A DNA stretch of 64,000 nucleotides from Paramesorhizobium deserti. Lineage in GTDB: Bacteria > Pseudomonadota > Alphaproteobacteria > Rhizobiales > Rhizobiaceae. The translations under genes and the position numbers were made by a program. The stretch is taken from the NCBI RefSeq assembly GCF_001558695.1, contig NZ_LNTU01000001.1, positions 620,001-684,000 on the forward strand, in the 5' to 3' direction. The number at the start of each line of letters is the position of its first letter. Positions within the stretch are counted from its first letter, which is position 1. Of the stretch, positions 1 to 64,000 are shown piece by piece. Below the pieces are notes generated by a model. The model saw only the letters and a program-made list of their open reading frames with translations. It made no database searches and was not told the origin of the DNA.

Positions 1-459
1 ATATCCTGCCTGCAGACGTTCGTCGAGGACGAGCGCCAGCAGCGCGTCTTCACCATCATCCACCAGCGCTGCGAATATGTCGGCGAACTGAGCGAAGTGC
101 TCGACCGCCTCAGAGAGGTCAACACGCGGGTGCACCAGCTTTTCGTCCGGCTGCTGCAGACCTGCAAACGCCGCAAGATGCTGTCGCCGGACTGGACGCC
201 GGAAGACGCCGCACGGGCGCTGATCGCCTCTATGTCCGGATTGCTCAACGAATGGGTAAGGACGGACAAGGCCTTCGATCTCGTCGATGTCGGCACCAAA
301 TCGACACGGGCGCTGATTGCATCGTTCAGACGGAATGCCGATATCAGCATAGCCGCGTGTGGAACGAGCCCCGATGCGCTACTCTCCGCCGGCATGCACG
401 CAAAAACGAAAGAGGTGACAAACCATGGACGCAAAGCCCGGGCAAAGCTGGAAAGCTGA
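1..459 (+). CDS. TetR/AcrR-family transcriptional regulator, C-terminal part (5' end outside window)
   Basis: The reading frame is open from base 1 and encodes the last 152 residues. The DNA-binding helix-turn-helix lies off the left edge. What remains is a helical ligand-binding domain of the AcrR/TtgR C-terminal type, with the family-like stretch RQQRVFTIIHQRCEYVGEL at about residues 12-30 of the fragment. Such proteins usually repress a multidrug efflux pump, but no pump is adjacent on the right, so any target would lie to the left. The last 35 bases overlap the start of the next gene, which suggests translational coupling. Confidence 0.8.
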   Translation: MSCLQTFVEDERQQRVFTIIHQRCEYVGELSEVLDRLREVNTRVHQLFVRLLQTCKRRKMLSPDWTPEDAARALIASMSGLLNEWVRTDKAFDLVDVGTKSTRALIASFRRNADISIAACGTSPDALLSAGMHAKTKEVTNHGRKARAKLES

Positions 460-1030
460 CATCTTGAACTTCTGGTTCGGCGAGCTCGGCCCCAAACAAT
501 GGTTCGAAAGCACGCCTGAACTCGATCATACGATCCGTACGCGTTTTTTCGATCTTCACGAAACGATCGCCCGGCAAGCCGCCGAAGATCCAGCCGCTCT
601 TTCAGGAGATGCAGATACGGCGCTCGCCGCCATCATCGCCCTCGACCAGTTTCCACGCAACATCTTCCGGGGAACCGCCCGTGCCTTCGCCACCGATCCG
701 CTGGCACTCGCCATCGCACGGTACGCGGTCGACAAGGGCCTTCACCATCAGCTACCGAGCGAGCGGCGCGCCTTCCTCTACCTGCCGTTCGAGCACAGCG
801 AGGATTTGCGCGACCAGGAGCGCTCGGTCGAGCTGTTCACGGCCGCCGGCGAGGAAGAAGGAATCAAATATGCTGTCGAGCATCGGGACATCATCACCCG
901 GTTCGGCCGTTTTCCGCATCGCAACGGCATCCTGAATCGCGCCAGCACGCCGGAGGAAGAAGCGTTTCTCCTCACCCATGAGGGTTACGGCCAGACATTG
1001 GCGGCGACAGAGCCGACAGATGCGGAATGA
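425..1030 (+). CDS. DUF924 family protein
   Basis: The 201-residue protein matches the DUF924 family in length and in landmarks: the N-terminal ILNFWFGEL, the central ALDQFPRNIFRGTARAFATD and the later FLYLPFEHSED. The family is all-helical and TPR-like with no established biochemical role. The ATG is preceded by GAGGTGAC, a reasonable ribosome binding site, and lies inside the end of the TetR gene, so the two are probably coupled. No signal peptide or membrane segment is visible. Family assignment is firm; function is unknown. Confidence 0.88.
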   Translation: MDAKPGQSWKADILNFWFGELGPKQWFESTPELDHTIRTRFFDLHETIARQAAEDPAALSGDADTALAAIIALDQFPRNIFRGTARAFATDPLALAIARYAVDKGLHHQLPSERRAFLYLPFEHSEDLRDQERSVELFTAAGEEEGIKYAVEHRDIITRFGRFPHRNGILNRASTPEEEAFLLTHEGYGQTLAATEPTDAE

Positions 1031-1238
1031 ATTCGGAATATCCCTGCCCTCTCCTTTCGTCCGATATCGCGGCAGGAATTTTTACGCTTACGTCAATGTA
1101 AAACTCTTGCGTGAGCACGCGAACTCGCCATAGATAAAGATGGAGGAGCAAGGCCGGTGGCATTTATCCGGCCTTGAGGCCAGGCTGACGGGGCGGCCGC
1201 GCCCGAACGGTGCAGCGGAACGAGATAGGGAGGCAGAA

Positions 1239-3092
1239 TTGGCTAAGAAAGAGACGCAAGCGGAAAAGCCCGCGACGAGAGCCGCCAAGGCAACGGCCAA
1301 GGCGAGCGCCGCAAAACCGGCCGCGGCGAAGGCGCCCGCAGCCAAGGCCACGGCCAAGAAGGCCGCGACAAAGGCGCCGGCAGCGAAAACCGCTGCAGCA
1401 AAGCCTTCCAAAGCCACACCGGAGCGCATCTGGCTTAAATCCTACGCCAAGGAGGTGCCTGCCGAGATCGAGACGCCGCCCTATTCATCCATCGGCGACC
1501 TGATCGTCTCGTCCTGCCATAAATATGCGGACCGGCCGTCCTTCACCAGCATGGGCAAGTCACTGACTTATGCGGAGCTGGAGAAGCATTCGGCGGTGCT
1601 GGCCGGCTTCCTGCAGGCGCGCGGGCTCGTCAAGGGTGACCGCGTGGCGGTGATGATGCCGAATGTTCTGCAATATCCCGTCGCCATCGCCGCGATCCTG
1701 CGGGCGGGGCTCGTCGTGGTGAACGTCAATCCGCTCTACACGCCGCGCGAGCTCGAGCATCAGTTGAACGATGCCGGCGCCAAGGCCATCATCATCCTCG
1801 AAAATTTCGCCACGACGCTGGAAAAGGTGTTGCCACAAACGCAGGTCAAGCATGTCATTGTCGCTTCCATGGGCGACATGCTGGGCATCAAGGGCCATCT
1901 GGTCAATTTCGTCGTGCGCAAGGTCAAGAAAATGGTTCCGGCCTGGAGCCTGCCGGACCATGTGCCATTCAAGACGGCGCTCGCCGAGGGCGCGGCAAAG
2001 GGCTTTTCGCCGGTAGAGGTGGCGCCCTCCGATGTCGCCTTCCTGCAATATACCGGCGGCACGACCGGCGTGTCGAAAGGCGCGACCCTGCTTCACAGCA
2101 ATATTCTCGCCAATGTCGAGCAGATGCGGCTGTGGGTCGACGTCGCCTACCGGATCAAGGGCAAGCCGAAGGAAGTCAACTTCATCTGCGCCCTGCCCCT
2201 CTATCACATCTTCGCGCTGACCGTGAACGCGATGATCGGCATCCAGCAGGGTGCGCGCAACGTTCTGATCCCCAATCCGCGCGATATTCCGGCCTTCGTG
2301 AAGGAATTGCAGAAATATCCGGTCCACATCCTGCCCGGTCTCAATACGCTGTTCAACGCGCTTTTGAACAATGAGGATTTCCGCAAGCTCGATTTCAAGC
2401 CGATGATCCTGACGCTCGGCGGCGGCATGGCCGTGCAGCGTCCCGTCGCCGATCGCTGGCGCGCGATCACCGGCTGCCACATCACCGAGGGGTACGGGCT
2501 TTCCGAGACATCGCCGGTAGCGACAGCCAACGGCCTCGACGCAACCGAATATACCGGGACGATCGGCCTGCCGCTCCCCTCGACCGACATAGCCATCCGC
2601 GATGAAGAGGGCCGTGACCTTCCGCTCGGGGAAGTGGGCGAAATCTGCATCCGCGGGCCACAGGTGATGCGCGGCTATTGGAACCGGCCGGACGAGACGA
2701 AATGGGCCTTCTACAGCGACGGCTTCTTCCGCTCGGGCGACATGGGCTTCATGAACGAGCGCGGGCTCACCAAGATCGTCGACCGCAAGAAGGACATGAT
2801 CCTCGTTTCCGGCTTCAACGTCTATCCCAATGAGATCGAGGAAGTGGCGGCGGAACATCCCGGCATCGTCGAAGCGGCGGCTATCGGCGTGCCGAACGAG
2901 CATTCCGGCGAGGTGGTGAAGCTGTTCGTCGTGCGCCGCGACCCTGATCTGACCGAGGACGAGGTCAAGGCCTTCTGCGCGGAAAGGCTCACCAACTACA
3001 AGCGTCCGCGCGAGGTCGAGTTCCGTGACGAACTGCCGAAGACCAATGTCGGCAAGATCCTGCGGCGCAAGCTGCGCGACGAGAAGGTTTGA
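1239..3092 (+). CDS. Long-chain acyl-CoA ligase (FadD-like) with a Lys/Ala/Pro-rich N-terminal tail
   Basis: This is an ANL-superfamily acyl-CoA ligase that would activate a carboxylic acid through an acyl-adenylate and load CoA. The P-loop YTGGTTGVSKGA, the motif YGLSETSP and the C-terminal hinge DRKKDMILVSGFNVYPNE are present, as is the late lysine in KTNVGKILRRKLR. The start is taken as TTG at 1239 because GATAGGGAGG sits just upstream. Frame-compatible codons further upstream have no such site. This gives 617 residues, about 50 more than usual, and the excess is a low-complexity tail of repeated AKA/AAKP units (about residues 2-60). Chain-length specificity cannot be read from sequence. 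Confidence 0.9.
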   Translation: MAKKETQAEKPATRAAKATAKASAAKPAAAKAPAAKATAKKAATKAPAAKTAAAKPSKATPERIWLKSYAKEVPAEIETPPYSSIGDLIVSSCHKYADRPSFTSMGKSLTYAELEKHSAVLAGFLQARGLVKGDRVAVMMPNVLQYPVAIAAILRAGLVVVNVNPLYTPRELEHQLNDAGAKAIIILENFATTLEKVLPQTQVKHVIVASMGDMLGIKGHLVNFVVRKVKKMVPAWSLPDHVPFKTALAEGAAKGFSPVEVAPSDVAFLQYTGGTTGVSKGATLLHSNILANVEQMRLWVDVAYRIKGKPKEVNFICALPLYHIFALTVNAMIGIQQGARNVLIPNPRDIPAFVKELQKYPVHILPGLNTLFNALLNNEDFRKLDFKPMILTLGGGMAVQRPVADRWRAITGCHITEGYGLSETSPVATANGLDATEYTGTIGLPLPSTDIAIRDEEGRDLPLGEVGEICIRGPQVMRGYWNRPDETKWAFYSDGFFRSGDMGFMNERGLTKIVDRKKDMILVSGFNVYPNEIEEVAAEHPGIVEAAAIGVPNEHSGEVVKLFVVRRDPDLTEDEVKAFCAERLTNYKRPREVEFRDELPKTNVGKILRRKLRDEKV

Positions 3093-3115
3093 GGGACGAC
3101 GGCAAAAACCGCCAA

Positions 3116-3146
3116 CCCTCATGGTGAGCCTGTCGAACTATGAGGG
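3116..3146. repeat. Short hairpin between convergent genes
   Basis: CCCTCAT (3116-3122) and ATGAGGG (3140-3146) form a 7-bp perfect stem around a 17-base loop containing GGTGAGCCTGTCGAAC. It lies between the ends of the acyl-CoA ligase and HAD genes. There is no clear T-run. It may act as a bidirectional terminator or be one copy of a dispersed intergenic repeat. Confidence 0.5.
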
Positions 3147-3177
3147 CTACTGACATGCCGCACACGTCCACAACAGA

Positions 3178-3936
3178 TCAGGACGGCGCTTTCTCGATCA
3201 CGGGCCGCTTGTCGCTCGAGGCGAGGAACACTGGGAGATCGGCGACCGAAGGCAACACCGCATCGGCCAGAGGCTCCAGCACCTCGCGCGGGCTGTTGCC
3301 GCTGAGCACGCCGATGGCATAGCCGGCATCCGCGGCGTGCGCCGTCTCCATATCGTGCGGATTGTCGCCGACCATGGCGATATTCCACGCCTCCAGGCCC
3401 GTCGCCTTGGCGAAATGGTGGATGGGGTCGGGATGCGGCTTCGGGCGCAGGACCGTGTCGTAGCCGATGAAGGTATGAAACAATGCCGTCAACCCCAGCG
3501 CTTCCGCCGTGGCCCGTGCGCCCGCTTCCGAATCATTGGTGGCGATGCCAAGGAGATAGCCCTGCTCCCGCAAGGCCTCCAGCGCCTCCCGCAATCCTTC
3601 GACGGCCACGGCGGCGCGAGCCCCTTCGGCGATGGAATAGTCATCATACTCCCGGATGATCGCCGCCCGCGCAGCCGGGCTTGCCCCCGGATGCCAGAGA
3701 TCGACGACATCCTCGATGGTGCCGGCGGCGATCACCGAATTGGCGCGAAAGCGCCGGGCCGCCCAGTCATAGCCGCCCGCCTCCAGGAGGGCGCGGGCCT
3801 TGGCCTCGTCGCCACCGGCAGAACGCCTTGCTAGCTCCCACGATATGCCGAACCATGTGCGGTCGAAATCGACCAGCGTGCCGTCCTTGTCAAACAGAAC
3901 GGCCCTGATCGCCCGAAGCGGCATATGCGCCATCAT
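3178..3936 (-). CDS. HAD-superfamily hydrolase, phosphoglycolate-phosphatase-like
   Basis: The 252-residue protein has the complete HAD motif set: motif I DKDGTLVDFD near residue 16 with both catalytic aspartates, motif II IATNDS, a conserved Lys in RPKPHPDP, and motif IV MVGDNPHDMETA. The helical cap between motifs I and II is of the C1 (Gph-like) type. The substrate is a small phosphorylated metabolite. Phosphoglycolate is only the closest family guess. The ATG overlaps the TGA of the upstream deacylase gene as ATGA, so the two form one transcription unit. Confidence 0.88.
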   Translation of the reverse strand: MMAHMPLRAIRAVLFDKDGTLVDFDRTWFGISWELARRSAGGDEAKARALLEAGGYDWAARRFRANSVIAAGTIEDVVDLWHPGASPAARAAIIREYDDYSIAEGARAAVAVEGLREALEALREQGYLLGIATNDSEAGARATAEALGLTALFHTFIGYDTVLRPKPHPDPIHHFAKATGLEAWNIAMVGDNPHDMETAHAADAGYAIGVLSGNSPREVLEPLADAVLPSVADLPVFLASSDKRPVIEKAPS

Positions 3937-4994
3937 GCCTCCAATGCGCCGGGGCGCCTGGCAACGGCCGAAGGGCGCTTGCCCAAAAGCTTGAGCAGAT
4001 CGTCGCCGCGCCTGACATAGCGCAGGCTGCGCCGCGTCAGGATGCGGCCGGCCTGGGGAGCAGTCAGCGTGACATCGCCCGACGGGTCGCCCGGCCGCGT
4101 AACGATGGTGACGAGCCTGTCCCCCTCGCCCACCTCGTCGCCGGGAACGACATGGTAGAGAACCATGCCGCCTTGTGGCGCGCGCACCATCTCGACATTG
4201 GCGAGCGGCGTCACCGGGCCGTCAAAGGCGACGGCAAGCGTTTCGCCGTCATCCTTCACCACGCCACGGTGCACGAGGAAACGATAGAGCCCCTGTGCAT
4301 CCGACCGGCCGGTTGCGAAATCGACATCGGCAAGGCCGCGAAACTCGACCGTGGTGACGGCGCGGCGCTTCATGTCACGGGTGTCGACCGGCATTTGCAG
4401 CACCGGATAGGCACAGGCTTCCTCAAATGCGGCATCGGCGGTGGAATCCCAGGCGAGGATCGCCTTCGAGCCGAGTGCTACGGCAAGATCGGTCATCTCC
4501 GGCAGGAAATCCTGATGGATATAGAGATAGTTCTCGCTCTGGTCGTCGCAGTGCAGATCAAGAATGATCTCATGCGGGAGCGCGAGGCGCAGGAGCGCCG
4601 CCTTCAACCTCTCGGCAAGCGGCAGCGCTGCATCGATTTGCGGCAGGCTGGAGACATCGAAATCCGGCAGAAGCGGGAAAGCCCGGTTGAAATTGGTCTG
4701 GGTGAAGAGCTCGAAGCGCCCAAGATGTTGATAGGCCTGCCACTGGTTCGAGCCGATCGGATTGGCCTGCGGAACGATGGTGATGTTGCCGGTGATACGC
4801 CCTTCTGCCTCGGCCTTCTCCAGAAGCGGAACAAGGAAATGCAGCGCCGCCTGACCGGGAAGCTCACCGCCGTGCAGCGCCGATTGCAGATAGGCCGTCG
4901 GTGCATTCGCATCGCGGCCTTCAAAACGCAGGACCCGCAATTCGATGGCATTACCAGGCACATCGCCGGGAAGGGTGATTGTCTCAGTCTTCAT
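3933..4994 (-). CDS. Succinylglutamate desuccinylase/aspartoacylase-family metallohydrolase
   Basis: This 353-residue protein belongs to the AstE/AspA branch of M14 zinc carboxypeptidases, which remove acyl groups from amino acids. Zinc ligands are visible as ALHGGELPG (His and Glu, about residue 40) and DLHCDD (about residue 145). The C-terminal third, with GGMVLYHVVPGDEVGEGD, is a beta-barrel-like domain common in this group. The true substrate is unknown because no arginine-succinyltransferase genes are nearby. Its last bases overlap the HAD gene start, and the pair lies just downstream of pgi on the same strand. Confidence 0.85.
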   Translation of the reverse strand: MKTETITLPGDVPGNAIELRVLRFEGRDANAPTAYLQSALHGGELPGQAALHFLVPLLEKAEAEGRITGNITIVPQANPIGSNQWQAYQHLGRFELFTQTNFNRAFPLLPDFDVSSLPQIDAALPLAERLKAALLRLALPHEIILDLHCDDQSENYLYIHQDFLPEMTDLAVALGSKAILAWDSTADAAFEEACAYPVLQMPVDTRDMKRRAVTTVEFRGLADVDFATGRSDAQGLYRFLVHRGVVKDDGETLAVAFDGPVTPLANVEMVRAPQGGMVLYHVVPGDEVGEGDRLVTIVTRPGDPSGDVTLTAPQAGRILTRRSLRYVRRGDDLLKLLGKRPSAVARRPGALEA

Positions 4995-5047
4995 GATCTC
5001 TTTCGATCCACATCATGTTGTTCTTGGCCCACAGGCGCGTGGCAAAT

Positions 5048-6703
5048 TTATCGGACAGCCTCGCGCCGCTCCAGCAGATGGGCGACAAGTCCTTGCGTGG
5101 AGGCGTCGCGCCCCTCGGCGGATTTTTCCCCCGAGACCACAGGCAGAAGCTCTGTCGCCAGTTCCTTGCCGAGTTCCACGCCCCATTGATCGAACGCATT
5201 GATGCCGAACAGCTGCGCCTCGACGAAGACGCGATGTTCGTAGAGCGCCACCAGCCGGCCGAGCGCATAGGGGTCGAGCAGATCATGGACGATGGTGAGC
5301 GACGGCCGGTTGCCGGAGAAGACGCGGTGCGGTGCCAGCCGGTCGACCTCCGCCTCATCCATGCCCTTGGCGGCGAGCTGCGCCTTGGCTTCGGCCAGGG
5401 AGCGGCCCTTCATCAACGCTTCCGACTGCGCCAGGCAATTGGCGAGCAGCATCTGATGCTGATGAACGAGATGCGGCTCGTGCCCCTTCACCGCGACGAT
5501 GAATTCCACCGGAATGACATCCGTTCCCTGATGCAGAAGCTGGAAAAAGGCATGCTGGCCATTGGTGCCGGGCTCGCCCCACACCACTGGACCCGTTGGG
5601 CCCGACACCGGCCTGCCGCCCAGCGTGACGCTCTTGCCGTTCGATTCCATGTCGAGCTGCTGGAGATAGGCTGGAAGCCGGGCGAGGCGCTGGTCATAGG
5701 GAATGACGGCGCGGCTGCCATAGCCTGAGATGGCGCGGTGCCAATAGCCGATCAGGCCGAGCATCACGGCCAAGTTCTTATCGAGCGGCGCATCGCGGAA
5801 ATGCACGTCCATCGCATGAGCCCCCTCAAGGAAGCGGCGGAAATTCTCCGGTCCGATGGCGATCATCAGCGGCAGGCCGATGGCCGACCAGATGGAGTAG
5901 CGTCCGCCGACCCAATCCCAGAAGCCGAACACCCGGTCCGGTGCGATGCCGAAAGCCGCCACTTTGTCGAGTGCCGTGGAAACGGCGGCGAAATGCGCCC
6001 CGACCGCCGTCTCGCCCAGCGCTTCGGCCACCCATTTGCGCGCCGTCTGCGCGTTGGTCATGGTCTCGATGGTGGTGAAGGTCTTGGACGCGACGATGAT
6101 CAGCGTCGTCGCCGGATCGAGGGCTTGAAGCGTGTCGGCGATATGGGCGCCATCGATATTGGAGACGAAATGGGCGCGCGGACCGTCATGATAGGGAGAG
6201 AGCGCCAGCGTCGCCATCACGGGGCCGAGATCCGAGCCGCCGATGCCAATATTGACGATATCGGTGATCGGCTTGCCGGTCGCGCCCTTTATCGAGCCGT
6301 CGCGGATGCCATCGGCGAAGACGGCCATGCGGTTCAGCACTTCCTGAATGCCGGGCAGCACGTTCTCGCCGTCGACGAGAATTTTTTCGGAGGTCGAGTC
6401 CCGAAGAGCAACGTGCAGGACGGCACGGCCTTCCGAATTGTTGATCGGCTCACCCGCGAACATGGCAGCGCGGCGGCCTTCCACATCGGCGGCCACGGCC
6501 AGATCCCTCAGAAGGCGCATCGTCTCGTCATTGACCAGGCATTTCGACCAGTCGAGCAGCAGATCATCGAGATTAAGGGAATAGCGCGAGAAGCGCTTGG
6601 GATCAGAAGTGAAGGCGGCGCGCATATCCTTCGGCGCGCCACTTTGCCAATGGTCTTTCAATGCGGCTACGGCTTCGTCGACTTGCTGCTCGTTCCTGCT
6701 CAT
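5048..6703 (-). CDS. pgi: Glucose-6-phosphate isomerase
   Basis: Pgi interconverts glucose-6-phosphate and fructose-6-phosphate in the cytoplasm. The 551-residue protein carries the sugar-phosphate loops GIGGSDLGP and VASKTFTT, the signature [14 protein letters not shown], the catalytic-glutamate stretch [14 protein letters not shown] and the C-terminal signature [11 protein letters not shown] with the ring-opening lysine. The chosen ATG starts MSRNEQQ and is preceded by CGGGAG. The frame runs 40 codons further upstream but that part is not Pgi-like. Length fits alphaproteobacterial orthologues. It is probably transcribed alone or together with the two downstream genes. Confidence 0.96.
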
Positions 6704-6763
6704 GACGCATACTCCCGAATCGAAAAGGTTTCGCGACACTAGATCAATATGCCTGAAAACGGG

Positions 6764-6800
6764 AAGGCCGAAGCGAGGAAATCTCCCCGCCCCGGCCTTT
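6764..6800 (-). terminator. Probable terminator of the dehydratase gene
   Basis: Read on the minus strand, AAGGCCG and CGGCCTT pair around a GC-rich interior and are followed by CCCGTTTTC. The structure lies 40 bases past the stop codon of the dehydratase gene and before pgi. The T-run is short, so termination strength is uncertain. Confidence 0.45.
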
Positions 6801-6840
6801 CGCTGAATAGTGCGGCGGAGCACTCCACCGCGAGATCGGT

Positions 6841-8640
6841 TCAGTGATTATCGCGCGGCAGGCCCATGTTCTGGGCGATGCGCTGGTATTTGACCGCAGG
6901 CTTCAGCACCATGCCTTCGGAAAGCTGGTCGATCATGCCGCGCTGGATCTCCTGCCATGGCGTCTGATGGGCGGGATACTGATAGCCGCCTGCGGCCATG
7001 AGTTCGGCACGGCGCTGCGCCAGTTCCTCGTCGGAGATGAGGATGTTGGCTGCGCCCTTTTTCAGGTCGATGCGGATGCGATCACCCGTCTTCACCAACG
7101 CCAGCCCGCCATTGGCGGCGGCTTCGGGCGAAGCGTTGAGGATCGACGGCGAACCCGAGGTGCCGGACTGGCGGCCGTCACCCACGCATGGCAGGGCGTG
7201 CACGCCCTTCTTGATGAGGTGGGCGGGCGGCTGCATATTGACCACTTCCGCGCCGCCGGGATAGCCGATCGGGCCGGAACCGCGCATGATCAGAATGGAA
7301 TTCTCGTCGATGCCGAGCGCCGGATCGTCGATCTTGGCATGATATTCCTCAGGCCCGTCGAAGACATGCGCGGTGCCCTCGAAGGCATCCGGGTCTTCCG
7401 GGTTCGACAGATAGCGGTCGCGGAATTCCGGCGAGATGACGCTGGTCTTCATAATCGCGCTGTCGAAGAGATTGCCCTTCAGGTTGATGAAGCCGGCCTT
7501 CTCCTTCAGCGGATCGGCGAAGGGGCGGATGACCTTGGTATCAAGATTTTCCGCGTTGCGGCAGTTTTCGCCGATGGTCTTGCCGTTGACCGTCAGCGCA
7601 CCCGGATGTGGCAGCTTCCCGGCCATCATCAATTCGTTGACCACCGCCGGCACGCCGCCGGCATGGTGGTAGTCCTCGCCCAGATATTCACCGGCCGGCT
7701 GGAGATTGACCAGCAGCGGGATCTCGTGGCCGACCGCCTGCCAGTCGTCGTTGTCGAGCTTGACGCCGAGATGGCGGGCGATGGCGTTCAGATGGATCGG
7801 CGCGTTGGTCGAGCCGCCGATGGCCGAGTTGACGACGATGGCGTTCTCGAAGGCCTCGCGCGTCATGATATCGGAGGGGCGCAGGTTCTCCTGCACCATC
7901 TCGACGATGCGCCGGCCCGTCTCATAGGCGATCTGGCCGCGCTCGCGATAGGGCGCGGGAATGGCCGCGCCACCCGGCAGCTCCATGCCGAGCGCCTCGG
8001 CGAGCGAGTTCATCGTCGTTGCCGTGCCCATCGTGTTGCAATAGCCGACAGAGGGGGCGGAAGAGGCGACGATATCAATGAATTCCTCATAGTCGATCTC
8101 GCCGGCGGCAAGCCGCTCGCGCGACTTCCAGACGATGGTGCCCGAGCCAGTACGCTCGCCGCGATGCCAGCCATTGAGCATTGGGCCGACAGAAAGGGCG
8201 ATGGCCGGGATGTTGACGGTGGCCGCGCCCATCAGCATGGCCGGCGTCGTCTTGTCGCAGCCGACCGTCAGCACCACGCCGTCGAGCGGATAGCCGTAAA
8301 GCACCTCGACAAGGCCAAGATAAGCCAGGTTACGATCCAGCGCGGCGGTAGGGCGCTTGCCGGTTTCCTGGATCGGATGGACCGGAAATTCCAGCGCCAC
8401 GCCGCCGGCGGCCGCGATGCCGTCGCGCACGCGCTTGGCGAGTTCCAGATGGTGGCGGTTGCAGGGCGAGAGATCGGATCCTGTCTGGGCGATACCGATG
8501 ATCGGCTTTCCCGAGCGCAATTCATGGCTCGTCAGCCCGTAATTCAGATAACGCTCGAGATAGAGCGCGGTCATGCCCGGATTGTCGGGATTATCGAACC
8601 ATTCCTGCGAACGGAGCGTTCTGGTCTTCTTTTCACTCAT
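6841..8640 (-). CDS. IlvD/Edd-family sugar-acid dehydratase, closest to xylonate dehydratase XylD
   Basis: This iron-sulfur dehydratase of 599 residues resembles Caulobacter XylD in its N-terminal stretch ([21 protein letters not shown]) and in [20 protein letters not shown]. It would convert D-xylonate, or a related aldonate, to the 2-keto-3-deoxy acid. Cluster ligands are visible in [17 protein letters not shown] and GYCNTMGTA. The catalytic serine region is [15 protein letters not shown]. The ATG beginning MSEKKT has GGTGAGG upstream, so the additional upstream codons are not used. Substrate choice (xylonate versus arabinonate or galactonate) is inferred from remembered similarity and is not certain. 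Confidence 0.85.
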
Positions 8641-8827
8641 GATTTTTGCTTTCCTCACCCGCCGTTTCCCGGCCTCGCCTTTGCCGCCATGGATAGGGCA
8701 AACGGCGTCAATCGGCAACAAGTATTACTAAATGACTTTTGGATCACCGCGCGCCATTTGGACGCGCCGGAGACGCCGCGAGACCGGTACATGGCAAAAT
8801 TCGGCCGGAAATTCTACATTACCCGTC

Positions 8828-9298
8828 ATGACTGAACCCAGCATGGACTTGACAGGAGAAGAGCGGATCGCCGCGCCGCGCGAGGCGGTCTGGCGGGCGC
8901 TGAATGATCTCGAGACGCTGAAAGCCTGCATCCCGGGATGCGAATCGCTGGAAAGGCGCTCATTCACCGAAATCGACGCCGCCTTGGGCATGCGATTCGG
9001 TCCGCTAAAGGTGAGGTTCCAGGGCGAACTGGAGCTCTCCAATCTCAACCCGCCTGTTTCCTACACGATCTCAGGCGCGGGCAAGGGCAGCATCGCCGGC
9101 TTCGTCCATGGCAGCGCCGATGTGATGCTGATCGAGGAGGGCAGCGAAACGGTGCTGACCTATGTGATCAGAGGCAATGCCGGCGGCAAGATCGCACAGC
9201 TCGGCACGCGGCTCATCAGCGCCAGCTCGCGGAAGCTGGCGGACCGGTTTTTCTCCAATATCGGCAAGGCGGCGAGCAATGGCTGGTCCAAGACATAG
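8828..9298 (+). CDS. SRPBCC-family protein, CoxG-like
   Basis: The 156-residue protein has the CoxG pattern: MDLTGEERIAAPREAVWRAL at the start, CIPGCESLE, and a C-terminal helix SASSRKLADRFFSNIG. CoxG proteins have a START-like fold. Some are membrane-anchored chaperones for CO dehydrogenase/xanthine-dehydrogenase-type molybdoenzymes, but others stand alone. No molybdoenzyme genes occur in this window. This copy lacks a C-terminal membrane anchor. The start could be 8828 or, five codons later, 8843; neither has a strong ribosome binding site. It lies just upstream of preT and might be part of the pyrimidine locus. Confidence 0.78.
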   Translation: MTEPSMDLTGEERIAAPREAVWRALNDLETLKACIPGCESLERRSFTEIDAALGMRFGPLKVRFQGELELSNLNPPVSYTISGAGKGSIAGFVHGSADVMLIEEGSETVLTYVIRGNAGGKIAQLGTRLISASSRKLADRFFSNIGKAASNGWSKT

Positions 9299-9307
9299 AT
9301 GTCATTC

Positions 9308-9323
9308 TTGACCAGTTGATAAA
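9308..9323. promoter_or_regulatory. Candidate RutR operator upstream of preT, site 1
   Basis: TTGACCAGTTGATAAA keeps a perfect left half of the known RutR palindrome TTGACCAnnTGGTCAA, while the right half has two mismatches. It lies about 130 bases upstream of preT. A weaker copy begins 20 bases further on, about two helical turns away. Confidence 0.55.
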
Positions 9324-9327
9324 AAAT

Positions 9328-9343
9328 TTGACCTTTTGAGAAA
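9328..9343. promoter_or_regulatory. Candidate RutR operator upstream of preT, site 2
   Basis: TTGACCTTTTGAGAAA retains TTGACC and a degenerate right half. Its spacing of exactly 20 bases from site 1 would put both on the same helix face. Alone it would not be convincing; it is reported because of the pairing. Confidence 0.35.
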
Positions 9344-9451
9344 ATATGTCATCCTGCCCATAACGGACAAGGCGAAAGAATATCGCCACCGGGAAACAGA
9401 GCGCAGCGCTTCAAGGAACGGCGCGGCTCAAGCAAATGGGAGATGCACCTC

Positions 9452-10957
9452 ATGGCATCAGCAGGACCCGGACTAACCGAACGGGGGGTGGCGGAATCGG
9501 CCAGCTTTGAAACCGAAGCCCCGGATATCAGAGCGGGCAGGCTAAACGCTGCCGCCTATGACCAGGTCTTCGACGATCTGCACCCGCCGCTGACGCGGCA
9601 TGAAGCCTTCGTCGAGGCGGACCGCTGCTATTTCTGCTATGACGCACCGTGCATGAATGCCTGCCCGACGGGCATCGATATCCCCCTCTTCATCCGCCAG
9701 ATCGCCGCCGACAATCCGACCGGTTCGGCCAAGACGATTTTGGCCGAAAACATTCTCGGCGGCATGTGTGCCCGCGTCTGCCCGACCGAGACGCTGTGCG
9801 AGCAGGCCTGCGTGCGCGAGGCGGCGGAAGGCAAGCCGGTGAAGATCGGCCTCCTGCAGCGCTACGCGACCGACCATCTGATGGCGGAAGACAAGCATCC
9901 CTTCACCCGCGCAGCTCCGACGGGCAAGCACGTCGCCGTGGTTGGCGCCGGGCCAGCCGGATTGTCGGCGGCGCATCGCCTTGCCCAACACGGCCATGAG
10001 GTGACGATTTTCGAGGCGCGGCCGAAAGGCGGCGGGCTCAACGAATACGGCATCGCCGCCTACAAGACCGTCGACGATTTCGCCCAGAAGGAACTCGATT
10101 TCATCCTGAAGATCGGCGGCATCACCATCGAGTACGACAAGGCGCTCGGCCGCGACATCAGCATCGAAGCGCTGAAGGCCGGCTATGACGCGGTGTTCCT
10201 CGGCATGGGCCTGCCCGAGGTCAACGATCTCGGTCTGGAAGGCGAGGATGCGGATGGCTGCATCGACGCGGTGGACTATATCGCGGCACTGCGCCAGAGC
10301 GATGATCTTTCCGCCCTCCCCGTCGGCCGCAACGTGGTGGTGATCGGCGGCGGCATGACGGCCATCGACATCGCCATCCAGATCAAGCTGCTGGGTGCGG
10401 AGAACGTCACCATCGCCTACCGGCGTGGGCGCGAAAGCATGAACGCCAGCGCCTATGAGCAGGAGCTGGCGCAGACGCATGGCGCCATCATCCGCCACTG
10501 GCTGCAGCCAAAAGCGCTGAAGCACAATGCTGCGGGCGCCATCTGCGGCATCGAACTCGAATATACGGCCCAGCCGAACGGTAAGCTCACCGGCACGGGC
10601 GAGACGCTGACGCTTCCCGCAGACCAAGTGTTCAAGGCGATCGGCCAGAGCTTCGACGCCCATCCCCTCGCCGGTTCCGGCATCGGCCTGGCGAAGGGTC
10701 GCATCAGCGTCGATGCGGAACGCCGCACCTCCGTGGAAGGCATCTGGGCCGGCGGCGATTGCGTGGCGGACGGACAGGATTTGACGGTGGCTTCCGTGCA
10801 GGACGGCAAGCTCGCGGCGGAATCCATTCACCGCGCCCTGATGCGGATTCCCGATCAGATCGACGGATTTGCCGAAGCGGTGCTTGCCGGCGGTATCAGC
10901 AGCCCTGCCGAACACTTGCCTCAACCGGACGGCTCCGCCCGTCCGACGGCGCGCTAG
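9452..10957 (+). CDS. preT: NAD(P)-dependent dihydropyrimidine dehydrogenase subunit PreT
   Basis: PreT is the flavoprotein subunit that passes electrons from NAD(P)H to PreA for uracil/thymine reduction. The 501-residue product has GltD-like architecture: cysteine-rich Fe-S segments CYFCYDAPCMNACPTG and VCPTETLCEQAC (about residues 55-115), an FAD-binding VVGAGPAGLSAAHRL (about 167) and a second nucleotide fold VVVIGGGMTAIDIAI (about 290). The start at 9452 is preferred over 9443 because GGGAG is 9 bases upstream of it and abuts the earlier ATG. It is followed at a 21-base gap by preA. Confidence 0.95.
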   Translation: MASAGPGLTERGVAESASFETEAPDIRAGRLNAAAYDQVFDDLHPPLTRHEAFVEADRCYFCYDAPCMNACPTGIDIPLFIRQIAADNPTGSAKTILAENILGGMCARVCPTETLCEQACVREAAEGKPVKIGLLQRYATDHLMAEDKHPFTRAAPTGKHVAVVGAGPAGLSAAHRLAQHGHEVTIFEARPKGGGLNEYGIAAYKTVDDFAQKELDFILKIGGITIEYDKALGRDISIEALKAGYDAVFLGMGLPEVNDLGLEGEDADGCIDAVDYIAALRQSDDLSALPVGRNVVVIGGGMTAIDIAIQIKLLGAENVTIAYRRGRESMNASAYEQELAQTHGAIIRHWLQPKALKHNAAGAICGIELEYTAQPNGKLTGTGETLTLPADQVFKAIGQSFDAHPLAGSGIGLAKGRISVDAERRTSVEGIWAGGDCVADGQDLTVASVQDGKLAAESIHRALMRIPDQIDGFAEAVLAGGISSPAEHLPQPDGSARPTAR

Positions 10958-10978
10958 AAACGGAGAAGGACCACAATC

Positions 10979-12286
10979 ATGGCTGATCTCTCCTGCAATT
11001 TCCTCGGCATCAAATCCCCCAACCCGTTCTGGCTCGCTTCCGCGCCGCCGACCGACAAGGCTTATAATGTCGAGCGCGCCTTCAAGGCCGGTTGGGGCGG
11101 CGTCGTCTGGAAGACGCTCGGCGAACAGGGCCCGCCGGTCGTCAATGTCAATGGGCCGCGTTATGGCGCGATCCATGGGCCGGACCGCAGGCTCCTCGGC
11201 CTCAACAATATCGAGCTCATCACCGATCGGCCGCTGGACGTGAATTTGCGGGAGATGAAGGAGGTGAAGATGCGCTGGCCGGACCGTGCGCTGGTCGCCT
11301 CCATCATGGTGCCCTGCGAGGAGCGGGCCTGGAAGGCGATCCTGCCGCTGGTCGAGGAGACGGGCGCCGACGGGATCGAACTCAATTTCGGCTGTCCGCA
11401 CGGGATGAGCGAGCGCGGCATGGGCGCCGCCGTCGGCCAGGTGCCGGAATATATCGAGATGGTAGTGCGCTGGTGCAAGCAATATACGCGCATGCCCGTC
11501 ATCACCAAGCTCACGCCCAACATCACCGATATCCGCAAGCCGGCGCGTGCGGCGCATGCCGGCGGCACGGATGCGGTATCGCTGATCAACACGATCAATT
11601 CCATCGTCTCCGTCGACCTCGACGATTTTTCGCCCGTTCCCGCGATCGACGGGCGCGGCTCGCATGGCGGCTATTGCGGCCCGGCGGTAAAGCCGATCGC
11701 GCTCAACATGGTGGCGGAGATCGCCCGCGATCCGGAAACGCGCGGCCTGCCGATCTCCGGCATCGGCGGCGTCACCACCTGGCGCGACGCGGCCGAGTTC
11801 ATCGCGCTCGGCTGCGGCAATGTGCAGGTCTGCACCGCCGCAATGACCTATGGCTTCAAGGTCGTGCAGGAGATGATCGACGGCCTCTCGGATTGGATGG
11901 ACCGCAAGGGCTTCCGCTCCATCGAGGAGTTCCGCGGCATGGCGGTGCCGAACGTGACGGACTGGCAGTATCTCAACCTGAACTACGTCACCAAGGCGCG
12001 GATCGACCAGGATCTCTGCATCAAATGCGGTCGCTGCCACATCGCCTGCGAGGACACCTCACACCAGGCGATCACCGCGACGATCAATGGCGCCAGGCAT
12101 TTCGAGGTAATCGACGAGGAATGCGTCGGCTGCAATCTGTGCGTCAATGTCTGCCCGGTCGAGGACTGCATCACGATGGAGCAGATCGCCGGCACCGACC
12201 CGCGCACGAAAGCGCCGATCCATCCGGATTACGCCAATTGGACGACGCACCCGAACAACCCGATGGCGAAGCTGGCGGCGGAGTAG
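10979..12286 (+). CDS. preA: NAD-dependent dihydropyrimidine dehydrogenase subunit PreA
   Basis: PreA is the catalytic FMN subunit that reduces uracil or thymine to the dihydro form, the first step of the reductive pyrimidine pathway. Its 435 residues comprise a dihydroorotate-dehydrogenase-like barrel (NFGCPHGMSERGMG, about residue 137, includes the active-site region) and two C-terminal 4Fe-4S clusters, CIKCGRCHIAC and CVGCNLCVNVCP (about residues 344-393). The start has AGAAGGA upstream. It forms an operon with preT and converges on rutR with a gap of only 17 bases. Confidence 0.96.
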   Translation: MADLSCNFLGIKSPNPFWLASAPPTDKAYNVERAFKAGWGGVVWKTLGEQGPPVVNVNGPRYGAIHGPDRRLLGLNNIELITDRPLDVNLREMKEVKMRWPDRALVASIMVPCEERAWKAILPLVEETGADGIELNFGCPHGMSERGMGAAVGQVPEYIEMVVRWCKQYTRMPVITKLTPNITDIRKPARAAHAGGTDAVSLINTINSIVSVDLDDFSPVPAIDGRGSHGGYCGPAVKPIALNMVAEIARDPETRGLPISGIGGVTTWRDAAEFIALGCGNVQVCTAAMTYGFKVVQEMIDGLSDWMDRKGFRSIEEFRGMAVPNVTDWQYLNLNYVTKARIDQDLCIKCGRCHIACEDTSHQAITATINGARHFEVIDEECVGCNLCVNVCPVEDCITMEQIAGTDPRTKAPIHPDYANWTTHPNNPMAKLAAE

Positions 12287-12303
12287 GGATTTGGCCTTTC
12301 CCG

Positions 12304-12957
12304 TCAGTCGCGTGGTTTGATGCCGTTGAGGATGATGCCGATCACGGCCTGCGCCGTCTGCTCGTGGAAGCCGGGGCGGTTGACCTGCGAACCGAGGATA
12401 GCACGCACCTGCACGTCGAAATCCGCATAATGCTGGGTGGTCGCCCAGATCATGAAGATGAGATGATAGGGATCGACGGGCGCAAGCTTCCTCTCATCCA
12501 CCCAGCGGCGGATAACGGTGGCCTTTTCATCGACGAGCTTTTTCAGATGGCCTTTGAGAAAATCGGAAATCGCCGGCGCGCCGTGCAAAATTTCATTGGC
12601 GAAAAGCCGGGAGGCCTCCGGCTTTTCCTCCGACATCTTCAGCTTGAGCGTGATGTATTTGCGCAACTCCTCGACCGGGTCGCCATCGGGATCGATGTCG
12701 TCCAGCGGGCGCAGCCATTCCTCCAGCGTATCCTCGAGAACCGTCACATAGATGTTCTGCTTGCGCGGAAAATAATAGAGCAGGTTTGGCTTCGACATGC
12801 CCGCCTTGGTGGCGATCTGGTCGATGGTCGAGCCGCGAAAGCCATAAGCGGAAAAAACCTCCAGCGCGGCATCGAGAATGATGCGCCGGTTGATGCCCTG
12901 GATACGGGTCGTGCCCTCGGATTTCGATCCACCCTTGCGTTTCAGCGCTGTGGCCAT
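12304..12957 (-). CDS. rutR: TetR-family pyrimidine regulator RutR
   Basis: The 217-residue protein has a TetR HTH (AALEVFSAYGFRGSTIDQIA, TKAGMSKPNLLYYFPRKQ; about residues 30-65). Its ligand domain is strikingly RutR-like, with ASRLFANEILHGAP, KLAPVDPYHLIFMIWATTQH and YADF. In Escherichia coli RutR binds uracil and controls pyrimidine use. Here it sits between preTA and pydC and is divergent from pydC. A near-perfect RutR-type operator lies in the shared promoter region, and weaker sites precede preT. The ATG beginning MATALKRKG has AAAGGTG upstream; the open frame extends further but that stretch is not conserved-looking. Confidence 0.93.
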   Translation of the reverse strand: MATALKRKGGSKSEGTTRIQGINRRIILDAALEVFSAYGFRGSTIDQIATKAGMSKPNLLYYFPRKQNIYVTVLEDTLEEWLRPLDDIDPDGDPVEELRKYITLKLKMSEEKPEASRLFANEILHGAPAISDFLKGHLKKLVDEKATVIRRWVDERKLAPVDPYHLIFMIWATTQHYADFDVQVRAILGSQVNRPGFHEQTAQAVIGIILNGIKPRD

Positions 12958-13306
12958 TTGACACCTTTCAATCGGCGGAGCACCTTCCGAAAGCGCTTGA
13001 CCGCACCCCACCGCTCTTCTAGCCTGCATTTTGACCAAGTAGTCAAGTTTTTGATTGCGCGCCGCCCCCGCGCGGCGGGTCACGGGAACATAACAAACAC
13101 AGCGGATAAATGCCGCAACCAGGAGGCAGGGCGCATGTCGGCTACGGCATCGAGCACCAATCATTTCGGCGCATCCCGGATGCCGTTCCCGGCCAATCGC
13201 CAGTTCCCAAAGATCATCTTAGAAAGCCGTATCGACCAGCTTTTTGGGATGCTGGGGGATAAGCTTCCACAGGATTAACCGCAAACATACCGGAGGGAAT
13301 TCGATC
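12958..13306. promoter_or_regulatory. Divergent promoter region between rutR and pydC
   Basis: These 349 bases contain no convincing gene. The main signal is the RutR-like palindrome at 13031-13046. The pydC-proximal part ends in a good ribosome binding site, GGAGGGAATTCGATC, just before the ATG at 13307. No other strong repeat or promoter hexamer pair was identified with confidence. Confidence 0.6.
13031..13046. promoter_or_regulatory. RutR operator (TTGACCA-AG-TAGTCAA)
   Basis: This 16-base dyad differs from the known RutR consensus TTGACCAnnTGGTCAA at a single position. It lies in the rutR-pydC divergent region, 74 bases from the rutR start codon and 260 from pydC, where it could repress both directions until uracil is present. 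Confidence 0.8.
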
Positions 13307-14554
13307 ATGGCGCTCAATGGCAATCTCAGGATCAACGGCGATCGGCTCTGGGAAAGCCTGATGGAGATGGCGAAGATCGGCCCGGGGGTGCGCGGCGGCA
13401 ACAACCGCCAGACGCTGACTGACGCGGATGCGGAGGGGCGGCGTCTCTTCCAGACATGGTGCGAAGCGGCGGGCATGATGGTCACCGTCGACAAGATGGG
13501 GACGATGTTCGCCACCCGCCCCGGCACCGACGCGGAAGCCCTGCCCGTCTATGTCGGCAGCCATCTCGACACGCAGCCGACCGGCGGCAAATATGACGGC
13601 GTGCTGGGGGTGCTGAGCGGGCTCGAACTGGTGCGGACGTTGAACGACCTCGACATCAGGACGAAGCACCCGATCGTCATTACCAACTGGACCAATGAGG
13701 AAGGGGCGCGCTTCGCCCCGGCCATGCTCGCCTCTGGCGTCTTCGCCGGCGTGCACACGCTCGACTACGCCTATGCCCGCACTGACCCCGAGGGCAAGAC
13801 CTTCGGCGAGGAGCTGAAACGCATCGGCTGGGTGGGCGAGGAGGAGGTCGGCGCGCGCAAGATGCACGCCTATCTCGAATATCACATCGAGCAGGGGCCG
13901 ATCCTCGAAGCCGAGGACAAGCAGATCGGCGTCGTCACCCATTGCCAGGGTCTCTGGTGGCTGGAGGTGACGCTGACGGGCAAGGAGGCGCATACCGGCT
14001 CGACCCCGATGGACATGCGGGTCAATGCCGGGCTGGCCATGGCGCGCATCCTGGAGATGGTGCAGGCGGTCGCCATGGAGAACCAGCCGGGCGCTGTCGG
14101 CGGCGTCGGACAGATGTTCTTCTCACCCAATTCGCGCAACGTGCTGCCGGGCAAGGTGGTGTTTACCATCGACATCCGGACTCCTGATCAGGCGAAGCTC
14201 GACCGCATGCGGGCCAGGATCGAGGCGGAAGCACCTGCGATCGCCGAAGCACTCGGCGTCGGCTGCTCGATCGAGGCGGTCGGGCATTTTGACCCCGTCA
14301 CGTTCGATCCGGTGCTGGTCGGCCGCGTCCGCGACGCCGCCGAGCGCCTCGGCTACAGCCATATGAACATTATCTCCGGCGCGGGCCACGACGCCTGCTG
14401 GGCGGCCAAAGTGGCACCCACGACCATGATCATGTGCCCCTGCGTCGACGGCCTCAGCCACAATGAGGATGAGGAGATTTCCAGGGAATGGGCGGCCGCG
14501 GGCGCGGATGTGCTCCTCCACGCGGCAGTCGAGACGGCGGAGATCGTGGAGTAG
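13307..14554 (+). CDS. pydC: Zn-dependent amidohydrolase, N-carbamoyl-beta-alanine amidohydrolase type
   Basis: This M20/M28-like metallo-amidohydrolase (415 residues) belongs to the group of N-carbamoyl-L-amino-acid hydrolases and bacterial beta-ureidopropionases. Visible motifs are GSHLDTQPTGGKYDGVLGVL (first metal His/Asp, about residue 85), NEEGARFAPAM (metal Glu, about 130), HIEQGPILE and the late GAGHDACWAA and SHNEDEE. In this locus it would hydrolyse N-carbamoyl-beta-alanine to beta-alanine, CO2 and ammonia, the third step. Allantoate or other carbamoyl substrates are possible, but context favours pyrimidine degradation. The ATG follows GGAGGG. Confidence 0.9.
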   Translation: MALNGNLRINGDRLWESLMEMAKIGPGVRGGNNRQTLTDADAEGRRLFQTWCEAAGMMVTVDKMGTMFATRPGTDAEALPVYVGSHLDTQPTGGKYDGVLGVLSGLELVRTLNDLDIRTKHPIVITNWTNEEGARFAPAMLASGVFAGVHTLDYAYARTDPEGKTFGEELKRIGWVGEEEVGARKMHAYLEYHIEQGPILEAEDKQIGVVTHCQGLWWLEVTLTGKEAHTGSTPMDMRVNAGLAMARILEMVQAVAMENQPGAVGGVGQMFFSPNSRNVLPGKVVFTIDIRTPDQAKLDRMRARIEAEAPAIAEALGVGCSIEAVGHFDPVTFDPVLVGRVRDAAERLGYSHMNIISGAGHDACWAAKVAPTTMIMCPCVDGLSHNEDEEISREWAAAGADVLLHAAVETAEIVE

Positions 14555-14575
14555 AGATGCTACCGTTGGCGCATG

Positions 14576-14702
14576 CCCCCTCACCCGTCTCGCTGCGCGA
14601 ACCACCCTCTCCCCGGCGGGGAGAGGAGGTCGCCGGCATCACCGCTGCGCTCTTCTCCCCAGCGGGGAGAAGGTGGCCCGAAGGGCCGGATGAGGGGGGC
14701 TT
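14576..14702. repeat. Palindromic intergenic repeat element next to the DUF559 gene
   Basis: About 127 bases begin CCCCCTCACCC and end GGATGAGGGGGGC, so the tips are inverted. Two internal hairpins are visible: CTCTCCCCGGCGGGGAGAG and CTTCTCCCCAGCGGGGAGAAG. GC-rich palindromes of this kind are common between rhizobial genes. The element lies inside the pyd gene cluster, directly before the DUF559 reading frame. Confidence 0.85.
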
Positions 14703-14706
14703 TCCA

Positions 14707-15153
14707 GTGCGCAATTCAAGACAACCAGTTCCCAAGCGGAGACCGGGGGTCACACAGAAGGCCCGGGCACTCAGGGAGAACGAAACTGAAGCTGAGTACC
14801 GTCTTTGGGGTTACCTCCGGAACCGCTTGTTGAATGGGTACAAATTCTCTCGCCAGATCCTGCTCGGACCTTACATCGTCGATTTTGTTTGTCGGAAACA
14901 ACGTCTCATCATCGAGCTGGATGGTTCTCAGCATGCAAACAGTCAGCATGACGTTATCAGGACCAACTGGCTAAACGCTCATGGCTATTCGGTTCTCCGC
15001 TTCTGGAACGATGAAGTTCTGAAAGAGCGCGGTGCGGTGCTAGACACGATCTGGACCGCTCTTGAAGGGCGCCTTTTCGCCAGATGTGAGGCTATGCGAT
15101 TTTATCCTGCTCCGCAGTCCGAGAATGCCGCAAAAAGGGAGAAGCAATCATGA
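14707..15153 (+). CDS. DUF559 (Vsr-like fold) protein
   Basis: The 148-residue form starts at GTG 14707. An in-frame ATG at 14557 would add 50 residues encoded by the repeat. The core is a DUF559 domain with an endonuclease-like layout: ETEAEYRLWGYLR, YKFSRQILLGPYIVDFVC, LIIELDGSQH, GYSVLRFWNDEVL. The D-x(n)-E-x-D arrangement resembles Vsr/restriction-endonuclease folds, but no activity is established for this family. The stop overlaps the dihydropyrimidinase start as ATGA. Base composition is lower in GC than its neighbours, and it interrupts an otherwise coherent catabolic operon, so it is probably a late insertion. Confidence 0.82.
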   Translation: MRNSRQPVPKRRPGVTQKARALRENETEAEYRLWGYLRNRLLNGYKFSRQILLGPYIVDFVCRKQRLIIELDGSQHANSQHDVIRTNWLNAHGYSVLRFWNDEVLKERGAVLDTIWTALEGRLFARCEAMRFYPAPQSENAAKREKQS

Positions 15154-16604
15154 CAAAGGTCATCAAGGGCGGCACGATCATCGCCGCCGACCGCAGCTAC
15201 AAGGCGGATGTGCTGATCGATGGCGAGCGGATCGCGGCGATCGGCGACGATCTCACCGGTGACGAGGTGATCGACGCGACCGGCTGCTATCTGATGCCGG
15301 GCGGTATAGACCCACATACACATCTGCAGATGCCGTTCATGGGCACCTATTCCTCCGACGATTTCGACACGGGCACGGCGGCGGCGCTGGCCGGCGGCAC
15401 GACGATGGTGGTCGATTTCGTGCTGCCCGGCGCGGAAGGCGGGCTGCTCGACGCGCTGCAGGAATGGTTCCAGAAGGCGGGCAAGGCGCGCACCGACTAT
15501 TCCTTCCACATGGCGATCACCGGCTGGAACAAGCAGATCTTCGACGAGATGCCTGAGGTGGTGGAACGCGGGATCAATACCTTCAAGCATTTCATGGCCT
15601 ATAAGGGCGCGCTGATGGTGAACGACGACGAGATGTTCGCCTCGTTCCAGCGCTGCGCCGAGATCGGCGCCATGCCGCTCGTCCATGCCGAAAACGGCGA
15701 TGTCGTCGCGCATCTCCAGCAGAAGCTGCTTGCGGAGGGCAATAACGGTCCCGAGGCGCATGCCTATTCCCGCCCGCCGGAGGTGGAAGGCGAGGCCACC
15801 AACCGCGCAATCATGATCGCCGATCAGGCGGGCGTTCCGCTCTATGTGGTGCATGTCTCGTGCGAGGAGAGCCATGAGGCGATCCGGCGCGCGCGGCAGA
15901 AGGGCATGCGGGTCTTCGGCGAGCCGCTCGTCCAGCACCTGACCCTCGATGAAAGCGAATATAAGAACGAAAACTGGGACTATGCGGCGCGGCGCGTTAT
16001 GTCGCCACCGTTCCGCGACAAGCGGCATCAGGACGGGTTGTGGGCGGGGCTCGCCGCCGGCAGCCTGCAGGTGGTGGCGACGGACCATTGCGCCTTTACC
16101 ACCGAGCAGAAGCGCTTCGGCCTTGGCGATTTCACCAAGATTCCCAATGGCACGGGCGGGCTCGAGGACCGGCTGCCGGTGCTATGGACCAAGGGCGTGC
16201 GCACCGGGCGGCTGACGCCGAACGAGTTCGTCGCCGTCACCTCCACCAATATCGCCCACATCCTCAATATCTATCCCCGGAAGGGTGCGATCCTGCCGGG
16301 ATCGGACGCGGATATCGTTATCTGGGATCCGGAAGCGAAGAAGACGATCTCGGCGAAGACGCAGAAATCGGCGATCGATTACAATGTCTTCGAGGGCATC
16401 GAGGTGACCGGACTGCCGCGCATGACGCTGTCGCGCGGGCGGATCGCCTATCGGGATGGCGAGGTTCTGGCGGAAACCGGCGACGGCCGCTTTATCGAGC
16501 GCGAGCCGCACGCGCCGGTCAATCGCGCTCTTTCGACGTGGAAGGAACTGGTGGCGCCGCGCAAGGTGGAACGCAAGCCCGAACATATGCCGGCGGGGGT
16601 CTGA
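15150..16604 (+). CDS. pydB: Dihydropyrimidinase (D-hydantoinase)
   Basis: This cyclic amidohydrolase (484 residues) opens dihydrouracil or dihydrothymine to the N-carbamoyl-beta-amino acid, the second step of reductive pyrimidine breakdown. The binuclear metal site is visible: GGIDPHTHLQMPF (His-x-His, about 57-61), the carboxylated lysine in NTFKHFMAYKGAL (about 150), LVHAENGD (about 183), YVVHVSCEE (about 239) and ATDHCAF (about 314). The start overlaps the DUF559 stop; AAAGGGAG lies upstream. The gene is directly coupled (TGATG) to the downstream ABC ATPase. Confidence 0.95.
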   Translation: MTKVIKGGTIIAADRSYKADVLIDGERIAAIGDDLTGDEVIDATGCYLMPGGIDPHTHLQMPFMGTYSSDDFDTGTAAALAGGTTMVVDFVLPGAEGGLLDALQEWFQKAGKARTDYSFHMAITGWNKQIFDEMPEVVERGINTFKHFMAYKGALMVNDDEMFASFQRCAEIGAMPLVHAENGDVVAHLQQKLLAEGNNGPEAHAYSRPPEVEGEATNRAIMIADQAGVPLYVVHVSCEESHEAIRRARQKGMRVFGEPLVQHLTLDESEYKNENWDYAARRVMSPPFRDKRHQDGLWAGLAAGSLQVVATDHCAFTTEQKRFGLGDFTKIPNGTGGLEDRLPVLWTKGVRTGRLTPNEFVAVTSTNIAHILNIYPRKGAILPGSDADIVIWDPEAKKTISAKTQKSAIDYNVFEGIEVTGLPRMTLSRGRIAYRDGEVLAETGDGRFIEREPHAPVNRALSTWKELVAPRKVERKPEHMPAGV

Positions 16605-17446
16605 TGAATGTCGCTGCCGTCATCACGCGAGGGGATATGAACACCGCCGCTTCCGGCCTGAAACCCGATGGCCCGGTGATCGATGCGCGCGGATTGTCGC
16701 TTGTCTTCCAGACCAGCGACGGCCCGGTCCACGCGCTGTCCGATATCGATCTGACGGTCCAGCGTGGCGAGTTCGTCTCCTTCATCGGCCCGTCGGGCTG
16801 CGGCAAGACCACACTGCTCCGCGTCATCGCCGATCTGGAGCAGCCGACATCGGGCACGATAACAGTCAACAGCGTCTCGCCAGAGGAAGCGCGAAGGAAG
16901 CGCGCCTATGGCTATGTTTTCCAGGCGGCCGCGCTCTATCCCTGGCGCACGATTGCCGCCAACATCTCGCTGCCCCTCGAGGTGATGGGCGTGCCGAAGG
17001 CGGAGCGCGCCGCTCTGATCGAGAAGAACCTGGCGCTGGTCAACCTCACCGGCTTCGGCAAGAAATATCCCTGGCAGCTTTCCGGCGGCATGCAGCAGCG
17101 GGCCTCCATCGCCCGGGCGCTCTCCTTCGACCCCGACATGCTTTTGATGGACGAACCGTTCGGCGCGCTCGATGAGATCGTCCGGGACCATCTGAACGAG
17201 CAACTCCTGAAACTATGGGCGAAAACGCGGAAGACGGTGATCTTCGTCACCCATTCCATTCCCGAAGCGGTGTTCCTTTCGACGAAAATCGTCGTGATGA
17301 GCCCACGTCCCGGTCGCATCCACGAGATCATCGATTGCGATCTCGGCCCCGACCGTCCGCTTGAAATCCGCGAAACGCCGGCGTTTCTGAAAATCGCCCA
17401 CCGCGTGCGGGAAGGCTTGAGGCTGGGGCATAGTTATGAGCAGTAG
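16604..17446 (+). CDS. ABC transporter ATP-binding protein (nitrate/taurine/NMT1 type)
   Basis: The 280-residue ATPase has Walker A GPSGCGKTTLL (about residue 64), a Q-loop YVFQAAALYPWR, signature LSGGMQQRASIARAL, Walker B MLLMDEPFGALDE and the switch histidine in VTHSIPEAV. It is the SsuB/TauB/ThiZ-like group, which energises NMT1-type binding-protein importers. The ATG overlaps the dihydropyrimidinase stop, tying the transporter to pyrimidine catabolism. The likely cargo is a pyrimidine or related base, by context only. Upstream in-frame codons lie inside pydB and are not used. Confidence 0.92.
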   Translation: MNVAAVITRGDMNTAASGLKPDGPVIDARGLSLVFQTSDGPVHALSDIDLTVQRGEFVSFIGPSGCGKTTLLRVIADLEQPTSGTITVNSVSPEEARRKRAYGYVFQAAALYPWRTIAANISLPLEVMGVPKAERAALIEKNLALVNLTGFGKKYPWQLSGGMQQRASIARALSFDPDMLLMDEPFGALDEIVRDHLNEQLLKLWAKTRKTVIFVTHSIPEAVFLSTKIVVMSPRPGRIHEIIDCDLGPDRPLEIRETPAFLKIAHRVREGLRLGHSYEQ

Positions 17447-17476
17447 GGCGGGACAGGTTTCAGAGGGGAGCGCAAC

Positions 17477-18367
17477 GTGACCTTCCTGCGCGACAAGTTC
17501 TTTCCGGTAACGACCGTTCTCATCATCATTGTCGCGCTCTGGTATCTGCTGGCGATATTCCTGAACGCGCCTTTCGAGCGCGACCAGGCGGCGCGGGCCA
17601 ATACCACTATTTCGACCGACCAGCTCATCGCCAATACAATGCACCAGGAGCGACCGGTGCTGCCGGCGCCGCATCAGGTGGCGGAAGAGATCCGCAAGAC
17701 TGTCTTTGACATCAGGCCGACCTCGAAACGCAGCCTTCTCTACCATGGCTGGGTCACACTTTCCTCGACGCTTCTGGGCTTCGTTATGGGCTCGCTCCTG
17801 GGCGTCCTGCTTGCCGTCGGCATCGTCCATTCGCGCACGCTCGACAAGAGCCTGATGCCGTGGATCATCGCCTCACAGACCATTCCCATCCTGGCGATTG
17901 CGCCGATGATCATCGTGGTCCTGAACGCGGTCGGTCTGACCGGCCTGCTGCCGAAGGCGATGATCTCTACTTACCTGTCGTTCTTTCCCGTGGCTGTCGG
18001 CATGGTGAAGGGCTTGCGCTCGCCCGAGATCATGCATCTCGACCTGATGCGCACCTATAACGCCTCGGCCTCTCAGATCTTCTGGAAACTGCGCTGGCCG
18101 GCGGCGCTGCCCTATCTCTTCACCTCGATGAAGATCGCCGTCGCCATCAGCCTCGTCGGCGCTATCGTCGGCGAGTTGCCAACCGGCGCGGTGGCGGGGC
18201 TGGGCGCACGGCTCCTCGCCGGCTCCTATTATGGCCAGACGGTGCAGATATGGGCCGCACTCATCGCCGCGTCGCTGATGGCCGCCGTGCTGGTGTCGCT
18301 GGTCGGGCTCGCCGCCCATCTGGTCAACCGGCGCATGGGCGCACGGGCGGAGGGGGCAAGGCCATGA
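17477..18367 (+). CDS. ABC transporter permease (pyrimidine-locus importer, subunit 1)
   Basis: This 296-residue inner-membrane protein of the BPD_transp_1 (SsuC/TauC) type has an N-terminal hydrophobic anchor (VLIIIVALWYLLAIF) and about six transmembrane helices. The coupling-helix region RTYNASASQIFWKLRWPAALPYLF contacts the ATPase. The start is GTG with AGGGGAG upstream. There is an unusual extramembrane stretch of about 60 residues between the first two membrane segments. It overlaps the next permease by ATGA. Confidence 0.9.
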   Translation: MTFLRDKFFPVTTVLIIIVALWYLLAIFLNAPFERDQAARANTTISTDQLIANTMHQERPVLPAPHQVAEEIRKTVFDIRPTSKRSLLYHGWVTLSSTLLGFVMGSLLGVLLAVGIVHSRTLDKSLMPWIIASQTIPILAIAPMIIVVLNAVGLTGLLPKAMISTYLSFFPVAVGMVKGLRSPEIMHLDLMRTYNASASQIFWKLRWPAALPYLFTSMKIAVAISLVGAIVGELPTGAVAGLGARLLAGSYYGQTVQIWAALIAASLMAAVLVSLVGLAAHLVNRRMGARAEGARP

Positions 18368-19221
18368 TCCAGCCGCTGCTTCTCGTCGTCGCCATCGGGC
18401 TCGTCGCCTGGTTTTCGGTGAGAAGCCTCGCGGGCCTGCGGCTTGCCTCGCCGCGCGGGCAACGGCTCGTCGATCTCGCCATTCCCATCCTTTTCGGCAT
18501 CTGGCTGCTGGTGCTGTGGGAACTGATTGTCCGCGCCTTCGAGATCCCGTCCGTGCTCCTGCCGGCGCCATCGATGATATGGGCGCGCATCGCCTCGTCG
18601 GTGCCGACGCTTTGGGCCGATTTCCGCCAGACCTATCTCAAGGCCGTGCTGGCCGGCTATGCGCTCGGCTGCGGGCTGGGCTTCATCACCGCCATCATCG
18701 TCGACCGGGTGCCGTTCCTGCGCAAGGGGCTGTTGCCGATCGGCAATCTCGTCGCCGCCCTCCCCGTCGTCGGCATCGCGCCGATCATGGTGATGTGGTT
18801 CGGCTTCGACTGGCCGTCCAAGGCGGCCGTTGTCATCATCATGACCTTCTTCCCGATGCTGGTGAACACGGTGGCGGGGCTCGCCGCCTCGGGCGACATG
18901 GAGCGCGATCTGATGCGCACCTATGGCTCGAATTATTGGCAAACGCTCCTGAAGCTCCGCCTGCCCGCGGCGATGCCTTTCATCTTCAATGCGCTGAAGA
19001 TCAACTCGACGCTGGCGCTTATCGGCGCCATCGTGGCGGAGTTCTTCGGCACGCCGATCGTCGGCATGGGCTTCCGCATATCGGCGGAGATCGGGCGGAT
19101 GAATGTGGACATGGTCTGGGCGGAGATCTTCGTCGCCGCTCTTGCCGGCTCGCTTTCCTACGGACTGATCGCGCTTGTCGAGCGCGCCGTCACATTCTGG
19201 CATCCGTCATACAGGACATAA
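18364..19221 (+). CDS. ABC transporter permease (pyrimidine-locus importer, subunit 2)
   Basis: This is a second permease of the same family, 285 residues. It carries the EAA-type loop RTYGSNYWQTLLKLRLPAAM and about six or seven hydrophobic helices, starting with LLLVVAIGLVAWFSV. Two non-identical permeases with one ATPase suggest a heterodimeric channel. The start is set by the ATGA overlap with the first permease. The binding-protein gene follows after 53 bases. Confidence 0.9.
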   Translation: MIQPLLLVVAIGLVAWFSVRSLAGLRLASPRGQRLVDLAIPILFGIWLLVLWELIVRAFEIPSVLLPAPSMIWARIASSVPTLWADFRQTYLKAVLAGYALGCGLGFITAIIVDRVPFLRKGLLPIGNLVAALPVVGIAPIMVMWFGFDWPSKAAVVIIMTFFPMLVNTVAGLAASGDMERDLMRTYGSNYWQTLLKLRLPAAMPFIFNALKINSTLALIGAIVAEFFGTPIVGMGFRISAEIGRMNVDMVWAEIFVAALAGSLSYGLIALVERAVTFWHPSYRT

Positions 19222-19274
19222 GAACACGGACTCCGTTCACATAAGGCGGAGCCGCCAACCAGAGGAGAACCGCA

Positions 19275-20262
19275 ATGAAAAGAACAATCGCACTATCGCT
19301 CGGGCTTGCAATGACACTGACGGCGGGCACGGCGCTCGCAGCCGACAAGCTGACGCTGCAGCTCAAATGGGTGACGCAGGGCCAGTTCGCCGGCTACTAC
19401 GTCGCCAAGGACAAGGGCTTTTATGAGGCGGAGGGTCTCGATGTCGAAATCAAGCCGGGCGGCCCGGATGTCGCCCCGCCGCAGGTGATCGCCGGTGGCG
19501 GGGGCCGACGTGATCGTCGACTGGATGCCCTCCGCGCTCGCCACCCGCGAAAAGGGCGTGCCGCTCGTCAACATCGCCCAGCCGTTCAAACGCTCCGGCA
19601 TGATGCTGACCTGCCGCAAGGAGACCGGCATCACCAAACCCGAGGATTTCAAGGGCAAGACGCTCGGCGTCTGGTTCGGCGGCAATGAATATCCCTTCCT
19701 CTCCTGGATGAACCATCTCGGCATCAAGACCGATGGCGGACCGGAAGGCGTGACCGTCCTGAAACAGGGCTTCAATGTCGATCCGCTGATCCAGAAGCAG
19801 GCCGACTGCATCTCCACCATGACCTATAATGAATACTGGCAGGTGATCGACGCCGGCATTCCGGAGGACCAGCTCGTCGTCTTCAAATATGAGGATCAGG
19901 GCGTGGCGACGCTGGAGGACGGGCTTTACGTGCTCGAAAAGAGCCTGGACGACCCGGCTATGGTGGACAAGCTCGCCCGCTTCGTCAAAGCCTCGATGAA
20001 GGGCTGGGACTATACGAGGGAAAACCCGGACGAGGCAGCGGAGATCGTGCTCGACAACGATGCCTCGGGCGCACAGACCGAGAAGCACCAGAAGCGGATG
20101 GTGGGCGAGATCAACAAGCTGACCGAAGGCTCCGACGGCAAGCTCGACGTCGCCGCTGCCGACCGGACGGTGGAAACGCTGATGAGCGGCGGCTCCGACC
20201 CCGTGATCACGAAAAAGCCGGAAGGCGCCTGGACCACCAAGGTGATGGACGCGGTCAAGTAA
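19275..20262 (+). pseudogene. ABC transporter substrate-binding protein (NMT1/THI5-like), frameshifted
   Basis: The start has AGGAGAACCGCA upstream and encodes a signal peptide (MKRTIALSLGLAMTLTAGTA, cleavage after ALAA) followed by DKLTLQLKWVTQGQFAGYYV, a typical NMT1-domain beginning. At 19500-19504 a run of five G shifts the frame by +1. Removing one G restores PQVIAGGGADVIVDWMPSAL and a continuous protein of about 328 residues ending at 20262. The second part is fully open and well conserved in style, so the lesion is either recent or a sequencing error. It is distantly related to the ThiY homologue at 61789. The cognate ligand is probably a pyrimidine, from context. Confidence 0.88.
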
Positions 20263-20420
20263 GAAAAAACCTGTCCATCCCCTCGTCCTTCGAAGCTTCT
20301 TCGGAAACATACGCGATGCTGCGCTCGGCCTGAAAAGCCGGCGTTGAAGGTGCATTCCCCAAAAACGTCGTGGCAACCTTTGAGACGCAAGTGGTCTCCG
20401 GGGGAACCTTCGGGGATGCG

Positions 20421-20449
20421 TTGACATTGGCGGGATCGCTCTGCAAGAT
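20421..20449 (+). promoter_or_regulatory. Candidate promoter of thiC
   Basis: TTGACA at 20421-20426 is followed 17 bases later by CAAGAT (20444-20449). The -35 box is ideal and the -10 box is weak. Transcription would begin about 7 bases on, at the 5' edge of the TPP riboswitch. Confidence 0.45.
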
Positions 20450-20457
20450 GACGTCTT

Positions 20458-22465
<2,008 letters not shown>

Positions 22466-22519
22466 GCAACGACCCCTTACACACCCTATGCGAAAAGCTC
22501 GAATGACGTGAATTCGATA

Positions 22520-22564
22520 CCTTGCAGCGCCTTGCGTCTCGATCGGACGCACGGCGCTGCAAGG
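22520..22564. repeat. 45-bp near-perfect palindrome between thiC and the RND gene
   Basis: Two 19-base arms beginning CCTTGCAGCGCC pair with one mismatch around a 7-base loop TCGATCG. It lies between convergent genes, so it may terminate both. There is no T-run, and the sequence resembles a dispersed rhizobial palindromic repeat. Confidence 0.7.
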
Positions 22565-22659
22565 CTATTCGACATTCAGATCAGCGACTGGTGCACGCCG
22601 GGTGGCGAGGCTTCTCGGCTGATCTGCGTGAATGCGGCATCAGCCTTGGACATGCCGCG

Positions 22660-25600
22660 CTACTCCGCCGGCGAAGGCCTTTGCGCTGCCTGCTCCAGCT
22701 CGCGCTGCAGACGGGCGTGCTCTTCGGCCTTCGGCTTGGTGAAACGGCCGAGCAAGAGATAGGCGACGGGCGTGACATAGAGCGTCGCTATGGTGGCAAG
22801 GCCGAGGCCGCCGACGATGACCCAGCCAAGTGCGATACGCGCCTCAGCGCCGGCGCCGCTCGCCAGGACCAGTGGCACGCCACCGAGCACGGCGCAGATC
22901 ATGGTCATCGTCACCGGACGCAGGCGGATATTCGCCGCTTCCTCGATCGCCTCGCGCACGCTCAGTCCCTTGTCTCGCAGCTGATCGGCAAACTCGACGA
23001 TGAGAATGCCGTTCTTGGCCATGATGCCGACAAGGAGAACGAGGCCTATCTGGCTGTAGACGTTAAGGCTCGTTCCGGTCATCAGCATGGCGAAGACGGC
23101 GCAGCCGAGGCCGAGCGGCACGGTGGCCATGACGATGAGCGCGCTGATGAAGCTTTCGAACTGGGCCGCCAGGACGAGCAGGATGATGACGATGGCGAAA
23201 CCGAAGGTGATCGCAAGACCGTGCGAGGTTTCGCCCAGCGTCTGCGCTTCCGCCAGCGGGATGATACGCGCGCCGGAAGGCAGGAAGGGCGCGGCGATCT
23301 CCTGCGCGGCCTCATAGGCATTGCCGAGCGCAAAGTCCGGCCTCAGGCCCGAGGTGATGGCGACGGAGCGCATCCGCTGCTCGCGATCGAGTTGCGGCGG
23401 AACGGCTTTCTCGACCACTGTGGCGATGGAGGACATCGGGACATAGCGGCCGTCACCCGTCTTCATGAAGATATTCTCAAGATCGGTCGGATCGTTGATC
23501 GGGTTCGTCGTGGAGACTAGCTTCACATCGAAACTGCGATCGCCGATATAGACGGAGCCGATCTTGCGCCCGTCGAGAACGGACTGGATGGCGTTGGCGA
23601 GCCCGGTGATGTCGATGCCGAGGTCGGAGGCGCGCTCGCGGTTGATATCGACGGAAAGCTGCGGCTGCGTCGGCTCGACCGAAAGGCGCGGCTGCTGGAA
23701 ACGAGGGTCCTTTTCCATCGCCGCGACGACATTCTGCGCCGCTGCCTGGAGCTTCTCGTAATCATTGCCGACGATCGCGAATTGCAGCCCATTGCCGGCG
23801 CCGCGGATACCGAGGCTGTTCGGCTGGGCGGCGAAGATGCGTATGCCGGTGATGGGCTCCAACCTCTTCTGCACGTCGGCCATGATCTCCTGCTGAGTGC
23901 GGCTGCGCTCGTTCCAGGGCGCAAGCCGCAGAACGGCGAAGCCGTTATTCGATGTGCCACCACTACCGGCAATGGCGAAGATACTATCGATTTCGCCGGA
24001 ATCGCGCAGCGGCTGAAGCAGCGCTTCGATACGGTCGATCTGCGATTGCAGGAATTCGATGCTGATGCCCTGCGGCCCATTCAGGCGCAGGAAGGCGATG
24101 GAACGATCCTCGGTCGGCGTCAGTTCCTGGCGGATGAGCCCGTAAGCGCCATAGGAGGCGGCAGCGAAGAGGAGCGCCGCAATGACGACGATCAGCGGAG
24201 CCGAGAGGCAGGCATGGAGGCTCGCCCGGTAGAGGCGGGCAAGCAGACCACCGAAGCGCCTTATGGCGCCGGGTGAATGATCGATGTCTTCATGATGGAC
24301 GGCGGCTTCGGTGAGGAAGCGCGAGGCAAGCATGGGGCAGAGCGTCAGCGCGACAACGGAGGAAAGCAGAACCGCCATCGCCAAGACAAAGCCGAATTCG
24401 CGGAAGAGCCCGCCCGTCTGCCCCGGCAGGAACGAGATCGGCACGAAGACGGCGACGAGCGTCAGCGTCGTGGCGATGACGGCGAAGAACACCTCCTCGG
24501 TGCCGAGCACGGCGGCGGCGCGCGGTCCCATGCCAAGGTTACGGCGGCGCACGATATTTTCGAGCACAACGATGGCGTCATCCACCACGAGGCCGGTAGC
24601 GAGCACGAGCGCCAGGAGCGTCAGGATGTTGATCGAAAAGCCCGCGAGATAGATGGCGGCGACCGTGCCTATCAACGCGACCGGCAGGGAGATAGCGGGG
24701 ATCAGCGTGGCACGGATATCCCAGAGGAACAGGAAGATGATCGCCACCACGATCAGCACGGAGGCGATGAGCGCGATCTCGACCTCATGGATCGCGCCGT
24801 TGATGAAAGTGGCGTCATCGCTGGTAATGCGCAGTTCGACGCCTTGCGGCAGGTTGCTCTGCAGCCTGTCGACCGCGGCACGAATGCCTGTGGAGATTTC
24901 CAACGTGTTCGACTGCGCCTGCCGGATGATGCCGAGACCGATCGCGGAGCGGCCATTGGCCCGCACGGAGGAGGATTCGATATCAGGCCCCAGCGTCACA
25001 TTGGCGACATCGCCTACCTTGGTGTGGCCGTTGATGAAGATATTCTCGAAGGCCTCGGGCGTCGTGATCGTGGCCGCGGCGCGTACGACGATCGATTGGT
25101 CGTTGCTCTTCAGCGAGCCCGCGGGGGTATCGAGCGCCATGGTGGACAGGGCATTGGTGACATCGGCGATGGTGAGGCCATAGCTCGCAAGCTTGGCCTG
25201 ATCGATATCGATGCGGAAAATCTTGTCGCGCTCGCCGAACACCTGCACGTCGGCGACGCCGGGAACGGCGGCGAGGACGTCCTGTATCTCGTCCTCGACC
25301 AGCACCGTCATGTCCTGGACGGGCATGGTGTTGGACATGACCGCAAGCCGTACCACCGGATCGGAATTGGGATCGGCCTTGATGATGCGCGAGGCGTCCG
25401 CTTCCTCAGGGACATCGTTAGCGACGCGCGAAATGGCGTCGCGCATATCGGCTGCGGCGACATTCAGATCGACGCCGTCGTTGAACTCGACCGTCACGCG
25501 GCTGCGCCCGAATGACGAGGTGGACGAGATCGACTTCACGCCGGAGACGCGCGCCACGGCGTTTTCCAGAACCTGCGTCAGCTCGCGGTCGATGGTTTCC

Positions 25601-25815
25601 GCCGACGCGCCATCGAATGTGGTGCTGATCGAGACCACCGGGCGATCGACATCCGGCAGCTCGCGGATGCTGACGCCGGTAAAGGCGGCAAGGCCGGCGA
25701 CGACGATCAGGACATTGATGACGAAGGCGAAAACCGGGCGACGAACGAAAAGCGCGGTGAAACCACCTTCATTGGAAACCGGGGAAGCCGGAGGGGCGGA
25801 GGGGCGATCATTCAT
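22660..25815 (-). CDS. RND efflux transporter permease (HAE1/AcrB-like)
   Basis: This 1051-residue inner-membrane proton-driven pump subunit has the N-terminal cytoplasmic-to-TM1 pattern (FVRRPVFAFVINVLIVVAGL), two large periplasmic loops and twelve predicted membrane helices. The proton-relay aspartates in TM4 (GLVVDDAIVVLENI) are present, as is the TM10-11 loop GIMAKNGILIVEFA. It would export hydrophobic toxic compounds together with the adaptor encoded 7 bases upstream. No outer-membrane TolC-type gene is adjacent, so a TolC from elsewhere is assumed. Substrates cannot be predicted. Confidence 0.94.
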   Translation of the reverse strand: MNDRPSAPPASPVSNEGGFTALFVRRPVFAFVINVLIVVAGLAAFTGVSIRELPDVDRPVVSISTTFDGASAETIDRELTQVLENAVARVSGVKSISSTSSFGRSRVTVEFNDGVDLNVAAADMRDAISRVANDVPEEADASRIIKADPNSDPVVRLAVMSNTMPVQDMTVLVEDEIQDVLAAVPGVADVQVFGERDKIFRIDIDQAKLASYGLTIADVTNALSTMALDTPAGSLKSNDQSIVVRAAATITTPEAFENIFINGHTKVGDVANVTLGPDIESSSVRANGRSAIGLGIIRQAQSNTLEISTGIRAAVDRLQSNLPQGVELRITSDDATFINGAIHEVEIALIASVLIVVAIIFLFLWDIRATLIPAISLPVALIGTVAAIYLAGFSINILTLLALVLATGLVVDDAIVVLENIVRRRNLGMGPRAAAVLGTEEVFFAVIATTLTLVAVFVPISFLPGQTGGLFREFGFVLAMAVLLSSVVALTLCPMLASRFLTEAAVHHEDIDHSPGAIRRFGGLLARLYRASLHACLSAPLIVVIAALLFAAASYGAYGLIRQELTPTEDRSIAFLRLNGPQGISIEFLQSQIDRIEALLQPLRDSGEIDSIFAIAGSGGTSNNGFAVLRLAPWNERSRTQQEIMADVQKRLEPITGIRIFAAQPNSLGIRGAGNGLQFAIVGNDYEKLQAAAQNVVAAMEKDPRFQQPRLSVEPTQPQLSVDINRERASDLGIDITGLANAIQSVLDGRKIGSVYIGDRSFDVKLVSTTNPINDPTDLENIFMKTGDGRYVPMSSIATVVEKAVPPQLDREQRMRSVAITSGLRPDFALGNAYEAAQEIAAPFLPSGARIIPLAEAQTLGETSHGLAITFGFAIVIILLVLAAQFESFISALIVMATVPLGLGCAVFAMLMTGTSLNVYSQIGLVLLVGIMAKNGILIVEFADQLRDKGLSVREAIEEAANIRLRPVTMTMICAVLGGVPLVLASGAGAEARIALGWVIVGGLGLATIATLYVTPVAYLLLGRFTKPKAEEHARLQRELEQAAQRPSPAE

Positions 25816-25822
25816 CGCGGGC

Positions 25823-27010
25823 TCATCCGGCTCGATTTATGGGAGAGCCAAGGGGCTTTACTTCCGAGCCCTCGGGCGCGCCGCTCTCATCCCTCGTCAT
25901 ACGGACCGGGTTGCCGGCGCGCACGCTCTGCACACCCTGCGTGACGATCATGTCGCCTTCATGCACCTGCGCATCGACCAGAACGCTGGCGGTGTTGCGC
26001 TGGATGATCTGCACGGGAACCTTCTCGGCCACGCCGTCGACGACACGCCAGACATAGGCGCCGTCCGCACTCCATTGGATAGCCAGCGGATCGACCGATG
26101 GATAGCTATCGCCGGGGAAAAGGATCGTCACCTCGAAGGACATGCCGGCGCGCAGCATATCCCTGGGATTGGCGATCCCTGCGCGCACGCGCAGTGTCCG
26201 GCTCGCAGCGTCGATCATATTGTCGACGGCGCTGATCTTGCCCTCGAAAACCTGCCCCGGCATGGCGATGGCCGTGGCGGTGAGCGGCTGGCCGACCTTG
26301 ATCTGCGGCGCATAGCGCTCCGGCACCCAGATATCGATCAGGATCTGCGACCGGTCATCGATGGTGGCGATCGAGGTCTGCGTGGTGACGAAATTGCCGG
26401 CATTGACCGGCAGGATGCCGATGATGCCTGAGATCGGCGCGGTCACCGTCCGACGGCTGAGCGCAAGGCTGGCCTCCTCCTGAGCAAGCTTGGCGTTGGC
26501 GACGGCGAGCTGCGCATCGACCATCTGCACCTCGGTGGCCGTATTGGTCGAGCGCAGCGTGGTGATGCGGCGCAAGGTGTTTTCGGCATTCTGCAGGGCG
26601 ATCTTCGCCTTGTCGGCGGCGATCTGCTCGTTTTCGGCATCGAGCTGGGCGATAGGCTCGCCCGCCTTTACCCGCGCTCCGGCCTTGACCAGAAGCTTGG
26701 TCATCATGCCGCTTGTAAAGGGCGTCACTGAAACCGTCTCCAGCGCGCGGCCCGTGCCGATGGCGGTCAGCCGGTTGTTGATCGTTTCGCGTCCCGCGGG
26801 CTCGGCCACAACCAGCGTGGCAGGCCTGGAGCCACCATTGCGCTCGGCGTCTTCCTGCCGGCTTGCAGTCTGCGGCGCAGATCTCTGCGGCAGCCAGTCG
26901 ATACCGACGCGCGCGAGAACCTGATTTGCGCCGGGGTAGAAATAGGCCCAGCCGGCGAGAGCAGCCAGAAGGAGAAATACAGTCAGGACCAGCTGTTTCC
27001 AGACTTTCAT
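25823..27010 (-). CDS. RND efflux periplasmic adaptor (membrane fusion protein)
   Basis: The 395-residue adaptor has an N-terminal membrane anchor (MKVWKQLVLTVFLLLAALAG), a lipoyl/barrel-sandwich hybrid segment (VKAGARVKAGEPIAQLDAEN), a coiled-coil hairpin of about 70 residues and a beta-barrel (IDIWVPERYAPQIKVGQPL). It links the RND pump to the outer-membrane channel. The ATG has CCGGAGTGG upstream; the eleven extra upstream codons are not needed. It is the first gene of the two-gene efflux operon. No local regulator was seen. Confidence 0.92.
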   Translation of the reverse strand: MKVWKQLVLTVFLLLAALAGWAYFYPGANQVLARVGIDWLPQRSAPQTASRQEDAERNGGSRPATLVVAEPAGRETINNRLTAIGTGRALETVSVTPFTSGMMTKLLVKAGARVKAGEPIAQLDAENEQIAADKAKIALQNAENTLRRITTLRSTNTATEVQMVDAQLAVANAKLAQEEASLALSRRTVTAPISGIIGILPVNAGNFVTTQTSIATIDDRSQILIDIWVPERYAPQIKVGQPLTATAIAMPGQVFEGKISAVDNMIDAASRTLRVRAGIANPRDMLRAGMSFEVTILFPGDSYPSVDPLAIQWSADGAYVWRVVDGVAEKVPVQIIQRNTASVLVDAQVHEGDMIVTQGVQSVRAGNPVRMTRDESGAPEGSEVKPLGSPINRAG

Positions 27011-27379
27011 CGGCCACTCCGGTTGTGGGGACGCATAGGGCAACGCAACGCGTCGCCATCCAATTCGGCGCTGGCAATCATACTTCCAAAATTCGGTAGG
27101 GGATATGCGGTAAATGGCAGGGAAATTAATAGAGTATGATCGTGATCAATCAAGGGGCGCGGCCTTCTCTCATCGGTCGGAGCCTCATGGCAGCCTCGTT
27201 CAAATCATTCTGGGGCCGGGGCAATGTGACGGCAGCGACCCGACGCGTCCAATTAAATTTATGTAATCAAACGCCGCAGCCAAAGAAGCCCCTTGATATT
27301 GCTCATATAGTATGACTTTTAGATGCGCGACATGATAGGGCACCCGAAAGGGCGATAGCCGCGAAATTGGGAGGATGAT
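27011..27379. other. Intergenic region between the efflux operon and gguC
   Basis: These 369 bases hold no convincing gene. Two copies of the hexamer GTATGA in AT-rich surroundings occur at 27134-27139 and 27310-27315. A similar site precedes the sugar-binding protein gene at 34232. They are candidate operators for the GntR/FCD regulator encoded at 28438-29211. GGGAGG at 27369-27374 is the ribosome binding site of gguC. Confidence 0.5.
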
Positions 27380-28372
27380 GTGAATCTGGTTCAACTGGTC
27401 AGCGAAAAGGGCAAGAGACAGGTTGCGGCGCGGACGGAAGACGGCTTCCGGGTGGTCCGCCGTACCCGTTCGGTGCTGGAACTCGCCCATGCGGCAATCG
27501 ATGCCGGCACGACGGTTGCCGCCGTCGCCGAAGAACGCGGTCTCGGCAAGGCGGTCGACGTGGACGCCGCTTATAATGAAGGACGCCTGCTGCCGCCGAT
27601 CGATGCGCCCGATCCGGCCCATATCCATCTGACCGGAACCGGCCTCACACATCTCGGCTCCGCTGCGACGCGCGACGCCATGCACAAGAAGGTTTCGGCT
27701 GAGAAAGAGGAAAACCTCACCGACTCCATGAAGATGTTTCAGATGGGGCTCGAGGCGGGCAAGCCCGAAAAGGGTAAGACCGGCGTCCAGCCCGAATGGT
27801 TCTACAAGGGCAATGGCACGATGCTGGTCGCGCCCGGCGCCGCGCTCCTGTCACCGGCCTTTGCCGACGATGGCGGCGAGGAACCCGAGATCGCCGGCAT
27901 CTATGTGATCGGCCCCGATGGTACGCCTTTCCGGCTCGGCTTCGCGCTTGCCAACGAGTTTTCCGACCACATCATGGAGCGGGTCAACTATCTCTACCTC
28001 GCCCATTCGAAGCTGCGCCCCTGCGCCATCGGACCGGAACTTCGGACAGGCAAGCTGCCGGCCCATGTCAGCGGCACGTCACGCATATTGCGCAAGGGCA
28101 AGACGCTCTGGGAAAAGCCGTTCCTTTCGGGCGAGGACAACATGTCCCACACCGTCGCCAATCTGGAGCACCATCACTTCAAATATGAGGTGTTCCGCCA
28201 GCCGGGCGATATCCACATCCACATGTTCGGCACGGCGACGCTTTCCTTCGCCGACGGCATCCGCACCGAGCCGGGCGATGTCTTCGAGATAGAAGCCGGC
28301 GAATTCGGCCTGCCGCTGCGCAACCCCTTGCGCAATTCCAAGGCGGAGAAGGTGAAGATCAAGGCGCTTTAA
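27380..28372 (+). CDS. gguC: GguC/AraD1-family protein
   Basis: This 330-residue protein of the GguC family is distantly related to fumarylacetoacetate hydrolases. The central FAH-like part contains EPEIAGIYVIGPDGTPFRLGF and EFSDHIMERVNYLYLAHSKL. The C-terminal half has VANLEHHHFKYEVFRQPGDI and an HIHMFGTATLSF stretch. In Agrobacterium gguC accompanies sugar ABC transporter genes (chvE-gguAB). Here it lies next to a GntR regulator and a YtfQRT-type importer, consistent with catabolism of a sugar acid. It starts at GTG, immediately after GGGAGG. The reaction is not established. Confidence 0.85.
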   Translation: MNLVQLVSEKGKRQVAARTEDGFRVVRRTRSVLELAHAAIDAGTTVAAVAEERGLGKAVDVDAAYNEGRLLPPIDAPDPAHIHLTGTGLTHLGSAATRDAMHKKVSAEKEENLTDSMKMFQMGLEAGKPEKGKTGVQPEWFYKGNGTMLVAPGAALLSPAFADDGGEEPEIAGIYVIGPDGTPFRLGFALANEFSDHIMERVNYLYLAHSKLRPCAIGPELRTGKLPAHVSGTSRILRKGKTLWEKPFLSGEDNMSHTVANLEHHHFKYEVFRQPGDIHIHMFGTATLSFADGIRTEPGDVFEIEAGEFGLPLRNPLRNSKAEKVKIKAL

Positions 28373-28390
28373 GCGCCGATCGGCACATTC

Positions 28391-28422
28391 TTGTCGTCCT
28401 CGCCACAAGGCGAGGATGACAA
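28391..28422. repeat. Hairpin at the gguC 3' end
   Basis: TTGTCGTCCTCGCC pairs with GGCGAGGATGACAA (one mismatch) around ACAA. It lies between convergent gguC and the GntR gene. It resembles the GTCATCCTCGGG family at 33168-33202 and probably terminates transcription. Confidence 0.65.
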
Positions 28423-28437
28423 ACGCGCTACGCGATT

Positions 28438-29211
28438 TTATACCCTCTCGCCCGCAAGGCTGCTCTTCTCCCGTTCAGCCTGCGCGACGCGCTCCGCGCC
28501 CTCGAAGATGACGAGCCGCATGGCGGTGCGAGCGGCCTCCGGATCCTGCCTGGCGATGGCGTCGGCAATGGCGCGATGCTTCTTGGCGGACGCCACGTGC
28601 CGTTCCGGGTCGGGAATGGGAGAACTTAATGTGAAGGCGGTGACCAGCGCCACCTCGATAAGCCCGCTGAGCGAGCGCATGAACGGATTGCCGGATGCTT
28701 CCGCAATCGTCAGGTGGAACTGCAGATCGCTATGGACGAAATCCTGCGCCGTATCGCTGCGGTCGCCCATGCGGTCGACCCAGCGGTAGAGCTCGGCAAG
28801 CTGCTTTTCGGTGCGCCTTTCCGCGGCGAGCGCGGCCGCTTCGGGCTCCAGCGCCAATCGCATCTCGGCCAGGCTCTCCATGAATTTCAGATCGACGCCC
28901 GCTTCGAAATGCCAGATCAGGATATCGGGATCGAACAGGTTCCATTGCGAGCGTTCACGCACCCGGGTGCCGATCTTGGCCTTGGGCTGGATCAGCCCCT
29001 TGGCGGCAAGCGTCTTCAGCGCCTCGCGCAGAACGGTGCGCGAAACACGGAAACGCTCCAGAAGCTCAGCGTCACCGGGCAGGATGCTGTTCTCGGCATA
29101 AAGCCCCTTGACGATGCCGAGCCCCAGATCATGCATGACATGCGCATGGTGGGTGCGCGACTGCGCCGACGAGCTGAAATCATACTGGCCAAGCTGCATC
29201 TTGTTGGTCAC
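28438..29211 (-). CDS. GntR-family regulator with FCD ligand domain
   Basis: The 257-residue protein has an N-terminal winged HTH (GIVKGLYAENSILPGDAELLERFRVSRTVLREALKTL, about residues 33-70, broken here only for reading) and an all-helical FCD domain. Metal/ligand residues are in HSDLQFHLTIAEASGN and AKKHRAIADAI. FCD regulators such as DgoR and UxuR typically sense sugar acids. It lies between gguC and the sugar importer, which it probably controls. The start is GTG with AAGGAG upstream; the in-frame ATG four codons later lacks this site. Confidence 0.9.
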   Translation of the reverse strand: MTNKMQLGQYDFSSSAQSRTHHAHVMHDLGLGIVKGLYAENSILPGDAELLERFRVSRTVLREALKTLAAKGLIQPKAKIGTRVRERSQWNLFDPDILIWHFEAGVDLKFMESLAEMRLALEPEAAALAAERRTEKQLAELYRWVDRMGDRSDTAQDFVHSDLQFHLTIAEASGNPFMRSLSGLIEVALVTAFTLSSPIPDPERHVASAKKHRAIADAIARQDPEAARTAMRLVIFEGAERVAQAEREKSSLAGERV

Positions 29212-29236
29212 CCGGTGCTCCTTGCTTAATTTTGCA

Positions 29237-29300
29237 GCATGATCTTATCCGAAAAATCCACAATTTTTTGCTGCCGCTGACCTTCGGTTCAGGATCATGC
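29237..29300. repeat. Diverged GCATGATC-type palindromic repeat
   Basis: GCATGATC (29237-29244) and GATCATGC (29293-29300) bound a 64-base element containing TTATCCGAAAA and GGTTC. It matches the outer arms of the element at 37184-37226 and is probably a decayed copy. It lies between the GntR gene and the distal permease gene. Confidence 0.65.
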
Positions 29301-30272
29301 CCTGGCTCCCCCCGCTATGCGCCTTTCCGACACAAACACAAGAACGCGTTGCAATGCAATGAACGCGAAAAGCAGTATCCCCACCACAATCTTGGTCCAC
29401 CAGCTCGAAAGCGTGCCGTCGAAGACGATGTAGGTCTGGATGATGCCCTGGATGAGAACACCGAAGAAGGTTCCCGCGACATAACCGACGCCGCCCGTCA
29501 GAAGCGTTCCGCCGATGACGACGGCGGCGATCGTATCGAGCTCTACGCCGACGGCCGACAGCGAATAGCCGGCGGAGGTGTAGAGCGAGAAGACGATGCC
29601 GGCGAGACCGGAGAGAAAGCCGGACAGGGCATAGATGCCGATGGTGGTGCGCGCGACCGGAACGCCCATCAGCTCGGCGGACGTACGGTTCCCGCCGATG
29701 GCATAGACGTAGGACCCGAACTTGGTGAAATGAGCGATGATAATGCCGGCCACGAACACCGCCAGCATCAGGCCGCCGATGAAGGTCAGCCTGCCGCCGC
29801 CGGGCATGCGCCAATAGAGCCCCTGCAGGGCGGTGTAGAAGGGATGGTTGATCGGAATGGATTGCGTCGTCAGGACGAAGCAAAGTCCGCGCGCGAGAAA
29901 CATGCCTGCCAATGTGACGATGAAGGCGGGCACGTTGAGATAATGGATGATGGCGCCCATGGCCGCGCCGAAGACAGTCGCGAAGACAAGCGCGATGGCA
30001 AAGGCCGGCAGCGGATGCATGCCGTGCTGGGTCACCAGAACGGCGATGAGCACGCCGGTGAAGGCGATGACCGAACCGACCGAAAGATCGATACCGCCGG
30101 ATATGATGACGAAGGTCATCCCGACCGCGACGATGCCGAGGAAGGCATTGTCCGTCAGAAGATTGCCGAGAACCCGCGTCGACAGCATGTTTGGAAACTG
30201 GATCACGCAGACCGCATAGAGCAGCACACAGATCAGAAGCGTCGCGTAGAAAGGCAGAAGTCTGGTGTTCAT
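29295..30272 (-). CDS. yjfF: Sugar ABC transporter permease, YjfF-like
   Basis: This 325-residue inner-membrane permease of the RbsC/AraH family has about eight to ten hydrophobic helices. Family landmarks are MTFVIISGGIDLSVGSV (about residue 55), SAELMGVPVAR and VVIGGTLLTGGVGYVAGTFFG. Gene order (binding protein, ATPase, permease, permease) equals E. coli ytfQ-ytfR-ytfT-yjfF, which imports galactofuranose. It overlaps the upstream permease gene by ATGA and is the last gene of the operon. Confidence 0.9.
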   Translation of the reverse strand: MNTRLLPFYATLLICVLLYAVCVIQFPNMLSTRVLGNLLTDNAFLGIVAVGMTFVIISGGIDLSVGSVIAFTGVLIAVLVTQHGMHPLPAFAIALVFATVFGAAMGAIIHYLNVPAFIVTLAGMFLARGLCFVLTTQSIPINHPFYTALQGLYWRMPGGGRLTFIGGLMLAVFVAGIIIAHFTKFGSYVYAIGGNRTSAELMGVPVARTTIGIYALSGFLSGLAGIVFSLYTSAGYSLSAVGVELDTIAAVVIGGTLLTGGVGYVAGTFFGVLIQGIIQTYIVFDGTLSSWWTKIVVGILLFAFIALQRVLVFVSERRIAGGARA

Positions 30273-31312
30273 GGGCTGATTTCCTGCCGTTCCGTCTTGT
30301 TTTCGGCCGGTGCCACCGGCCTCAGTTCGCGCTTCAGGAATATGCCGAAACCCGATGCCGAGGCGGACTGCGCCAGCAGGATCATGATGATGACCGCGGC
30401 TTTCAGGATGAGGTTATATTCCGGCGGAAAGCCCGAGATCAGGATGCCGGTGTTCATCGCCTGAATGATGATGGCGCCGAGGATCGACATCAGGATCGAG
30501 AAGCGGCCGCCGAGCAGCGAAGTGCCGCCGATGACGACCGCCAGAATGGCATCGAGCTCCAGCCAGAGCCCGGCATTGTTGGCATCCGCCCCGCGGATAT
30601 CGGCGGCAACGATGATGCCCGCCAGCCCCGCGCACAGGCCACTGAAACCATAAACCATGAAGATGATGAGGCGGCTGTTGATGCCTGAGAACGTGCTGGC
30701 GCTGCGGTTGACGCCGATCGCCTCGATCAGGAGCCCGAGCGCGGTGCGCCGCACCAAGAGGATGGCGGCGAGCCCTACCACCGCCGCTAGAATGACGGGC
30801 ATGGGAAAGCCGAGAAAGGCGCCGGTGCCGAAGAAGATGAGGCCGGGATCGTTGAAGGTGACGATGGTGCCCTCGGTGATGAGCTGGGCTATTCCCCGCC
30901 CCGCCACCATCAGTATCAGCGTGGCGACGATGGGCTGCAGGTCAAAGAAGGCAATGAGCAGGCCGTTCCACAGGCCGCAGGCGAGGCCGACGCCGAGCGC
31001 AGCCAGGATAATGACCGGCAGCGGATAGCCTTCGACGGCCAGCGTCGCCGCCACGGCGCCCGCCACCGCCATCACCGCGCCGACGGAAAGGTCGACGCCC
31101 TTGGAGGCGATGACAGCCGTCATGCCGATGGCAAGGATCGCCACCGGCGCACCACGATTGAGCACATCGATCAGACTGCCGAAGAAGCGGCCGTCCTGAA
31201 AGCGGATATCGAAGAAGCCGGGGAAAGCCAGATAATTGAAGAACAGGATGACCGCCAGCGACAGAAGCTGCGGCATGGCCTTTCCGAGGGAACCGGACAT
31301 GAAACGGCTCAT
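30269..31312 (-). CDS. ytfT: Sugar ABC transporter permease, YtfT-like
   Basis: This 347-residue partner permease has the same family motifs: MTAVIASKGVDLSVGAVMA, GVNRSASTFSGINSR and VVIGGTSLLGGRFSI. It would pair with the YjfF homologue to form the membrane channel. The ATG (MSRFMSGSLG) has AAAGG upstream. A 219-base gap containing a composite palindromic repeat separates it from the ATPase gene, which is unusual inside an operon and may affect subunit ratios. Confidence 0.9.
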   Translation of the reverse strand: MSRFMSGSLGKAMPQLLSLAVILFFNYLAFPGFFDIRFQDGRFFGSLIDVLNRGAPVAILAIGMTAVIASKGVDLSVGAVMAVAGAVAATLAVEGYPLPVIILAALGVGLACGLWNGLLIAFFDLQPIVATLILMVAGRGIAQLITEGTIVTFNDPGLIFFGTGAFLGFPMPVILAAVVGLAAILLVRRTALGLLIEAIGVNRSASTFSGINSRLIIFMVYGFSGLCAGLAGIIVAADIRGADANNAGLWLELDAILAVVIGGTSLLGGRFSILMSILGAIIIQAMNTGILISGFPPEYNLILKAAVIIMILLAQSASASGFGIFLKRELRPVAPAENKTERQEISP

Positions 31313-31356
31313 TGCGGAAACCTTTCATGTTCAGACGGAAACGCCAGCGGGACCGT

Positions 31357-31517
31357 ACCCCCCTCTGCCCTGCCGGCCATCTCCCCCTCAAGGGGGGAGA
31401 TTGGCTGACACTGCCCGCGGCCTTCATTCTGAGACGTCTGAGATTGGTCCCACGCGTCAATGACAGCGTGATCTCCCCCTTTGAGGGGGAGATGGCCGGC
31501 AGGGCAGAGGGGGGTGA
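31357..31517. repeat. Composite two-armed palindromic repeat inside the sugar importer operon
   Basis: Copy one (31358 to about 31413) reads CCTGCCGGCCATCTCCCCCT followed by its complement-like GGGGGGAGATTGG. Copy two (about 31465-31515) is the same unit inverted, ending AGATGGCCGGCAGGGCAGAG. The whole has head-to-head symmetry over about 160 bases. An element with the same plan lies at 48597-48752. Confidence 0.85.
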
Positions 31518-31531
31518 CAAACGGCAGCATT

Positions 31532-33088
<1,557 letters not shown>

Positions 33089-33167
33089 GCCGCCGCTCCT
33101 CCATACAGCATCCCCGCCGATGATCTTCGCCTGATTTCTGGATTCACCAATCGACAACCACTTCCCG

Positions 33168-33202
33168 ACCGTCATCCTCGGGCTTGACCCGAGGATGACG
33201 GT
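33168..33202. repeat. 15-bp perfect hairpin between ytfQ and ytfR
   Basis: ACCGTCATCCTCGGG and CCCGAGGATGACGGT pair perfectly around CTTGA. It lies in the spacer between the binding-protein and ATPase genes. Such a hairpin could stabilise the upstream ytfQ message and favour excess binding protein. It also belongs to a widespread rhizobial repeat type. Confidence 0.8.
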
Positions 33203-33266
33203 GAGTTGGAGTGGCGAAGGTGCCTGGCAGGGCAAAGGGTACTGCCTCGCCAGCGGCTGGAAAAGA

Positions 33267-34232
33267 TCAGTAGCCGAGGCCCTTCTTCTCCTCATAGACC
33301 TTCATCGGATCGTCAGCCTGCGTGTAGAGCTTCGATTCCGTCTGGATCCACTTCGGCGGCGCCTTGCCGTTGTCCTTGAATTCCTTCAGCGCATCGAAGG
33401 CAGGACCGGCCATGTTCGGCGTCAGCTCGACAGTCGCATTCGCCTCGCCATCGGCCATCGCCTTGAAGATATCGGGAACGGCATCGATGGAGACGACCAG
33501 GATATCCGTGCCCGGCTTGAGGCCTGCTTCTTTGATGGCCTGGATCGCGCCGACAGCCATATCGTCATTATGGGCGTAGAGGGCGCAGATATTCTTGCCG
33601 CCATTCTCCGCCTTGAGGAAGCCTTCCATCACTTCCTTGCCCTTGGAGCGGGTGAAGTCGCCGGTCTGGCTGCGGACGATCTTCAGATTGTCGTGCCCCG
33701 CAATGCCGTCCTCGAAGCCCTTTTTGCGGTTGATCGCCGGGCTCGAGCCGACGGTCCCCTGCAGTTCGACGATGTTGCAGGGCTTGTCGCCGACCGTCTT
33801 GACCAGCCAGTCACCTGCGACCTTGCCTTCATGAACGGTATCGGACGTGACAGCCGTCAGGTAAAGATCCGGATCGGAAGTCTCGATGGTGCGGTCGAGC
33901 AGGATGACCGGGATTTCGGCGTCCTTGGCTTCTCCAAGCACCGCATCCCAGCCCGTCGCCACGACGGGCGCAACGAAGATGCCGTCAACGCCCTGCGCGA
34001 TGAAGCCGCGGATGGCCTTGATCTGGTTTTCCTGCTTCTGCTGAGCGTCGGCAATCTTGAGATCGACGCCGCGCTTTTCCGCTTCCTGCTTGGTGACCGA
34101 GGTCTCGGCGGCGCGCCAGCCGGATTCCGAACCGATCTGCGAAAAGCCAACCGTCAGATCAGCGGCACCGGCAGCGCCGGCGAATGCAACCGCCGCGGCC
34201 GTGGTCATCATCATGCGCTTCAAATACGACAT
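33267..34232 (-). CDS. ytfQ: Sugar ABC transporter substrate-binding protein, YtfQ-like
   Basis: This 321-residue periplasmic protein has a signal peptide (MSYLKRMMMTTAAAVAFAG, cleavage after AGAA). The mature part begins LTVGFSQIGSESGWRAAET and contains DAQQKQENQIKAIRGF, VVELQGTVGSSPAINRKKGF and LYAHNDDMAVGAIQAIKEAG, closely matching E. coli YtfQ, the galactofuranose-binding protein. The ATG has AGGGAGGAAACA upstream. It is the first gene of the importer operon and diverges from the aldose epimerase. Ligand identity is by homology only. Confidence 0.95.
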   Translation of the reverse strand: MSYLKRMMMTTAAAVAFAGAAGAADLTVGFSQIGSESGWRAAETSVTKQEAEKRGVDLKIADAQQKQENQIKAIRGFIAQGVDGIFVAPVVATGWDAVLGEAKDAEIPVILLDRTIETSDPDLYLTAVTSDTVHEGKVAGDWLVKTVGDKPCNIVELQGTVGSSPAINRKKGFEDGIAGHDNLKIVRSQTGDFTRSKGKEVMEGFLKAENGGKNICALYAHNDDMAVGAIQAIKEAGLKPGTDILVVSIDAVPDIFKAMADGEANATVELTPNMAGPAFDALKEFKDNGKAPPKWIQTESKLYTQADDPMKVYEEKKGLGY

Positions 34233-34366
34233 TGTTTCCTCCCTTGTCGTCCTCCGTCCGGCCCCGGCGCACCATGCCCAGGCACGATGCGCGGATGCAA
34301 ACTTACAGCCCTCCTCCGCACCTCCTCCGGGATGGCGCGGCACTGTAATCCTCCCGAACTCTCTCG

Positions 34367-34384
34367 TTATTATCATACAGTAAT
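34367..34384. promoter_or_regulatory. Candidate operator in the ytfQ-epimerase divergent region
   Basis: TATTATCATACAGTAATA has 5-base inverted arms (TATTA/TAATA). Its bottom strand carries TGTATGAT, the same core as the GTATGA sites upstream of gguC. It lies about 135 bases upstream of ytfQ. It is a possible binding site of the GntR/FCD regulator. Confidence 0.35.
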
Positions 34385-34499
34385 ATAAATTGAAAAGGCG
34401 CTATTTTAATTTTTCGCACTCGATTGCGATCCCCTGCAAAAACCGGAAGAATAAAACAAGAAGAACGCAAAAACGCAGAAAAGTGGGATGGAAATCGCA

Positions 34500-35513
34500 A
34501 TGAACAAGACGGAATTCGGTCATCTGGCGGGCGGGCAGACGGTCCATGCCATCGATATCGGCGGACCGGCACTCACCGCCCGTATCCTCACCTATGGGGC
34601 GACGTTGGCCGATCTCACCCTACCGGGCGAAAACGGGCCGCATTCGGTCATCCTGGGTTTCGACAGGCTCGAGGATTATCTGACGCAAACGGGTTATGTC
34701 GGCGCAATCGCCGGACGCTGCGCCAACCGCATTGCCGGCGGCCGGTTCACGCTCGACGGGGTCGACCATCAGTTGAGCCTCAACGAGAACGGCCGCACGC
34801 ATCTGCATGGCGGCGTCGAAGGGTTTTCGCGCAAGCTCTGGAGCATCGCCGATGCCGGTCCGTCATCGGTTACGCTGACGCTCGTCTCGCCGCACGATGA
34901 CGAGGGCTATCCGGGGGAGGTGCGCACCATCTGCCGCTACTCCATCGAGGGCCAGACGCTGACGCTGGAACTCATCGCCGAGACCGACCGCCCTACCCTC
35001 GTCAATCTAGCCGGTCACGCCTATTTCAACCTCGACGGTTCCGACACGATCCTCGACCATCGGCTGACCATTCCTGCCAAGGCCTATTCGCCTGTCGACG
35101 GCGATCTCATCCCGACCGGCGAGACCGCCGATGTCGCCGGCACCGCCTTCGATTTCAGCACGCCGCGCCCGATCCGCTCCGGCAGCCCACACGCCGAATA
35201 CGACCATAATTTCGTCCTCGCCATGAAGCCCGCGACGGCGCCCCGCCCCGCCGCAAGGCTGGAGGGCCCGCAAAGCGGCATCGAGATGGAGATATGGACG
35301 ACGGAGCCGGGACTGCAGTTCTATGACGGCAATTTCCTGCCGCTGCCGCAGCCCCTGCGTGGCGGACGACAGGGCCAGCGCTTCGGCGGATTGTGCCTCG
35401 AACCGCAGCGCTTTCCCGACGCCATCCACCATCCGCATTTTCCAGGATCGGTATTGCGGCCTGGAGAAATCTACCGGCAGGTGACGCAGTATGTGTTCAG
35501 CGAGGGGGATTGA
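34500..35513 (+). CDS. Aldose 1-epimerase (galactose mutarotase)
   Basis: This enzyme of about 337 residues interconverts alpha and beta anomers of free aldoses. GalM-family landmarks are NRIAGGRFTLDG, NENGRTHLHGG, the catalytic histidine in NLAGHAYFNLDG and the catalytic glutamate in GGLCLEPQRFPDAIHH. It is divergent from ytfQ, so it probably processes the imported sugar. ATG 34500 is preferred, with GGGATGG upstream; ATG 34488, four codons earlier, is possible. Confidence 0.88.
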   Translation: MNKTEFGHLAGGQTVHAIDIGGPALTARILTYGATLADLTLPGENGPHSVILGFDRLEDYLTQTGYVGAIAGRCANRIAGGRFTLDGVDHQLSLNENGRTHLHGGVEGFSRKLWSIADAGPSSVTLTLVSPHDDEGYPGEVRTICRYSIEGQTLTLELIAETDRPTLVNLAGHAYFNLDGSDTILDHRLTIPAKAYSPVDGDLIPTGETADVAGTAFDFSTPRPIRSGSPHAEYDHNFVLAMKPATAPRPAARLEGPQSGIEMEIWTTEPGLQFYDGNFLPLPQPLRGGRQGQRFGGLCLEPQRFPDAIHHPHFPGSVLRPGEIYRQVTQYVFSEGD

Positions 35514-35674
35514 GGCAGGTGGGTCGATCCGAGCATGTGTTGCTCAAACCAGATGCGACAACGGCACGGCCAGAATTGGCGTGGCTCGTTTCAATTTCAG
35601 ATTCGACGGTCGCAAATGATTGTGCAATCTGGCATCCTTTGGGTCGCAATCATGATTGACCATAGGAAACGACA

Positions 35675-36055
35675 ATGAGCGATCACCAAGAACACAACCC
35701 ATTTGATGGCCCTCAGATGCAGGGAACGCATTACGAGCGGGCTGATATGTCAGGCGCTAATTTCGATGGCGTAAACCTCGCAGGCGCACGGTTTTACGCT
35801 GTTTTGACCAAGGCAAGATTCACCGACACCAATTTAAGCGAAGCGGTTTTTGACGATATCAGCCTTGCAGGTGCGCACTTCAACAATGTCAACCTGTCTG
35901 GAGCCGCCATCACGAATGCAAACCTATCGCGATTGACCATAAGAGGCGTCACGTTGGCAGATTCGGACATTGAAGATGCCGATTTGACGGGGATGCGGAT
36001 CAATGGCGTTCTCGTAACCGATCTATTCATGGCCTATGAACAGGCGAAAACCTGA
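35675..36055 (+). CDS. Pentapeptide-repeat protein
   Basis: The 126-residue protein contains about 15 tandem A(D/N)LXX-like units, for example ADMSGANFDGVNLAGARF and SGAAITNANLSRL, forming a right-handed quadrilateral beta-helix. Some family members protect gyrase, but most are uncharacterised. It starts after AGGAAACGACA. The gene and its flanks are clearly lower in GC than the surroundings (codons such as AAT TTA, TTT TTT-type runs), which suggests horizontal acquisition. It is monocistronic, with no obvious partner. Confidence 0.85.
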   Translation: MSDHQEHNPFDGPQMQGTHYERADMSGANFDGVNLAGARFYAVLTKARFTDTNLSEAVFDDISLAGAHFNNVNLSGAAITNANLSRLTIRGVTLADSDIEDADLTGMRINGVLVTDLFMAYEQAKT

Positions 36056-36238
36056 AGGCCATTTACTTCCGAGACAATGCGTAACGTTGCAAAATCAGGA
36101 TTTCTGCGACAAACACAGCGAGGCGGTTTGGGGGATTGCGAATCTGATGACAGCATCGATCAGCTTCCGTGAGCGTATTGTGCTCTATGCCTGCTCACTT
36201 CGCTCACTTCTATTCGCATCGATGCAGTGACAGCGGTC

Positions 36239-37162
36239 TCATTCCCGCTTCAGCCTGGCAAACGCCACCGCAATCCGCGCCGCGAGGTCGGCATTGTTGA
36301 GCACCAGCGCTATGTTGGCCTGGAGGCTCGCGCCGTTCGACAGTTCATTGATACGGGCGAGCAGGAAGGGCGTCAGTTCCTTGCGCCCAATGCCGCGTAC
36401 GGTCGCTTCCGCCACCGCTTCGGCAATCGTTCCGTCGATGAAGGCGGGGTCAAGCGCGGCGGCTTCGGGGATCGGATTGGCGACGAGGATGCCGGTGCCG
36501 GAGCCGAGTTCCCGGTGCAACCGCATGGCGCGGGCGATCTCCTCCGGCGTGTCGAGCCGGTGGTCGGCCTTGCAGCCGCTTGAGCGGGTATAGAAAGCCG
36601 GGAAATCATCGCTGCCATAGGCGATGACCGGGACGCGCTGGGTCTCCAGGAATTCCAGCGTCTTTGGGATATCGAGGATCGACTTGACGCCAGCGCAGAC
36701 GACGGTGGTCGCGGTCTGGCCGAGCTCGGTCAGGTCGGCGGAGATGTCGAAGGTCGCCTCCGCACCCCTGTGCACGCCGCCGACACCGCCGGTGGCGAAG
36801 ATGTCGATGCCTGCCAGGGCAGCTATGCGCATGGTAGCGGAAACGGTGGTGCCGGCCGAGCGCCCCTGCACGATGCTTGCTGCAAGATCGCGGCTCGATG
36901 CCTTCACCGCATCCTTGGCCTGGGCCAGCGTTTCGATTTCCCTATCCGCCAGACCGACGCGGATCCTGCCTTCGACCACAGCGGTCGTCGCCGGCACCGC
37001 ACCGTGCGCACGGATCACCGCTTCCACTTTCCGCGCCATCTCGAGATTGGCGGGATATGGCATGCCATGGGTGATGATGGTCGATTCGAGCGCGACGAGC
37101 GGCGCACCATCGGCAATTGCCGCCTTGACCTCCTCGGTCGGGTGGAGAAGCGATGCGTTCAC
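36239..37162 (-). CDS. psuG: Pseudouridine-5'-phosphate glycosidase
   Basis: PsuG reversibly cleaves the C-C glycosidic bond of pseudouridine 5'-phosphate, giving uracil and ribose 5-phosphate. The 307-residue protein has ALESTIITHGMPYP (about 24-37), VGLADREIETLA, the lysine/aspartate region and FATGGVGGVHRGAE (about 126-139), and the metal/phosphate region SGCKADHRLDTPEE. The start is GTG with AAAGGATT upstream, giving VNASLLHP. It lies downstream of psuK with a 66-base spacer holding a hairpin. Confidence 0.95.
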   Translation of the reverse strand: MNASLLHPTEEVKAAIADGAPLVALESTIITHGMPYPANLEMARKVEAVIRAHGAVPATTAVVEGRIRVGLADREIETLAQAKDAVKASSRDLAASIVQGRSAGTTVSATMRIAALAGIDIFATGGVGGVHRGAEATFDISADLTELGQTATTVVCAGVKSILDIPKTLEFLETQRVPVIAYGSDDFPAFYTRSSGCKADHRLDTPEEIARAMRLHRELGSGTGILVANPIPEAAALDPAFIDGTIAEAVAEATVRGIGRKELTPFLLARINELSNGASLQANIALVLNNADLAARIAVAFARLKRE

Positions 37163-37183
37163 GGGGTAATCCTTTCTGGCTGA

Positions 37184-37226
37184 GCATGATCCCAAAAAGT
37201 TGAAGACTTTTTGGATGAGATCATGC
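37184..37226. repeat. Nested palindrome in the psuK-psuG spacer
   Basis: The outer arms are GCATGATC/GATCATGC and the inner arms CCAAAAAGT/ACTTTTTGG around TGAAG. The element fills most of the spacer between two co-directional genes. It belongs to the same family as 29237-29300. It could attenuate or stabilise the downstream message. Confidence 0.8.
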
Positions 37227-37228
37227 GG

Positions 37229-38335
37229 CTAAAAAATGCGGTTCATATGGGCTGCGAGGAAGCGCGGCGAAAGAAGCGGATGGACGCTCGCCTCGCTCTC
37301 GGTGGTGAGGGTCGCCAAAAGCGAGCCGGTGCGCGCGCCTTCGGCGAGGCTTGCGCCGGAGAGGAGACGATAGAGCGTGCCGGCGATCATGGCGTCTCCC
37401 GCGCCCGTGACATCGACGGGCTCGGCCGGAACGGCTTCGATCTTCGTCATGCCATCGCTGCTCGATAACAGCATGCCGACCGCGCCCATGGTCAGCACCA
37501 CTTCCGCGACGCCCCTCGCCCGCAGTGCATCCACTGCGGTTTCCGGAGACAGGCGCGGCGCATTCTCACCAAGGTCGAGGACCGCATGGGCTTCATCCAG
37601 GTTGAGGAAGAGAATATCCACGCCGGTCAAATCGTCGGGCAGCCGCCGGGCCTTGGGCGATGACACGGCGTCGATGGCGAGCCTGAAGCGCGCGGCCTGC
37701 TTGCGCGCGATCAGCGCGGCAAGCGTCTCTGCCGGCAGATTGCAATCGGCGAACACGAAAGCGGCGGCGGCCAGATGCGGCCAGACGCGGTCGAGATGGG
37801 CCGGCTGAAACAGGTCGAAGATGCCCATATCGGCGATGCCCAGCGCCAGCTCGTTCTCCGGCCCCAATATGGCCGCATATTCGGCGGTCGGCGCCTCGCC
37901 CGTGACAATGATCTGGCTGGTATCAACGCCAAGATCACGCAGGTGGCGAATGATCGAGCGTCCCGTATCGTCGTCCCCGACAATCGAGACGAAGCTCGTC
38001 GTCACATCGAGGCGGGCGAGGTTCTCCGCTACATTGCGCGCCACGCCGCCGAAACTGCGGTGGCCGTCGACCGGATTGGATGTATCTGATATCAGCGGTG
38101 CACGGGCATGGTATTTGCGGTCGAAGACAGCGCCACCCAGAACCGCAATGCGCTTCGGCGCGGGCAGGACATAGCCACGCCCCAGGATATAGCCTTTCTG
38201 CACGAGCTGGACGATATGGGCCGCCACCGTGGAACGCGCCAGACCCAGCGTGTCGGCGATATCCTGCTGCCCGGCAAAGGGATTGGCCGTTATCAGTTCC
38301 AGAACCGCGCGTTCCTGCGCACCAAGGTCATCCAT
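37229..38335 (-). CDS. psuK: PfkB-family pseudouridine kinase with N-terminal winged helix
   Basis: The 368-residue protein has an N-terminal HTH (NPFAGQQDIADTLGLARSTV, about residues 19-38) fused to a ribokinase-like kinase. Kinase landmarks are GGVARNVAENLARL (about 96), the catalytic-base motif VDVTGAGDAMIAGTLYRL near the C terminus, and IFLNLDEAHAV-like acceptor contacts. It would phosphorylate pseudouridine for PsuG. The added DNA-binding part suggests local autoregulation, as in some YeiI-like kinases. Start ATG 38335 has only a weak site (CGGGTG). Confidence 0.88.
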   Translation of the reverse strand: MDDLGAQERAVLELITANPFAGQQDIADTLGLARSTVAAHIVQLVQKGYILGRGYVLPAPKRIAVLGGAVFDRKYHARAPLISDTSNPVDGHRSFGGVARNVAENLARLDVTTSFVSIVGDDDTGRSIIRHLRDLGVDTSQIIVTGEAPTAEYAAILGPENELALGIADMGIFDLFQPAHLDRVWPHLAAAAFVFADCNLPAETLAALIARKQAARFRLAIDAVSSPKARRLPDDLTGVDILFLNLDEAHAVLDLGENAPRLSPETAVDALRARGVAEVVLTMGAVGMLLSSSDGMTKIEAVPAEPVDVTGAGDAMIAGTLYRLLSGASLAEGARTGSLLATLTTESEASVHPLLSPRFLAAHMNRIF

Positions 38336-38502
38336 GCCGCACCCGTTCAACAATGTTCGGATGCGCTTATCAACTCTTGACTATTTCCTCAACTATTGTT
38401 TTCCAATTCAGTCGGGGCACCGGCATGGAAAAAAGCCCATCCCTGGCGTATATAGTTCCGTATTGCCGCATCCACGGCAGCAATGCTCATCGGATCTGAA
38501 TA

Positions 38503-40062
38503 ATGGCCGGAAAAGAAGATGGCTCAGTGACGGATGGAGCGGTCGATACCGGTCCGGAATCGGCATGCCGCGCCAGCGCCTGCGAAAAAAACCGCCCGCT
38601 GAGCAGATTGCCGCTGCGCCACCGCCTCTCCAGCAAGGTGCTGCTTCTGACAGTCTTCTCCGTTCTAGTGGCGGAAGTGCTCATTTTCGTGCCCTCCGTC
38701 GCCAGCATGCGGATGCGCTGGCTTACGACGCGGCTCGACACCGTGGCGGCGGCAAGCATCGTTCTGGCCGACAGCGAGAGCCCCATCGTGCCCCGGTCGG
38801 TGCAGGACAGCGTGCTTCTGGCGACGGGAACGAAGGCCATCGCCTTGCGCGAAAAAGGCGCTTCGCGCCTGCTTGCGATGTCGGAAATGCCGCAGAAGGT
38901 CGACCAGCATATCGACCTTGCCCATACCAGCGAGGCGGCGGCGATATGGGATGCCTTCGACACGCTCTTTACCGGCGGCGACCGCACGTTGCGGGTCTAT
39001 GGTCCGATCGGCGACAGCGGCAAGGTCATCGAACTCGTCACCTCGGATGCGCCGCTGCGCCAGGCGATGTTGCGCTATGCGCGCAACGTGGCGCTGCTGT
39101 CGCTGGTCATTTCGCTGATCGCGGCGAGCCTTGTCTATCTCGCCATAAACGAGTTGCTGCTGCGCCCCGTGCGGCGCATGCACCGCAACATGATCAATTT
39201 CGCGCAGGCGCCCGATGATCCGACGCGCATCATCATCCCCGACGACCGCAAGGACGAATTGGGCGTGGCGCAGCGCCAGCTGGCGGCGATGCAGAGCGAC
39301 CTGCAACGCACCTTCTCCGAGCAGAAGCATCTCGCCGATCTCGGGCTCGCCGTCTCCAAGATCAACCACGACATGCGCAACATTCTCGCTTCCGCCCAGC
39401 TGATGTCCGATCATCTGGCGGATGCCAGGGACCCGGTGGTGCAGCGTTTCGCGCCCAAGCTCATCCGCACGCTCAACCGGGCGATCAGCTATGCCGAAAG
39501 CGTCATCGCCTATGGCCGCACGCAGGAGGCGCCGCCGAAGCGGCGTCGCGTGTTGCTCTATACCATCATCACCGATGTCGAGGAAACGCTGGCGATCGAG
39601 CCAGACAGCGCGATCGAGTTCCGCAATCTCGTGCCGCAGGATTTCGAGATGGATGCGGATACGGAACAGTTCTTCCGCATCATCACCAATCTCTGCCGTA
39701 ACGCCGTGCAGGCGATGAGCGCCGACCGCCCCGGCGATCAGAGCGTCGTCAAGCGGCTGACGGTGACGGCAGGACGCATCGGCTCGGTGGCGATCATCGG
39801 CATCGAGGATACCGGGCCCGGCCTGCCGCAGAAGGCGCGCGACAACCTCTTCACCGCGTTCCGCGGCTCGACACGCAGCGACGGCACGGGCCTCGGCCTC
39901 GCCATCGCGCATGAGCTGGTGCGCGCGCATGGCGGCTCGATCGAATTGCGCGAAGACAGGACATGCGGCACGCATTTCGAAATCCGCATTCCCGATATGC
40001 CTGTCTCGCTGGCCAACTGGCGCCGGCAGAAGGAGGCGGCGGAAGCAGACAAGAGCGCCTGA
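38503..40062 (+). CDS. Orphan sensor histidine kinase
   Basis: The 519-residue membrane kinase has a transmembrane helix (VLLLTVFSVLVAEVLIFVP, about 46-64), a periplasmic sensor of about 125 residues, a second helix (NVALLSLVISLIAASLVYL) and a HAMP-like linker. The phospho-acceptor motif is SKINHDMRNILASAQ (about 288). The ATPase domain has N-box NLCRNAVQAM, G1 EDTGPGLP and G2 GTGLGLAIAHEL. No response regulator is adjacent. The signal is unknown. It ends about 200 bases before a tRNA gene. Confidence 0.9.
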   Translation: MAGKEDGSVTDGAVDTGPESACRASACEKNRPLSRLPLRHRLSSKVLLLTVFSVLVAEVLIFVPSVASMRMRWLTTRLDTVAAASIVLADSESPIVPRSVQDSVLLATGTKAIALREKGASRLLAMSEMPQKVDQHIDLAHTSEAAAIWDAFDTLFTGGDRTLRVYGPIGDSGKVIELVTSDAPLRQAMLRYARNVALLSLVISLIAASLVYLAINELLLRPVRRMHRNMINFAQAPDDPTRIIIPDDRKDELGVAQRQLAAMQSDLQRTFSEQKHLADLGLAVSKINHDMRNILASAQLMSDHLADARDPVVQRFAPKLIRTLNRAISYAESVIAYGRTQEAPPKRRRVLLYTIITDVEETLAIEPDSAIEFRNLVPQDFEMDADTEQFFRIITNLCRNAVQAMSADRPGDQSVVKRLTVTAGRIGSVAIIGIEDTGPGLPQKARDNLFTAFRGSTRSDGTGLGLAIAHELVRAHGGSIELREDRTCGTHFEIRIPDMPVSLANWRRQKEAAEADKSA

Positions 40063-40258
40063 GCCAAGCAGCAACGAGCCCGCCGCAACGCAAAGGCGCC
40101 CTGCCCCGGCTTTCCTTTCGCAATACGATACCTAGCGCGTTATCCGGCATAAAAAGAAATTGCAGATGGCTTACAGTTTTTTGTCATAAGCGCTTGCAAT
40201 TGGAGACCGAACCCATTAGGAACCGCGCTGCGCTTGATGAGCGCACATCAATTGGCAA

Positions 40259-40335
40259 GCGCCCGTAGCTCAGCTGGATAGAGCACCAGACTACGAATCT
40301 GGGGGTCAGAGGTTCGAATCCTTTCGGGCGCGCCA
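40259..40335 (+). tRNA. tRNA-Arg (anticodon ACG)
   Basis: The 77-base gene folds as a cloverleaf: acceptor GCGCCCG/CGGGCGC, D-arm GCTCAGCTGGATAGAGC, anticodon stem ACCAGA-CTACGAA-TCTGGG with ACG at 40293-40295, T-arm CAGAGGTTCGAATCCTTTC-type sequence and an encoded CCA at 40333-40335. ACG is converted to ICG and reads CGN arginine codons. Confidence 0.97.
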
Positions 40336-40835
40336 TTTCAGTACAGAATTATGAACTTCAGAGACCACCGATTGCGGCACTGGTTGTGCTGTAATAAATT
40401 GAGTGGAGAGGCTGCGCGTCGCTAGCGCCAGGATCGTACCCTTGTTCGATTCGGTCTTCGCATAGCCGCGTCCCGGCCTTGCTTCAGGCCCGGGCCTGGT
40501 AGTCAGCGGCGGTCGTGGATGTCGGCTGCCGCACACGCTCCTGCCACAGGGGTGGATGGCCTTCATCTGGCATGGCTGAGCAGAAAGACGATGGCCCCGA
40601 CAAACACGTGATGAAAGCTCAGCGGGGCATATCCAAGCCGCCGCGGAGCGGCGCATCGTCCGAAGGCAGGAGCGGTCCCTGGCTACCCTCGATACCGGCG
40701 GCAATGAAGCGCCGGGGGGGTCCTTTTGAGCACACAAAGGACGTTGCAGTTTCTTGAATCCACATATCGGCCCGAAAGCCAGTTCCGGTTTTCGGGCCGA
40801 TACTGTAGGCGCCACACGCCCGGATCGCTCTGCAC
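40336..40835. other. 500-base region with no convincing gene after tRNA-Arg
   Basis: Short open frames exist on both strands, but none shows family similarity. The minus-strand frame covering the tRNA ends in RARKDSNL, a known artefact of antisense tRNA translation. Two hairpins are clear: GTCCTTT/AAAGGAC (40720-40742) and a 13-bp perfect stem, TATCGGCCCGAAA/TTTCGGGCCGATA (40765-40802). The latter lies just past the end of the minus-strand Atu4866 gene and may terminate it. The rest could be a gene relic or an unrecognised small RNA. Confidence 0.5.
40765..40802 (-). terminator. 13-bp perfect hairpin downstream of the Atu4866-domain gene
   Basis: TATCGGCCCGAAA (40765-40777) and TTTCGGGCCGATA (40790-40802) pair around a 12-base loop. 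No T-run follows on either strand, so intrinsic termination is uncertain. The position, 33 bases after the stop codon, suits a 3'-end function. Confidence 0.45.
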
Positions 40836-41147
40836 CTATCGGCGATAAAGGATCATGCCGGCATGGTGCAGAATGCCGTCGACGAAGTCGCCGTCGGCGG
40901 TGAAGCCGGTGTCGTCCCAATATTCGATATGGTCTCCGGTGACTTCATAACGCCCTTCATAGGCGCGTTCGCGGGTGCCGCGTGCCTCGACATAGCGGCC
41001 GTTCGGCAGCAATTCGTGCCGGATATGGCCGTCTTCCGTGACCCAGAGGCCCACATAGGGGTGATCGGCTTGCATTTCAGTTTCCTCGGCGTGAAGGGCC
41101 GATCCCATCAGGACAACGGCCAACAGAGTTGTGGTAATTCTTCGCAT
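40836..41147 (-). CDS. Atu4866-domain secreted protein
   Basis: The 103-residue protein has a signal peptide (MRRITTTLLAVVLMGSALHA) and one Atu4866 domain, first defined from an Agrobacterium protein of known fold but unknown function. Landmarks are YVGLWVTEDGHIRHELLPNGRYVEARG, YEGRYEVTGDHIEYWDD and GILHHAGMILYRR (given in parts of the same small beta-barrel). It is probably periplasmic. It sits downstream of a SnoaL-like gene on the same strand and near an SDR and a LysR gene, an association that suggests a small redox or stress unit. Confidence 0.87.
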   Translation of the reverse strand: MRRITTTLLAVVLMGSALHAEETEMQADHPYVGLWVTEDGHIRHELLPNGRYVEARGTRERAYEGRYEVTGDHIEYWDDTGFTADGDFVDGILHHAGMILYRR

Positions 41148-41207
41148 GATCGGTCTCCTTGCGGTTGGGAGCGTCGGACTTCAGAACAATCCGCACATGC
41201 CGGACGC

Positions 41208-41732
41208 TCAGTCACTGCGCGGCTCGTTGCGGTCGACGACCTCCTGGTAGGCGGCGAGATCCAGGAAAGCTTCGGCCTCGGTGACGGCGCCGTCTTCCAT
41301 CCGGAAAATCCAGACGAACTGGTTTCGGTAGGGATTGCCGGACGTCGTGGTGGACGACGCGCCGAAGCGGATAATGACCGTGTCGCCGGATGCCCAGATA
41401 TGATGAAGGTCCGGAACAAGCGGCGCGGCAAGGCGGCTGACGAGGGGCCCCGAAGCGCGCTGCGCGAAATCCTCGACGCCACGATAGGTGCCGGCCACCG
41501 GTCCTGATCCATGGATGGTCCAGACCACGTCCGGCGCCAGGATATCGAAGACGCTGCCGCCGGCTGCCCATCCTTCAAAGGCTTCGCGAACGATCCTTTC
41601 GTTGCTTGCCTGGGCCTCGGCGTGCGGCGAACATGTCTCGGCATGAGCCGGGATTTCGGCGGCTACGAGCGCGAAGGCGAGCAGCAACGCAGAGCCGGAA
41701 TGGGCACGACGATTTGTCGGGATAAACATCAT
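41208..41732 (-). CDS. SnoaL-like (NTF2 superfamily) secreted protein
   Basis: The 174-residue protein has an N-terminal signal peptide (SGSALLLAFALVAAEIPAHA) and an NTF2-like cone. Landmarks are REAFEGWAAGGSVFDILAPD, VVWTIHGSGPVAGTYRG and FVWIFRMEDGAVTEAEAFLD. Such folds bind small hydrophobic ligands or act as isomerases or hydrolases, and the actual function is unknown. Export is unusual for this family but is supported by the leader. The gene lies between the Atu4866 and SDR genes on the same strand, with good spacing for co-transcription. Confidence 0.85.
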   Translation of the reverse strand: MMFIPTNRRAHSGSALLLAFALVAAEIPAHAETCSPHAEAQASNERIVREAFEGWAAGGSVFDILAPDVVWTIHGSGPVAGTYRGVEDFAQRASGPLVSRLAAPLVPDLHHIWASGDTVIIRFGASSTTTSGNPYRNQFVWIFRMEDGAVTEAEAFLDLAAYQEVVDRNEPRSD

Positions 41733-41814
41733 GGGTTTTCTCCTTTCGTTGAATGGTCTGCAGGAAGGATTGTGGTGAGGGGAACAGCCCCGGGCAGACC
41801 GGGGCCGTCGCCCT

Positions 41815-42537
41815 TCAGTTTGCCGACGCGGTCGGACGGATGGTGATCTCTGTCGTGTCGACGCTCTCGGGCGCCTCGATCACCTGCCGTACCGCCCGCG
41901 CGATATCGGCTGGCTGGAGCGCGATCGCGCGATAGGCCGCTATCACTTCCTTCGTCCCTTCGTGCGTGATCGAGGCGGCGAGTTCGCTCTCGACCACGCC
42001 CGGATTGACGCAGGTCACGCGGATATTGTCGTGCTCCTGCCGCAGCCCGTCGGAGATGGCGCGGACCGCGAACTTCGTCGCACAATAGACGGCCGCCGTG
42101 GGCACCACCGACAGCGCACCGATGGAGCCGATATTGATGATCTGCCCGCTGCCCTGCCTCTCCATGACAGGCAGAACCGCGCCGATGCCCCAGAGCACGC
42201 CCTTGATGTTGACGTCGACCATGCGCTCCCACTCGTCATGCTTGCCGGCGGCGAGCGGGGAAAGGGGCATCACGCCGGCATTGTTCACGAGGACGTCGAT
42301 GCGCCCCCAATCATCGAGGGCGGCCTGCGCGAAGGCCTGCATCGAGCGGCGATCCGTCACGTCCAGCGCACGGGCTTCGGCGATGCCGCCTGCCGCGCGG
42401 ATCTCTGCCGCGAGTGTCTCGACGCGATCGACGCGTCGCGCACCAAGCAGCAACCTTGCGCCCGCGGCGCCGAGTTCGCGCGCGATCCCTTTGCCTATGC
42501 CGCTGGAGGCGCCGGTAATGAGAATGACCTTGTCCAT
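41815..42537 (-). CDS. Short-chain dehydrogenase/reductase
   Basis: This classical SDR of 240 residues has the cofactor motif TGASSGIGKGIARELG (residues 8-23), NNAGVMPLSPL (about 88), the catalytic serine in NIGSIGALSVVP and the YxxxK pair in YCATKFAVRAISDGL (about 151). It oxidises or reduces an unidentified alcohol or ketone with NAD(P)(H). Start ATG has CAGGGAGACG upstream. It is transcribed away from the LysR gene at 42637, which very probably controls it. Confidence 0.92.
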   Translation of the reverse strand: MDKVILITGASSGIGKGIARELGAAGARLLLGARRVDRVETLAAEIRAAGGIAEARALDVTDRRSMQAFAQAALDDWGRIDVLVNNAGVMPLSPLAAGKHDEWERMVDVNIKGVLWGIGAVLPVMERQGSGQIINIGSIGALSVVPTAAVYCATKFAVRAISDGLRQEHDNIRVTCVNPGVVESELAASITHEGTKEVIAAYRAIALQPADIARAVRQVIEAPESVDTTEITIRPTASAN

Positions 42538-42585
42538 GATCGTCTCCCTGGTTCGAGTTTCAGGAAGAAGATGGACTCCAGCGGT

Positions 42586-42610
42586 CAGTAGGGGTAGCTA
42601 TCCCCTGCTG
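42586..42610. promoter_or_regulatory. Candidate LysR-type operator between SDR and LysR genes
   Basis: CAGTAGGGG and CCCCTGCTG form inverted arms (one mismatch in nine) around TAGCTAT. The dyad lies in the 99-base divergent promoter region, 49 bases from the SDR start and 27 from the LysR start. This is the usual place for a LysR regulator to bind and control both genes. Confidence 0.65.
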
Positions 42611-42636
42611 AACTCGTTGGTTAGCAAGGCTGGACA

Positions 42637-43545
42637 ATGAAGCTCGACATGAACCTGCTTCCGCTCTTCCTGGCCGTGGCCGAGGAAGACAATTTCCGCG
42701 CCGCCGCCGACCGGCTGGGCGTGACGCGCTCTGCCGTCAGCCAGGGAATTCGGCGGCTCGAGGATGCCTTCGGCACGCAGCTTGTCTCGCGCACCACCCG
42801 CTCCGTCCGCCTGACGGAAGCGGGCGAACGCCTGCGCGAGGCCCTTGCACAGCCAATGTCCGATATCTCCGCGGCCCTCGATATGGTGGCGGCGGAAGAC
42901 GCGCCGCGCGGGCTTTTGCGGATCGCCGTCACCTCGATCGCCGAACAATTCCTTTCCGGCCCGCTTATCGCCGCCTTCGCGGAGGCGTATCCGGCCGTGA
43001 CGATCGACATCACGGTCACCGACGAGGAGTTCGACATCGTTGCCGCCGGGTTCGACGCCGGCGTACGGCTCGGCGAAGTGATCGAACAGGACATGATCGC
43101 GATACCGGTCACCGGGAACCAACGGGAGACCGCCGTTGCATCCCCCGCCTACATCGCGGCACGCGGAATGCCTGCTCATCCGCGTGACCTTCTCGCGCAC
43201 CGCTGCATCGGCTGGCGACCGGCCCTGAATGTCGCGCCCTACAGGTGGGAATTCGAGGAGAACGGCATTCCCTTCGACATCGCGGTTCATCCGCAGATCA
43301 CGACCAACGATCTTCAACTGATGCTCCGCTCGGCGCTGAGCGGAGCAGGCATAACCTTTATGACGGAAGAGACCGCGCGCCCGTATATCGAGGCAGGCGA
43401 ACTCGTGCCCCTCTTGCAGGAATTCCTGCCGCCGTTCCCCGGGTTCTATCTCTATTATCCGCAACGGCGAAACGTAGCGCCCAAATTGCGGGCATTGATC
43501 GACCATGTGAGGCAATGGCGTGCACGCGCAAACTCTGCAGCCTGA
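42637..43545 (+). CDS. LysR-family transcriptional regulator
   Basis: The 302-residue protein has an N-terminal winged HTH (FLAVAEEDNFRAAADRLGVT, SAVSQGIRRLEDAFG; residues 10-45) and a LysR-type effector domain ending in FPGFYLYYPQRRNVAPKLRALID. It resembles regulators that sit opposite single SDR genes in Rhizobiaceae. A dyad in the shared promoter supports control of the divergent SDR operon. The effector is unknown. It converges on the solA-like gene with a 39-base gap. Confidence 0.93.
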   Translation: MKLDMNLLPLFLAVAEEDNFRAAADRLGVTRSAVSQGIRRLEDAFGTQLVSRTTRSVRLTEAGERLREALAQPMSDISAALDMVAAEDAPRGLLRIAVTSIAEQFLSGPLIAAFAEAYPAVTIDITVTDEEFDIVAAGFDAGVRLGEVIEQDMIAIPVTGNQRETAVASPAYIAARGMPAHPRDLLAHRCIGWRPALNVAPYRWEFEENGIPFDIAVHPQITTNDLQLMLRSALSGAGITFMTEETARPYIEAGELVPLLQEFLPPFPGFYLYYPQRRNVAPKLRALIDHVRQWRARANSAA

Positions 43546-43584
43546 CGAGCCGCAGGGAGCACACTCACCTCTGCAGGATGACGG

Positions 43585-44745
43585 CTATTTCCCCTGCCGC
43601 GCTTTCACGAACCGATCCATCGCCGCGAAGGAGAAGGCATCGATCGGCAGGTGCGTGCCACCGTCGAGCGCCAAATCCGCGAGGATCTCGCCGACGACAC
43701 TGGTGAACTTGAACCCGTGCCCCGAGCAAGGCGAGGCCACGACGATACGGGGATCGGACGGCAGGAGGTCCATGAGGAAATCCTCGCTCGGCAGCATCGT
43801 ATAGCGGCAGGTGATGGCATTGACGCGCAAGCCGGCCGCAGCGGGAAGACGGCGGGCGATGAAATCGTCAAGCAACGACAGATCGGCATCGTTGACTGGC
43901 GGATTGGGCTGGTTCGGGTCGATCTCCTCGAGGAAATGGGCGTGCTTGCCGATCTTGACGCCATCAGGCCCGATGACGGGGAAGCCGAAGAAGGAGCCGA
44001 CCTTACCCTCATCGCGGATGAAGGCCGGCATACGGCCGAGCGCGGTGGCGAAGCCGTCGCGCGGCTGATACCACGCCACGACCTGGCGGATCGGCACGGC
44101 GAGCCCGCGCAATTGCGGCACCAGCTCGGTGATCCATGAGCCGGTGGCGACCACCACCTTGCCGACGCGATAGCGCGCCGTTTCTGTGGCGATCTCGACG
44201 CTACCGTCACCGGGCTCGATTGCCGTCACCTTCTCGCCGAAATGCAGGGCCGCGCCGTCCGTTGCCGCCAGCCGGAGATAGCCGAAGATCGCCGCTTCCG
44301 GCTTCAGGAACCCGCCCTCGGGATCGAGGACCGCGATCTCGTCAGCATCGAGCGCAAAGGCGGGAAAGCGCCTCAGCATCGCCTCCCGGTCGAGCACCTC
44401 CGAGGCGAGCCCGTGCAGCTCGGCGGAGGCCCGCGTGCCCTTGACGATCTTATCCTCGGGGCGACCGATCTGGAGCACGCCGGTGATGGTGAGCACTTGT
44501 TCGCGCAGGCGCTGCTCCATCGCGCGCCAATTGGCATAGGCGCGCTGCAGCAGCGGCACATAAGACGGGTCCTCGAAATAGCCGAGCCGGATCAGCCTGG
44601 AATCACCATGGGAGGAGCCCTGCGCATGGGCGGGAAAGGCGGCCTCCAGGCCGATCACCCTGACGCCGCGCGCGGCCAGATGCGCGACCGCGGCGCTGCC
44701 CATGGCGCCAAGGCCGATGACGGCCACGTCGAATTGATTGGACAT
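43585..44745 (-). CDS. solA: FAD-dependent amine oxidase, N-methyl-L-tryptophan/sarcosine oxidase family
   Basis: This 386-residue monomeric flavoenzyme oxidises secondary amines or N-methyl amino acids, giving an aldehyde and hydrogen peroxide. It has the FAD-binding VIGLGAMGSAAVAHLAARG (about 8-26), GSSHGDSRLIRLGYF (about 43-57) and the covalent flavin cysteine in SPCSGHGFKF (about 343). ATG 44745 is preferred over GTG 44751 because a G-rich site lies 5-6 bases upstream. It is the last gene of the HutC-type locus, so its substrate may be the imported compound or a derivative. The symbol reflects family only. Confidence 0.85.
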   Translation of the reverse strand: MSNQFDVAVIGLGAMGSAAVAHLAARGVRVIGLEAAFPAHAQGSSHGDSRLIRLGYFEDPSYVPLLQRAYANWRAMEQRLREQVLTITGVLQIGRPEDKIVKGTRASAELHGLASEVLDREAMLRRFPAFALDADEIAVLDPEGGFLKPEAAIFGYLRLAATDGAALHFGEKVTAIEPGDGSVEIATETARYRVGKVVVATGSWITELVPQLRGLAVPIRQVVAWYQPRDGFATALGRMPAFIRDEGKVGSFFGFPVIGPDGVKIGKHAHFLEEIDPNQPNPPVNDADLSLLDDFIARRLPAAAGLRVNAITCRYTMLPSEDFLMDLLPSDPRIVVASPCSGHGFKFTSVVGEILADLALDGGTHLPIDAFSFAAMDRFVKARQGK

Positions 44746-44778
44746 GTTCACCCCCCAAGGATTCGTCGGCTAAGTCGG

Positions 44779-46278
44779 TCAATCAGCGCCGGGCGCCGCA
44801 GAGGCGGCCAGAAGATCACGCGCCGCGGCCATATCCTTAGCCAGCGGCCGGTCGTCGGCATAGCGGGGCAGGATGTCGCGCAGGGCGCGATAGACTACAT
44901 CCGTGCCCTTGGCGCGTGAAACCTTGCCGGGATGGAGATCCTGCGCCTGCGCCGCCGCCAAAAGCTCGATAGCGAAGATCTGCTCGGCATTGTCGAGCAC
45001 GGCCAGAAGCTTGTTCGCCGCCGCCGTCGGATGCGCCAGGAAATCTTCCTGCAGGGCGGAGGTGACGCCGCCGTCGAGGCTGGCCGGCGCGCCGAGGCGG
45101 CGGTTTTCATTGCTGAGTGCGGCGGCCGTATATTGCGCGATCATGAAGCCGGAACCGGCACCCGGATCATCGGCGAGGAAAGCCGGCAGGCGGCTCACCA
45201 GCGGATTGACCAGACGGTCGATGCGACGCTCGCTCATGCCGGATATCTGCGCGATAGCGACCACCAGCATGTCGAGCGCCTGCGCCAGCGCCGGTGCGAC
45301 GGCATGCGCCTCGGACCAGACGAGCGGCTCCTCCGGCGTGCCGGCAACAGCGGGATTGTCGGTGACCGATGCAAGCTCGCGATCAACGGTCTTGGCGGCG
45401 AAATCGAAGCCGTCGCGCGCCGCGCCATGGGCATGCGGGATGGCACGCAGGCTGAGCGCATCCTGCGTGCGCGCGCCGGCATCGGCCGCGACGAGCCCGC
45501 TTCCCTCAAGCCTTTTCCGCAAGGCGCTGCCGACGGTCTCGATGCCCTTCGAGGGCCGAAGCGCCAGCACGTCCTCGCCAAAGGCGGGCATCTGTGCGCC
45601 GAAGGCCTCAAGCGTCAGCGCGGCGATGGCATCCGCCCATTCGAGCAGGCGCTCGGCGCGGGAAAGCGCGACGCAGGCAAGGCCGGTGGAGCATGAGGTG
45701 CCGTTGACGAGGCTCAGGCCTTCCTTCGCCTCCAGCACGAGAGGCTGAAGGCCGATCGCGGCCAGCGCCTCGGTGCCGCCCATCTGCCGACCGGCCAGAT
45801 GTGCCGTCCCCTCGCCGATCAGCACCAGCGCGATATGCGCCATATGGGTGAGATAGCCGGCGGAGCCTTTCGAAGGGACATCGGGAATGCAATCATGATC
45901 GAGCAGCGCCAGCAGGGCGCGAACGATCTCGGGCCGGATGCCGGAATGGCCGTGGGTGAAATTGTTGATCTGGGCGGCGATGATGGCGCGCACCTCGCGC
46001 GGCGGCAGAAGCGGGCCGACGCCGCAGGCATGGCTCATCAGGATATTGCGCGAAAGGCGGCGCTGCGAGGCGCGGTCCACCACCGTATCGGCGAGCGCGC
46101 CGACGCCGGTGTTGACCCCATAGGCGCGGATGCCACGGTCAACCAGCGCGGCCACGATCCGCGCCGCATGATCGATCCTCTCCCACGCACCGGCACCAAG
46201 CTCCAGCCGAGCGCCCCCGGCAATGGCGGCGATCGCTCGCCAATCGAGCGTCTTTTCCAGCGTGATCGTGCGCATCAT
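44779..46278 (-). CDS. Histidine/aromatic ammonia-lyase (HAL/PAL) family protein lacking the canonical Ala-Ser-Gly triad
   Basis: The 499-residue protein follows HutH end to end: AYGVNTGVGALADTVV with the catalytic tyrosine (about residue 53), NNFTHGHSGIRPEIV, ALSLRAIPHAHGAARD-like and NENRRLGAPASLDGG segments. HAL proteins normally contain GSVGASGDLAPLAH, whose Ala-Ser-Gly cyclises to the MIO electrophile. Here the segment reads KGSAGYLTHMAHIAL, three residues shorter, and ASGD is missing. QEDH of HutH is QEDF here. It may be a divergent lyase or aminomutase, or act without MIO. Its start overlaps the ATPase stop as TGATG, tying it to the importer. Confidence 0.85.
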   Translation of the reverse strand: MMRTITLEKTLDWRAIAAIAGGARLELGAGAWERIDHAARIVAALVDRGIRAYGVNTGVGALADTVVDRASQRRLSRNILMSHACGVGPLLPPREVRAIIAAQINNFTHGHSGIRPEIVRALLALLDHDCIPDVPSKGSAGYLTHMAHIALVLIGEGTAHLAGRQMGGTEALAAIGLQPLVLEAKEGLSLVNGTSCSTGLACVALSRAERLLEWADAIAALTLEAFGAQMPAFGEDVLALRPSKGIETVGSALRKRLEGSGLVAADAGARTQDALSLRAIPHAHGAARDGFDFAAKTVDRELASVTDNPAVAGTPEEPLVWSEAHAVAPALAQALDMLVVAIAQISGMSERRIDRLVNPLVSRLPAFLADDPGAGSGFMIAQYTAAALSNENRRLGAPASLDGGVTSALQEDFLAHPTAAANKLLAVLDNAEQIFAIELLAAAQAQDLHPGKVSRAKGTDVVYRALRDILPRYADDRPLAKDMAAARDLLAASAAPGAD

Positions 46279-47048
46279 CACTTCCCGAACGTGCCGATGA
46301 ACTGCCGGAAGGCGGGCGATCCGCCCTTGCCGAAAAGCTCTTCGGGTGGGCCGTCGCTGTCGATCTCGCCGGAGCGCATGAAGATGACGCGGTTGGAGAC
46401 ATTGCGGGCGAAGCCCATCTCGTGGGTGACGACCAGCATGGTCATCCCCTCCTCCGCGAGGCTGCGCATGACGCGCAGGACCTCGCCGACGAGCTCGGGA
46501 TCGAGCGCCGAAGTGGGCTCATCGAAGAGCATCACTTTCGGCTTCATTGCGAGCGCACGGGCGATCGCCGCGCGCTGCTGCTGGCCGCCCGAGAGGTGGG
46601 CGGGATAGGCGTGGCGCTTTTCGGCGATGCCCACTTTTTCAAGAAGCGCCTCGGCTTCAGCGATACACTCGGCTCGCGGCCTTTTCAGCACATGCACCGG
46701 GCCCTCGATGACATTATCGAGAATGGTCATGTGAGACCAGAGATTGAAGGACTGGAAGACCATGCCGAGCTCGGCCCGGATGCGGTCGACCTGCTTGCGG
46801 CTGGCCGGTACAGCGTGGCCGTTCTTCATCGTCATCTCGATGCGCTCACCATCGACGACGATCTCCCCCTGATCAGCGATCTCCAGAAGGTTGATACAGC
46901 GCAGGAAAGTGGACTTGCCCGAACCGCTGGCGCCGAGCAGCGAGATGACGTCGCCATCATGCGCGTCGAGCGAAATGCCGCGCAGCACCTCATGGGCGCC
47001 AAAGCTCTTGTGGATGTTGCGGACGGATAGCCGGGTGGCCGCAGCCAT
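46278..47048 (-). CDS. Polar amino acid ABC transporter ATP-binding protein
   Basis: The 256-residue ATPase of the HisP/OccP group has Walker [18 protein letters not shown] (about 35-51), Q-loop [13 protein letters not shown], signature [15 protein letters not shown], Walker [15 protein letters not shown] and [10 protein letters not shown]. It drives uptake of a polar or basic amino acid or opine-like compound. The ATG (MAAATRLS) has GGAGGGG upstream; in-frame codons further upstream lie in the permease gene. It overlaps the ammonia-lyase-like gene. Confidence 0.93.
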
Positions 47049-47077
47049 GTTCCCCTCCATTTTGCTGATGGGCGTCG

Positions 47078-47800
47078 TCATCGGGATACCGGAAGGCCGC
47101 CGGGAACGAGAGGCGCGGCGGCGCGCCGATGCGGCGAAAGATAATGCTCGAGCAGCGCCATCGCCTGCAGGATCAGGAAATTGAGCACGAGATAGATGAT
47201 CGCCGCGCAGAGAAAGACTTCCATCGTGCGGTAGGTCTGCGAGATCAGCCGCTGCGCGACGCCGGTCACCTCCCAGACGGTGACGAGGCTGGCGAGCGCG
47301 GTGGATTTCACCATCATCACGATCTCGGTCGAATAGGCCGGCAGCGCATGACGGAAGGCGATCGGCGCGATGATGCGGCGCACCAGCAAGAAGCCGGACA
47401 TGCCGATGGCGCGTGCCGCCTCGATCTCGCGCGGCGGGACGGCGCGCAGGCCGAAGCGGAAGATTTCCGCCGTGTAGCCTGCCGTGCAGAGCGCCAGCGA
47501 CAGGACGGCGCAGACGAAGGGCTCGCGCAGCGCCGGCCAGACGAAAGAGTGGCGGATGAAGCCGAACTGGCCGAGACCATAGAAGACGAGGAACATCTGG
47601 ATGAGCAGCGGCGAACCGCGAAAAACGAAGATATAGCCCCGTGCGAACCGGCTGAGGATGGGATTGCCGCCGACCCGCATCCAGACGATCAGGATGGCGA
47701 GAAAGCCGCCGAACAACACCGAGAGGGAGAACAGGCCAAGCGTCACCGGCAGGGCGGCCAGCAGGGTTTTCATGGTCTGGAAAAGGAAAGGAAAATCCAC
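47078..47800 (-). CDS. Polar amino acid ABC transporter permease (HisM-like)
   Basis: This 240-residue permease has about five membrane helices, the N-terminal [20 protein letters not shown] and the coupling loop [20 protein letters not shown]. The start is GTG with a strong AAGGAGGA upstream, yielding VDFPFLFQ. It pairs with the next permease (gap 11 bases) to form the importer channel. Confidence 0.92.
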
Positions 47801-47811
47801 CGTATCCTCCT

Positions 47812-48534
47812 TCAGATCTGGCCGATGCCGGCCGGCATGCTGCGGCTGGCGCGCCGTTCGGCACGCGCGAACAGACGGTCGGACATGCTGGTCAGCACCA
47901 GATAGAGACAGCCGCCGGCGATGAAGAACAGGAAATATTGCCGCGTGGAACCGGCGGCGACCTGGCTGGTGCGCATCAGATCGGCGAGGCCGGTGACGGA
48001 CACCAGTGCGGAATCCTTGAGACTCAACTGCCAGACATTGCCGATACCCGGAATGGCGAAACGCAGGACCTGCGGCATGATGATCCGGCGGAAGCGCAGG
48101 AACCGGTGCATGCCGATCGCCTCCGCGGCCTCCAGTTCCCCCTTCGGGATCGCCAAAAAGGCTCCGCGATAAACCTCCGCCTGGTAAGCGCCGCAGATGA
48201 GACCCACAGCCAGGGCGCCGGCGATGAAGGACGGCATGCCCAGAAATCCCTCGAAGCCGAAATAGGCGCCGATGGCGGTGACGGCGCTGGAGCCGCCGAA
48301 ATAGACGAGATAGATGATGAGCAGCTCGGGCACGCCGCGAAAGATGGTGGTGTAGACGCCGCCGGCTGTTCTGATGGCCCGGCTCTGCGAAAGCTTGGCG
48401 GCGGCAACGATGGCACCCAGCACGGCGCCGAGCAGGAGTGCCGCAAGCGTGACGCACAGCGTCATCAGGGCGCCCATCAGGAGAAGCCCGCCCCAGCCGG
48501 TCTGCCCGAAACCGAGTGTCTCGACTAACCACAT
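47812..48534 (-). CDS. Polar amino acid ABC transporter permease (HisQ-like)
   Basis: This 240-residue permease of the same family has [20 protein letters not shown] (first helix), [16 protein letters not shown] and the coupling loop [20 protein letters not shown]. The ATG begins MWLVETLG and has GGGAACT upstream, a modest site. A 257-base gap with a composite repeat separates it from the binding-protein gene, so this operon too is interrupted by a repeat after its first gene. Confidence 0.92.
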
Positions 48535-48596
48535 ATCAGAGTTCCCATGTTGCCGGAGCAGTTGACGCTTTGATGAACCGTCGAGCGGAATAACAG

Positions 48597-48752
48597 CCCC
48601 CTTTGCCCCGCCGGGCATCTCCCCCACAAGGGGGGAGATTAATCCATGATTTTCGCTTTCGCTAATCACCACCGCTGCAAATGAGGCACCGCCGTCAATG
48701 TCAGCCAATCTCCCCCCTTTGTGGGGGAGATGGCCGGCAGGCCAGAGGGGGG
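48597..48752. repeat. Composite two-armed palindromic repeat inside the amino acid importer operon
   Basis: A unit CCGCCGGGCATCTCCCCCAC with the complement-like GGGGGGAGATT (48602-48641) is repeated in inverted orientation at about 48700-48752, ending GGGGGAGATGGCCGGCAGGC. It has the same architecture and size as the element at 31357-31517, and both lie within ABC importer operons. Confidence 0.85.
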
Positions 48753-48791
48753 TGTCGGTGCCACAGTGCCAGCTAATCAGAAGACAGACCC

Positions 48792-49634
48792 TTAAGGCGT
48801 CACGTCCGTCTTGAACCACTTCATCGACAGCTCCTTGACGACGCCGTCGGCAAGGGCGGCCTTGATGGCGTCGTCGAGCATCGCCTTGAGCTCGGGATCG
48901 GACTGGCGCACGCCCAGCCCCTCGCCGATGCCGAAGATGGTGCCGCCGATTTCGGGGCCGCTGAAGGCCAGCTCGCCATTGGCCTTCTCGAAAGCGGAGT
49001 TCAGATAGACCGCGTCGTCGAAGGCGAGATCGATGCGGCCGGTTTCCAGATCGAGATCGCGCTCCGCGCCGGTCTTGTATTCGCGGATCGTGGCGATATC
49101 GCCGAAATTGTCATAGATGAACTTGGCATAAACGGTCGCCGCCTGGATGCCGATGGTGGCGCCCTTGAAGGCGGTACGCATGGCTTCGACGCTATCCTTG
49201 CCGCCGCTCAGGTCGGGCTCCATCTTGACCACCGTCCCCGTGCCGGGCGCATTGGTGTAGGAGCTATCCTTCGATGCGGCGAAGGCCGCGTGGGTGTGAG
49301 CGTAGGGAATGGAGAAGTCGATGATCTTCTTGCGCTCCTCGGTGATCGACAGCGCATCCATGATGACGTCGAACTTGCCGGCGTTCAGGCTGGTGATCAT
49401 GCTGTCCCAATCGGAGGCGACCAGCTTGCACTCCACCTTCATGTGATCGCAGAGATATTTAGCCAGCTCCGGCTCGAAGCCGCCGAGCGTGCCATCCGGA
49501 TTGGTCATATTCCACGGGGCGTAGGCGCCTTCCAGCGTGATGGTGACGGTCTTCCACTCCTTGGCCTGAGCCGGAGACCATGCACCCGCGGCCAGCGCAA
49601 CGGCGCCAGCCAGCAGCATCTTACAGGCATTCAT
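48792..49634 (-). CDS. Polar amino acid ABC transporter substrate-binding protein
   Basis: This 280-residue periplasmic protein of the SBP_bac_3 family has a signal peptide (MNACKMLLAGAVALAAGAWS, cleavage near AQA). The mature part has TITLEGAYAPWNMTNPDG, LGGFEPELAKYLCDHM, CKLVASDWDSMITSLNAGKF and DVIMDALSITEERK, as in lysine/arginine/ornithine and octopine binders. An aromatic residue where HisJ-type proteins contact the ligand (YAPW) is present. The ATG has AGAGGAG upstream. It is the first gene of the operon, divergent from the HutC-like regulator. Confidence 0.92.
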   Translation of the reverse strand: MNACKMLLAGAVALAAGAWSPAQAKEWKTVTITLEGAYAPWNMTNPDGTLGGFEPELAKYLCDHMKVECKLVASDWDSMITSLNAGKFDVIMDALSITEERKKIIDFSIPYAHTHAAFAASKDSSYTNAPGTGTVVKMEPDLSGGKDSVEAMRTAFKGATIGIQAATVYAKFIYDNFGDIATIREYKTGAERDLDLETGRIDLAFDDAVYLNSAFEKANGELAFSGPEIGGTIFGIGEGLGVRQSDPELKAMLDDAIKAALADGVVKELSMKWFKTDVTP

Positions 49635-49728
49635 CGATATTCTCCTCTTGGTGGTTCGGAAACTTCCTTGATGCGCCGATCTGCGCCGGCTTGGCAGCGA
49701 CTGGGGAAGCCCGGTCGGGTGCTTGAAC

Positions 49729-49742
49729 TTGTATAGGGTACC
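49729..49742. promoter_or_regulatory. Candidate HutC-type operator, site 1
   Basis: TTGTATAGGGTACC lies in the divergent region between the binding-protein gene and the GntR/HutC regulator. Its first nine bases recur at 50684. An AT-rich GGTACCATATG continuation gives partial symmetry. It is inferred to be bound by the adjacent regulator. Confidence 0.4.
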
Positions 49743-49890
49743 ATATGTCAATTATTATGGTATGCAAGAGCAAAGTATCGGATGGGAGCAGATTCTGCTT
49801 CTGCTCAAAAATCAGGCGGCGAGGAAACCGGGGAGCGGCGGCGCGAGGCAATTTCCGGGCACCGATCGGGATAACAGGAGGAAGAAATCC

Positions 49891-50637
49891 ATGCCGAACG
49901 AGAGGGGTAGCGAGAAGACCGGGGATGGCGCTCCGCTCTACGCCGGCGTGAAGCAGATGATCCTCGACCGCATTCACAGCGGCGAATGGCCTCCGAAGCA
50001 TCGCGTCCCCTCGGAGAACGAGCTCGTCGCGGAACTGGGCGTAAGCAAGATGACCGCCAACCGCGCGTTGCGCGAACTGGCGAGCGAGGGCGAACTCGTC
50101 CGCATCCAGGGCGTCGGCTCCTTCGTGGCAGAGCGCAAGGGTACTTCGGCGCTTTTCGAGGTGCGCAACATTGCCGACGAGATCGCGGAAAGGGGGCATT
50201 CGCACCTCGCCTCGGTGGTTCTGCTCCGGGAAGAAGACGCCTCCCCCTCCGTCGCGGATGCGCTGGATCTGCCGATCGGCGCAAAGGTCTTCCATTCCCT
50301 GATCGTCCATAGCGAGAACGACGTTCCCGTGCAGATCGAGGACCGCCATGTCAATCCGGAAGCCGCGCCCGCCTATCTCGAGCAGGATTTCACCGCCATC
50401 ACACCCAATGCCTATCTGACGCAGGAGGCCCCGCTCAGCGGATCCGAACATATCGTCGAGGCCACCCTGCCCGAGCCCTGGGAATGCAAGCTCCTGGTCA
50501 TCCCGCGCAACGAGCCATGCCTGACGATCCGCCGGCGCACATGGTCCTCGAAACAGGTGGTCTCCTTCGCCCGCCTCGTCTATCCCGGCACGCGCTACCG
50601 GCTGGAGACGCGCAGCGGCAAGGCCGTGGAGGAGTGA
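49891..50637 (+). CDS. GntR-family transcriptional regulator, HutC subfamily
   Basis: The 248-residue protein has an N-terminal winged HTH (GEWPPKHRVPSENELVAELG, VSKMTANRALRELASEGELV) and a UTRA ligand domain with FEVRNIADEIAERGHSH, VFHSLIVHSENDVPVQIEDR and PCLTIRRRTWSS. It is very close in pattern to HutC, the urocanate-responsive repressor of histidine use. No urocanase or other hut genes are present, so it may sense a related product. The ATG is preceded by AACAGGAGGAAG. It is divergent from the importer and ammonia-lyase-like operon. Confidence 0.92.
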   Translation: MPNERGSEKTGDGAPLYAGVKQMILDRIHSGEWPPKHRVPSENELVAELGVSKMTANRALRELASEGELVRIQGVGSFVAERKGTSALFEVRNIADEIAERGHSHLASVVLLREEDASPSVADALDLPIGAKVFHSLIVHSENDVPVQIEDRHVNPEAAPAYLEQDFTAITPNAYLTQEAPLSGSEHIVEATLPEPWECKLLVIPRNEPCLTIRRRTWSSKQVVSFARLVYPGTRYRLETRSGKAVEE

Positions 50638-50683
50638 GCGGCGGCCGGACGGCGGCAGACTTGTCGCGCAAATATCGGCTCAG

Positions 50684-50697
50684 TTGTATAGGTAACC
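50684..50697. promoter_or_regulatory. Candidate HutC-type operator, site 2 (upstream of gcd)
   Basis: TTGTATAGGTAACC shares TTGTATAGG with site 1. It lies just after the regulator gene and about 185 bases upstream of gcd. GGTAACC recurs at 50772-50778 within the perfect odd palindrome TTCGGTAACCGAA (50769-50781). It could extend the regulon to gcd; this is inference. Confidence 0.3.
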
Positions 50698-50878
50698 TTT
50701 GGTGCTGGCCCGCGGGAGCGGCAGCGACATCCGGCATATCCAGCGGGAACTCAACCTGATCCATATTGTTCGGTAACCGAAGCGTGTCCGGCTACAGCGA
50801 TTGTCAAAGACCGGTTTTGACTGCCATCATGGCGATGCGGGTGATGCCTTAAAGAACAGTTTGGACGCAACGCTCAAC

Positions 50879-53218
50879 ATGCAATTCTCAAGGAGATTGG
50901 CTTTGTTGATAAATCTTACCGCAATTCTCTTCCTCATCATCGCAATTGCCCTTGGTATCGGTGGCTCGTGGCTCGTGGCCCTCGGCGGAAGCTGGTATTA
51001 CATCATTGCGGGCATTGGCTTTTTTCTGACGGCAATTTTCCTCTTCAGGAGAAGCGCCGCCGCCTTGTGGATCTATGCGCTCGTCATCCTGGGCTCGCTC
51101 GGCTGGGCGATCTATGAAGTCGGCTTCGACTGGTGGCAGTTGGGCACGCGTGGCGGCGTCATCGTGCTGCTTGGTCTCTGGCTGTTAATCCCATGGATTT
51201 GGAGGAGGACGGGCGGCGTCCTACCGCTTGCGATCGCCGTGCTCGCCTCGCTGGCGGTGGCCGGATATTCCATATTCCAGGATCCCTACGATATCGAGGG
51301 ATCGCTGCCGACGGAGCAGGTGGCTGCCAATCCGGACCTCGGCGGCAATGTGCCGCCCGGCGACTGGCATCAATATGGCCGCACGCCCTATGGCCAGCGC
51401 TATTCCCCGCTCAACCAGATCACGCCGGAGAATGTCGGCGGGCTGCAGGTCGCCTGGACCTACCAGACCGGCGACATCAAGCAGCCGGAGGATGTCGGCG
51501 AGACCACATATCAGGTGACGCCACTGAAAGTGCGCGACACGCTCTATCTCTGCACGCCACACAACTGGGCGATCGCCCTCGATGCGGCGACCGGCAGGGA
51601 AAAATGGAAATACGACCCGAATGTCGGCTTCAACCCGGATCGCCAGCACCAGACCTGCCGCGGCGTCACATATTATGCCGATCCGGCGGCAACGCCTGGC
51701 CAGCCCTGCGCCGAGCGCGTCTATCTGCCGACCTCGGACGCGCGGCTGATCGCGCTCGATGCGGCAAACGGCCAGGTCTGCACATCCTTTGCCGACAATG
51801 GCGCGCTGCATCTCGAAGAGGGCATGCCGTACAATCCGGCCGGCTATTATTATTCAACCTCGCCGCCCGTGGCGGTGGCGGGCAAGATCATCGTCGGCGG
51901 CGCCGTCAATGACAATTATTCGATCCATGAGCAGTCCGGCGTCATCCGCGCTTTCGATATCAACACGGGTGCATTGATCTGGAACTGGGATTCGGGCAAT
52001 CCGGAGCAGACAGCGCCATTGCCTCCCGGCCAGAAATATACCGCCAACTCGCCCAACAGCTGGTCTGTATCGAGCGTGGACGAGAATCTCGGGCTCGTCT
52101 ATGTGCCGCTCGGCAACAAGGTACCCGACCAGCTCGGCATGGACCGCAGCGAGAATGTAGAGAAATATTCCTCCTCCATCGTCGCGCTCGACATCAACAC
52201 CGGCCAGGTGCGCTGGGTGAGACAGACGGTGCATCACGATCTCTGGGACATGGACGTGCCGGCCCAGCCGGTGCTCCTCGATATCACCGGGGAGGACGGG
52301 ACGGTGGTGCCGGCGCTGGTCGGCCCGACGAAGCAGGGCGACATCTATGTGCTCGACCGGCGAACCGGCGAGCCGATCATCCCGATCAAGGAAGTCCCCG
52401 CCCCCGGCGGCGCGATACCGGAGGATTTCACCGCTCCGACGCAACCTGTCTCCGGCCTCAGCTTCGAACCGCCGCCGCTGACGGAGAAGGACATGTGGGG
52501 CATCACGCTGTTCGACCAGCTCGCCTGCCGGATAGAGTTCCACCGGCTGAAATATGAGGGCCGCTATACGCCGCCCTCGCTTGAGGGAACGATCGTCTAT
52601 CCCGGCAATTTCGGCGTGTTCAACTGGGGCAGCGTGGCGGTCGATCCCGTGCGGCAGGTGATGTTCGGCATGCCGACCTATCTCGCCTTCACCTCGAAGC
52701 TGGTGCCGCGATCCGAGGTGCCGCCGCCCAGCGAAGGCACCAAGGGCAGCGAACAGGGGCTCAACCGCAATGAGGGCGCACCCTATGCCGTACTCCTCAA
52801 TCCCTTCCTGTCACCTCTCGGCATTCCCTGCGAGGCGCCGCCTTGGGGCTATGTCGCCGGGGCGGATCTGAGAACCGGCAAGATCGCCTGGAAGCACAGG
52901 AACGGCACGACGCGCGACATGACGCCGATCCCGCTGCCGTTCAAGGTCGGCGTCCCCGGCATCGGCGGCCCGATGATCACGGCGAGCGGCGTCGTCTTCC
53001 TCGGCGCAACGGTGGATGACTACATCCGCGCCTATGATCTGACGACGGGCAAGCAGCTATGGGAGGCGCGCCTGCCGGCGGGTGGCCAGGCGACACCAAT
53101 GACCTATGCCATGGAAGACGGCCGGCAGTATGTCGTCATCGTGGCGGGCGGCCATGGCTCTGTTGGCACCAAACCGGGCGACTACGTCATCGCCTATACG
53201 CTGCCGGACAACCAATAA
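50879..53218 (+). CDS. gcd: Membrane-bound PQQ-dependent glucose dehydrogenase
   Basis: Gcd oxidises aldoses to aldonolactones at the periplasmic face and reduces ubiquinone. The 779-residue protein has about five N-terminal membrane helices (residues 5-135, including GGSWLVALGGSWYYIIAGIG) and a PQQ beta-propeller starting about DWHQYGRTPYGQRYSPL. Typical segments are TLYLCTPHNWAIALDAATG, TVHHDLWDMDVPAQP, TLFDQLACRIEFH-like and GGHGSVGTKPGDY at the C terminus. ATG 50879 (MQFSRRLA) matches E. coli Gcd in layout. TTG 50903, 7 bases after AAGGAG, is a serious alternative. PQQ synthesis genes are not in this window. Confidence 0.94.
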   Translation: MQFSRRLALLINLTAILFLIIAIALGIGGSWLVALGGSWYYIIAGIGFFLTAIFLFRRSAAALWIYALVILGSLGWAIYEVGFDWWQLGTRGGVIVLLGLWLLIPWIWRRTGGVLPLAIAVLASLAVAGYSIFQDPYDIEGSLPTEQVAANPDLGGNVPPGDWHQYGRTPYGQRYSPLNQITPENVGGLQVAWTYQTGDIKQPEDVGETTYQVTPLKVRDTLYLCTPHNWAIALDAATGREKWKYDPNVGFNPDRQHQTCRGVTYYADPAATPGQPCAERVYLPTSDARLIALDAANGQVCTSFADNGALHLEEGMPYNPAGYYYSTSPPVAVAGKIIVGGAVNDNYSIHEQSGVIRAFDINTGALIWNWDSGNPEQTAPLPPGQKYTANSPNSWSVSSVDENLGLVYVPLGNKVPDQLGMDRSENVEKYSSSIVALDINTGQVRWVRQTVHHDLWDMDVPAQPVLLDITGEDGTVVPALVGPTKQGDIYVLDRRTGEPIIPIKEVPAPGGAIPEDFTAPTQPVSGLSFEPPPLTEKDMWGITLFDQLACRIEFHRLKYEGRYTPPSLEGTIVYPGNFGVFNWGSVAVDPVRQVMFGMPTYLAFTSKLVPRSEVPPPSEGTKGSEQGLNRNEGAPYAVLLNPFLSPLGIPCEAPPWGYVAGADLRTGKIAWKHRNGTTRDMTPIPLPFKVGVPGIGGPMITASGVVFLGATVDDYIRAYDLTTGKQLWEARLPAGGQATPMTYAMEDGRQYVVIVAGGHGSVGTKPGDYVIAYTLPDNQ

Positions 53219-53224
53219 AACTCG

Positions 53225-53254
53225 GCCCCGGAGGTCAATCCCTCCGGGGCTTTC
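53225..53254 (+). terminator. Rho-independent terminator of gcd
   Basis: GCCCCGGAGG and CCTCCGGGGC form a perfect 10-bp stem with loop TCAATC, followed by TTTC, 7 bases past the gcd stop codon. Confidence 0.85.
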
Positions 53255-53320
53255 AGCTTTCCGGCGACAGGCCTCGAGGTGATGGCAACCTTGGCGATGG
53301 GGTCAAGACATCGCAATTGC

Positions 53321-53441
53321 GTCATACTCGGGCCCCGACCCGAGTATCCATTCCGGACCATCGAAACTATATCCATCGTCTGATATGCGGGGGCACTACA
53401 TCGCCGTTCCGGAATGGATCATCGGATCAATTCCGATGATG
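53321..53441. repeat. Composite palindromic element between gcd and the XylX-like gene
   Basis: ATACTCGGG/CCCGAGTAT (53324-53347) forms a hairpin, and TCCATTCCGGA (53347-53357) is repeated inverted at 53408-53418. A further small dyad, ATCGG...CCGAT, follows. These nested inverted repeats fill most of the 326-base gap between convergent genes. No gene is seen here. Confidence 0.7.
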
Positions 53442-53544
53442 ACGTCAGTGGGGCGTGCCCGCCTCCCCACTGCGTCGGCTGTACGGAACGGCTTGCAGGT
53501 TGAGCGATTCATCAAAACATGAAAGACTCTAAAAAGCCGCTTCT

Positions 53545-54702
53545 TTACAGCAGCCCGCGCGCGGCGAGGTTGCGCATCAGGGCAGCGGTGCCGAAGGTCC
53601 AGGGCGGGCACTCGGTCGAAAGACGCACCGTATTGGTCAGGCTGCCGAGCTCCGGATTGGAGATGGTGACGACATCGCTCTTCTTGTGCGTGAAGCCTTC
53701 TCCGGCCACGTCGCGGTCCTCGACCGGCGCGAACAGTGTTCCCATGAAAAGCATGAAACCGTCGGGGTATTGATGGTGTGTGCCGATGGTCTGGGAGACG
53801 AGGTCGAGCGGGTCGCGGCTGATCTCCTTCATGGTGCTATGGCCCTTGAGCTCGAAACCGTCTTCACCCTTGATCATGAGATCGAGATCGGCATTGCGGA
53901 CATCATCGATCGAATAGGTCTCGTCGAAAAGGCGGATGAACGGACCGATGGCGGCGGAAGCGTTATTGTCCTTTGCCTTGCCGAGCAACAGGGCGGAGCG
54001 GCCCTCGACATCGCGCAGATTGACGTCATTGCCGAGCGTGGCGCCCTTCACCCTGCCGGAGCTGTCGACCGCCAGCACGATCTCCGGCTCGGGGTTGTTC
54101 CAGTTCGAGATCGGATGCAGCCCGACCGACGCGCCCCAGCCGACGGCGGAAAGCACCTGCGCCTTGGAAAACACCTCCGCATCCGGGCCGATGCCGACTT
54201 CCAGATATTGCGACCAGACATTCTCCTCGATCAGCGCGGCTTTCACCTTCGCCGCTTCCTGTGAACCGGCCTTCAGATTGCGCAGGCTGTCACCGATGAT
54301 CGCCGTCACGCGCTCGCGGATCTTCAGGGCAAGCGCCGGATTGCCGGCGGCCTTCTCCTCGATCACGCGCTCGATCATCGAGCGGGCGAAGGTGACGCCG
54401 CAGGCCTTTACCGCCTGCAAATCGCAAGGCGCCAGAAAATGAAACTGCGTGAGAATGCCCGTCGCCTCGACCGACTGCTCCGCCAGGTCTTCGAGAGACA
54501 GAAGCGCCTCGCCGTCTTGCGCACGGACGAACGCCGCCGGGTCGTCGCGCTCCAGGAGGTCGCGCATGGTCGGGGTCTCTTTCGAGGTGATGTCGTAAAG
54601 CACGCCGTCGCGCAGCACGACGAGGGCCGGCCCCTCCACATCCGGCCGCCAAACGCGCCCGACAAAGGTTCCGTTCTCAAATGTTTCCGCCGATATGGTC
54701 AC
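53545..54702 (-). CDS. FAH-family 2-keto-3-deoxy sugar acid dehydratase, XylX-like
   Basis: The 385-residue protein closely resembles Caulobacter XylX, 2-keto-3-deoxy-D-xylonate (arabinonate) dehydratase, which forms alpha-ketoglutarate semialdehyde in the Weimberg pathway. Matching stretches are ACGVTFARSMIERVIEEKA, NVWSQYLEVGIGPDAEVF, HPISNWNNPEPEIVLAVD (metal site Glu), LGNDVNLRDVEGRSALLLGK and HHQYPDGFMLFMGTLFAP. The C terminus WTFGTAALMRNLAARGLL is also similar. It converges on gcd. The XylD-like dehydratase is 45 kb away at 6841. No xylose dehydrogenase or semialdehyde dehydrogenase is adjacent. Confidence 0.9.
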   Translation of the reverse strand: MTISAETFENGTFVGRVWRPDVEGPALVVLRDGVLYDITSKETPTMRDLLERDDPAAFVRAQDGEALLSLEDLAEQSVEATGILTQFHFLAPCDLQAVKACGVTFARSMIERVIEEKAAGNPALALKIRERVTAIIGDSLRNLKAGSQEAAKVKAALIEENVWSQYLEVGIGPDAEVFSKAQVLSAVGWGASVGLHPISNWNNPEPEIVLAVDSSGRVKGATLGNDVNLRDVEGRSALLLGKAKDNNASAAIGPFIRLFDETYSIDDVRNADLDLMIKGEDGFELKGHSTMKEISRDPLDLVSQTIGTHHQYPDGFMLFMGTLFAPVEDRDVAGEGFTHKKSDVVTISNPELGSLTNTVRLSTECPPWTFGTAALMRNLAARGLL

Positions 54703-54800
54703 TGGCAGCGCTCCTCGAATGCCATGATTGAACCCTCCTCGATTTGAGCCTCAGTTCCAGCTCAAATCGGGACTTGTCATCGCAGAGGATACCGCTTCAT

Positions 54801-56900
54801 TCAATCCCTGGCGGTGAGAAACACCTTTCCCTTTTCCGAAATGAAGGCCGCGACTTTGCCCGCCGGCATCGGCCTGCCGGTGAGATAGCCCTGCACCTCG
54901 CCGAACTGCTCGTTCTTCAGCCGGTGGAGTTGCTGCGCCGTTTCCACGCCTTCCGCCGTGGTGGTGATGTTGAAGGCAGCGCCCAGCACCGCGACGGCCT
55001 GGATGATGGCGAGATTGCGCGTATCGACCTCAATGCCGGAGACGAAGCTGCGGTCGATCTTGATCTTGTCGAAGGGAAAAGATCTGAGATAGGAGAGCGA
55101 GGAATAGCCGGTGCCGAAATCGTCCATGGCGATACGCACGCCGAGCTCGCGCAAGCCGTAAAGCAGCTGGATATTCTGCCGGCTGTTGGACAGGAAGATC
55201 GATTCGGTGATCTCCAGCTCCAGACGATGCGGTTCGAGATCGGCTTCCTCGAGCGCCGTAACCACGCTGTCGAGCAAGCCGGGCTGGCCGAACTGCGCCG
55301 GCGAAAGGTTGACCGATATCTTGACCGATTTCGGCCAGCGCGCCGCAGTCTTGCAAGCCTCGCGGAGCACCCACTGGCCGATCCCGGCAATCAGCCCCGT
55401 CTCCTCCGCCACGGGGATGAATTCGGCGGGCGAAACCATACCGCGCTGCGGATGATGCCAGCGGATGAGCGCCTCGAAACCGGAAATGCTGTCGTCGGCG
55501 AGCGTGAAGATCGGCTGGTAATAGAGCTCGAACTGGCCTTCGGCGAGCGCCTGCCGCAGTTCGAGCGTCATGATATGGCGCTTTTCGGCCGCCAGCCGCA
55601 TGGAATGCTCGTAGAAGCGGAAGGTCGAACGGCCATCGCCCTTGGCGGCGTGGAGCGCCAGATCGGCATTGCGCAACAGGAGGTCGACCTCATCGCCATG
55701 CTTCGGCGCCAATGCTATGCCGATGCTGCAGCAGACATGCTCCTCATTGTCGCCCAGACGGAAAGGCCTGGCGAAGGTGGCCATCAGCTTTTCGGCAAAG
55801 ATGCTTATCTCGCTGGTATCGCCGCCCATGAAGACCAGGGCGAACTCGTCGCCATCGATGCGGGCGATGAAATCGTCAGGCGAGATCAGTTCGCGCAGTC
55901 GTGCGGCGACCTCGCGCAGCAGCAGATCGCCGGCCGGATGGCCCATGCTGTCATTGACCTGCTTGAAATGATCCACATCGATATAAAGCAGAGCGAAGGG
56001 TTCCGCCTCGTGCTCCTCTTTCAAGAGTTTGCCGACATGGCTGGTGAAATAGGCGCGATTGGCGAGGCCGGTGAGGGCGTCATGCATGGCGACATGCTCG
56101 ATCCGCGAGAGGATTTCCCGCTTCTCCGTCACGTCCTCCGAAAGGCCGATGAGATAGCGCGGGCGCGAACCGTCGCTGGCCGGGATGCGCCGCTTTATGC
56201 TGCGGATGATGCGTGTCTCACCGTCGGGCCGCACGATTTTCTGCTCCAGCGAGAGCACTTCGCTGCGGCGCATCGCCACCTGGTCCTGGCGATTGAGGCG
56301 GATCGCCTCGCGCTTGGGGAAAATGGCACTGGTTGTCCTGCCTAGCACCTCCGCCGGCGTGCGGCCGCTGATTTCACCGGCCGCCTCGTTGAAGAGCACG
56401 TAGCGCCCATCATCCTCCATGTCCTTGACGAAGACGCCAAGCGGCAGATTGCTCACCAGATTGTCGAGGAGCGAGCGGGTGTGATGCACCTGCTTATAGG
56501 CCTGGTTGACCTCGGTGCGGTCCTGCACGATGGCGAGAACGGCCTCGCGGCCCCTGAAGCGCACCTGCCGGCCATAGGTCAGCACGTCGATGATCTCGCC
56601 ATCGGCCTTCAGATGCTGCCAGCGCTGGGGCCGGTCGAGATCCGATTTCTCCCTGATCGCATCGAGCATGCGATCGCGCTCAGCGGGAGGGCGGATGTCG
56701 AGGACGGTCAGCTGCCGGAACTGTTCACGATCATAGCCGTAAAGCTCGATTGCCGCCTGATTGATGATGAGAAACTGCAGGGTTTGCGGATCATAAACCC
56801 ACATGGGCGTGGGATGAGTGGTAAAAAGTACCCGGAAATCCTCGTCGGTTTCTGCCGCGTCAGCCGATTCGCTGCTGCCAAGAGATTCAGAATCCATCAT
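54801..56900 (-). CDS. PAS-PAS-GGDEF-EAL cyclic-di-GMP signalling protein
   Basis: The 699-residue cytoplasmic protein has two PAS domains (about residues 20-140 and 145-265), then GGDEF and EAL domains. The GGDEF active-site loop reads RIDGDEFA rather than RxGGDEF, and no RxxD inhibitory site is visible upstream (SPDDFIAR), so cyclase activity is doubtful. The EAL part is complete: GFEALIRW, ELEITESIFL, MDDFGTGYSSLSYL, KIDRSFVSG and TAEGVET. It is therefore probably a phosphodiesterase. Start ATG has AGAGGACAG about 10 bases upstream. No membrane segments. It is monocistronic. Confidence 0.92.
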   Translation of the reverse strand: MMDSESLGSSESADAAETDEDFRVLFTTHPTPMWVYDPQTLQFLIINQAAIELYGYDREQFRQLTVLDIRPPAERDRMLDAIREKSDLDRPQRWQHLKADGEIIDVLTYGRQVRFRGREAVLAIVQDRTEVNQAYKQVHHTRSLLDNLVSNLPLGVFVKDMEDDGRYVLFNEAAGEISGRTPAEVLGRTTSAIFPKREAIRLNRQDQVAMRRSEVLSLEQKIVRPDGETRIIRSIKRRIPASDGSRPRYLIGLSEDVTEKREILSRIEHVAMHDALTGLANRAYFTSHVGKLLKEEHEAEPFALLYIDVDHFKQVNDSMGHPAGDLLLREVAARLRELISPDDFIARIDGDEFALVFMGGDTSEISIFAEKLMATFARPFRLGDNEEHVCCSIGIALAPKHGDEVDLLLRNADLALHAAKGDGRSTFRFYEHSMRLAAEKRHIMTLELRQALAEGQFELYYQPIFTLADDSISGFEALIRWHHPQRGMVSPAEFIPVAEETGLIAGIGQWVLREACKTAARWPKSVKISVNLSPAQFGQPGLLDSVVTALEEADLEPHRLELEITESIFLSNSRQNIQLLYGLRELGVRIAMDDFGTGYSSLSYLRSFPFDKIKIDRSFVSGIEVDTRNLAIIQAVAVLGAAFNITTTAEGVETAQQLHRLKNEQFGEVQGYLTGRPMPAGKVAAFISEKGKVFLTARD

Positions 56901-57379
56901 CTGGTTCTGTCCTCTTATGCATTCCCATTGTTGAACCCAGCATTCGATCGCCCCCTGCCAAATGCGTTTATGAAAACCCGCGAAGCAAAACATCAATTTC
57001 TAAATAAATAATGTTATGCTTTGATTTTGCTTGTCTTTGTCCCTTTCGCCCATCTTTGCCGGCGAGCGGCAATGCCGGACCGGGCGACAGCGGATCACAT
57101 TTTCCGGGCAGGCGCCAGCGCAAGAATCAGTGATCGGAGGCGGCTTGGAGGCCGCTTGACCTTCCCCGGTTTTGGGCCTATCTCGTCAACAGCAAAATTC
57201 GTTGGGGTGCCGAAAGGCTGAGAGGTGCTCACGCGCCAACCCATTGAACCTGATCCAGGGTAATACCTGCGTAGGGAACGGAGTTTGGCACGTCGTGGAC
57301 CGGGGATCATTCCCCTTTTGGAAGCATCATTCCATCCCGGTTCCCAGCGTTTCGAGTTCCGTTCGGGATGAGAAACGCC
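56901..57379. promoter_or_regulatory. Intergenic region and leader of the thiamine operon
   Basis: These 479 bases separate the divergent PAS-GGDEF-EAL and thiD genes. The part up to about 57197 holds no gene and is partly AT-rich near 57000, a likely promoter zone for both. The TPP aptamer is at 57198-57282. After it, GGGGATCATTCCCC followed by TTTT (57302-57319) and a longer alternative pairing of ACCGGGGA with TCCCGGTT suggest an attenuator-like expression platform. Confidence 0.55.
57198..57282 (+). ncRNA. TPP riboswitch (THI element) upstream of thiD operon
   Basis: Conserved blocks are GGGGTGCC, GGCTGAGAGGTGCTC, then AACCCATTGAACCTGATCC, GGGTAATACC and TGCGTAGGGAACGGA. The closing stem pairs TTCGTT with AACGGA. 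This is a compact, canonical TPP aptamer about 100 bases upstream of thiD. A small G/C hairpin with TTTT downstream may be the switching terminator. Confidence 0.96.
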
Positions 57380-58219
57380 ATGACGAGAACACAGACTGCA
57401 CGCTCCTTTTCCGTATCGGCCATACCGATCTGCGCTACCATCGCGGGATCGGATTCGGGCGGCGGCGCCGGCATCCAGGCCGACCTCAAGACCTTTTCCG
57501 CGCTTGGCGTCTATGGCGCGAGCGTTATTACCGCTATCACCGCGCAGAACACGAAGGCGGTCACCGCCGTCCACGACATTCCGGCCGATATCGTCACGGC
57601 GCAGATCGAGGCCGTGTTCAGCGATCTCGCCGTCGATGCCGTCAAGATCGGCATGCTGTCGGTACCGGCAACGATCGAAGCCGTGGCGGCGGGGCTTGCC
57701 GCCTTCGGCAAGCCCGTCGTGCTCGACCCCGTCATGGTGGCGAAATCCGGCGATAGGCTGTTGAGCCCGGAAGCGGTATCCACCCTGCGCGAAAGGCTCT
57801 TACCGCTGGCGACGCTTCTGACGCCGAACCTGCCGGAAGCCGCCTGCCTGCTCGATTGCGATGTTGCGCAAAACGAGGGCGAAGCGATCGAACAAGGCAA
57901 GGCGCTGCTGGCGCTTGGGGCGGACGCGGTGCTGATGAAGGGCGGGCACGCGGATGGCGGAGACTGCACCGACCTTCTGATCCACGACGGTCTGCCGCCC
58001 TTCAGGCTGACGGCGCCCCGCATCGCCACCCGCAACACCCATGGCACGGGCTGCACGCTCTCCTCGGCAATCGCCGCGGGACTTGCGAAGGGGCTTTTAC
58101 TGGAAGAGGCCTTTACCGTGGCGCATGGCTATCTGCAGGGTGCGATCATTGCCGCCGACCGCCTCAGCGTCGGCTCAGGCAACGGCCCCGTGCACCATTT
58201 CCATCAGATGTGGGGCTGA
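57380..58219 (+). CDS. thiD: Hydroxymethylpyrimidine/phosphomethylpyrimidine kinase ThiD
   Basis: ThiD phosphorylates HMP and HMP-P to HMP-PP for thiamine coupling. The protein of about 279 residues has the ribokinase-type motifs [20 protein letters not shown] (residues 20-40), [11 protein letters not shown] and the catalytic [15 protein letters not shown] (about 215). ATG 57380 is taken, with GGGATGAG upstream; ATG 57368 is also in frame and possible. It is the first gene of the TPP-regulated operon. A separate HMP source is both ThiC (unlinked) and uptake via ThiY. Confidence 0.94.
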
Positions 58220-58223
58220 AGCC

Positions 58224-59234
58224 ATGCGGATCACCATCATCGGCGCGGGCGTTGCCGGCTTGACTTGCGCCACGGAATTTTCCGAACGGGGTTTCGATGT
58301 CACCGTCGTCGCGCGCAGCGAGCGCATCGGCGACAACAGCTGCTCGTGGTATGCGGGCGGGATGCTCGCGCCCTGGTGCGAGGGCGAAAGCGCCGAGGAG
58401 CCTGTGGTGCGGCTCGGGCAGCAGGCGATCGACTGGTGGGATGCACATGTCGATTGCGTCGAGCGTCAGGGCACGCTCGTCCTTTCGCACACGCGGGATG
58501 CCTCGGAGCTCAGGCGCTTCTCCCGCCGCACCAGCGCCTATGCGACCGTGGATGCAGAGCGAATCGAGGCGCTTGAGCCTGATCTGGCAGGCCGTTTCCG
58601 CCAGGGGCTTTTTTTTCCGGGTGAAGGTCACCTCGATCCGCGCAGGGCGCTTGAGCAACTGGCCGACAAACTCCGCCAGCGTGGCGTGCGGCTGCAGCTC
58701 GGCACGAACTGGAACGAGGCTGCCGCCGACAGCGACCTCATCATCGATTGCCGTGGCCTCGCGGCGAAGGACATGCTCACTGATCTGCGCGGCGTCAAGG
58801 GCGAGATGCTCGTCATCCGCTCGAAAGAGGTGATGCTCCACCGTCCGGTGCGCCTGCTGCATCCGCGCATCCCGCTCTATATCGTGCCGCGCGGCGACGG
58901 CGTCTTCATGGTCGGCGCGACGATGATCGAGAGCGGCGCAGGCAATCGCATTTCCGTACGCTCGGCGCTGGAACTGCTCGGCGCGGCGTTCGCGCTCGAT
59001 CCGGCTTTCGCCGAGGCGGAAATCCTGGAAATGGGCGTCGATGCCCGCCCGGCCTTTCCCGACAATCTGCCGCGCATCCGCCGGCGCGGCCAAACCCTCT
59101 ATGTCAACGGGCTCTACCGCCACGGCTTCCTGCTGGCCCCCGTGCTCGCCCGCATGGCCGTCGAGGCCGTGACCGATCCCACCAAAACACCGGAGCTGAT
59201 GGATGAAAATTATCCTGAACGGCAATCCGCATGA
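58224..59234 (+). CDS. thiO: Glycine oxidase ThiO
   Basis: This 336-residue FAD-dependent glycine oxidase makes iminoglycine for the thiazole ring, as in aerobes lacking ThiH. It has the FAD fold ITIIGAGVAGLTCATEF at the N terminus, YAGGMLAPWCEGES, GEGHLDPRRALEQL and the late YVNGLYRHGFLLAPVLA. The start lies 4 bases after thiD. Its last 32 bases overlap thiS, indicating tight translational coupling. Confidence 0.93.
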   Translation: MRITIIGAGVAGLTCATEFSERGFDVTVVARSERIGDNSCSWYAGGMLAPWCEGESAEEPVVRLGQQAIDWWDAHVDCVERQGTLVLSHTRDASELRRFSRRTSAYATVDAERIEALEPDLAGRFRQGLFFPGEGHLDPRRALEQLADKLRQRGVRLQLGTNWNEAAADSDLIIDCRGLAAKDMLTDLRGVKGEMLVIRSKEVMLHRPVRLLHPRIPLYIVPRGDGVFMVGATMIESGAGNRISVRSALELLGAAFALDPAFAEAEILEMGVDARPAFPDNLPRIRRRGQTLYVNGLYRHGFLLAPVLARMAVEAVTDPTKTPELMDENYPERQSA

Positions 59235-59400
59235 GACCCAAGCCCCCACGCTGGACGCGGTGCTCGTCGAACTCGATTTCGCCGACGCGGTGGTCGCCAC
59301 CGCCGTCAACGGCACGTTCGTGAACGCCGCAGAGCGGGCCGAAACCCGGCTTGCCGATGGCGATCAGGTGGAAATTCTCGCGCCGATGCAGGGAGGCTGA
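59203..59400 (+). CDS. thiS: Sulfur carrier protein ThiS
   Basis: The 65-residue ubiquitin-fold protein begins [15 protein letters not shown] and ends in QGG, the C-terminal Gly-Gly that is adenylated and thiocarboxylated by the ThiF partner. The central [20 protein letters not shown] fits the family. It overlaps the thiO end and is followed at once by thiG. Confidence 0.95.
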
Positions 59401-59401
59401 C

Positions 59402-60172
59402 ATGTTCGAATTCTATGGAACGCCTGTTGCGAGCAGGCTCTTGCTCGGCACGGCGCAATACCCCTCACCCGCCATCCTTGCCGATGCAGTGCGCGCCTCC
59501 GGCACGGGTATCGTCACCGTGTCGCTCAGGCGCGAATCGGCAGCTGAGCGCGGCGGACAGGATTTCTGGGCGCTGATCAAGGCGCTCGGCGTGCGGGTGC
59601 TCCCCAACACCGCCGGCTGCCACTCGGTGCGCGAGGCCGTCACCACGGCGCATATGGCGCGCGAGGTGTTCGGCACACCCTGGATCAAGCTGGAGGTGAT
59701 CGGCGAGCAGGACACGCTGCAGCCTGATGTGTTCGGTTTGGTGGAGGCCGCCCGCATCCTCTCCGATGATGGTTTCGAAGTCTTCCCCTATACGACCGAG
59801 GATCTGGTGGTCGCCGAACGGCTCATCGAGGCGGGCTGCAAGGTGCTGATGCCGTGGGGCGCGCCGATCGGCTCGGGCCGCGGGCTCAACAACGCCTATG
59901 GTCTGAGAACGCTTCGGGCGCATTTCCCCGATATTCCGCTGGTGATCGATGCCGGCATCGGCCTGCCCTCCCATGCGGCTGAGGCGATGGAGCTCGGTTA
60001 CGACGCGATCCTGCTCAACACTGCAGTCGCCAAGGCTGGCGACCCGGTGATGATGGCGCGGGCCTTCGCCGGGGCGATCGAAGCCGGGCGCCTTGGCTTT
60101 GAAGCCGATCCGATCGAGGCGCGCGACATGGCCGCGCCATCTACCCCGCTCATGGGAAAGGCGTTCCTGTGA
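59402..60172 (+). CDS. thiG: Thiazole synthase ThiG
   Basis: The 256-residue TIM-barrel enzyme condenses deoxyxylulose 5-phosphate, iminoglycine and ThiS-carried sulfur into the thiazole phosphate. It has [13 protein letters not shown], the Schiff-base lysine in [11 protein letters not shown] (about 97), [17 protein letters not shown] and [19 protein letters not shown]. The ATG follows GGGAGG at the end of thiS. Its stop overlaps the thiE start (TGATG). Confidence 0.96.
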
Positions 60173-60780
60173 TGGCGCTCGATCCGTTCTATCCGATCTT
60201 CGATTCCGCCGACTGGCTGGAGCGGCTTCTGCCGCTGGGCGTGAAGCTCGTGCAGTTGCGCATCAAGAATAAGGACGAGGAGACGCTGCGTATGGAAATT
60301 CGCCGCGCCCGCGATCTCTGCGCGGCCCACCAATGCCAGCTCATCGTCAATGACTATTGGCGGCTCGCCATTGAGGAGGGTTGCGATTTCATCCATCTCG
60401 GCCAGGAGGATCTGGATGAGGCCGATCTCACTGCCATCCGCAAAGCAGGGCTGAAGCTCGGTGTTTCTAGCCATGACGGGGCGGAACTCGATCGCGCGCT
60501 GGCGGTCAGGCCGGATTATATCGCGCTTGGGCCGATCTACCCGACCATCCTGAAAAAGATGAAGTGGAGTGAGCAGGGGCTGGAGCGGCTCACCGAATGG
60601 AAGGCGCAGATCGGCGACATTCCGCTGGTCGCGATCGGCGGAATGACCGTCGAGCGCGCGCCCGGCGCCTTCGCCGCCGGAGCCGATATCGTCTCGGTCG
60701 TGACCGACATCACCCTTAATGCCGATCCGGAAGCGCGGGTCAAGGAATGGATGGCGGCGACGCGGGGGCATCTCCGATGA
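60172..60780 (+). CDS. thiE: Thiamine-phosphate synthase ThiE
   Basis: The 202-residue barrel enzyme couples HMP-PP with thiazole phosphate to thiamine monophosphate. It has VKLVQLRIKNKDE, QLIVNDYWRLAIE, HLGQEDLDEADL, ALGPIYPTILKKM and VAIGGMTVERAPGAFAAGAD. ATG 60172 overlaps the thiG stop; GTG 60169 is in frame but less likely. It overlaps the next gene by ATGA. Confidence 0.94.
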   Translation: MALDPFYPIFDSADWLERLLPLGVKLVQLRIKNKDEETLRMEIRRARDLCAAHQCQLIVNDYWRLAIEEGCDFIHLGQEDLDEADLTAIRKAGLKLGVSSHDGAELDRALAVRPDYIALGPIYPTILKKMKWSEQGLERLTEWKAQIGDIPLVAIGGMTVERAPGAFAAGADIVSVVTDITLNADPEARVKEWMAATRGHLR

Positions 60781-61754
60781 ATCGTTATGCACGCCAGGAA
60801 ATCCTGCCCGAGGTCGGTGCAGAGGGTCAGGCAAAGCTGCGAAAGGCGCATGTGCTTGTCGTCGGTGCGGGCGGGCTCGGTTGCCCGGCGCTGCAATATC
60901 TCGTCGGCGCCGGCATTGGGCGGATCACGCTGGTGGACCCTGACATCGTCGATCGCGGCAATCTGCATCGCCAGCCGCTCTATGGCGAAAGGAGCCTTGA
61001 CCAGCCCAAGGCGTTGGCGGCGCGCGATGCGTTGCGCGATCTCAACCCGGAAACGGAGGTCACACCCGTCGTCGCCGCGCTCGATCCGGCGAATGCGGAA
61101 AGGCTGGTGGCGCAAGCCGATATCGCGATGGATTGCGCCGACAGCTTCGCCGCCAGCTATATCCTGTCCGACACCTGCCATGCGCTCGGCAAGCCGCTGA
61201 TCTCGGCTTCGGTCCTGGGCCTCTCGGGCTATGTCGGCGGCTTTTGCGGCGGCGCGCCGTCGATGCGGGCCGTCTTCCCGGACCTGCCGAAGACGCTTGC
61301 CACCTGCGCCACCGCCGGCGTGCTCGGCCCTGTCGTCGGCACATTCGGCGCGCTGCAGGCGCAGATGGCGCTGGCCGTGCTGCTCGGCCTCGAGCCATCG
61401 CCGCTCGGCAACATGATCTCCATCGATCTCAAGCGCTTTTCGTTCCGCAGCTTCCGCTTTGACAATGCGCCGGAGCCGGAGCGCATCCCCTTCCCGTTCA
61501 TAGCGCCAGCCAGCCTTCGCGATGACGATCTGCTGGTCGAGCTGCGCGGCACCGAAGAGGCGCCGCGCTCGCTGCGCGGCGATGCCGTGCGCACCAGTGT
61601 TGATGCCTTCCGCGAGGAAAGCATCGTTCCGCCTAACGGCCGGCGGGTGGTGATGTGCTGTCGCAGCGGGCTTCGCGCCTGGCGCGCGGCCTCCGCCCTC
61701 AAGCGCTACTGGGCGGGCGAAATCGCATTGATCGCGGCTGGTGACGCCGGCTGA
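60777..61754 (+). CDS. thiF: ThiF/MoeB-family adenylyltransferase with C-terminal rhodanese domain
   Basis: The 325-residue protein adenylates the ThiS C terminus. The Rossmann part has VVGAGGLGCPALQYLVGAG (about 30), NLHRQPLYGERSLDQPKA (about 70) and CATAGVLGPVVGTFGALQA. A truncated rhodanese-like domain ends in the loop VMCCRSGLRAWRAA, whose cysteine could carry sulfur. The usual zinc CxxC before the CATAGVLG segment is replaced by APSMRAVF, so structural zinc appears lost. The start is the ATGA overlap with thiE. Confidence 0.9.
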   Translation: MNRYARQEILPEVGAEGQAKLRKAHVLVVGAGGLGCPALQYLVGAGIGRITLVDPDIVDRGNLHRQPLYGERSLDQPKALAARDALRDLNPETEVTPVVAALDPANAERLVAQADIAMDCADSFAASYILSDTCHALGKPLISASVLGLSGYVGGFCGGAPSMRAVFPDLPKTLATCATAGVLGPVVGTFGALQAQMALAVLLGLEPSPLGNMISIDLKRFSFRSFRFDNAPEPERIPFPFIAPASLRDDDLLVELRGTEEAPRSLRGDAVRTSVDAFREESIVPPNGRRVVMCCRSGLRAWRAASALKRYWAGEIALIAAGDAG

Positions 61755-61788
61755 ACCGTTCCCCTTATCCCACCGGAGGAGATATCCC

Positions 61789-62736
61789 TTGAAGTTCGTT
61801 TGTTTCCTGCTTGCACTCCTGACTGCCTCGCCGGCGCTCGCCGCCGACAAGCTTTCGCTCATTCTCGACTGGTATGTGAACCCGGACCACGGGCCGATCA
61901 TCATCGCCAGGGAAAAGGGCTTCTTCCGCGAGGAAAACCTCGAGGTGGATATTGTCGCGCCGGCCGATCCATCCGCCCCGCCGAAAATGGTGGCGGCGGG
62001 ACAGGCGGACCTCGCCGTCTCCTATCAGCAGCAGATCCATCTCCAGGCGCATGAAGGCCTGCCATTGCTGCGGGTCGGCACGCTGGTCGGTTCGCCGCTC
62101 AATTGCCTGCTCACCCTTGCCGACGGCCCGGTGAAATCGATCACCGATCTCAAAGGCAAAAAGGTCGGCTTCTCCGTCGCAGGCGTTGAGGAATCGATCC
62201 TCCAGACGATCCTCGCCAAGAACGGCCTGAAGATGAGCGATGTGGAGCTCATCAACGTCAACTGGTCGCTCGCGCCTTCACTGATGTCGAAGCAGGTCGA
62301 TGCTGTCATCGGCGCCTATCGCAATGTCGAGCTGAACCAGATGGAGGTCGAGGGCGTGAAGGGCCGCTGCTTCTATGTCGAGGAGGAAGGCGTGCCGCCT
62401 TATGACGAGCTGATCTATGTCGCCAATTCCAAGACCATGGACAAGGACAAGATCTCCCGCTTCCTCGCCGCCACGGAGAAGGCGACGCAGTTCATCCTGA
62501 ACCATCCACAGGAGAGCTACGAGATCTATGCCTCGACCGGCAAGGAGTTGCAGGACGAGCTCAACAAGCGCGCCTGGTTCGACACGCTGCCGCGCTTCGC
62601 GCTCCGGCCCGCGGCGCTCGATATCGGACGCTACCGGCGCTACGAGGCGTTCCTGAAGGAACACGGCCTGGTGCCGTCTATCCTGCCCGTCGAGAAAATT
62701 GCCATCGATGTGAATGCAGAAGGACCGGCACAATGA
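61789..62736 (+). CDS. thiY: ABC transporter substrate-binding protein for thiamine pyrimidine precursor, ThiY-like
   Basis: This 315-residue NMT1-domain protein has a signal peptide (KFVCFLLALLTASPALA). The mature part starts ADKLSLILDWYVNPDHGPII, typical of ThiY/THI5-like proteins binding formyl-aminopyrimidine or HMP. Other landmarks are VAPADPSAPPKMVAAGQAD and YVEEEGVPPYDELIY. TTG 61789 is chosen because GGAGGAG lies 7 bases upstream and the signal peptide begins there. It is coupled to tenA by ATGA, consistent with salvage of degraded thiamine. Confidence 0.92.
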   Translation: MKFVCFLLALLTASPALAADKLSLILDWYVNPDHGPIIIAREKGFFREENLEVDIVAPADPSAPPKMVAAGQADLAVSYQQQIHLQAHEGLPLLRVGTLVGSPLNCLLTLADGPVKSITDLKGKKVGFSVAGVEESILQTILAKNGLKMSDVELINVNWSLAPSLMSKQVDAVIGAYRNVELNQMEVEGVKGRCFYVEEEGVPPYDELIYVANSKTMDKDKISRFLAATEKATQFILNHPQESYEIYASTGKELQDELNKRAWFDTLPRFALRPAALDIGRYRRYEAFLKEHGLVPSILPVEKIAIDVNAEGPAQ

Positions 62737-63440
62737 ACGTCCTATCATTCGTGAGAACCGATTTCTCCTCGCCCGTCTTCGCCGCCTGGCGCGAGGCGGC
62801 GGGCGACGACTGGACGGCCTATATCGACCATGAATTCGTAAGAAGGCTCGGCGACGGCTCATTGCCGCGCGCCTCATTCATTCATTACCTCATCCAGGAC
62901 TATGTGTTCCTGCGCCATTTCGCCCGTGCCTGGGCGCTCGCCGTGGTCAAGGCCAACAGCCGCGAGGAAATGCGCATCGCGGCCTTGACGGTGGACGCGC
63001 TGGTCAATCATGAGCTGCCGCTGCATGTCGGCATCTGCGCAGAGGAAGGCATAACGGAAGACGCGCTTTTCGCGGCGGAAGAAGCGCCGGAGAACCTCGC
63101 TTACACCCGTTTCGTGCTCGATGCCGGCCATTCCGGCGATTTCCTTGACCTGATGGCGGTGCTCGCGCCCTGCGTGATGGGCTATGGCGAGATCGGCACG
63201 CGGCTTGCCGCCTCCGCGGCGGCCGACACGCCCTATCGCCAGTGGATCGACACCTATGGCGGGCCTGACTATCAGGAAGTCTGCCACAGGGTCGGCCGGC
63301 TGATCGAGCAGGCGGCGCAGGACCGGCTCGGCGCAATCCCGCAGAAGAACCAGCGCTGGCGGCATCTCAGCCAGCAGTTCCGCACGGCCACGAAGCTTGA
63401 AGCCGCCTTCTGGCAGATGGGACTGCGCGGACATGCATGA
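62733..63440 (+). CDS. tenA: TenA-family thiaminase II / aminopyrimidine aminohydrolase
   Basis: The 235-residue helical protein deaminates or hydrolyses thiamine breakdown products to HMP. It carries the FIHYLIQDYVFLRHFARAWA segment (about 50-69), NHELPLHVGICAE and the catalytic cysteine in APCVMGYGEIG (about 147), so it is the TenA_C type. It sits between the ThiY binding protein and the ATPase, exactly as in known formyl-aminopyrimidine salvage operons. Confidence 0.92.
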   Translation: MNVLSFVRTDFSSPVFAAWREAAGDDWTAYIDHEFVRRLGDGSLPRASFIHYLIQDYVFLRHFARAWALAVVKANSREEMRIAALTVDALVNHELPLHVGICAEEGITEDALFAAEEAPENLAYTRFVLDAGHSGDFLDLMAVLAPCVMGYGEIGTRLAASAAADTPYRQWIDTYGGPDYQEVCHRVGRLIEQAAQDRLGAIPQKNQRWRHLSQQFRTATKLEAAFWQMGLRGHA

Positions 63441-64000
63441 AGCGCCGCCCGGGCTTCTGTTGCAGGGCGATTTCCATCATGCCGGGCAGCCGCTTTTCCG
63501 GGACATCCATCTCGGGATCGAGGCAGGCCGATGGACCTGCCTCGTCGGCCCGTCCGGCGTCGGCAAATCGACGCTGCTGCGGCTGATCGCCGGTCTCGAT
63601 ACCGGGGGCGAATTTTCGGGGAGCGTGGCCGCAGGCGACGAAAAGCCGATTGCCGCGCGCGTCGCCTATATGGCGCAGACCGATCTCCTGGCACCGTGGC
63701 TCGATGTCTATGAGAATGTCGTCCTCGGTGCGCGGCTGCGCGGCGAGACGCCGGACCGGGCACGGGCCGAACGGCTTATCGCCCGTGTCGGCCTCGTGCC
63801 GCATCGCCACAAGCGCCCGGCGAGCCTTTCCGGCGGCATGCGGCAGCGCGCAGCCCTTGCCCGCATGCTGATGGAGGACCGGCCGATCGCACTGCTCGAC
63901 GAGCCTTTCGCGGCGCTCGATGCCCGCACCCGCAGCGAGATGCAGGAACTCGCCCATGAAACGCTGGAGGGTCGCACGGTCGTGCTGGTGACGCATGATC
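63433..64000 (+). CDS. thiZ: ABC transporter ATP-binding protein, ThiZ-like (3' end outside window)
   Basis: The frame starting at ATG 63433 (MHEAPPGLLLQ) stays open to the window end, 189 codons. It has Walker A CLVGPSGVGKSTLLRLIAG (about 36-54), Q-loop YMAQTDLLAPWLD, signature LSGGMRQRAALARML, Walker B IALLDEPFAALDAR and the beginning of the H-loop VLVTHD. It overlaps tenA by 8 bases. A ThiX permease gene would be expected just beyond the edge. Confidence 0.92.
   Translation, partial: MHEAPPGLLLQGDFHHAGQPLFRDIHLGIEAGRWTCLVGPSGVGKSTLLRLIAGLDTGGEFSGSVAAGDEKPIAARVAYMAQTDLLAPWLDVYENVVLGARLRGETPDRARAERLIARVGLVPHRHKRPASLSGGMRQRAALARMLMEDRPIALLDEPFAALDARTRSEMQELAHETLEGRTVVLVTHD

Follow-up and report, generated by a model that had tools for sequence, protein, structure and literature searches.

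A gene in the Paramesorhizobium deserti genome raises the question of what a member of the histidine ammonia-lyase (HAL) family can do without the Ala-Ser-Gly (ASG) triad from which the MIO cofactor of these lyases is formed. The gene lies in a stretch of 64,000 nucleotides, referred to here as the window, in which it runs on the minus strand from 46281 to 44779 (stop codon counted). The two features that define the problem are as follows.

44779..46281, minus strand: HutH-like lyase without MIO, 500 aa; GTG start with ATG codons immediately after
45835..45870, minus strand: residues 138-149, the short loop KGSAGYLTHMAH, aligned to KGSVGASGDLAPLAH of Pseudomonas putida HAL

The Pfam Lyase_aromatic match spans residues 13-468 of the window protein with 484 bits, so that it is indeed the full-length homologue that the first-pass annotation took it for, and the other features read there are borne out as well: the loop has 12 residues where that of P. 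putida HAL has 15 and contains no ASG, the catalytic tyrosine loop YGVNTGVGALAD is retained, and QEDH is changed to QEDF, with the qualification that Phe is not universal: among 104 short-loop sequences this residue is F in 83, H in 18, M in 2, and I in 1. Identity to P. putida HAL is 38-40%, and the score against the curated NCBIfam hutH model TIGR01225 (470.7 bits) is below its cut-off of 539.15. A canonical ASG-bearing HutH is also present in this genome, on contig C23, where it is flanked by hutI and hutG and accompanied by the sole HutU-like gene found in the genome. Those annotated relatives of the window protein that we read all bear the label histidine ammonia-lyase.

The short-loop lyases are a conserved clade and not the products of decay. 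A scan of a genome collection gave at least 542 relatives, and among the best 80 of these (63-86% identity to the window protein; Phyllobacterium, Rhizobium, Agrobacterium, Mesorhizobium, Aminobacter, Shinella, Kaistia, and others) the motif GS[AV]GYL is present in 80 of 80, the closest among the matches listed being those of Phyllobacterium phragmitis and P. salinisoli with 85-86% identity. The reading frame is intact and the loop is kept throughout these best 80 of at least 542 relatives, which rules out decay or a frameshift, in agreement with the first-pass view that the gene is not decayed. Of 398 Pseudomonadota genomes drawn, 23, the window's own included, hold a match at 46% identity or above; the short loop was found in all 22 loci fetched from other genomes at identities of at least about 45-46%, and ASG in all seven loci fetched for matches of at most 43%. 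The same division is seen among 219 homologous rows, where the short loop is present in 131/131 with at least 44.5% identity and those below this value comprise 74 with ASG, 13 with another loop and one with the short loop. A degenerate loop pattern was not discriminating, as it matched 196 of 199 genomes and its reversed control also matched widely.

We compared the active-site positions of the loop classes after collapsing near-identical rows (short-loop, 132 to 104; ASG, 61 to 56; another loop, on the ergothionase side, 12) and after excluding an outgroup of five Streptomyces, Persicobacter and Pseudoalteromonas aminomutase-like or other lyases. Since the sequences were classed by loop, members of the short-loop class lack the triad by definition, which does not hold for their states at the other sites.

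46120..46122, minus strand: Tyr54 (HAL Tyr53), kept in 104/104 short-loop sequences
46030..46032, minus strand: His84 (HAL His83), kept in 104/104
45703..45705, minus strand: Asn193 (HAL Asn195), kept in 103/104
45463..45465, minus strand: Gln273 (HAL Gln277), kept in 104/104
45454..45456, minus strand: Leu276 (Tyr280 in MIO lyases), Leu in 104/104 short-loop and 12/12 ergothionase-side sequences
45445..45447, minus strand: Arg279 (HAL Arg283), kept in 104/104
45301..45303, minus strand: Ala327 (Phe329 in MIO lyases), A 84, P 19, G 1 of 104
45130..45132, minus strand: Tyr384 (HAL Val386, 6s7j K383), Tyr in 104/104 short-loop sequences
45046..45048, minus strand: Glu412 (HAL Glu414), kept in 104/104

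Tyr280 is kept in 56 of 56 ASG lyases (61/61 before clustering) and Phe329 in 56 of 56 distinct ASG lyases. The position of HAL Val386 separates the loop classes fairly well, being V in 53 and Y in 3 of the 56 ASG sequences and K in 11 and A in 1 of the 12 on the ergothionase side. HAL Tyr53 is presumably the catalytic base, and the roles of the other HAL active-site residues (MIO side, histidine binding, and proton removal) are likewise those that we take them to have; a literature search on the HAL residue names found no papers. On these assignments, the residues of the MIO side (ASG, Tyr280, and Phe329) appear to have changed jointly while the presumed base and histidine-binding residues were retained. 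Three options had been offered at first for the function of the protein: a different triad, a different chemistry or a conversion to ligand binding. An alternative triad within the loop was rejected as unsupported, the triad being missing as a whole with no substitute residues. Conservation of the presumed base and of the residues that bind histidine makes a role in ligand binding alone less likely; this pattern of residues lost and kept best supports the option of a different chemistry.

A MIO-less enzyme of the HAL fold is already known, namely ergothionase, which the first-pass annotation did not mention. The portion of a 2026 study (PMC13405746) that bears on this point describes it as a trimethylamine lyase that has no MIO cofactor though it is similar to HAL, PAL, and TAL, and names Agrobacterium radiobacter as a bearer. 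The ergothionase of T. denticola (PDB 6s7j/6s7q) resembles the short-loop type in its HAL fold, the lack of MIO, Leu in place of Tyr280 and the retention of Tyr53, Gln277, Arg283, and Glu414. It differs in that its loop SSIGEGDITTLSH is one residue short and that of the window type three, in having Lys383 where the short-loop type has Tyr (we infer that Lys at this position is a marker of ergothionase), and in His83 and Asn195, which are kept in the short-loop type and not consistently so on the ergothionase side. Lyases with GSIGAAD-like loops from Rhizobium, Paracoccus, and others (L114, L115, L118-L125) likewise have no ASG and have Leu for Tyr280, but they belong to the ergothionase clade, Asn195 is mostly replaced, and their gene neighbours are different.

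In a tree of 55 chosen rows, all short-loop sequences group together (100/100), and so do ergothionase and the GSIGAAD-like lyases (100/99); each clade keeps support of 100/99 or better when the trait columns are left out. Together with the 80 of 80 loops this answers the point, raised at the outset, of whether homologues would show the shortened loop to be a conserved clade feature, which it is. The short-loop type is thus a clade separate from ergothionase and perhaps sister to the ergothionase clade: the two are sisters in the best tree, with support of 95/91 on all columns and 92/76 when the trait columns, including the loop, are removed, AU tests reject none of the alternative topologies (p 0.22, 0.13, and 0.21), and several ergothionase-side rows are long branches. 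A single loss of MIO, shared with the ergothionase clade, is favored. An AlphaFold model of the window protein (29 sequences; pLDDT 89.9, pTM 0.92, residues 403-410 below 50) is closest to HAL (TM-score 0.92 to 1eb4) and less close to ergothionase (0.88-0.89). P. putida HutH (PDB 1b8f) is the best structural match of the model and has the same histidine-binding residues, and the window protein differs from it in the absence of ASG, the changes of Tyr280 to Leu and Phe329 to Ala, and the hutH score below cut-off.

The window gene is the sixth in an arrangement that begins with a divergent HutC-type repressor and continues through a binding protein, two permeases, and an ATPase to the lyase and a flavoenzyme resembling N-methyltryptophan oxidase.

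49891..50637, plus strand: divergent HutC-type GntR/UTRA repressor, TIGR02018 304.3 bits (cut-off 220); probable start ATG 49891
48792..49751, minus strand: periplasmic binding protein of family 3 (Lys/Arg/Orn-like), TIGR01096 217.8 bits, below the cut-off of 256.35; likely start near 49634
47812..48534, minus strand: ABC permease of the HisQ/ArtQ type, from a profile match (stretch searched 47812-48690)
47129..47833, minus strand: ABC permease of the ArtM/HisM type, from a profile match (coordinates of the stretch searched)
46278..47099, minus strand: ABC transporter ATPase of the histidine type, best NCBIfam match HisP with 337.6 bits, below the cut-off of 466; coordinates of the stretch searched, true start slightly inside, gene end overlapping the lyase start
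43585..44751, minus strand: FAD amine oxidase of the N-methyl-L-tryptophan oxidase/sarcosine oxidase family, NF008425 413.7 bits (cut-off 257); next gene downstream of the lyase

The flavoenzyme of the last line may demethylate a methylated histidine. Beyond the repressor, a gene of the membrane-bound PQQ glucose dehydrogenase type (50801-53218) adjoins the operon and, among the loci compared, was matched only in the two closest, both from Phyllobacterium. A guessed HutC palindrome had no match in the window.

Gene neighborhoods were compared in two sets, the loci of the best 80 of at least 542 relatives (within 6 kb, with contig ends making the counts lower bounds) and 15 further loci made up of 14 picked by hand from the 22 other genomes and that of Sinorhizobium meliloti (L117). 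Transporters near the lyase in the 80 loci are of the histidine type in 52 and of the OsmF/OpuAC betaine type in nine, with none of those sought in 19; the corresponding numbers for the further loci are seven of the ProXWV (quaternary-amine) type, five of the histidine type, and three with none. HutC is within 6 kb in 65/80 and 5/15 loci, at least three hut catabolic genes are in the stretch in 27/80, at least three hut genes are found in 12/15, and the FAD amine oxidase is near the lyase in 34/80 and 0/15. Three loci with betaine-type transporters (L043, L117, and L148) were tested against NCBIfam, where the ATPases and binding proteins best match families for betaine, choline or proline; a cut-off is passed only in L117 and L148, by the ProV-type ATPase of each. 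In Rhizobium johnstonii 3841 the lyase gene RL_RS30855, annotated hutH, adjoins a full hut cluster that has a hutH of its own.

The lyase is also associated with urocanase (HutU), the wide searches scoring at most three candidates per genome in most genomes. HutU is found in 154 of the 398 genomes, in 23/23 with a short-loop lyase and 131/375 of the others (Fisher p 1e-10, a value that takes no account of kinship; the relatedness of the genomes inflates the HutU count). When these 23 are joined by eight genomes reached via Agrobacterium and Rhizobium loci, HutU is over cut-off in all 31 lyase genomes. Thiourocanate hydratase is over cut-off in three of the 31, all of one genus, where its cluster is separate from the short-loop lyase and a further lyase homologue lies about 5 kb away from it. 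In the hydratase clusters fetched (L204 and L205), the lyase has the loop TGSIGCADIG; the L205 lyase has 6s7j as its best PDB match, and among its neighbors are genes over the cut-offs for thiourocanate hydratase, ErtD, and ErtE, as well as one for an S-Me-THD protein. By their gene content, the hydratase-bearing genomes therefore seem to have the short-loop lyase alongside a pathway of the ergothioneine type, as two separate systems. In the window's genome the one HutU-like gene scores 691.6 bits against the thiourocanate hydratase cut-off of 930, and no ErtD is over cut-off.

Other genes related to these pathways were seen in passing. A hydantoinase/allantoinase-like gene in the window (15156-16499; contig C1 635156-636499) matches the ErtD model with 213 bits, far below 600. 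In genome G590 (L206:5200-9562, plus strand) an ASG lyase gene directly follows genes for ErtD (746 against 600) and ErtE (575 against 520) with no thiourocanate hydratase over cut-off anywhere in the genome, possibly a further histidine-derivative pathway. The hut cluster of genome G308 (L158, about 3160-9400) has a short-loop and a GSLGAAD-loop lyase adjoining an OsmX-like binding protein, which suggests two different substrates for the two lyases. GSIGAAD-loop lyases lie beside SDR, MaoC, and CoA-transferase genes in Paracoccus aminophilus pAMI4 (L115:4963-9332) and beside SDR, MaoC, and hutC genes in Rhizobium leguminosarum Ta6 (L114:5472-9392); both are annotated as histidine ammonia-lyase with, apart from hutC in L114, no hut gene among the listed features, and they perhaps act on other betaines with CoA-dependent degradation.

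We now propose that the window protein is a cofactor-independent lyase of the HAL fold that most likely acts on hercynine (Nα,Nα,Nα-trimethyl-L-histidine, or histidine betaine), a reading to which we assign a probability of about 0.53; the substrate, the products, the inducer, and what each residue does in catalysis are inferred. In an ordinary HAL, MIO activates a poor leaving group, ammonia. The alpha-nitrogen of hercynine is already trimethylated and would be a good leaving group, for which MIO would be unnecessary. Tyr54 as the base would take the beta-proton and trimethylamine would depart unaided to give urocanate, which would enter the ordinary hut pathway and relieve repression by the neighboring HutC-type repressor, the adjacent ABC transporter serving to import the substrate. 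That base catalysis could suffice for a trimethylated histidine is suggested by analogy with ergothionase and ergothioneine, and an overall conversion of hercynine to urocanate and trimethylamine is suggested by the HAL-like imidazole site, the betaine-type transporters of some lineages (7/15 ProXWV, 9/80 OsmF/OpuAC), HutC, and the link with urocanase. An early hint that N-methylated amino acids be considered as substrates looks right. A route for methylamine nitrogen via type III glutamine synthetase is unsupported, since the TIGR03105 matches in the window's genome are all below cut-off. We found no published hercynine lyase in the open-access literature, where a search for hercynine with trimethylamine lyase returned PMC13405746 alone.

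Several observations argue against hercynine. The transporter of the window and of 52/80 loci is of an amino-acid type, with parts below the specific cut-offs; 13 of the 19 transporter-less loci (10 Mesorhizobium, 2 Aminobacter, and 1 Rhizobiales) also have no HutC nearby and no hut gene in the stretch; and the downstream amine oxidase, for which the hercynine scheme requires no role, is unexplained. In addition, the relevant portion of PMC13405746 names A. radiobacter as an ergothionase bearer, yet the 17 lyase matches in eight genomes (seven Agrobacterium and one Rhizobium) are eight short-loop and nine ASG sequences, with no ergothionase-like lyase among them. The last observation can be turned into the argument that the short-loop type, as the sole MIO-less lyase found in these eight genomes, itself splits trimethylamine off ergothioneine or its sulfonate, as would befit the sister, in the best tree, of the clade that holds the known MIO-less enzyme. 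We rejected the filing of the protein as an ergothionase on the basis of its separate clade, its different loop, and the lack of a thiourocanate hydratase over cut-off, and we consider the activity itself unlikely: besides the loop, three residues short and not one, the type has Tyr where 6s7j and 11 of 12 ergothionase-side sequences have Lys, and it keeps the His83 and Asn195 that are inconsistently kept there. No thiourocanate hydratase is over cut-off in 28 of the 31 genomes and no ErtD in the window's, and the three genomes that have the hydratase pair it with another lyase about 5 kb away and have the short-loop lyase besides.

The amine oxidase could be accommodated if the substrate were Nα,Nα-dimethyl- or Nα-methylhistidine, with di- or monomethylamine expelled and the oxidase demethylating the monomethyl form. 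The position of its gene directly after the window lyase, and near the lyase in 34/80 loci, would fit this scheme, which we nevertheless hold to be rather improbable, as an amine with fewer methyl groups leaves less readily when no cofactor assists, two different betaine-type transporters lie beside the lyase in other lineages, and the oxidase is absent nearby in 46/80 and 15/15 loci. Slightly more doubtful still is the idea that the protein is a paralogue that has lost catalysis and serves to bind histidine or urocanate, or to tune canonical HutH in mixed tetramers, given that five active-site residues are kept in 104/104 sequences and a sixth in 103/104 and that the window gene comes with a HutC and a transporter of its own, on a contig other than that of hutH. 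Very improbable, in our view, is continued deamination of histidine with an electrophile that is cofactor-free or of different construction: the residues that bind histidine are all in place, but there is no triad and both Tyr280 and Phe329 are replaced. Deamination would agree with the histidine uptake described for the adjacent hutXWV in the passage of a review that treats Pseudomonas fluorescens SBW25 (PMC8871633).

That passage concerns the hutXWV-hutH1 module, in which HutX/V is described as participating in histidine uptake, and because of it we hold the hercynine reading to be slightly less likely. The gene order described there is seen in L148 and L149, where a short-loop lyase follows directly after a ProXWV-type transporter, before an ASG hutH, and so takes the place of hutH1. 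The link to SBW25 HutH1 is a putative one, drawn from this gene order, and there are differences: the L148/L149-type lyase shares about 51% identity with the window protein, the window transporter is of the histidine type, and in the window's genome the hut cluster and the short-loop lyase are on different contigs, unlike the hutXWV-hutH1 module, which has its place in the hut cluster. HutXWV of S. meliloti reportedly also takes up betaines, and a literature search for S. meliloti hutX with proline betaine found no paper. P. aeruginosa PA5093, considered at first as a HutH1, was dropped, as the one paper found to use this tag calls it hutG.

The wider form of the hercynine proposal, to which we give an even chance, is that a second cofactor-free class of the HAL fold exists beside ergothionase, made up of hercynine trimethylamine-lyases that are annotated as HutH and feed the hut pathway, and that it explains both the HutH1 of P. 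fluorescens, which is dispensable for histidine, and the hut-linked betaine transporters. Genome-based accounts of metabolism probably give those relatives annotated as histidine ammonia-lyase the wrong reaction. If the proposal is true, soil and plant bacteria would own a direct path from histidine betaine to glutamate with the release of trimethylamine, and the function of a misnamed "second histidase" gene could be explained. The HAL fold would then have two cofactor-free classes, which would reveal the residues that serve MIO and those that serve histidine.
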